A program made the position numbers and the translations under genes. The notes under the pieces were generated by a model, which was not told the DNA's origin, searched no databases, and worked only from the letters and a program-made list of their open reading frames with translations. Source: a virus. From it: a DNA stretch of 23,366 bases. The stretch is taken from positions 1-23,366 of the IMG/VR virus record IMGVR_UViG_3300046698_000445, one strand, 5' to 3'. This document shows positions 1 to 23,366 of the stretch, piece by piece; position 1 is the stretch's first letter, and each line of letters opens with the position of its first letter.

Positions 1-256
1 TATGATCTATGCCGTTGGTAGCCTTACCGCCCGTGTAGAGCCACTTGACCCCGCTGTTAGAAAGAAACGTACAGGGAGGATGGGCAACCATCAAATCCCA
101 AGACTGCTTTGCCATCAAGACTTCCCGAACGTCACGCTGGTAATGCGGTCCAGGTCTCTCAGTGGGGAGCAGGTCACAGCTCCAAGCGTCATGACCACGA
201 GCGAGGAATGCGTCTCGAACAATCCCCGAATATTCACATGCTACGAGTACGCGCAC
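1..256 (-). CDS. Phage DNA methyltransferase (C5-type), N-terminal part
   Basis: The first 85 codons of a gene that runs off the left edge. Translation from a GTG at 256-254 begins VRVLVACEYSGIVRDAF and continues with GHDAWSCDLLP and WDLMVAHPPCTFL. The glycine-poor motif I at residues 3-12 and the HPPC around residues 63-66 (the Pro-Cys motif IV of cytosine-C5 methyltransferases) match the phage-borne proteins usually annotated as DNA cytosine methyltransferases. It probably modifies phage DNA to escape restriction. The GTG start is supported by AGAAGG six bases upstream and by an in-frame TGA at 305-307. The C-terminal target-recognition half lies outside the window, so catalytic completeness cannot be judged. 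It is the last minus-strand gene visible. Confidence 0.75.
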   Translation of the reverse strand, partial: MRVLVACEYSGIVRDAFLARGHDAWSCDLLPTERPGPHYQRDVREVLMAKQSWDLMVAHPPCTFLSNSGVKWLYTGGKATNGIDH

Positions 257-437
257 GCTTTGCCTTCTTTCTCTTTTTGGGTTTGGGCTGCTTTGACTTC
301 GGAGTCAGCAAATTGTTGTGAAGAAGGCAGCAACGGCTCTGCCTTCCTCGACCAAGAGAGCATACATGGTGCCCGCCATGTGCCGTTGTTTCGGCCCCCC
401 AAACTATGATGCACGACTGTTCATAGCTCAGAGCTTG

Positions 438-941
438 TTACAGGAGGGAGTCGCGATGAGGCATCGTGCAGTTCGGCACCGCACAGATGTACTTCTTCAC
501 CGCGGAGCTTGTCTTGCCCTGATACTCGCGCTCGCCCAGCTCCACCTTCCCAATACGCCCAATAAGCGGGCCATTGTAGGTCCACTGAGATGGGTCGTCG
601 GTGGGGCCGCCCTCCTCGGGCGTACCGTCCTTCGGACCTATGAACTGCCCAGGTAGTTTAGGATTATCTGAGCCCTCGTCATCATACGGAAGTCCAAGGG
701 CATGACACATATCAAACAGCTCCACACCAAACCCGGTGTTGCCTTGGGTGAAGATGGGGCTGTCATTGAGGGTGGGGTGGTTGATTATGACAAGCTGTGG
801 GCGGAGGTTTGCTGTTCGCGGCTTCCCAGGCTTCTCATTTGCCCACTTGGGCTTGAATCCGTCCAGACGAAACTCGTAGATGCCCAGAGGCGGGTTCTTT
901 AGACCTTCAAGGGATTCTTTGGGGACTGTGAATTTTGGCAT
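438..941 (-). CDS. Putative single-stranded-DNA-binding-like protein (DUF669-like)
   Basis: A 167-residue soluble protein starting MPKFTVPKESLEGL, followed by PPLGIYEFRLDGFKPKW and a stretch rich in beta-strand pattern (LRPQLVIINHP, then GVELFDMCHALGLPY). This layout resembles the phage DUF669-type proteins thought to act as ssDNA-binding partners of recombinases. The assignment rests on that pattern and on position: it is the next gene after the Sak4-like ATPase, as in many phage recombination modules. Its AAAGGA lies about 12 bases before ATG. The 125-base gap upstream (942-1066) holds a perfect 10-bp dyad. No SSB-type acidic tail is seen; the C-terminus ends HRDSLL. The function is an inference. 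Confidence 0.5.
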   Translation of the reverse strand: MPKFTVPKESLEGLKNPPLGIYEFRLDGFKPKWANEKPGKPRTANLRPQLVIINHPTLNDSPIFTQGNTGFGVELFDMCHALGLPYDDEGSDNPKLPGQFIGPKDGTPEEGGPTDDPSQWTYNGPLIGRIGKVELGEREYQGKTSSAVKKYICAVPNCTMPHRDSLL

Positions 942-1021
942 AGCTTTGTGTTGTCCTTTCGTGTACGCGTTGACATGTTTTGAGTATGCGTTTGCGTTTG
1001 GTTGTTGATGCGTTGGGGTTG

Positions 1022-1046
1022 TGGGTGTTCAACAAATGAACACCCA
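1022..1046. promoter_or_regulatory. Dispersed dyad, copy 1 (10-bp arms)
   Basis: TGGGTGTTCA at 1022-1031, five-base spacer, then TGAACACCCA at 1037-1046. It lies between the Sak4-like and SSB-like genes. It is a member of a family found four times in the window (see 7888, 13111 and 22266). It could be a protein-binding operator, or an intercistronic RNA hairpin. No U-tract follows, so a simple terminator is unlikely. Confidence 0.75.
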
Positions 1047-1066
1047 TGACAAAAATCAAGTTTTGA

Positions 1067-1882
1067 TTACTGAACCTTCCCCGCCCCCAACTCAATCATT
1101 CTCTTGATGTTGGGGACGAACTTGTCGGGTGTCACCTTGCTGAAGTCCAAGGTGGTGGAGGCGCTGAATCTTTGATCTGGGAGCACCTGCACCGTTGGCA
1201 CGATCTTCTCCCGAGTGATCCGCCAAACTTCGTTAAAATTTAGGAGCAAGTTCCGGTAGCGCCCAGGATACACGTCAATCCTCCCTGTCAGGATTTTGCG
1301 ATCCTCGGTGGAGTTTGGTGCCTCCTCAGGCTGCTCATGGTAGATCACAATGAGGTCAAGGTCCTTGATGGCGAGCTGGCGGAAGATCAGATTCTCCACT
1401 GCCGGGATCTCGAAGTTCCAAAAGTCCCGGCTCCCTCTTATCTGAAGTTTGCCTCCCACCACCACCATCTCCCGTCGAATGTCTTTGTTGGTGTAGAGGA
1501 TGTAGTTGGAAGCGCAGCGTGCGATGCTAAAGAGGCTGTCGTCCACGAGAGTGCGAGGACGAACGTCCGGCCATCCCTGCGCACCGTAAATCTCACCTAT
1601 TGTCTTGAGGGTTTTGCCCTGTTCGATATGGGTGGCGAGGGTGAGCATGTCGTTGTAGGCGGTGGGTTGTCGCCCACTTTCAAGAGAGTCCATTATGGTG
1701 AGGGCGTAGACGCCCTTGATGCCAGCGAGGCTCTCTCTCCTGTTGTCAGCGTCGATGAATAGGACAGGCTCACGAGCTGTGGCAGCAAGTCGGCTCTTCC
1801 CACTCTTCCCAGGGCCCACAAGAGCCATGTGAATGCGGTCTACGGCTGTGGCCTGTTCCATTGATGCTGCTTCGATTGGCAT
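1067..1882 (-). CDS. Sak4-like RecA-fold ATPase (single-strand annealing/recombination)
   Basis: A 271-residue P-loop protein. The Walker A is GPGKSGKS (residues 23-30). A Walker-B-type strand, TLVDDSL (111-117), and a later hydrophobic strand, DLIVIYHE (176-183), follow. NEVWRI near residue 217 is typical of phage ATP-binding Sak4-type proteins. Sak4 proteins are short RecA/RAD51 relatives that promote annealing of homologous single strands with a cognate SSB. Here the gene sits between a PD-(D/E)XK nuclease and an SSB-like gene, which supports that role. The start at 1882 is preceded by AAAGGA ten bases upstream; this site lies within the end of the previous gene, implying translational coupling. 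A second ATG at residue 8 is less likely. Confidence in the ATPase fold is high, in the Sak4 label moderate. Confidence 0.75.
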   Translation of the reverse strand: MPIEAASMEQATAVDRIHMALVGPGKSGKSRLAATAREPVLFIDADNRRESLAGIKGVYALTIMDSLESGRQPTAYNDMLTLATHIEQGKTLKTIGEIYGAQGWPDVRPRTLVDDSLFSIARCASNYILYTNKDIRREMVVVGGKLQIRGSRDFWNFEIPAVENLIFRQLAIKDLDLIVIYHEQPEEAPNSTEDRKILTGRIDVYPGRYRNLLLNFNEVWRITREKIVPTVQVLPDQRFSASTTLDFSKVTPDKFVPNIKRMIELGAGKVQ

Positions 1883-1885
1883 AGT

Positions 1886-2161
1886 TTATGGTTCCTTTAG
1901 TGTTGTGTTGAGCTGTTGAGCTGTTGTGTTGAGCTGTGATGTTGTGATGTTGTGTATTGTGTTGGAAAGAGTCCGCATAAGAAATTTAGAGGAACAGTCC
2001 AGCCCGCACAGATGATGCGCTTTTGAGTTGTTTGGGTTTGAAGCATCCCAAGGAACTACAGACGCGCCGCCATTAGGAAGGACCTTCCCAATAAACCAGT
2101 TGTTGGACTCCTTTCTGGTTTCGGGGCAAATCTCACATCTAAACCCATTGAATTTTGCCAT
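1886..2161 (-). CDS. Small zinc-finger-like protein with a repetitive tail
   Basis: A 91-residue protein of unknown function, starting MAKFNGFRCEICPETRK. Two CxxC-type pairs (CEIC near residues 9-12 and the Cys of HHLCGLDC near residues 51-54) suggest one structural zinc site. The chosen ATG at 2161 has AGGAGG six bases upstream, formed by the terminal GAG codons of the previous gene. A longer ATG upstream (2179) lacks this. The last ~25 residues (NITTSQLNTTAQQLNTT) are encoded by short tandem repeats at about 1899-1965 and look like disordered filler. The gene sits between the nuclease and Sak4-like genes in a tightly packed operon, so a helper role in recombination is possible but unproven. 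Confidence 0.7.
   Translation of the reverse strand: MAKFNGFRCEICPETRKESNNWFIGKVLPNGGASVVPWDASNPNNSKAHHLCGLDCSSKFLMRTLSNTIHNITTSQLNTTAQQLNTTLKEP
1899..1965. repeat. Short tandem repeats encoding a protein tail
   Basis: Degenerate repeats built on GAGCTGTT and GTTGTGTT words. They encode the SQLNTTAQQLNTT tail of the small zinc-finger-like gene on the minus strand. They are probably products of replication slippage. Confidence 0.6.
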
Positions 2162-2162
2162 C

Positions 2163-3380
2163 CTACTCCTCCTCATCAAACGGACTCCACGGATCAGTCA
2201 CAATGTAATCACTCTGGGAGATCAAGGGCCTCACTCCTGCGGGGCGGCTGCACAGAGGTCTGAAGTCGCACCCGCTCCATTGATGGCAGGCGAACTCATT
2301 GCGGGTCCAGCGACCCCTCTCCATCGAGCGGCGTAGGTCCTCTGCCTTCGTGAGGATGCCTTGACGCCACTCCTCAATCTCCTCAACGCTGAACTGTGGG
2401 CGCACACGAGCGAAACGAGGCTTCTCCAGCTTCGTCACTCTGTCAGTGGCGGCAGGCAGTCTCCCACACACACTCACGATGCAGCGATCTGGGGTTTGGG
2501 TGAAGCCCAAGTCCCGCGCAATCTGCGCCAATGCAAAGACGTAGCCTGTGAGTTGGCAGTGCGGCTTCCAAATCTCGTTGACATCTTTGGTGATGCAGTC
2601 TTTGGTCTTTTGGTCCAAGGGGGCAAGGACTCCTGTAGCATTCTCGTAGACCACGAGATCAGGCTTGCCCTGCCAATAGACGATGACTTCGCTGGTCTCC
2701 CCGACGCACACATCCCCGTGGCGACCGAAGGGAGCTTCTGCGGAGATGATCTTGAAGTCTCGGAAGTCCTGCTGCGCAAACCTGTCGTAGTATTGAGCTG
2801 CCATGAGAAGGGGACCAACAGGCAAGGCGGTCTGGGCCTCCACCTTTCGGGCCTCGTCGTGCTCCCCTGCCTCGCGCAGTCTTGCGGCTTTATCCTTGTA
2901 CATTTGCAAGAATGTCTCTGCAACTTGCCCCTGAGGGAAGTACTTTGTGAACTGCCCCGCGGAGATTGGGAGTGCAAACTTCTCGTACTTCTCCACTGCT
3001 TTGGGCGAGCCTTGGCTCATGGAATCCATGTCGAACTCGACCCAGGCATTCCCAGCAATCACGAGGATGTCCATCATGGTTGGACACAAGTTCGTACCAC
3101 TTCCGATTGTGTCAGACTGCCTTGCTGCCATGTGTTTGTAGAAATTCTCACTCACACGACTCCACCAACTTCCAATACTCATCGCTGCGCTCAAGGGGCC
3201 CTTGTGCTTGAGCACCTGCGGTGCATTGGAGATATATCTGTTGAAGAACTTAGTCGGGCATTCTGAGAACGGAGCCAAGGTATGGGCGTCGAAGTAGAAG
3301 GCCCACCGCCCATCCTTCAAGATTCGGTATATCTGGCCAAGAGGCAAGGTTCTGCCAAGGGCAGGCTCATTGTTGGTCAT
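2163..3380 (-). CDS. PD-(D/E)XK exonuclease with an iron-sulfur cluster (Cas4/AddB-like)
   Basis: A 405-residue nuclease of the PDDEXK_1 group. The catalytic core is visible: GKPDLVV (Asp241), LDQKTKD (Asp256 and Lys258) and the downstream Q-x3-Y motif QLTGY (276-280) characteristic of RecB/AddB/Cas4-type nucleases. Four cysteines are placed as in the iron-sulfur subgroup: Cys41 in SECPTKFFNRY near the N-terminus, and Cys365, Cys371 and Cys377 in the C-terminal CHQWSGCDFRPLC. Such enzymes resect DNA ends to give single strands. Beside a Sak4-like annealase and an SSB-like gene, it likely supplies the exonuclease of the recombination module. Start ATG 3380 has GGGAG upstream in the end of the preceding gene. 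The stop at 2163 abuts the next start. Confidence 0.85.
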   Translation of the reverse strand: MTNNEPALGRTLPLGQIYRILKDGRWAFYFDAHTLAPFSECPTKFFNRYISNAPQVLKHKGPLSAAMSIGSWWSRVSENFYKHMAARQSDTIGSGTNLCPTMMDILVIAGNAWVEFDMDSMSQGSPKAVEKYEKFALPISAGQFTKYFPQGQVAETFLQMYKDKAARLREAGEHDEARKVEAQTALPVGPLLMAAQYYDRFAQQDFRDFKIISAEAPFGRHGDVCVGETSEVIVYWQGKPDLVVYENATGVLAPLDQKTKDCITKDVNEIWKPHCQLTGYVFALAQIARDLGFTQTPDRCIVSVCGRLPAATDRVTKLEKPRFARVRPQFSVEEIEEWRQGILTKAEDLRRSMERGRWTRNEFACHQWSGCDFRPLCSRPAGVRPLISQSDYIVTDPWSPFDEEE

Positions 3381-3381
3381 T

Positions 3382-4008
3382 TTATTTGCTCTCCCTGATT
3401 TGCTTCAGCATTTGGGCAAACTTAATCAGCTTCTCCGCGGAGTCTATTCTGATCCCCAGCCCGCTTGCAATCCCCTTGAGGTCGTCTGCTGTTTTTTTGG
3501 CTTTGCGTGCAGCCTTCTCCGCAGCGCTCAAGGCCCCGGAAGAGCCATTTGTGATAATCTTGGCACCCGAGGCGAGCATATCTATACCCTGCTGACGCAG
3601 GCGCTTTTGCCTCCCAATGCGTCTCTCCTCCAGTTCACACTCAGAGGAGGCTATCTCAATTCTCTTCACATCGAGGGTGTGGATGAGGGAGACAATTTGG
3701 AGCTTGAGATCGATGATGTGAGATCGGAGTTTGTCATCATCCATCTCCACAATAGCTTGGAGTTTGGTCTTGAATGCGAAGCCGATGGGCTTTAGGATTT
3801 GGCCCTTGTGTCTCACATCCTCATCATCTATGAGCGGAGCTAGCTTGATGGCTGTTTCTGGGTCTGTGCAACAAGCACATACCTTCTCATTGATGGGATT
3901 CCTGTGCTCCTCGCAGAATGGACTATGACACACAATGCAGAGCCTTGTCGCATCTGCTAAGCCTTCTAGTTCGTGCATAAATCTGCATGGTTGGGCTGAA
4001 TTGGGCAT
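3382..4008 (-). CDS. Zinc-finger/coiled-coil protein, unknown function
   Basis: A 208-residue protein. The N-terminal ~50 residues contain a B-box-like array, LCIVCHSPFCEEH followed by VCACC, enough Cys/His for one or two zinc sites. The rest is charged and helical (KLRSHIIDLKLQIVSLIHTL, then ELEERRIGRQKRLRQQG, then a Lys/Ala-rich stretch) and likely a coiled coil. The C-terminal AEKLIKFAQMLKQIRESK is amphipathic. No catalytic motif is seen. It ends one base before the nuclease gene and supplies that gene's ribosome site, so the two are probably cotranscribed. Its start at 4008 has only a weak GAGAG upstream. A DNA- or protein-binding adaptor is a guess. Confidence 0.75.
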   Translation of the reverse strand: MPNSAQPCRFMHELEGLADATRLCIVCHSPFCEEHRNPINEKVCACCTDPETAIKLAPLIDDEDVRHKGQILKPIGFAFKTKLQAIVEMDDDKLRSHIIDLKLQIVSLIHTLDVKRIEIASSECELEERRIGRQKRLRQQGIDMLASGAKIITNGSSGALSAAEKAARKAKKTADDLKGIASGLGIRIDSAEKLIKFAQMLKQIRESK

Positions 4009-4022
4009 AGTTGCTCTCTAGC

Positions 4023-4035
4023 GCGCCTTCGGCGC
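4023..4035. repeat. Mini-palindrome GCGCC-TTC-GGCGC
   Basis: A triloop palindrome in the 69-base gap between the ribbon-helix-helix gene and the zinc-finger/coiled-coil gene. It is one of a family of GC-rich triloop palindromes in the intergenic DNA of this window. Confidence 0.55.
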
Positions 4036-4077
4036 CTCTTTCTTGCTGCGCGCGGCAGCAGCCTTCTAACTTCGATG

Positions 4078-4260
4078 TTACATCTTACGTCCTGGGACTT
4101 GAACTGTGACTTGCCCGTCCAAGAACATCTCCACAAGACGACGGATGAGGATGGCGCGATCTCCCTGACGCGGGAGGCGTCGCGCCAACCTCTCCCAATT
4201 CTGCTTGGGGATTCGGACTGTGGTGATGTGGAGAGGCGAGGCTGCCTGGGCTGAAGACAA
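4078..4260 (-). CDS. Ribbon-helix-helix (Arc/MetJ-type) DNA-binding protein
   Basis: A 60-residue protein. The core ITTVRIPKQNWERLARRL followed by RAILIRRLVEMFLDGQV has the beta-strand/helix/helix pattern of ribbon-helix-helix repressors: an N-terminal strand with alternating Thr/Arg, an amphipathic helix, then a second hydrophobic helix. Dimers of such proteins bind operator DNA. No ATG is available. A TTG at 4260 is preceded by AAGGAG with a six-base gap and is preferred. An upstream TTG at 4284 falls inside the predicted -10 box. The gene begins a transcription unit with its own promoter and is the best candidate in the window for a phage regulator acting on the dyad operators. Confidence 0.65.
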   Translation of the reverse strand: MSSAQAASPLHITTVRIPKQNWERLARRLPRQGDRAILIRRLVEMFLDGQVTVQVPGRKM

Positions 4261-4283
4261 AGTTGTTCTCCTTGACTGAGACA

Positions 4284-4312
4284 AGTGTATTCTCTCTGTA
4301 TGTCTTTGTCAA
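4284..4312 (-). promoter_or_regulatory. Sigma-70-type promoter of the ribbon-helix-helix gene
   Basis: On the minus strand, a consensus -35 TTGACA (4312-4307) is followed 17 bases later by TACACT (4289-4284). Transcription would start near 4277, just before the AAGGAG/TTG translation start at 4260. The same -10 hexamer occurs in the promoter at 9569-9598. Confidence 0.6.
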
Positions 4313-4362
4313 CAAGAATAAGTGCTTTGTTCTCAGCAACTTGCAGCACATCGTGATCTACG

Positions 4363-4686
4363 TCACAATTCTGACTCTTCCTCAGCACTCAACAGTGGCT
4401 CACACTCCCACACCGCATCCACCGCAGGGGCCACAAGAGTACAGACTAGATTTCGTGGCACGCTCATCCTGATACTGATGCCAGAGGTCTTGTAGTCCAG
4501 ATTAAGATCTGAGGAGGAGTAATACTTCGAGATTGGCCGAGGCATCAAAGCTGCCGCTCTCAGGAAAGTGTTTTTATCGTCGTACCACATCAAGATAAAG
4601 GGCCGATCCACATCCGCCTCAGGGTCCTTGTCAAGACAGGCTGCAAACTTACGAAGCTCCGCTGCTACTTCACTTGCTTTGGGCAC
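4363..4686 (-). CDS. Unknown phage protein, 107 aa
   Basis: Not recognised. From a GTG at 4686 (GAGAG six bases upstream) the protein begins with an amphipathic helix, EVAAELRKFAACLDKDP. A mixed alpha/beta region with PFILMWYDDKNTFLRAAALM follows, then basic and hydrophobic strands, and the tail EPLLSAEEESEL is acidic. An ATG further upstream (4821) would overlap the neighbouring gene by 56 bases and adds a basic low-complexity leader, so it is not used. The gap to the previous gene holds a small CCTCG-CAAGA-CGAGG hairpin. No domain or catalytic residues can be assigned. Confidence 0.6.
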   Translation of the reverse strand: MPKASEVAAELRKFAACLDKDPEADVDRPFILMWYDDKNTFLRAAALMPRPISKYYSSSDLNLDYKTSGISIRMSVPRNLVCTLVAPAVDAVWECEPLLSAEEESEL

Positions 4687-4765
4687 AGGGTGCTCTCTTT
4701 CTCCTCGTCTTGCGAGGTCTTGTCCAGTTTTAGTTTGGGAATTATGTCTTTGACTCCCTTTGCGG

Positions 4766-5023
4766 TTATCTGCTATGAAACTGCGCGCTGACTGCTTCCG
4801 ACATCTTTTCAACGTCAGCATCGGTTGCCTTTCGCAGGGTTACCCATTGGCCGTCTGGATGTCGGTAGAGAATCCATCCCGCAAGTTCATGTTTAGAGTC
4901 GGGATAGCAATACATCATTTCTTTTCCGTTCGACTCGAAGCGCAAAGGCGCGACAGCCAACTTGACCTTGCGCCTAACGAATTCATCCTGCTCTTTGCGA
5001 TACTTCTGCTGTTCCGCCGTCAT
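4766..5023 (-). CDS. Unknown phage protein, 85 aa
   Basis: A small charged protein beginning MTAEQQKYRKEQDEFVRRKVK. It continues with a likely beta-rich part (KEMMYCYPDSKHELAGWILYRHPDG is its most distinctive region, interrupted by Gly and Pro) and ends with a helix around DADVEKMSEAV. AAAGGA lies five bases before ATG. It follows the FtsK-like gene with a 45-base gap and is probably in the same unit. No family is recognised. Confidence 0.65.
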   Translation of the reverse strand: MTAEQQKYRKEQDEFVRRKVKLAVAPLRFESNGKEMMYCYPDSKHELAGWILYRHPDGQWVTLRKATDADVEKMSEAVSAQFHSR

Positions 5024-5068
5024 TTCATTCCTTTACCAAGGGACTCAAGTACGTAATTCCCTTTAGTT

Positions 5069-6307
5069 TCACTGGAGTTGTCTGTTCTGCGGCGCAGTCA
5101 CTGGCTGCGTCTCATGGAACTTCGCCATCATCACCGCGGCCTGCACATCCTCCTGCGTAGCAAGCCCGCTGTGAAGACGGAGAAGTCCCCCTTGGAAGTT
5201 CGGTGTTTTGTAGAGCATATCGCCTCGCTCCATGAGATACTGTGCCCCGCCCTCGTCGAGAACAACACGAGAGTCTATCTCTGTGGGCATCCTAAAGCTG
5301 AGGCGCGCAAGGAAGTTGGACTTGATATCCCCAGCCACAACCGCGATGCTTGGGCGCTGTGTCGCAGCGATGACGTGGATGCCAGCAGCTCGCGCCTTGC
5401 GAGAGAGATAGTCCACCTTCTCAATCCCCAAGGTCACTTTCTTGCCCTTGGCATCCTTGAGACTCACTATATCTGCAAGCTCATCAATCACGAGGACAAT
5501 GTAGGGGAGAGAGTCGTAGCCTCGCGAGGGCGCCTGGGCGTTGTACTCTTGGATGTTCTTAGCGCCACACTTTGAGAGGACCTGAAGTCGTTGGTCTGTC
5601 TCTTCGCATAGGTTCTCCAAATACTCGATGGTGCGCAAGGGGTTGGTGGCTCTCTCCCACATGAGATGTGGGCAACCGACAAAATCGGTAAACTCGACTG
5701 CTTTTGTGTCGCTGAGTACCAGCTTGACCTCGCTTGCGCGCCTGCTGTACAGGAGCCCCGCACACATGCTTCGAAGGAGAACTGATTTGCCGCCCCCGGT
5801 GGAGCCTGCGATGAGGAGATGTGGGAGTGTTGTGAGATCGTCAATGTAGACCTTGCCGAGCCAGTCAGTCCCCAAGTACAGAGGGATGTGCTGCTTCGTG
5901 GCATGGCCTTCTCCTTCGGAGAGGTCGGAGAGGTCTGCGACACGGGCGTTGCTGGGGGAACCCACGAGATTTCTCCACAGAACTGTGGTTTGCTCCTTGT
6001 TGGGCACATAAATTCCCATCACACCCTCCCCCGCAAGAGGCTTGACTACGATGTGAGGCGTGCAGAGGGCAAGGGCCAAGTCTGGGGCTAGTGCCTCCAC
6101 TGCAATGGTCTTGGTGCGTCCCTGCGGAGCGAGCCTGTAGAGTGTGACTCTATTCCCATGGGTCACCGTTGATATAGGACGAACGTCGAGTCCGAGGGCA
6201 AGGGCCCTCGTCAGAATCACCCCCAGAGTGCTCTGCTGTTGAGGGGACAGGGCTTCGCCCTTGGGCGACATGGGCGTTGCTGGAGAAGTCGAACTTTTGG
6301 GTTCCAT
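5069..6307 (-). CDS. FtsK/SpoIIIE-family DNA translocase
   Basis: A 412-residue hexameric-motor ATPase. Residues ~27-115 match the FtsK alpha/linker domain (GLDVRPISTVTHGNRVTLY, DLALAL, GIYVPNK). The motor domain has Walker A GSTGGGKS (168-175), Walker B VLVIDEL (271-277), and the family signature KARAAGIHVIAATQRPS followed by RGDML. There are no transmembrane segments and no C-terminal gamma winged helix, so it is a soluble, unanchored version of about the size seen in phages and plasmids. It may pump or remodel phage DNA during replication, recombination or transfer; which of these cannot be decided. Start ATG 6307 has AAGGA 11 bases upstream. An ATG at 6271 lacks a site. The first 158 bases overlap the preceding gene in another frame. 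Confidence 0.88.
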   Translation of the reverse strand: MEPKSSTSPATPMSPKGEALSPQQQSTLGVILTRALALGLDVRPISTVTHGNRVTLYRLAPQGRTKTIAVEALAPDLALALCTPHIVVKPLAGEGVMGIYVPNKEQTTVLWRNLVGSPSNARVADLSDLSEGEGHATKQHIPLYLGTDWLGKVYIDDLTTLPHLLIAGSTGGGKSVLLRSMCAGLLYSRRASEVKLVLSDTKAVEFTDFVGCPHLMWERATNPLRTIEYLENLCEETDQRLQVLSKCGAKNIQEYNAQAPSRGYDSLPYIVLVIDELADIVSLKDAKGKKVTLGIEKVDYLSRKARAAGIHVIAATQRPSIAVVAGDIKSNFLARLSFRMPTEIDSRVVLDEGGAQYLMERGDMLYKTPNFQGGLLRLHSGLATQEDVQAAVMMAKFHETQPVTAPQNRQLQ

Positions 6308-6593
6308 TCTGGGTGAGTTCCTTTTTCTTGCGAGATGATTTCTCTGCGGCAGGCTTGGGAGTACCTACGATATCGTAGCCATGCTCTACCGGATTTTGGG
6401 TGCTGCGGTATTGACAGACATCCTCATCAAGGAGTGTGATCTTGTAGTGCAAGTTTGTGAGAATCTTCACTCCACTTTGGGAGTAGAAGAGCAATGTGCC
6501 TGGGCGCACCACTGCGCTTTGGCACCACTCATAGTTGCCCAAGGGTCGCGTGTCTGCGCTGCCTTCGGCAGAGGGGTAGAGTTTGATGTTCAT
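6150..6593 (-). CDS. Unknown phage protein with a disordered tail overlapping the FtsK gene
   Basis: A 147-residue protein. The first ~85 residues (MNIKLYPSAEG, VVRPGTLLFYSQSG, HYKITLLDED) look folded and beta-rich. The remainder (KPAAEKSSRKKKEL onward) is basic, then Ser/Gly/Asp-rich, and probably disordered. AAAGGA lies seven bases before the start, and the ATG overlaps the previous stop (ATGA), so it is translationally coupled. The last ~52 codons overlap the FtsK-like gene in a different frame, an unusually long overlap. No domain is recognised. Confidence 0.65.
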   Translation of the reverse strand: MNIKLYPSAEGSADTRPLGNYEWCQSAVVRPGTLLFYSQSGVKILTNLHYKITLLDEDVCQYRSTQNPVEHGYDIVGTPKPAAEKSSRKKKELTQNGTQKFDFSSNAHVAQGRSPVPSTAEHSGGDSDEGPCPRTRRSSYINGDPWE

Positions 6594-6919
6594 GATCTAA
6601 TCCTTTCGCTGAGTTTGATCCGCTCAGTCTCACCGAGGATGAATTCAACGTCTATGACATCGCCAGAGCGCAGGAAATCCCAGTTATCTGCGATGTATTT
6701 GTGGGCCACATGCCATGTGCGATCACCCCAATCGTAGGGATCGTAGCATGATTTGCCGCCATCGAGACGAGTCAGCAAAACTAGAGGCTCATCTCCGTAA
6801 CCAGCCCTGCTTATAAGCAGGGCTTCCTTGTCGTTGGCCTCAAGGCAACGATCAATTCGAATGGCTATTGCCGGGATAAATGTACCTGAGTCTCGAATCT
6901 CGAATGTTTTGATAATCAT
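6590..6919 (-). CDS. Conserved-looking phage protein, 109 aa
   Basis: The sequence starts MIIKTFEIRDSGTFIPAIAIR and contains ALLISRAGYGDEPLVLLTRL, YDPYDWGDRTWHVAHKYI and SGDVIDVEFILGE. This compact alpha/beta protein is of a type commonly annotated as hypothetical in tailed phages. I recognise the motif pattern (PYDWGDRTWHVAHKYI region) but know no function. AAAGGA precedes ATG by six bases. It couples to the next gene by an ATGA overlap. It heads this subgroup after a 153-base gap containing a strong hairpin. Confidence 0.7.
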   Translation of the reverse strand: MIIKTFEIRDSGTFIPAIAIRIDRCLEANDKEALLISRAGYGDEPLVLLTRLDGGKSCYDPYDWGDRTWHVAHKYIADNWDFLRSGDVIDVEFILGETERIKLSERIRS

Positions 6920-6958
6920 CTAGATTCCTTTCAAGTTCCACGCTTTTGTATATTTGAA

Positions 6959-6995
6959 CACCTCCGAACTACGCAGGTGGTGTAGTCCGGAGGTG
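6959..6995. repeat. Long interrupted hairpin between the VWA gene and the next gene
   Basis: CACCTCCG (6959-6966) pairs with CGGAGGTG (6988-6995). After one mismatch, ACTAC (6968-6972) pairs with GTAGT (6982-6986), leaving a nine-base loop. On the minus strand it follows the VWA gene and precedes the 109-aa gene. No T-run follows, so it may be a processing or stability element or a factor-dependent terminator. Its left edge overlaps a TGAACACC half-site (6955-6962). The rest of the 153-base gap shows nothing further. Confidence 0.6.
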
Positions 6996-7072
6996 CAGCA
7001 CCCCTCTCCTGGAAGCGAGGAGCAAAACAGGAGAAGGTGCAAGCCTTCGGCTCACAAAGAGCCGCTGAGCCG

Positions 7073-7840
7073 CTAGAATTTGACTTCGTTGGCACCAAGC
7101 TCCTTCGCCCCAACTTCCCCACTCGTCAGCATTGCGCGGTAGCGTGGGGTGAGGTAATGCAATGCTCTGGCAAACGCCTCAGCATCTGTGAACTTGATGT
7201 AGATGCCTCCTGTGATCTCTGCGATGTCCTGAAGGAGCTTCTCACCTGAGGTGTCTGTGCCGATGTGACAACAGTCCACAGAGACGCCTGCGCTCTTGTA
7301 CTGCTGGGCGAGGTCAAGACATGCCTGAGGTGAGTTTGCGCACCCATCTGAGATCAAGACCCCACGTGTGATGGAGTAGGACATGAGCACCCTCTCCATT
7401 GCCCTACTCATGGGGGTGGAACCCCCTGCGTTGAACCGCAGCCCAAGCATCAGGGCGAGCTGGTTTGTGGGCGGGATGCTGAGATGCGCAGTATGAGGAA
7501 ATGTCTCTGTGCAGAGAGTGGAATCTGAGAAATCAAGACTTGTTATAAAGTTGTCGTAGGCACGAGCCAAAAGTTCAATTTTGGAATGACTCGGCAGCGA
7601 TGTGCCTGCGGCCGAAGCCATACTTCCTGAGCAATCCAAGAGAATTGCGAGGCGGTTTGGCATGGAGGCCAAGTCAACTTGATTCTGCTGCTCTTGTTTT
7701 TGGGCTGCTTGTGCTCGCGCAAGAAGGGGAGGCAGGCCAACCTTGCCTCCTGGCTTCTTGGCGAGCCCACCTCCTGCGGAGCTTGAGGCTCCGTTTTGTG
7801 GAGACTTGGTGAGTTTATCGTTCATTATGGGCTTGTTCAT
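7073..7840 (-). CDS. VWA-domain protein with intact MIDAS
   Basis: A 255-residue protein. A ~55-residue low-complexity N-terminus (Gly/Lys/Gln-rich) is followed by a von Willebrand factor A domain. The metal-ion-dependent adhesion site is complete: DCSGSM (69-74), the Thr of GGSTPMS (about 142) and ISDG (Asp165). VWA proteins bind partner proteins through a divalent metal; in bacteria many work with AAA+ ATPases or chaperones. No MoxR-type ATPase is adjacent, but a J-domain gene is immediately upstream. Start ATG 7840 (MNKPIMNDKL) has GAGGA upstream. Longer readings would overlap the J-domain gene and cross the dyad, so they are rejected. A second ATG five codons in is possible. There is no signal peptide, so it is cytosolic. 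Confidence 0.85.
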   Translation of the reverse strand: MNKPIMNDKLTKSPQNGASSSAGGGLAKKPGGKVGLPPLLARAQAAQKQEQQNQVDLASMPNRLAILLDCSGSMASAAGTSLPSHSKIELLARAYDNFITSLDFSDSTLCTETFPHTAHLSIPPTNQLALMLGLRFNAGGSTPMSRAMERVLMSYSITRGVLISDGCANSPQACLDLAQQYKSAGVSVDCCHIGTDTSGEKLLQDIAEITGGIYIKFTDAEAFARALHYLTPRYRAMLTSGEVGAKELGANEVKF

Positions 7841-7856
7841 TTGGGTTCCTCGCTTC

Positions 7857-7873
7857 CTCGCGCCTTGCGCGAG
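7857..7873. repeat. Short hairpin CTCGCG-CCTTG-CGCGAG
   Basis: A six-bp stem with a five-base loop, lying in the gap before the VWA gene between its ribosome site and the dyad at 7888. It could affect translation of the VWA gene. Confidence 0.45.
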
Positions 7874-7887
7874 TTTGTTGTGAAATG

Positions 7888-7908
7888 GGTGTTCACACTC
7901 TGAACACC
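7888..7908. promoter_or_regulatory. Dispersed dyad, copy 2
   Basis: GGTGTTCA (7888-7895), five bases, TGAACACC (7901-7908). It lies in the 73-base gap between the J-domain gene and the VWA gene. It belongs to the same family as 1022, 13111 and 22266. It starts within a few bases of the J-domain gene stop codon. Confidence 0.75.
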
Positions 7909-7913
7909 TTAGA

Positions 7914-8396
7914 TTAGATGCTTGCATTCCCTGCCCCTCTTGTATAGAGGTCCTTCTCAAGCCTTTGCCATGCAGCATTGAGCTTGCTCATTGAGGTCAT
8001 GTCTCCCCCATGATCTGGATGCAGCACCGTAGCTGCATGACGGTAGGCTCGTTGCGCCGCCTCGAATGGGAGAAGTCTGAAGAACTCCACAATCACGCTG
8101 TCCAACGGAGAGGACATCACAGATTTTGGCTGCGAAGCAGTTTGAGCCTGCTCCTTTGTGATGACCGTGGGGGGCTGCCTGAACAGCTTTGTGACAAGCT
8201 CGCGCACGCCTGGGAGGCACCTCTCCGTGATTGTCCACATCTTGGCTGCGGGATCCCAAAGCCGATCCGAGGCTGGAATGGTTGTCTTGAGGAGATCCAC
8301 AAAGACTGCGTTGTATGGGGTGACCATACGATATGCGCCAACGTTGGAGTCCCAGAAGATTTTGGAGGTGCCTCCACTGCTGCCTGAGGGGGTCAT
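7914..8396 (-). CDS. J-domain (DnaJ-like) protein
   Basis: A 160-residue protein. The C-terminal half carries a J domain: FFRLLPFEAAQRAYRHAATV, then the invariant HPD at 126-128 in LHPDHGGD, then a helix with LNAAWQRL. HPD stimulates the ATPase of host DnaK-type Hsp70, so this phage protein should recruit the host chaperone. The N-terminal ~75 residues (IFWDSNVGAYRMVTPYN, LWDPAAKMWTI, VRELVTKLF) form a separate Trp-rich domain of unknown role, perhaps the client- or DNA-binding part. ATG 8396 overlaps the upstream stop by ATGA and is preferred to a TTG at 8411. Coupling with the membrane peptide upstream and the VWA gene downstream suggests a common process. Confidence 0.82.
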   Translation of the reverse strand: MTPSGSSGGTSKIFWDSNVGAYRMVTPYNAVFVDLLKTTIPASDRLWDPAAKMWTITERCLPGVRELVTKLFRQPPTVITKEQAQTASQPKSVMSSPLDSVIVEFFRLLPFEAAQRAYRHAATVLHPDHGGDMTSMSKLNAAWQRLEKDLYTRGAGNASI

Positions 8397-8617
8397 GGCT
8401 TCCACCCACAAATCAGCATCCCCACACTCACCCAGAGCACCACAGCCCAGAACACCACAGTCCAGAGCGCCACAGCCCAGAGCAACACAGGCATGATTAG
8501 TTCCGAAAACACAAGGGACCAGAAGTCGTATCTTGGGCTTTCCTTTGGCTCGGGCAGCTCATAGGAATCCTGCCCTCCCATATAGTAGAAGAGTTTTATT
8601 GGCTTGGGCTTGTTCAT
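8393..8617 (-). CDS. Small membrane protein with a Trp/Val-rich hydrophobic tail
   Basis: A 74-residue protein. Residues 1-32 are polar (MNKPKPIKLFYYMGG then a Pro/Glu segment). Residues ~33-71 are continuously hydrophobic (LVFSELIMPVLLWAV, then repeated ALWTVVFW and AVVLWV), enough for one long or two short membrane passes. The hydrophobic part is encoded by imperfect ~17-base tandem repeats at about 8436-8490. AGGAG lies seven bases before ATG 8617. The stop overlaps the J-domain gene start. It may anchor the J-domain/VWA pair at the membrane or be a holin-like peptide; neither is shown by sequence. Confidence 0.7.
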   Translation of the reverse strand: MNKPKPIKLFYYMGGQDSYELPEPKESPRYDFWSLVFSELIMPVLLWAVALWTVVFWAVVLWVSVGMLICGWKP

Positions 8618-8689
8618 TTTTGTTCTCCTCACTGCTCCGAGAGCAGCTTCGACTGTTTTGTTATGGACTCTTTACTCAACCAACACGGC

Positions 8690-8733
8690 CTCGACGTACC
8701 TGATTGACGGACTCGACGTACCTGATTGACGGA
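8690..8733. repeat. Perfect 22-bp tandem duplication
   Basis: Unit 8690-8711 is repeated exactly at 8712-8733 (it begins CTCGACGTACC). It lies in the 236-base gap downstream of the 183-aa gene and upstream of the small membrane protein. The gap also holds a 21-bp copy (8631-8651) of bases inside the 183-aa gene (8922-8942) and the terminator at 8771-8817. Confidence 0.8.
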
Positions 8734-8770
8734 CGCGCGCCGAAGGCGTGGCGTGCTTGCGTTGGCTCAA

Positions 8771-8817
8771 TAAAAAGCCCACCCTGTCTGCGGCAGGTTC
8801 TCCGCAGAGAAGGTGGG
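8771..8817 (-). terminator. Rho-independent terminator after the 183-aa gene
   Basis: On the minus strand CCCACC pairs with GGTGGG (8817-8812 with 8783-8778). An inner TCTGCGG/CCGCAGA stem continues the hairpin, and CTTTTTA follows at once. This is the clearest intrinsic terminator in the window. It separates the 9405-8854 gene from the membrane-J-VWA group. Confidence 0.82.
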
Positions 8818-8853
8818 AACACAACTTCGTAATTCTCCGAAGGAGCGAAGCTC

Positions 8854-9405
8854 CTAGATTGCTTCCGACTTGAACGCTGCGACGAGGCGATCCAGGTCGG
8901 CTGGGGTGAGAGCCACGCCAAACTGCTCCGAGAGCAGCTTCGCTGCTTTGGCGAGCGGGTCTGCCTTTCGACGCCCTTCTCCAGGCTTCGAGGCTTCTGC
9001 CATCACATCGTACAGCCCTTCCACGGCAGGCTGATCCGAGTCGTTCATGAACTCCCGCATCCCCTTGTGCTGTTGCGCGAGAATCAGGCCCCTGTTCACT
9101 ATGTCCGTAGCTACTTTCTCCGCGATTGTGGCGTCGGGCTGATACAGCCCGATCAGGTCGAACAGCTCTTTCCAGGAATCCACCTCGGTAACTTGGAAGC
9201 TCTGGAGCTTTGTGGTAATGTCCATCTCTGTGAGGCCATTCGCGCTTGCCTCTGCCACGATCTCCCTGTAAGACTTCGTTGAGGTGTCGATGTTGTTCTT
9301 GATTTCGATGAGCTGCTCCTCGCCTTTGTCGTCCATCTTGGGGGACTTGTCCGCGTTGAATTGCGGAATGCTGAGGTTTGCTCGGGTTTCGTTGTTGGTG
9401 TGCAT
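8854..9405 (-). CDS. Unknown helical protein, 183 aa
   Basis: A soluble, mostly helical, mildly acidic protein starting MHTNNETRANLSIPQFN. It continues with EEQLIEIKNNIDTSTKSYREI, a DSWKELFDLIGLY helix and a C-terminal AKLLSEQFGVALTPADLDRL helix pair. No family is recognised. ATG 9405 has GAAG/AGAAG upstream; a longer ATG (9543) would add a low-complexity segment encoded by intergenic repeats and is rejected. It is transcribed alone, from a TTGACA/TACACT promoter (9569-9598) to a terminator (8771-8817), the best-delimited single-gene unit here. That organisation suggests separate, early and possibly strong expression. Confidence 0.75.
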   Translation of the reverse strand: MHTNNETRANLSIPQFNADKSPKMDDKGEEQLIEIKNNIDTSTKSYREIVAEASANGLTEMDITTKLQSFQVTEVDSWKELFDLIGLYQPDATIAEKVATDIVNRGLILAQQHKGMREFMNDSDQPAVEGLYDVMAEASKPGEGRRKADPLAKAAKLLSEQFGVALTPADLDRLVAAFKSEAI

Positions 9406-9540
9406 ATTGTGGTTCTTCTTTCTTCCAGGCGCCGAAGGCTCGCTGGATGTTGTGCTCCGTCGGTGCTCCGTCGGAGCTTGGTTGGTGCTGCTTTGTGCCA
9501 GCTTCGCAGCTTCGCTGCGTCGAAGGCTCGCTGGATGATG
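9406..9540. repeat. 5' leader with mini-palindromes and a direct repeat
   Basis: This untranslated leader has a 15-base word, GAAGGCTCGCTGGAT, present twice (from about 9434 and about 9521). A GCTCC-GTC-GGAGC palindrome and other GC-rich triloop elements lie between the two copies. The minus-strand transcript from the 9569-9598 promoter would carry all of it upstream of the 183-aa gene. No open frame with a ribosome site is seen. Confidence 0.5.
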
Positions 9541-9598
9541 CACTTACAGAACTAGCATGACTAGCGTAAGTGTACATGAGACATGAAGCGTCTGTCAA
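9541..9598 (-). promoter_or_regulatory. Promoter with overlapping operator dyad
   Basis: On the minus strand, -35 TTGACA (9598-9593), an 18-base spacer, and -10 TACACT (9574-9569). A dyad CACTTAC (9541-9547) ... GTAAGTG (9566-9572) has its right arm on the -10 box. A direct ACTAGC repeat lies between the arms. A protein bound there would block the promoter. Confidence 0.6.
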
Positions 9599-9610
9599 GC
9601 TGAGGAGCGG

Positions 9611-9678
9611 GCACAAGCGCACAAGCACGCACAAGCGCGTGTAAGTGCTCTGCTTTGAAGCACTTGTGAAGCACTTGT
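9611..9678. repeat. Short tandem repeats upstream of the 9598 promoter
   Basis: Three GCACAAGC words (9611, 9619, 9629), then two exact 11-base GAAGCACTTGT units (9657-9667, 9668-9678). They lie between the zinc-ribbon gene and the promoter. The minus-strand reading AAGTGCTT resembles the GTGCTTT core of the iterons at 11216-11269. Confidence 0.6.
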
Positions 9679-9705
9679 GATGCAACGAATTTTGTTGCAC
9701 TTGAC

Positions 9706-10287
9706 TCAGCGCTTCGCGCGCTCTTCGCTCTTCGCAGGAGTGGGCTCCGTAGGAGCGGAGGTGTCCAATGAGGTGCCTTCCAGGAGCCAGTCCTGTTTCT
9801 GCGGACCTCTCTTGAGAATCTGCTTCTTAATTATATCCAGGGCTTCTTGCGCCTTGAGCTGAACAAGCCGTAACTTGGTTGGGCTCATTTTCTTCTGGGC
9901 CTCACCCAAAGACTCAGGATCTTTCTTCTTCGGAGGAGGCGCCCCACACACCCAGTCCTTCTGGAACTTCTGTGAGCAGAGCCGACACACAAACCCAGGC
10001 ACTATGATTATGGTGCCGTTCTTGAGCTTCTCTGTCTTGGCGAGCTTCTCTCGCGAGAGCACAGAGGCGGAGCCGCAATTCGGGCAGTGTGGTCTTGGGG
10101 TCTTGACTCTGCCACATCGACAGAGTGAGTCTGAGCGCTCTTCGTGCTCCTCTGAGCGCTCTTCGTGCTCCTCTGAGCGCTCCGTGCGCACGCTGGCCTC
10201 ACCGCTGGCCTCCAGCGCAGGATCGCGCTCCGCGCGCGCTTCGTGTGCATCTCCACGCGCTTCGTGTGGGCGATCAGCATTTGCCAT
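9706..10287 (-). CDS. Zinc-ribbon protein with a charged repeat region
   Basis: A 193-residue protein. The N-terminal ~55 residues are highly charged and include a heptad repeat ERSEEHE encoded by a 21-base DNA repeat. A zinc ribbon follows (LCRCGRV, HCPNCGS, then VCRLCSQKF, giving CxC, CxxC and CxxC pairs). The C-terminal half is a Lys-rich helix with a Pro/Ala/Thr tail. The ribbon resembles nucleic-acid-binding zinc ribbons, but no function is known. ATG 10287 has AAGGAG seven bases upstream; an ORF extending further upstream has no ribosome site. The 3' end of the coding sequence contains a GCTCC-GTA-GGAGC palindrome (9744-9756) identical to intergenic copies. Confidence 0.72.
   Translation of the reverse strand: MANADRPHEARGDAHEARAERDPALEASGEASVRTERSEEHEERSEEHEERSDSLCRCGRVKTPRPHCPNCGSASVLSREKLAKTEKLKNGTIIIVPGFVCRLCSQKFQKDWVCGAPPPKKKDPESLGEAQKKMSPTKLRLVQLKAQEALDIIKKQILKRGPQKQDWLLEGTSLDTSAPTEPTPAKSEERAKR
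10130..10182. repeat. 21-bp tandem repeat, 2.5 copies, in frame
   Basis: Exact 21-base units at 10130-10150 and 10151-10171 plus half a unit to 10182. They are in frame within the zinc-ribbon gene and encode the seven-residue ERSEEHE repeat, so copy number can change without a frameshift. Confidence 0.75.
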
Positions 10288-10374
10288 TTTGTTTCTCCTT
10301 GCTCTGCGCTCTGCGCTGCAACTTTTACGGCAGAGGTTCACCCGCTCATTCGGACGCCCGAAGGCGTTTCGATC

Positions 10375-10566
10375 TTAGGTGCCGCAGGCGGCATACTGCA
10401 AGTGCCAGCGCTGCCAGAGTCTCGTTGACGGCTCAGGTACGGTAATATTCAAGTGAGCGGGGGAACTGGTGATACCAATAGAATGCCAGCGCCCGTTAAG
10501 ACAAACGGCGAACCCAATAACGTAGGCTCCGTAAATGTTCCTTGCAGCGTATGTGGAAGTTTTCAC
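10375..10566 (-). CDS. Unknown small protein, 63 aa
   Basis: From GTG 10566 (AGGA nine bases upstream) the protein reads VKTSTYAARNIYGAYVIGF, then VCLNGRWHSIGITSSPAH and a Trp-rich end. It looks like a small beta-rich domain. An ATG at 10590 has no ribosome site and lies within the likely transcript start region. The gene has its own promoter (10597-10624). No family is recognised. Confidence 0.55.
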   Translation of the reverse strand: MKTSTYAARNIYGAYVIGFAVCLNGRWHSIGITSSPAHLNITVPEPSTRLWQRWHLQYAACGT

Positions 10567-10590
10567 TATCGTGTGTCCTTTCCACTGCAT

Positions 10591-10624
10591 GATTAGAGTC
10601 TAATCTAATCGTTTAGGATGTCAA
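10591..10624 (-). promoter_or_regulatory. Promoter with perfect 15-bp palindrome on the -10 box
   Basis: On the minus strand -35 TTGACA (10624-10619), a 16-base spacer, -10 TAGACT (10602-10597). GATTAGA-G-TCTAATC (10591-10605) is a palindrome that covers the -10 box, with an extra TAATC half next to it. This is a likely repressed early promoter of the 63-aa gene. Confidence 0.6.
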
Positions 10625-10687
10625 GAACAAAATAAAATTCTATTTGCTTTGTAATCAATAGCTTACCAGCCTGTGCAAATCTTTTTA

Positions 10688-10708
10688 GATTTCCGTTTAA
10701 CGGAAATC
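10688..10708. repeat. Perfect 10-bp-arm inverted repeat
   Basis: GATTTCCGTT (10688-10697), one base, AACGGAAATC (10699-10708). It lies 30 bases downstream of the 109-aa gene (10738-11067, minus). It may be an operator or a hairpin terminator: A/T-rich sequence follows on the minus strand, but the T-run is on the plus-strand side. Confidence 0.65.
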
Positions 10709-10737
10709 CGCTTGCGGCGGAGGCCACACGGCGGAGA

Positions 10738-11067
10738 TTATACGATTGCCTCGCCGCCGAAAGGGCCGCCGATCAACATGATGGAGCAGTTTCTAAACTC
10801 AGGAGAGCTTGGAAGCTCTCCCGTGCAGCTATCGCGCCACATCTCTCCATCTTCAGATACCCATCTCATGGCGCCGTAGCGGGCAATATATTTCTCGCCG
10901 TCCCAGTTTGCTGTGACTATTTCCTTCTCCGTCGACCAGCCACAAGATGCGTCCAGTGAGAGAACTATGTCAAACTCATTCTCCTGGGCCTCACCCAGGA
11001 GGTGTCCGAGGCCGAAGTTCTCAGCTTCGTTGGCCTGCCGCGGTGATTTGCCGAAGGCATTTTTCAT
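10738..11067 (-). CDS. Unknown protein, 109 aa
   Basis: An acidic soluble protein starting MKNAFGKSPRQANEAENFG. It has LGHLLGEAQENEFDIVLSLD, a WSTEKEIVTANWDGEKYIARY strand region split by charged turns, and a C-terminal MLIGGPFGGEAIV. A very good ribosome site (AGGAGGGAG) precedes ATG 11067. The layout, with strong promoter, strong site and position beside the iteron region, suggests an abundant early protein. No family or motif is recognised. Confidence 0.7.
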   Translation of the reverse strand: MKNAFGKSPRQANEAENFGLGHLLGEAQENEFDIVLSLDASCGWSTEKEIVTANWDGEKYIARYGAMRWVSEDGEMWRDSCTGELPSSPEFRNCSIMLIGGPFGGEAIV

Positions 11068-11128
11068 GATCTTCTCCCTCCTATTTGGTACATGTTGGTG
11101 GAGCGACTCAACTCTGCTCCTTTGAGTG

Positions 11129-11152
11129 CAAATATATTATAGCATATATTTG
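11129..11152 (-). promoter_or_regulatory. Extended -10 promoter inside an A/T dyad
   Basis: On the minus strand TGCTATAAT (11144-11136) is an extended -10 with a consensus TATAAT. The dyad CAAATATAT (11129-11137) ... ATATATTTG (11144-11152) is centred on it. The nearest TTGACA lies 28 bases upstream, too far for a -35, consistent with an extended -10 promoter. It drives the 109-aa gene and is probably operator-controlled. Confidence 0.6.
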
Positions 11153-11170
11153 TGCTGTTGTGTGTGTTTT

Positions 11171-11210
11171 TTGTCAAGTCTTGTCAAGTCTTGACAAGTC
11201 TTGACAAGTC
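11171..11210. repeat. Iteron array A: four 10-bp TTGWCAAGTC units
   Basis: TTGTCAAGTC twice then TTGACAAGTC twice, with exact 10-bp spacing. Each unit contains the heptamer palindrome TTG-W-CAA. Ten-bp spacing puts every unit on the same face of the helix, typical of cooperative initiator or regulator binding. Confidence 0.8.
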
Positions 11211-11215
11211 TCTAT

Positions 11216-11269
11216 GTGCTTTAGAATGAGTGCTTTAGAGTGCTTTAGAGTGCTTTAGAGTGCTTTAGA
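11216..11269. repeat. Iteron array B: five GTGCTTTAGA units
   Basis: Units at 11216, 11230, 11240, 11250 and 11260; the last four are perfectly tandem with 10-bp period. They run directly into an A-rich tract. With array A this forms a classic iteron block next to low-melting DNA. Confidence 0.82.
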
Positions 11270-11437
11270 AAAAAACAAACATTTTATAAATTTATCTCGC
11301 AGAACACACTGTCTCTGCGCAATCTTGCAACTACGACTTTAGTGCTATGTCGCTTTGGTGCGCAACGAGGCACCGTTTCTTTTATTTTACCCCCCTATCT
11401 TAATATATTATTTTTTTTATATAAAAAAAAAAAAAAA
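11270..11437. other. A/T-rich tract, putative DNA-unwinding element of an origin
   Basis: Bases 11270-11300 are strongly A/T. Bases 11398-11437 are almost only A and T, with a run of T then a run of about 15 A. With the neighbouring iterons this fits a replication origin. There is no credible gene between 11068 and 11749. Confidence 0.55.
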
Positions 11438-11480
11438 TGCCACGTCAAACGGAGCGAGTTCCACAGCGAAGCTGAGACGC

Positions 11481-11534
11481 GCTTCGCGCGAAGCTCCGTA
11501 GGAGCGCGAAGCTCCGTAGGAGCGCCGAAGGCGC
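11481..11534. repeat. Cluster of mini-palindromes
   Basis: Two exact GCTCC-GTA-GGAGC palindromes (11493-11505, 11511-11523) run directly into GCGCC-GAA-GGCGC (11522-11534), preceded by GCGCTTCGCGC. These are triloop hairpin elements of the family scattered through the intergenic DNA. Confidence 0.7.
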
Positions 11535-11691
11535 GGTACGCGGTCATGGCAAACAATGTAGTATTTACACTGTTGCAAGACTGCACAAAAACAGCGCTCA
11601 AAACAAATAATTTTGCAATGTATGTGTTCATTTGTAAGTGCTTTGTCTTGAGCAAGATGCGTATCTTGAACACACAACTTAAAATGCACAC

Positions 11692-11721
11692 AAAGTGAAC
11701 ACCCATAAAGTGAACACCCAT
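11692..11721. repeat. Tandem half-sites of the dispersed dyad
   Basis: AAAGTGAACACCCAT occurs twice in tandem (11692-11706, 11707-11721). Each contains the TGAACACCC arm of the dispersed dyad. They lie between the putative origin and the gene ending at 11750. A degenerate copy (TTGAACACACAAC) lies about 40 bases to the left. Confidence 0.75.
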
Positions 11722-11749
11722 GGCACCTCCCCGCTACGCGGGCTTGCGC

Positions 11750-12208
11750 TTAGCTCTCCGAAGGAGCGCCGAAGGTGTGCCAGAACTGAGCTGCCTCCAG
11801 AAGATTTCGCCCGCACGCATTGCATGGCAGGAAGCGGGCCTTATCATGATAGCAGAACACTTTGTAGTAGTCTGCTGGGAGCCACTGCACGACAAGACCA
11901 CCACTCGCCTCTCGAACCATACCATTGATCCGCTGCAAGCGCAGCGTCACTTCACGTGCACTTGGCGCGGGTGGGATGAGGTCCAAGTACTTGCCTGGCT
12001 CACGTAGATTGAAGTTGCTTCCACACTCGTTCGGAGATGTGTGGTGACGCGGAGCGAGAAGTGCAACGAAAGTGCGGGCATCTTGCACGCGCTTCGCTTG
12101 ACCACGAGCGGTGGGCTGTGCGCTTCGCAAGCGCTTCGCGCGCTCCGCGCGCTGGCACAGTTCGATGGATATGGGATTTCCGAGCGAGTCACACTTGATA
12201 TGGATCAT
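11750..12208 (-). CDS. Unknown Cys-containing protein, 152 aa
   Basis: The protein begins MIHIKCDSLGNPISIELCQ. A basic segment, a helical middle (REVTLRLQRINGMVREASGG) and a C-terminal part, YHDKARFLPCNACGRNLLEAAQFW, follow; the CNAC could contribute to a zinc site with earlier Cys/His. No family is recognised. ATG 12208 has GGAG five bases upstream. An upstream ATG (12295) would run through the long inverted repeat at 12233-12269 and is not used. The last codons lie in mini-palindrome DNA (CTCC-GAA-GGAG at 11756-11766), so the 3' end may have been extended by repeat insertion. Confidence 0.6.
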   Translation of the reverse strand: MIHIKCDSLGNPISIELCQRAERAKRLRSAQPTARGQAKRVQDARTFVALLAPRHHTSPNECGSNFNLREPGKYLDLIPPAPSAREVTLRLQRINGMVREASGGLVVQWLPADYYKVFCYHDKARFLPCNACGRNLLEAAQFWHTFGAPSES

Positions 12209-12232
12209 GAGTTCTCCAGCTTGCGGGCGCTT

Positions 12233-12269
12233 GTGCACTGCGCTTGCGCACTGCTCTTGCGCAGTGCAC
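12233..12269. repeat. 11-bp inverted repeat
   Basis: GTGCACTGCGC (12233-12243) and GCGCAGTGCAC (12259-12269), 15 bases apart. It lies just upstream of the 152-aa gene start and could sequester leader RNA or act as an operator. Confidence 0.65.
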
Positions 12270-12289
12270 TTGCGCGGGCGCAAGAAAAT

Positions 12290-12321
12290 CCCCATCGCAC
12301 AGAGCGCATTGTGCGATGGGG
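12290..12321 (-). terminator. Rho-independent terminator after the 130-aa gene
   Basis: A perfect 12-bp stem (CCCCATCGCACA, 12290-12301, with TGTGCGATGGGG, 12310-12321) with an eight-base loop. On the minus strand it is followed by ATTTTCTT. It lies 24 bases beyond the stop of the 130-aa gene. Confidence 0.75.
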
Positions 12322-12345
12322 CAATATGGTTGATCGTAGCTGAGA

Positions 12346-12738
12346 CTATGCAACAGCGCTCTTGGTCTTAAGACTTTGCTTTGCCACTTCCAGCGCTAGC
12401 GCTGTGAGCAGTTTCACAGAATCAGTGAACAAAGCAGCATCTTCCATTTGGAGTGTGCAGACAACTTGCGCTAGCGCTGGATTGATTCGCAAGAAGCTAG
12501 CGATCTTCTCTTTGGCAAGCTGCTGCTCTTCTGCGGACTTGCGCTTCAAAGTTGCTTTGATACTGTTCTCGCGTGCTCCCAGTCCAAGCTGAAAGAGATG
12601 ATACGTGGTTGCGTCCCACTTAGTTCCATCGCTCTCTTGCACGTCAAGCAATCGAGTGAGTTCTTCATCTGTGATTATTATTTGAATAGTGTTGGATGTA
12701 TCAGAGTCGTTGCTCTGTGTGTTGCTCTGCTGTGTCAT
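12346..12738 (-). CDS. Unknown helical protein, first gene of the minus-strand block
   Basis: A 130-residue soluble protein. A Ser/Asn/Gln-rich start (MTQQSNTQSNDSDTSN) precedes IIITDEELTRLLDVQESDG, a helix-rich centre (AEEQQLAKEKIASFLRINP) and a hydrophobic helix, DSVKLLTALALEVAKQSL. No helix-turn-helix is obvious. AGGAG precedes ATG 12738. It sits alone between a possible promoter at 12915-12944 and a good terminator, next to the divergent region. A regulatory role is suggested only by position. Confidence 0.7.
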   Translation of the reverse strand: MTQQSNTQSNDSDTSNTIQIIITDEELTRLLDVQESDGTKWDATTYHLFQLGLGARENSIKATLKRKSAEEQQLAKEKIASFLRINPALAQVVCTLQMEDAALFTDSVKLLTALALEVAKQSLKTKSAVA

Positions 12739-12759
12739 TGTGTTTTCTCCTCGTTTAAT

Positions 12760-12795
12760 TTGCGCATGTTGCGCGTGTTGCGCGTGTTGCGCGTG
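12760..12795. repeat. 9-bp tandem repeat, four copies
   Basis: TTGCGCATG then three TTGCGCGTG units, plus a trailing TTG. It lies in the 5' leader of the 130-aa gene. Confidence 0.8.
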
Positions 12796-12840
12796 TTGAA
12801 TCTTAGCTTCTCATCTATTACGTTCGCGTTCGCGTCCTGG

Positions 12841-12872
12841 CAGCAGCGCAGCGCCACAGCAGCGCAGCGCCC
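12841..12872. repeat. 16-bp tandem repeat, two copies
   Basis: CAGCAGCGCAGCGCC followed by one base, repeated with a single final-base difference, in the divergent intergenic region. Confidence 0.75.
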
Positions 12873-12914
12873 CAAGAGGGGGTGGAGGCTCAAAATCTCG
12901 CTTGAGCTTCGATG

Positions 12915-12944
12915 CTTATACCTTTGAAAATAATTTTTTCCCAA
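12915..12944 (-). promoter_or_regulatory. Possible promoter of the 130-aa gene
   Basis: On the minus strand TTGGGA (12944-12939), 18 bases, TATAAG (12920-12915). The -10 is good and the -35 moderate. It would give a leader of about 170 bases carrying the 9-bp and 16-bp repeats. Confidence 0.35.
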
Positions 12945-12959
12945 ATCAGCGTTCTAGCT

Positions 12960-12993
12960 CCTACGGTCATGTCATTCCTACGGTCATGTCATT
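12960..12993. repeat. 17-bp tandem repeat, two copies
   Basis: CCTACGGTCATGTCATT occurs twice without a gap, just upstream of the possible minus-strand promoter. It could be a paired binding site. Confidence 0.8.
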
Positions 12994-13001
12994 CGCACAG
13001 T

Positions 13002-13077
13002 CGCACAGCGAGATGAGCGTCGCACAGCGAGATGAGCGTCGCACAGCGAGATGAGCGTCGCACAGCGAGATGAGCGT
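13002..13077. repeat. 19-bp tandem repeat, four perfect copies
   Basis: Units start at 13002, 13021, 13040 and 13059 (each CGCACAGCGAG then ATGAGCGT). The array lies in the centre of the divergent region. Perfect identity indicates recent expansion or strong selection. Confidence 0.85.
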
Positions 13078-13110
13078 CGGTCATTCTATGGAGTGTGTGA
13101 CAGATGCGCA

Positions 13111-13131
13111 GGTGTTCAAGGCATGAACACC
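13111..13131. promoter_or_regulatory. Dispersed dyad, copy 3
   Basis: GGTGTTCA (13111-13118), five bases, TGAACACC (13124-13131), in the divergent region between the two transcription blocks. Apart from this, the tandem repeats and the promoter at 13347, nothing else is evident in 12739-13418. Confidence 0.75.
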
Positions 13132-13346
13132 CATGCACGGCGAGAGGGCCCAAGCAACGCTCAGGGCTGCCTGCGGCAGTGGCGTGGTGCAGGTGCGGTG
13201 GCTGGGTTGTGCGGGCTGTGTGTGGCAGCGCCGCGAGGCTGTGACAAACACACAAGAATACTGAGAGAATACACTGCGATGTCCCGCTTCGCGCAACCTA
13301 CGCTTCGCGCACGACTTACAAAGGTGAGAAAGAGATGAGAATTGTG

Positions 13347-13375
13347 TTGCGTTGCTGTACGAGCTGTGCTAGACT
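13347..13375 (+). promoter_or_regulatory. Possible promoter of the packaging/head block
   Basis: TTGCGT (13347-13352), 17 bases, then TAGACT (13370-13375) preceded by TGC, an extended -10. TAGACT is also the -10 of the minus-strand promoter at 10591-10624. It lies 44 bases before the terminase small-subunit gene. Confidence 0.45.
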
Positions 13376-13418
13376 CAATGCAGCTCTAAGTGTACACCTT
13401 CGATGTAGGTAAGCGAAG

Positions 13419-14060
13419 ATGCCTCCTCTCCCACCCAACTCGTTAGGCACCTCCTTAGGAGGTGGCTCAGGCCAAGGGCCTAGCAGCAAGCTCCTGATTC
13501 GCATCCAACAGATCGCACGCTACCGCGTCACAGGGCGATTCTCTGACACGCGGATTGCGGAGATGGTGGGGCTCAGTGCAGCCCAGCTACGCACGGTTCT
13601 TCAGACGTCTCAGTACATCGAAATTGAGGAGAGCCTCCTCGAAGGGCGTCTCTCCAAGATTGACGAGGAGCTGGAGGATCAAGACGACAGGCTTCAGGAG
13701 AAGGCGGAGCTGATGGTGCCTGCGGCACTGAACGCTCTCCTCGAAGCGGTCTTACAGAGGCGTGATCTCAGGGCTTCGCTGGTGGCGGCCAAAGAAATCT
13801 TGGACCGGGACCCCAAGGCACGCTTCCTCGCCAACAAGGGCACCACAGGCTCAGAGAGAGACAAGGCAGATAAGCCCACACTTCCCGCAGACATCGTGGC
13901 GAGCTTGGCTGTGGAGGGGAACAAGGTGGTGGCGGAGATTAAGCTGCCTGCGAAGCAGGGCGGGGCAAGCGCAAGGGTGGAGACACAGATGCAGGCACAG
14001 GAGAAGAAGCCTGTGCTCGACAGCAAGACGGTTGTGATGCAAGAGACAGGGGAGGCATAA
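13419..14060 (+). CDS. terS: Terminase small subunit
   Basis: A 213-residue protein. A Pro/Gly-rich N-terminus is followed by a helix-turn-helix-like segment (SDTRIAEMVGLSAAQLRTVL, about residues 42-61), the DNA-recognition part of small terminases. A coiled-coil region (EESLLEGRLSKIDEELEDQDD) typical of the oligomerisation domain comes next. The C-terminal ~70 residues are Lys/Ala/Gln-rich and could bind the large subunit. The assignment also rests on position, one small gene before the large terminase and first in the rightward block. Only a weak AGG site precedes ATG 13419. Small terminases diverge greatly, so the domain order is stronger evidence than sequence similarity. Confidence 0.75.
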   Translation: MPPLPPNSLGTSLGGGSGQGPSSKLLIRIQQIARYRVTGRFSDTRIAEMVGLSAAQLRTVLQTSQYIEIEESLLEGRLSKIDEELEDQDDRLQEKAELMVPAALNALLEAVLQRRDLRASLVAAKEILDRDPKARFLANKGTTGSERDKADKPTLPADIVASLAVEGNKVVAEIKLPAKQGGASARVETQMQAQEKKPVLDSKTVVMQETGEA

Positions 14061-14061
14061 G

Positions 14062-14292
14062 ATGGGAGCTTTGGGAGCTGCGGGAGCTGGAGCTTTAGGT
14101 GTGCTAGGTACCATAGATAAGGTACGTAAGATTGCGGGAGCAGGCGGGAGCGGTAAGGGTGCCCCCGCACTCCCTGCGAGAAAATCTGTTGCTGCCTCGC
14201 CTGGAGTGAGCATCACATCTGGGGTGGGGTCCTCGATGGGGTCCATGGGAACGAAGAAGGCGTATGCCCCCAAGATGCAGTGGGGGCAGTAG
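14062..14292 (+). CDS. Small Gly/Ala-rich protein, unknown
   Basis: A 76-residue low-complexity protein (MGALGAAGAGALGVLGTIDK, then basic and Gly/Ser-rich segments, ending KMQWGQ). GGAGG six bases before ATG argues that it is translated, although composition alone would not. It lies between the two terminase genes, a place where phages often have a short accessory virion or packaging peptide. The hydrophobic N-terminus could be a weak membrane or virion-binding helix. Confidence 0.6.
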   Translation: MGALGAAGAGALGVLGTIDKVRKIAGAGGSGKGAPALPARKSVAASPGVSITSGVGSSMGSMGTKKAYAPKMQWGQ

Positions 14293-14322
14293 CGCAGCTA
14301 CGCAACCAAGACAAGAACAGGA

Positions 14323-16065
14323 ATGCACCTTTTTGATCCCATCCCGATCCCGCAAGACGCAGACCCCACGAGACAGCTGCGTCTCCACAGGCTGAACTGT
14401 CTGGGCTCCTTGCACTACTTCATCAAAGTGGCGCTGATGCGCAAGCGCCTGACCAGGCACTTCCACCTCAAAATCTGCAAATCTCTTGAAAGTGAGCGAA
14501 TCAAGCTCCTTATGGAGATTCCGAGAGACTTCTTCAAATCTACGATTGCCTCAGAGGGGCTGCCAATGTGGCGCGCCCTCCCAATTTCGCAAAGAGATGT
14601 GGAGGAGTTTACAGCCTTGGGGTATCCTCAAGAGTTCCTCCGCTACATGCTCATAATTCATGATTGCACCAAACGCAATCTCCTTGTCTCGGAGACCGTG
14701 ACGAATGCAGCCAAACTAGGGACCAAGATTCGCAAACACTACGAGAGTAACGCAATCTACAGGACTCTGTTCCCCGAAACTCTGCCTACAGCGCAGAATC
14801 GGTGGACAGATTTCAGTCTTGAGGTTAACCAACCCGCCAGCGCTGCTCCACACGGCGAGGGCACCTTCGACTTCCTCGGTGTGGGCGGTGCTGCACAGTC
14901 TCGTCACTATAATGGGCTCATCATTCAGGATGATTTGCCTGGGCGCAAAGCCATAGAGTCGCCCTCAGTCATGGATAAGGCTATTGACTATCATCAGCTT
15001 GTCATGTCATTGTATGACAAGGATGACGCTTCGCATAGCGGTGATGAGCTTGTGATTGGGAATAGATGGGGCTACCACGACCTCAACTCTCACATCAGGG
15101 AGAAGGAGCCGTGGTTCACAGTTGAGAATCACTCCGCCTTGGGCGGCTGCTGTGATGAGCACCCATTCGGCGTTCCTATATTCCCAGAGGAATGGGACCT
15201 CGACAAGCTCAATGAGGCGAAGGCTCGCTACGGTGCCTACAAGTTCTCCTGTCAATACCTCAACTCTCCCGTAGCCCCAGAGGATGCTGACTTTAAGGAT
15301 GAGTACCTAAACTACTTCACTCTTGAGCAGGATCACAGTGATGCCTCGGTGATTGTGGTGCATGAATCTGCAAATGGCCTCATTAGGAAGGACATCCCCT
15401 ACAGGAGGCTCAGTGTCGCCATGGCGTGTGATCCCACTCACACGGCCGGAGGCCGGTGTCGCCATGCCATCGTAGTGCTGGGGATCAGTCCTGAGGGCAA
15501 CTACTACCTTCTTGACACATGGGCACAGTCCTCCAGTCACGAGATTTTCTTCAACAAAATCTACGCGATGGCGGAGAAGTGGCGCTGCAAGAAAGTGGGC
15601 TTCGAGACATGCGCGGGGCAGAGCCTCGCCCTCCCTCATATCAAATACTTGAACACAGTGCGCCCCTGGCGCATCAACATCACAGAACTCAAAGGGGAGG
15701 TTGAGGGCCCAGATGGGGAGATCACCACGAAGAAGGAGTGGCGCATACGCAACATCCTCGGCCCAATCTTTGAGTTTGGTCGCTTCTTCATGCAGCGCAA
15801 GCAACAGGACTTTCTTGGGGAGTACACCACGTTTCCTCGTGGACGATATTGCGATCAGCTTGACGCGCTTGCGTATGCGCCTCAGCTCCTCCGCACTCCA
15901 ATGAACGCTCAAGTTGCAGATGCGATGTTGCGGCAGAACAAGCAGATGTCTCGGCAGATCGCGCAGCCCTACAGCGTCCATACGGCTGCGCACAGCTACG
16001 GAGGTTATTTGAGCGGCGGGTATGGTGGTCTAATTGGCGACGCCCTAAAAGGAGGTCGCGCATGA
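14323..16065 (+). CDS. terL: Terminase large subunit
   Basis: A 580-residue packaging motor. The N-terminal ATPase has an atypical Walker A, IPRDFFKST (66-74), and a Walker B, LIIQDDL (199-205). The C-terminal RNase-H-fold nuclease shows its acidic residues in MACDPTHT (Asp370), GFETC (Glu428) and YCDQLDALAY (Asp511 and Asp514). It pumps DNA into the prohead and cuts the concatemer. In Walker A the usual glycine before Lys is Phe, as in other deviant terminase P-loops. ATG 14323 has AGGA immediately upstream, an unusually short spacing. The stop overlaps the next gene by four bases. All key residues are present, so the gene appears intact. Confidence 0.95.
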   Translation: MHLFDPIPIPQDADPTRQLRLHRLNCLGSLHYFIKVALMRKRLTRHFHLKICKSLESERIKLLMEIPRDFFKSTIASEGLPMWRALPISQRDVEEFTALGYPQEFLRYMLIIHDCTKRNLLVSETVTNAAKLGTKIRKHYESNAIYRTLFPETLPTAQNRWTDFSLEVNQPASAAPHGEGTFDFLGVGGAAQSRHYNGLIIQDDLPGRKAIESPSVMDKAIDYHQLVMSLYDKDDASHSGDELVIGNRWGYHDLNSHIREKEPWFTVENHSALGGCCDEHPFGVPIFPEEWDLDKLNEAKARYGAYKFSCQYLNSPVAPEDADFKDEYLNYFTLEQDHSDASVIVVHESANGLIRKDIPYRRLSVAMACDPTHTAGGRCRHAIVVLGISPEGNYYLLDTWAQSSSHEIFFNKIYAMAEKWRCKKVGFETCAGQSLALPHIKYLNTVRPWRINITELKGEVEGPDGEITTKKEWRIRNILGPIFEFGRFFMQRKQQDFLGEYTTFPRGRYCDQLDALAYAPQLLRTPMNAQVADAMLRQNKQMSRQIAQPYSVHTAAHSYGGYLSGGYGGLIGDALKGGRA

Positions 16066-16286
16066 ATAATGTAGCCAGCAGTTGGAAAACAACAGTAGTG
16101 GGTCTGGCCAGTGCTGGGCTCTACGCTTGGGCCAATGCAGGCAATATGGATGCCAAGCACATAGCGGTTGCAGTCCTGATGGCCGTGATTGGCGCAGCGA
16201 TGCACGATAGCTCGCTGTTTGGTCCAACAGCAGCAGAGATTCAACCTGCTGCGCAGCGCGACCAAGGAGCCTCGGCAGGAAAATAA
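16062..16286 (+). CDS. Small membrane protein (holin-like), 74 aa
   Basis: Two hydrophobic segments (VVGLASAGLYAWANA, about residues 12-26, and HIAVAVLMAVIGAAM, about 33-47) are separated by a short polar turn and followed by a soluble tail. The size and hairpin topology are like class II holins or holin-like phage proteins, though no lysis enzyme is visible nearby. AAGGAGGT lies five bases before ATG 16062, and the gene overlaps the terminase stop by ATGA. Translation should be very efficient. It is the first of three small genes inserted between terminase and portal. Confidence 0.7.
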   Translation: MNNVASSWKTTVVGLASAGLYAWANAGNMDAKHIAVAVLMAVIGAAMHDSSLFGPTAAEIQPAAQRDQGASAGK

Positions 16287-16289
16287 GAT

Positions 16290-16631
16290 ATGCCCAATCC
16301 TTTCGACGCGCTAGCGACCTACTTTCTCGGCAAGATTCAGCAGAAGGTCTATCAGACATGGATGCGCCTGCTGTTTCAGCTCGCGGTTTCGATGGCGGGT
16401 TCATTCCTGTTTATCGCGGGGACAACAATGGTCGCAAGCATCACCAAGATGCCAGCGAGCGATGCGCTAGTCCTCGGGCTCGGGTCAGGAATGGTCGCAG
16501 CGGCCTGCGTACTGGTTTACTTCATCAGGCGCGATCCGAACCTGAAGGGCATGATGTTTGTGTTTCCCCAGGCCGAAGCCGAGAAGGAATTAAATTCCGA
16601 TATGCAGGTCATCACCAAATCAGACAAATAA
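16290..16631 (+). CDS. Two-pass membrane protein, 113 aa
   Basis: An amphipathic N-terminus (MPNPFDALATYFLGKIQQK) is followed by two predicted membrane segments: about residues 27-51 (RLLFQLAVSMAGSFLFIAG) and about 58-79 (DALVLGLGSGMVAAACVLVYF). A polar tail of about 30 residues follows. It could be a holin or antiholin partner of the preceding 74-aa protein, or a membrane anchor. AGGA lies about nine bases before ATG. No family is recognised. Confidence 0.7.
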   Translation: MPNPFDALATYFLGKIQQKVYQTWMRLLFQLAVSMAGSFLFIAGTTMVASITKMPASDALVLGLGSGMVAAACVLVYFIRRDPNLKGMMFVFPQAEAEKELNSDMQVITKSDK

Positions 16632-16641
16632 CGGAGGAATC

Positions 16642-17052
16642 ATGGCAAACAAGTTCGTTGCGTTTCTGGATAAGGTTGCATCCGGTGCTAAGGGCGTCGG
16701 AAAATTCATCGCGGAGAAAGCCCTTCCGCTGGCAGTCGAAGGTGCCGAATTGGTCGAGCCGGTAGTGGATTTAGCCTTCCCCGCGATTGGCCCGGAGTTC
16801 ATTATCGTCGTGTCGGCCGTCGCCCAGACTGAGGCCTCATGGGCCGTGGTCGGCCAGGAAACTGGCACCGGTGCACAGAAGATGGCTGATGTCATCTCAA
16901 TGGTCGAATCGAAGCTGTTACCCACTCTGACCGCTCAGGGACTGGAGACGGCAGCAGCTCAGGCCAAGATTGCCACCTACGCTCAGGCCGTGGTGACTAT
17001 CCTCAACACGTTTCCAGTAGTCACGCAGCCCGTCGTCACGCAGACAGCTTAA
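16642..17052 (+). CDS. Amphipathic Ala/Val-rich protein, 136 aa
   Basis: The sequence starts MANKFVAFLDKVASGAKG and continues ALPLAVEGAELVEPVVDLAF, IIVVSAVAQTEASWAVVG and a helical C-terminus ending TQPVVTQTA. It is rich in Ala, Val and Glu without a clear membrane span, and probably helical. GGAGG lies four bases before ATG. It closes the three-gene cassette before the portal. The codon style of this cassette (more GTC, ATC and GGC) appears different from the flanking terminase and portal, suggesting separate origin. Function unknown. Confidence 0.65.
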   Translation: MANKFVAFLDKVASGAKGVGKFIAEKALPLAVEGAELVEPVVDLAFPAIGPEFIIVVSAVAQTEASWAVVGQETGTGAQKMADVISMVESKLLPTLTAQGLETAAAQAKIATYAQAVVTILNTFPVVTQPVVTQTA

Positions 17053-17068
17053 GTCGGACAGGAGCACT

Positions 17069-18991
17069 TTGCTTGAGCAGATCAAAATCCCGTTGAGTGG
17101 TGAGGCTGAGGAGAGGCTGTGTCGTTACTTGGGCCAACGTATTCGTGGGCTCAAGAGCGGCCTCTCCGACCTTCACGAGAACAGGATTGTGCAGTGGCGC
17201 AAGGCTTACGAGGCTACGCCTGCTGAGTCCACACGGGAGTTCCCATGGCATGGCGCCTCCAACCTCGTTGTCCCGGTCATCGCCATTCATTGTGACACAC
17301 TGCTCGCTCGGGTGATGAACGCCATCATCAAGACAAGCCCACTGTGGACAGCTCGACTCATAGGCAAGTACCCCAAGAAGGCCATTGAGTTCAAGAATGC
17401 CTTTGAGGAGTTCATGCAGTACGTTGGGTTGGAGCCCACAGAACTCGATCTCTATCGAGTGTATCATGAATGGTTTGGGGAAGCCATTCGCTATGGCACC
17501 TCTGTCTTGAAGTGCCCGTGGATCACGGAGATTGAGGACAAGATTGCTCCAGCAGGTGACGGGACTGGGAAGCCCTACGCAGACATCACCTACGAGGGGC
17601 CGCGACCTGAGAAACTCCCATTCAATGACTTCTTGATGTCCCCAGTTCACAAGACTATTGAGTCTGCGGATTTCAAGGCCCACAGAATCAGATTGAGCCG
17701 CTTTGCGCTTGAGGAGCGGGCGTGGAGGGGCATCTACGACAAGGCCAAAGTTAAGGAGATTCTTGGGAAGCCTGACCTCACCTCGCCTGATGCAGTGGCT
17801 CAGATGCAGCAGACTGACGCAGGGGCACAGGTCAGCGCAACCTACGGCTTCGAAGAATACCACATCTACGAATGCCATTTCAAGTACCGCGTCAATCGTG
17901 GGCGCTTTGTTCGATGTATGGCATGGTACAACGAGAAGAACAACAAACTCCTCCGCGCATACTATCAGTACTACCCTGACGAGGTGTTTTTGGCTGCGCG
18001 CCTCTTCTACAGAGATGATTACTTCTACGGCTACGGGTTCTGTGAGACCCTTGGGATGTTTCAAGAAGAAATCTCGCAGATTCACAATCAGCGTCGTGAC
18101 AACTCCACTGTTGCCAACACGATGACATGGCGGGTGGACCCGGATGCAATTCTCGACAAGGGCTACAGAGTGTTCCCGGGTGCCACTCTCCCAGGAAAGA
18201 AAGGCGACATCGAGGGCCTCTCGCCTGGGCAGGTCTCCCCCATGATGATTGATGAGGAGAGGATGTCACTGGAGCTGGCCGAGAAGCGTAGTGGCGTCTC
18301 AGCCCCCATACAAGGCATGGGCTCAGGGGTGATGTCCAAACGTGGAGTTTACAGCGCGATGGGCACGCTCTCTCTCCTTCAGGAAGGCAACACACGCACT
18401 GACCTCAACATCACGGATATAAGATATGCACATACCAAATTGGGCCGTTTGCTCTCAAAGCAGTATGCGGAGTTTGGGCTTGGCACACGTCCAAGACAAT
18501 TTGGACTTGACGGACCAGCTATTCAGGCTGCGTTCGAGGGAATACGTGACAAGGCGATATGCCTCCCAGTCTCTGCGTCCACAGCCTCAGTCAACAGAGA
18601 AGTTGAAAAGCAAGCTGACATCATGCTCTCGGGGTTGATGCAGAAGCACTACCAGATGATTGGGCAGATGCTTCAAGCAGCATCCAACCAATTCACTCCA
18701 CCTGAGATGAAACAGTACCTCAACGACTCCATCGAAGCCGCAAATACCTTGATGAAGTCGGTGTTTAGACATTTCGGCTACGACGAAGTGGAGAGATATG
18801 TTCCTGAAGTACAGGCTGCCGCAGCGCCCCAAGCCCCACAAAGGGCATTGCCTGGTGGAATGTCTGCCGCGCCTGGAGGAGGAGGGGCTCCTAAGCCACC
18901 TGGTCCAGCAGGGACTCCTCAGGGGGCTCCTCCTCCAAACAACGGTGCTGCACCTCCCAGCGGAGCTGCTGGTGGAGGGGGGGTCATATGA
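17069..18991 (+). CDS. Portal protein
   Basis: A 640-residue protein of the dodecameric ring at the packaging vertex. The N-terminal region has the typical STREFPWHGASNLVVPVIA motif followed by DTLLARVMNAI, as in portals of several tailed-phage groups. The middle holds a long alpha/beta wing/stem region (EWFGEAIRYGTSVLKCPWI, FNDFLMSP, IHNQRRDNSTVANTMTWR). The last ~50 residues are Pro/Gly/Ala-rich and probably disordered. The start is a TTG at 17069 with AGGAG four bases upstream; no ATG is well placed. It follows the terminase by three small genes and couples to the next gene by ATGA. Confidence 0.92.
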   Translation: MLEQIKIPLSGEAEERLCRYLGQRIRGLKSGLSDLHENRIVQWRKAYEATPAESTREFPWHGASNLVVPVIAIHCDTLLARVMNAIIKTSPLWTARLIGKYPKKAIEFKNAFEEFMQYVGLEPTELDLYRVYHEWFGEAIRYGTSVLKCPWITEIEDKIAPAGDGTGKPYADITYEGPRPEKLPFNDFLMSPVHKTIESADFKAHRIRLSRFALEERAWRGIYDKAKVKEILGKPDLTSPDAVAQMQQTDAGAQVSATYGFEEYHIYECHFKYRVNRGRFVRCMAWYNEKNNKLLRAYYQYYPDEVFLAARLFYRDDYFYGYGFCETLGMFQEEISQIHNQRRDNSTVANTMTWRVDPDAILDKGYRVFPGATLPGKKGDIEGLSPGQVSPMMIDEERMSLELAEKRSGVSAPIQGMGSGVMSKRGVYSAMGTLSLLQEGNTRTDLNITDIRYAHTKLGRLLSKQYAEFGLGTRPRQFGLDGPAIQAAFEGIRDKAICLPVSASTASVNREVEKQADIMLSGLMQKHYQMIGQMLQAASNQFTPPEMKQYLNDSIEAANTLMKSVFRHFGYDEVERYVPEVQAAAAPQAPQRALPGGMSAAPGGGGAPKPPGPAGTPQGAPPPNNGAAPPSGAAGGGGVI

Positions 18992-19227
18992 CCAATCTTG
19001 ACATAATTCTTGACAAGGCCCCCTCGATGAGGGCATGGTTCCAAGACCCCCGCACCAAAACATTCTTCGAGTGGCTCTTGGCGGAGCGCCAAAGTCCTGA
19101 CAGGCAGCTCAAAGAAGCCTCAGATGTGCATGTGATGTATCGGGCGCAGGGAGAGATAGCAAGGCTTGATCGGATTTTGGGCCTCGAAGCACTTGTTGTG
19201 CAGCATCTAAAGAAGCAGACCAAATAA
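18988..19227 (+). CDS. Small head-region protein, 79 aa
   Basis: A charged helical protein: NLDIILDKAPSMRAWFQDP, KTFFEWLLAERQS, ASDVHVMYRAQGEIARLDRI and a basic end. It overlaps the portal stop by four bases and precedes the scaffold-like gene, so it is cotranslated with head genes. It may be an accessory prohead protein. No family is recognised. Confidence 0.7.
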   Translation: MTNLDIILDKAPSMRAWFQDPRTKTFFEWLLAERQSPDRQLKEASDVHVMYRAQGEIARLDRILGLEALVVQHLKKQTK

Positions 19228-19245
19228 ATCGACGGGAGGCGGCTT

Positions 19246-19926
19246 ATGCCATGGTGGGGAAACAAGAGGGAAGAAGAGGTGCCTGAGGCGCTTCGCAATT
19301 TGACACCTGAGCAAATTGTTGAGGCTGTGCAGGGCCACGCAACTCTAAAATCAGAGCTTGAGGCTACGAAGGGTCAGCTCTCTGAATTTGAAGAGACGAA
19401 GAGACGACTTTCAGAGCTGGAGGCAAGAGTGCCTCTTGCGGAGCCCAAGCGCAATGAGGGGCGAGCTGCCCCAATCTCCTTCCTCGAAGATGAGGATGCA
19501 GCGTTCAATCAGCGCGCCGCCCCCATGTATGGGGCTATGCTTGCAATGGGCGCAGCCCAGAGCGAGATGATTTTCACCAATGGAGTCACAGACCCAGTGG
19601 AGAAGGCTCTGTTCAAAAAGTACGGTCCTGAGTTGAGGGAGATTATGAAGAAGGAGCCTCCTCAGAATCAAGCCTCTCCACTTGCGTGGAGTACTGCCTT
19701 CGACGTGGTGAAGGGGAGGCACATGGCAGACATTGCCAAGGCAGCTCAAGACAGGACTGACTTCTTCGCAGAGGCATCTGAGGGCTCAGAGGACGCTGGG
19801 CCTGGTCGTACAGCGCCTCCATCTGACAGACTCACAGACGACGAGGCAAGGCTTGCGGCCAAGTATGGCTTGAAGCCTGAAGAGGCTCTTGCCTCTCGGA
19901 AAGAGATGGTGATTTATCATGGCTGA
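19246..19926 (+). CDS. Putative scaffolding protein
   Basis: A 226-residue, strongly acidic and helical protein lying between portal and capsid genes. Residues ~16-65 form a probable coiled coil (TPEQIVEAVQGHATLKSELE onward, with Glu/Leu spacing). The C-terminus (LTDDEARLAAKYGLKPEEAL, then ASRKEM) has the short helix-turn-helix look of scaffold capsid-binding tails. Scaffolds guide procapsid assembly and leave before or during packaging. GGGAGG lies six bases before ATG. No protease catalytic residues are seen, so scaffold removal, if any, would rely on another protein. The assignment rests on composition and position. Confidence 0.6.
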   Translation: MPWWGNKREEEVPEALRNLTPEQIVEAVQGHATLKSELEATKGQLSEFEETKRRLSELEARVPLAEPKRNEGRAAPISFLEDEDAAFNQRAAPMYGAMLAMGAAQSEMIFTNGVTDPVEKALFKKYGPELREIMKKEPPQNQASPLAWSTAFDVVKGRHMADIAKAAQDRTDFFAEASEGSEDAGPGRTAPPSDRLTDDEARLAAKYGLKPEEALASRKEMVIYHG

Positions 19927-20581
19927 TACAACGGCAGGCCCCGCACTCACAAGTGCAAATGTGGCGAAGCCTTTGATCGACACAGCAGCGGTTAAGCTGG
20001 CTGCTGCAACATTGGCAGCAACAGCCCAGAAGATTGCTGCGAAGCAGAGCGGCGGAGCGGTTGCTGTGGAAGATGAGCAGATCATCGCAAAACCTCTTGT
20101 CACAGCAGATTTCATGAATGTGAGGCTCAAGAACCCTATGTTGCAGCCTCGTTGGGTCCTTCACACTCTCTACAAGAACAACGGGGAGCAGAGTGGCTTG
20201 CGCTACGAACAGGCCAAGGTTCAAGGCTACGCTCCCGTGGTTGAGGCTGATCTAGCGGAGCCTGAGAAACTGGGGTTGTATTCCCGTGACGGCGGGACAA
20301 AGTACATCAACGGTGATGTAATCTTGATGAAGATAAACAAGGCTGCCTATCAGGGCGCCTTGCTACACGCAGCTCAGAAGGCTCGGGCTGCTGTTACCGT
20401 CAATGCGGCGGACAAGAGAAATCGTCAAGAGCTTCGTCAAGCGATAAGCGAAGTTCCAAGCGGTCAACGTAGTCAGGCGTCCAAAATCTCAGCTATAACG
20501 CCGACCCGAGAAGAGCTGAAGGCTTTTGGAATGACTGATGAAGAACTTGATGAGCAAGTGGCACAGGGTGCAAAATTCTGA
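19919..20581 (+). CDS. Head-region protein of unknown function, 220 aa
   Basis: An Ala/Lys-rich N-terminus (LIDTAAVKLAAATLAATAQK) precedes a more folded middle (PRWVLHTLYKNNGEQSG, VQGYAPVVEADL, GGTKYINGDVILMKINKAAY) and an acidic C-terminus (EELKAFGMTDEELDEQVAQG). It overlaps the scaffold-like gene by eight bases and precedes the capsid pair. It may be a second scaffold, a head-closure or an internal protein. No catalytic motif is seen. Confidence 0.7.
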   Translation: MADTTAGPALTSANVAKPLIDTAAVKLAAATLAATAQKIAAKQSGGAVAVEDEQIIAKPLVTADFMNVRLKNPMLQPRWVLHTLYKNNGEQSGLRYEQAKVQGYAPVVEADLAEPEKLGLYSRDGGTKYINGDVILMKINKAAYQGALLHAAQKARAAVTVNAADKRNRQELRQAISEVPSGQRSQASKISAITPTREELKAFGMTDEELDEQVAQGAKF

Positions 20582-20613
20582 CGAAGCCCCATGTCTAGGT
20601 TCATCAGGGAAGG

Positions 20614-20630
20614 CCTCCGCTTTGCGGAGG
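20614..20630 (+). promoter_or_regulatory. Hairpin CCTCCGC-TTT-GCGGAGG before the capsid pair
   Basis: A seven-bp stem with a TTT loop, in the 65-base gap between the 220-aa gene and the decoration-like gene. There is no T-run after it, so it is more likely an mRNA processing/stability element than a terminator. A closely similar hairpin follows the capsid gene (22238-22252). Confidence 0.5.
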
Positions 20631-20646
20631 GGGAAGGGGTGACTAG

Positions 20647-21228
20647 GTGGCTACAGCGGCAGCATATGCTTCAAGGTCCACCATCGGGGCACAGCCGGCT
20701 ATGCGGCGATTCCTCGAAGGGTCAGGTCTCACCAACGGTCCTAAGGGTACTCCGGTGACGCTCACAAGTGGCTTCTTAGCCATTTGGAACGGCAGCTCGT
20801 ATACTGGGGCTATTGCGGGGATTCTGGCCGAACCAGTAACCGGCCGAACGACAAGTGGGGTGGCACAGATCATCAGCCCACTTGCTGAGGTCATTGAGAA
20901 TCAGCCCTATGCTGTGAACATTGCGCTGCCAAAGTGGGATGACGGCAAGCTCAGTGCTTACACGCTGGCTGATGGGGCGACCATTTTTTGGGGGCAGGTG
21001 GGCCCAACCCAGGGCGGCGCCAATCTGACCCAGGCAAACGTGGGAGTTGCCTATGGTCTGACTGCTGACACTGATTATCATTGGTATGTGGACACAAGCA
21101 AGACCACGACCAGCGGGGGCGGCAGCTCAAATCAGGCTGTTCTCGTCATCGAATCACTTGATCCCAACGACAATCGTGGGGTCTTTTTCAAGTTCTTGCC
21201 TGCGGCAGCGCAGCTGGGCGTTGGTTAG
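20647..21228 (+). CDS. Putative head decoration protein
   Basis: A 193-residue protein directly before the major capsid gene. The Gly/Thr/Ala-rich, beta-type composition (GTPVTLTSGFLAIWNGSSYTG, TTSGVAQIISPLAEV, NVGVAYGLTADTDYHWYVD) and C-terminal GVFFKFLPAAAQLGVG resemble decoration/head-stabilising proteins, which commonly sit just upstream of the capsid gene. The start is GTG 20647, with a purine-rich AGGGG eight bases upstream; the first codons (VATAAAYASRST) give an Ala-rich leader. If correct it would bind capsid three-fold axes and strengthen the full head. Confidence 0.65.
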   Translation: MATAAAYASRSTIGAQPAMRRFLEGSGLTNGPKGTPVTLTSGFLAIWNGSSYTGAIAGILAEPVTGRTTSGVAQIISPLAEVIENQPYAVNIALPKWDDGKLSAYTLADGATIFWGQVGPTQGGANLTQANVGVAYGLTADTDYHWYVDTSKTTTSGGGSSNQAVLVIESLDPNDNRGVFFKFLPAAAQLGVG

Positions 21229-21239
21229 GGAGGCTGGCA

Positions 21240-22211
21240 ATGTTAGTTCGTGGACAATGGAGTCAGTTGCAAGCTCCCCATCTCCATGGCGTCTTTGCCC
21301 AGTGGCTCAAGCTAAAGCAGAGAGAAGAAGAGTTCTCTCATGTCTTTAACATGGATACCACTGACAAAGCCTTCATCGACATGGCGGAGTTCGTGGGGGT
21401 TGGCCCGATGGTTGAGAAGCCAGAGGGTGAGCCTTCGACCTATAGGGATGCAGCTCAAGGCGGCACCAAGCGCATTGAGATGTATACCTATGCGCTGGGC
21501 GTTCGCAGCTCCTATGAGCTGTATGAGGACGATCAGTACGGACTTATCAAGCAGATTCCCAAGGCCATCGCCCGCTCGCACCATTTCCTGCGCGAGATGT
21601 CTACGTGGAATCTCATCAACTTGGGGTTCATCTCATCGAACTCCATTCTCAATCCCGTCGTCACGGTTGACGGCGTCAACTTGTTCAGCACAGCGCACTA
21701 CCTCCCAGGTGGGGCGTCTGCGACGAACATCGCACCTGGCGTGAGTTCCTACATCAGCGCCGCGGGTACTTGGCCCAACAGACCCTCTGTGGATGTTGAC
21801 CTCAGCATGACCGCACTTCAGGCTGCGATCAACAACTTCGAGAGGATGCCGGATGGCGTGGGCATGCCAATGCAGGTTAAGCCGAGACTTCTTGTGATCG
21901 CTCCTGAGAACAAGTGGGTCGCTCGCGAAATCCTGGGTTCGGCGCACAAGCCCGACACCGCTGACAACAACATCAACTCAATCCTCAACGAGGACTTGCA
22001 CTACTTCATCTGCCACTATTTCACCTCCGTCGGCCGGTGGTGTCTCTTGTCAGACAAGAGCGAGCACTCGTTGTATCATATTACGAGGAAGCCACTGGAC
22101 GACATGTACAGCGACGACTTCGACACCTACTCCATCAAGATGCTCTCGATGAGCAGATTTGGGGTTGGTGCCTTCCATTGGATTGGGACTTACGGCAGCG
22201 ATGGGCCATAG
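21240..22211 (+). CDS. Major capsid protein (HK97 fold, Mu gpT-like group)
   Basis: A 323-residue protein. NPVVTVDGVNLFSTAHYLPGG (central region) is the well-known DG-x-LFSTAH loop of this capsid group. KPRLLVIAPENKWVAREILG and the Asp/Asn-rich ADNNINSILNEDL are the next conserved blocks. The C-terminus carries DDFDTYSIKMLSMSRFGVGAF. It forms the shell of the head. There is no N-terminal delta domain, consistent with a separate upstream scaffold. GGAGG lies six bases before ATG 21240. The gene is isolated by spacers carrying hairpins on both sides, fitting high-level expression. Confidence 0.9.
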   Translation: MLVRGQWSQLQAPHLHGVFAQWLKLKQREEEFSHVFNMDTTDKAFIDMAEFVGVGPMVEKPEGEPSTYRDAAQGGTKRIEMYTYALGVRSSYELYEDDQYGLIKQIPKAIARSHHFLREMSTWNLINLGFISSNSILNPVVTVDGVNLFSTAHYLPGGASATNIAPGVSSYISAAGTWPNRPSVDVDLSMTALQAAINNFERMPDGVGMPMQVKPRLLVIAPENKWVAREILGSAHKPDTADNNINSILNEDLHYFICHYFTSVGRWCLLSDKSEHSLYHITRKPLDDMYSDDFDTYSIKMLSMSRFGVGAFHWIGTYGSDGP

Positions 22212-22237
22212 CTTGTAGAGTGTGGCCCTTCGGGGCT

Positions 22238-22252
22238 TCTCGCTTTGCGAGA
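22238..22252 (+). promoter_or_regulatory. Hairpin TCTCGC-TTT-GCGAGA after the capsid gene
   Basis: A six-bp stem with TTT loop, preceded by a GCCC-TTCG-GGGC mini-hairpin, in the 114-base gap after the major capsid gene. It has the same CGC-TTT-GCG tip as the hairpin before the decoration-like gene. Confidence 0.5.
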
Positions 22253-22265
22253 TTGCTGAGTGAGA

Positions 22266-22290
22266 TGGGTGTTCAGAACATGAACACCCA
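22266..22290. promoter_or_regulatory. Dispersed dyad, copy 4 (10-bp arms)
   Basis: TGGGTGTTCA (22266-22275), five bases, TGAACACCCA (22281-22290). It is the only copy inside the structural block, just upstream of the 165-aa gene. It shares ATGGGTGTTCA and TGAACACCCACAAC with copy 1. Confidence 0.75.
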
Positions 22291-22325
22291 CAACATCAAT
22301 TTGCATCTAACGAAAGGATAAAGTC

Positions 22326-22823
22326 ATGGGCTATACACATCACGACGGCGTTGCCGTCAACAGCCTGGCTGTGGGGGCTCCCCTCGCGGCTGTGACTCCT
22401 GTCACTGCGTCAACCTCGGCAATGACTGCAAATGCAATAATTGCAAGTGCAGTAGTTACATTGACCTCCGCGCAGATCAAGGCGCTTCAAACAACTGCTC
22501 AAACATTGATCGCGGCTCCTCCCGCCGGCTTTGCAATTGATCTCCTCAGTTTTGTGGCAGAGCTGCTTTATGGCAGTGTAACTTACACTGACGCTGGAGG
22601 CGCTGTTAATGTCATTGAGGGAAGTGGCAATGCTCTTGTGACAGGCACGGAGTTGGCAAGCGTAATTACAAACGGCTCCTCTCTTGTCAAGTCTCTGCTG
22701 CCCACTGACAACGTGACTTTGACGAGTGCCACAGCAGTAACGTTGACCAAGGCAACGAATAACTACGCTGCCGGCAACGGCACCCTGAAGCTGACGCTGC
22801 TTTACGCCATAATCGCAGTTTAG
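22326..22823 (+). CDS. Putative virion structural protein, 165 aa
   Basis: A Thr/Ala/Val-rich, beta-type protein: AVGAPLAAVTPVTASTSA, AFAIDL-like hydrophobic region (GFAIDLLSFVAELLYGSV), EGSGNALVTGTELASV and a hydrophobic end, LKLTLLYAIIAV. Position immediately after the capsid gene and the composition suggest a minor capsid, head-fibre or decoration protein. AAAGGA is about nine bases before ATG. There is no known motif. Confidence 0.65.
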   Translation: MGYTHHDGVAVNSLAVGAPLAAVTPVTASTSAMTANAIIASAVVTLTSAQIKALQTTAQTLIAAPPAGFAIDLLSFVAELLYGSVTYTDAGGAVNVIEGSGNALVTGTELASVITNGSSLVKSLLPTDNVTLTSATAVTLTKATNNYAAGNGTLKLTLLYAIIAV

Positions 22824-22854
22824 TCAGCCTGCGGCTGAGACTGAGGAGGCTGGG

Positions 22855-23115
22855 ATGGCAAGAGGCTACAACGCGCACAGCTCAATCATGGGAGACCCGT
22901 GGCATCGCTGTCAGAGATGCGACTGCGAAACACGGGTGTCCCAGCTTGTGTGGCAAAATGGCCTCCTTCTCTGCACCTCCTGTTATGACAATCCAGACGC
23001 CTGGACACGAGATGCTGTGATTCAGGAGGTGCTTGCTGAGGGGTCACCTGAGGAAGCGCAGGTGGCCGAAATCCTGAAGGGAGAGAGCAATGAACCTGAA
23101 CCTCCCCAGCCCTAA
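22855..23115 (+). CDS. Small zinc-ribbon protein, 86 aa
   Basis: Two CxxC pairs are visible: CQRC (19-22) and LLLCTSCYDNPDAW (Cys near 40 and 43), with an extra CDC between. This gives a single treble-clef/zinc-ribbon-like site. The C-terminal half is acidic (QEVLAEGSPEEAQVAEIL, then NEPEPPQP). Short zinc proteins of this shape occur beside capsid genes in some phages, but their role is unknown. GGAGG lies five bases before ATG. The 3' end overlaps the next reading frame by 26 bases. Confidence 0.7.
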   Translation: MARGYNAHSSIMGDPWHRCQRCDCETRVSQLVWQNGLLLCTSCYDNPDAWTRDAVIQEVLAEGSPEEAQVAEILKGESNEPEPPQP

Positions 23116-23366
23116 CGGGACGAGCCATGAGGCTCGCGCAGCGAGTTGGCCACATCACAACACAGCTCACTTATTGAGTTGTGCGGGAGAGTATGGTCTT
23201 GAGGGCCCCGTCGACCCTCCTGCTCGGGTTCCCCGTCCCGTTGCCACCATTGCAGAATCGGGTCCGCCGAAGGCGGTAGTGGTGTGGCCTTTTGGAGTTT
23301 TGTTTACGTATTTTACAGGCATGATCATGGAGAATGTATGGTCCAGTTTGAATGGTCAATCTCGAT
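23090..23366 (+). CDS. Partial open frame at the right edge, unknown
   Basis: An ATG at 23090, preceded by AAGGGAGAG, opens a frame of 92 codons that reaches the window end without a stop (MNLNLPSPNGTSHEARAASW at the start). It has a Pro-rich middle and a hydrophobic segment, KAVVVWPFGVLFTYFTGMIM, near the visible end. The good ribosome site and absence of stops in 277 bases support a real gene, cut by the window, with a possible membrane or virion-wall segment. The overlap with the zinc-ribbon gene is 26 bases. Without the rest, function cannot be given. Confidence 0.5.
   Translation, partial: MNLNLPSPNGTSHEARAASWPHHNTAHLLSCAGEYGLEGPVDPPARVPRPVATIAESGPPKAVVVWPFGVLFTYFTGMIMENVWSSLNGQSR

Follow-up and report, generated by a model that had tools for sequence, protein, structure and literature searches.

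We propose, with somewhat better than even confidence, that the region at positions 11068-11749 is a two-part locus, in which a putative replication origin at a pure A/T tract adjoins a leftward early promoter with multiplied elements. The tract locus is probably the origin, with the tract as its unwinding element, because of the tract and its place and not because of the two repeat arrays found nearby. These arrays, which the original prediction had regarded as iterons, appear from their sequence to be multiplied copies of early-promoter elements and not sites of origin proteins. For a phage group known so far only from metagenomes this provides a predicted origin at a fixed gene junction, tells origin and promoter apart although they resemble each other in this region, and pairs the predicted site with a candidate AAA+ helicase.

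Genome map and the A/T tract

The analysed stretch of DNA (the window) is an IMG/VR record of 23,366 bp (virus record IMGVR_UViG_3300046698_000445). A further contig of 41,236 bp (IMGVR_UViG_3300014491_000006, here G001) is near-identical at both window ends (window 1-6593 and 12876-23366), and since it overlaps both of them the map of this lytic-looking phage closes at approximately 47.9 kb. The phage belongs to an uncultured group with genomes of approximately 45-50 kb. None of the isolated phages is close (best TerL identity 30%), and no match to the DNA region was found among them. A scan of genome collections returned only the TerL of a Sulfuriferula MAG (36%), which is too distant for naming a host.

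The leftward early genes encode a Sak4-like annealing protein, a PD-(D/E)XK exonuclease, an FtsK-like, a vWA and a weakly DnaJ-like protein, and the rightward genes encode terminase, portal and capsid. The remaining genome codes for a family-A DNA polymerase with a UDG domain, a primase/helicase-like protein (PHROG 14296), a co-chaperonin, and a ParB-like protein whose gene is conserved in the group. In one related contig a single reading frame (L017:10520-13207) comprises the family-A DNA polymerase and an N-terminal family-4-type uracil-DNA glycosylase domain; another single protein of this contig (L017:9112-10215) has an ABC-type ATPase part and, after it, a weak match to acetyltransferases (GNAT), and belongs to PHROG 11143 of unknown function.

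Relatives were collected by a TerL profile search, which yielded 80 loci. Their gene order is kept, with SSB-like, Sak4, exonuclease, FtsK, vWA, DnaJ-like and zinc-ribbon genes on the early side, followed by the tract region, one to two small leftward genes, and then the rightward terS, TerL, portal and capsid genes. Transcription diverges between terS and the leftward genes. The features around the tract are:

9706..10341, minus strand: zinc-ribbon protein gene, left flank of the tract in most relatives with coverage
10738..11067, minus strand: small gene that would be driven by the array promoter, otherwise found only in a near-identical contig
11309..11331, plus strand: left arm of an inverted repeat, weak here (3/200 in-contig controls reach its score)
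11400..11438, no strand: pure A/T tract of 39 nt, candidate DNA unwinding element
11572..11594, minus strand: right arm of the inverted repeat, on the other side of the tract
11750..12295, minus strand: small Cys/His-rich protein gene, right flank of the tract in several relatives
13419..14060, plus strand: probable small terminase gene (terS), so named from its position ahead of TerL; the syntenic interval ends here on the right

The A/T tract that had been noticed beyond the arrays was confirmed as a pure run, and no conserved gene was found in 11068-11749, in agreement with the assumption that these approximately 680 bases hold no credible gene. The tract is the most A/T-rich window of the whole 47.9-kb genome at 30, 40 and 60 bp. 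It is also syntenic, as most of the relatives with coverage have it in the interval from the zinc-ribbon gene to terS, and thus represents a distinct A/T-rich element of low stability at a conserved place. In ten relatives (G002, G005, G006, G008, G009, G010, G011, G012, G016, G017) the top A/T 40-mer was found at the same junction, for tract loci that were partly chosen by eye; the top window lies elsewhere in G007 and G013, and is tied in G014. The interval from the zinc-ribbon gene to terS makes up roughly 4-9% of the relatives' genomes. All four later-fetched genomes that cover the region (G024, G025, G026, G015) have their top A/T window inside the interval, as predicted beforehand, where one must keep in mind that they are not fully independent: G024 is close to G006, the G008 branch includes G025 and G026, and G015 had already been examined as L098. 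The region is not covered by G018 and G027. For new genomes, the 40-mer richest in A/T within this interval would serve as a rule for finding the predicted origin.

Several observations concern the immediate surroundings of the tract. The contigs of five relatives (L034, L047, L064, L095, L097) end in or near it, and these ends are probably assembly breaks at poly-A. Another contig (L007) carries both arrays unchanged, with only an A run that is shorter by 1 nt. Dispersed G/C-rich palindromic repeats of the GCTCCGTAGGAGCGC type adjoin the tract (window 11440-11535 and 11756-11775).

A long imperfect inverted repeat has the tract at its centre in many relatives, and is often the strongest of the genome. 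Compared to in-contig controls, about 15 of 27 loci were at or beyond about 98% of the controls. In a whole-genome scan the inverted repeat was unmatched elsewhere in G005, G006, G009, G010, G016 and G017, and matched elsewhere in G002, G003, G008, G011, G012, G014 and in the window phage, whose symmetry is weak (7/170 blocks reach it). It was the strongest of the genome in the later-fetched G024, G025 and G026. Tracts without significant symmetry include L074, L076, L080, L088/G011 and L091. The arms differ in sequence between the phages and share no common motif.

Other explanations of the tract region were considered and set aside. An RNA hairpin in place of a DNA symmetry was judged from wobble counts, and strict arms had 31 GT and 51 AC, with no excess on the plus strand and a mild excess on the minus strand, which is not decisive; for loose arms the counts were 195 v 218. 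An intrinsic terminator does not fit a tract that lies between the arms and not directly after a tight stem. The listed Rfam matches were all below their gathering scores, and were taken as chance. A hairpin telomere is at odds with the window and other contigs crossing the tract, and with terminal overlaps of 97-127 nt, as in circular assemblies, in at least five genomes (G002, G006, G009, G011, G012). For an integrase attachment site, no Phage_integrase was found in seven genomes.

The arrays and the early-promoter signal

To describe the arrays in the context of the promoters of this phage, we list them together with the sites found by a box model explained below:

4319..4345, minus strand: box, promoter of gene 4078-4284, score 29.4, then TTGACA-17-TACACT
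9642..9668, minus strand: box upstream of gene 8854-9543, score 16.6
10641..10667, minus strand: box, promoter of gene 10375-10590, score 29.2, then TTGACA-16-TAGACT (10624-10597)
11136..11141, minus strand: probable -10 of a leftward promoter (predicted), TATAAT, extended TGC-TATAAT
11171..11210, no strand: array 1, four 10-bp TTGWCAAGTC units
11213..11239, minus strand: box in array 2, TCTAAAGCACTCATTCTAAAGCACATA, score 18.8, the best box match in array 2
11216..11269, minus strand: array 2, five GTGCTTTAGA units, on the minus strand TCTAAAGCAC
11635..11661, minus strand: second promoter-type box, right of the tract, CGCATCTTGCTCAAGACAAAGCACTTA, score 21.7, with no TTGACA behind

Both arrays were found exactly as first described. 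The units of array 1 are, in order, TTGTCAAGTC, TTGTCAAGTC, TTGACAAGTC and TTGACAAGTC, and they read CTTGWCAA on the minus strand. As the central W is T in the first two units and A in the last two, the array as a whole is a near-perfect 37-bp palindrome. The units of array 2 start at 11216, 11230, 11240, 11250 and 11260, with a spacing of 14, 10, 10 and 10, so that the period is mostly 10 bp. In 100 dinucleotide shuffles no tandem pair of either unit is expected, which indicates that the arrays are not due to chance. Both units are unique as arrays within the 47.9-kb genome. An exact search for paired TTGWCAAGTC units elsewhere in IMG/VR gave chance two-unit matches only. Relatives that keep the tract have a single block or none at the array position, and no arrays; G005 has one block, TTTGTCAAGGACTATAAGTGCATTAGAATCAAC, at the same junction. 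The arrays lie in a hot spot of tandem repeats (11171-13079), which accounts for 15 of the 40 TRF rows of the window. Copy number differs between near-identical contigs for a 9-bp array near 12784 and a 19-bp array at 13000-13079.

The early-promoter signal of the group consists of a box GTAAGTTATTGAAAACAAAGNACTTA (minus strand), approximately 6 bp, TTGACA, 17 bp and TATAAT. The box model started from seeds in six relatives and was extended to 22 records, and the window was left out. A TTGAC occurs within 35 nt downstream of 42 of the 71 boxes across the group, compared to 3 of the 71 on the other side, and at exactly 6 nt from the box in 20 of the 71 sites; for these counts it has to be considered that the seeds included the -35 region. 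The -10 was not part of the seeds, and -10-like hexamers peak at a spacing of 17 bp (21/41, compared to 0-7 at other spacings). TTGACA and TATAAT-like hexamers thus stand 17 bp apart downstream of the box group-wide, as in a sigma-70-type promoter, and the box together with the -35 is a promoter signal. The orientation of the box is leftward in 47 of the 71 sites. When the 47.9-kb genome of the window phage was scanned, the five sites listed above stood out, and the next best scored 9.4.

The original prediction suggested that two arrays of different sequence are sites for two proteins. This was not borne out, as the array units match the promoter box and the -35 instead. Array 1 takes the position of the relatives' -35 hexamer (TTGACA) directly downstream of the box, and would represent this hexamer of a leftward early promoter in multiplied form. 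Array 2 would likewise be the multiplied core of the promoter box. The arrays could then be described as a leftward early promoter adjoining the tract, with tandem 10-bp copies of the -35 element and of an upstream box for a regulator or RNA polymerase. The multiplied copies seem to be lineage-specific and have probably arisen by slippage. Being on one face of the helix, they may strengthen or retune the promoter.

The promoter in the window departs from the canonical spacing. Its nearest TTGACA (11177-11172) lies 30 bp from the TATAAT (11141-11136), where the extended -10 is present. No -35 was found 16-18 bp from this -10, and the promoter scan does not report it. Since there is no -35 at 17 bp from its -10, the array promoter of the window may be altered or weak. 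The distance from the box to the -10 is 71 nt compared to 29 nt at 4319, and we infer from this one case that the surplus of 42 bp would correspond to four helical turns. The TGCTTTA in array 2 resembles the T4 MotA box; it was rejected as such, its orientation being opposite to the promoter.

The box followed by TTGACA-17-TATAAT was also found in contigs of 127 kb and 360 kb; the stretches retrieved from them contain none of the marker genes of this group. The promoter signal is therefore not specific to this origin, and may reflect a shared host or regulator. Promoter boxes are present in L136, L137, L141 and L144 (contigs of 360, 37 and 127 kb), which are otherwise unlike in the fetched stretch. 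A box common to seemingly unrelated phages could point to a common host or a common regulator. Short blastn searches for the box in isolated phages and plasmids gave chance-level matches only, and a literature search by the sequence of the dyad box GTAAGTTATTGAAAACAAAGNACTTA returned nothing relevant.

The candidate origin, a candidate helicase and rival explanations

A probable course of events at this locus is that the strands open at the tract (11400-11438) with its symmetric flanks, and that replication starts in both directions from this element of low stability. The tract is kept at one gene junction, near the divergence of leftward early and rightward late genes. The likely opener and helicase would be an AAA+ protein of the phage (L148:3001-4260) with a C-terminal winged helix. 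The GC skew proposed as a check agrees in outline. Its maximum is at the early/late convergence, approximately 20 kb to the left, and its minimum lies to the right of the tract at a distance of +0.5 to +10 kb, or +544 bp in this phage; however, the skew follows gene direction and cannot place the origin.

It had been noted that no initiator was recognised in the window, and Pfam and PHROGs scans of the early proteins likewise name no replication initiator. The suggestion to look for one elsewhere in the genome was answered in part. Rep_3, the iteron-type initiator family, is absent in seven genomes and positive in some controls; the Pfam family DnaB_C is absent in the seven genomes as well, and so is the MCM family PF00493, which is positive in all 14 controls. 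The nearest candidate is the AAA+ protein, encoded approximately 18 kb from the site beside the family-A polymerase. This primase/helicase-like protein was modelled from two homologues. Mean pLDDT was low in both cases (54.2 and 55.8) and under 50 in the core, with the C-terminal winged helix better predicted. Both models (pLDDT 54-56) rank MCM chains first in the PDB, with Foldseek E-values of 1e-4 and 7e-4; among the 50 best VIA matches, all of them MCM, Z was 13.5-12.2, and the alignments spanned about 240-330 residues. The protein is thus a candidate with a weakly modelled MCM-like fold and a C-terminal winged helix, and we put forward as a proposal that it acts at the tract. A wider version of the two-part locus would be a symmetric origin common to the group, in which the symmetry around the tract is conserved, the sequence of the arms is not, and a phage AAA+ helicase of the MCM fold opens the tract from both sides. 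We consider this extension doubtful. If true, the replication start of these bacteriophages would be closer to SV40 or to archaeal and eukaryotic systems than to lambda or iteron plasmids.

Several other readings have to be weighed against a two-part locus. A classic iteron origin, with two phage initiators that attach to the 10-bp arrays and open the A/T tract nearby, would explain the helically spaced tandem direct repeats beside an A/T-rich element, and its kind is well known (PMC4980987, PMC7466680). It is nevertheless decidedly improbable, as relatives with a conserved tract have no arrays at this position, the array units match a dispersed promoter signal, the arrays are 130-230 bp away from the tract, and the seven genomes lack Rep_3. 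From the earlier view of iterons plus an A/T element, an origin-like locus with its tract, place and frequent inverted repeat persists, and the role of the arrays as iterons does not. The opposite simplification, a promoter region only, takes the tract as a bent or supercoil-sensitive upstream element and lets replication start elsewhere. Early promoters do lie beside the tract in many relatives, with boxes often within approximately 100-220 bp. However, at other early promoters in these genomes the box and the -35 are not accompanied by such a tract or dyad, and a promoter does not need a long inverted repeat, which makes this account unlikely. For the arrays alone, neutral slippage in poorly constrained intergenic DNA, giving products with no function of their own, has a better standing, and is somewhat unlikely rather than far-fetched: tandem repeats abound in the stretch of 11.1-13.1 kb, where two arrays nearby have a variable copy number. 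It is countered by the arrays being exact copies of both functional words in the promoter block, and by an extra length that equals four helical turns.

An origin primed by transcription, of the T4 oriF or T7 primary origin type, would use a transcript through the tract as primer or R-loop for the family-A polymerase. Such a polymerase is present, Rep_3 and DnaB_C are not found, and leftward transcription from the genes at 11750-12738 would cross the tract. In T4, an A+T-rich unwinding element is combined with a promoter in oriF and oriG, and the origins that are active are found close to strand-switch regions (PMC3016281). Here the direction of the conserved promoter is away from the tract, a promoter firing into it was not identified, and the dyad has no role in such a scheme; we regard transcription priming as quite unlikely. 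A site for partition (centromere-like), or another protein scaffold, at which the ParB-like protein would act, is the least probable of these readings, and very improbable. While a conserved ParB-like gene and symmetric sites around a flexible tract would suit this role, no ParA was recognised among the scanned proteins, no integrase was found, and the arms have no sequence shared between the phages, unlike what is expected of a ParB site.

Comparison with known systems

The two-part locus, with its candidate origin at the tract, shares single features with several described systems. Similarity to a sigma-70-type promoter with an upstream activator or UP-type site is found on the promoter side, where TTGACA-17-TATAAT is preceded by a conserved element just upstream of the -35; in contrast to known upstream sites of this kind, the dyad box is without a match in the literature searched. 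Iteron origins, as those of the lambdoid O protein and of iteron plasmids, have the short direct repeats of 10-bp phase near an A/T tract in common with the window. The phage repeats differ from them in that they appear to be lineage-specific copies of a promoter signal and not conserved sites of an initiator.

The combination of a promoter with an A+T-rich element near a transcription strand switch is in agreement with T4 oriF/oriG (PMC3016281), but the conserved promoter of the phages points away from the tract, and no MotA-type gene was recognised among the scanned phage proteins.

In SaPI and SCCmec elements (Rep, Cch, Cch2; CCPol) self-loading AAA+ helicases carry a C-terminal origin-binding domain, and a family-A polymerase lies beside Cch2 (PMC7581432). 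The title of a work cited there describes Cch as MCM-like (PMC7581432). The phage resembles them in that the polymerase adjoins an AAA+ protein with a C-terminal winged helix. The origin of SaPIs, however, is located just downstream of the helicase gene and holds iterons, whereas the candidate origin of the phage lies approximately 18 kb away on the map and is flanked by arms without a motif common to the phages.

The core origin of SV40 combines a palindrome with an A/T-rich region, and is opened by an AAA+ double hexamer, the large T antigen (PMC5295021). The candidate origin described here likewise has an A/T-rich region, which lies within an inverted repeat in many relatives and within a weak one in the window phage. 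In SV40 the A/T region is located beside the binding sites, which contain fixed GAGGC pentamers, whereas in the phages the tract is central, no common pentamer was found, and the helicase is a candidate only.
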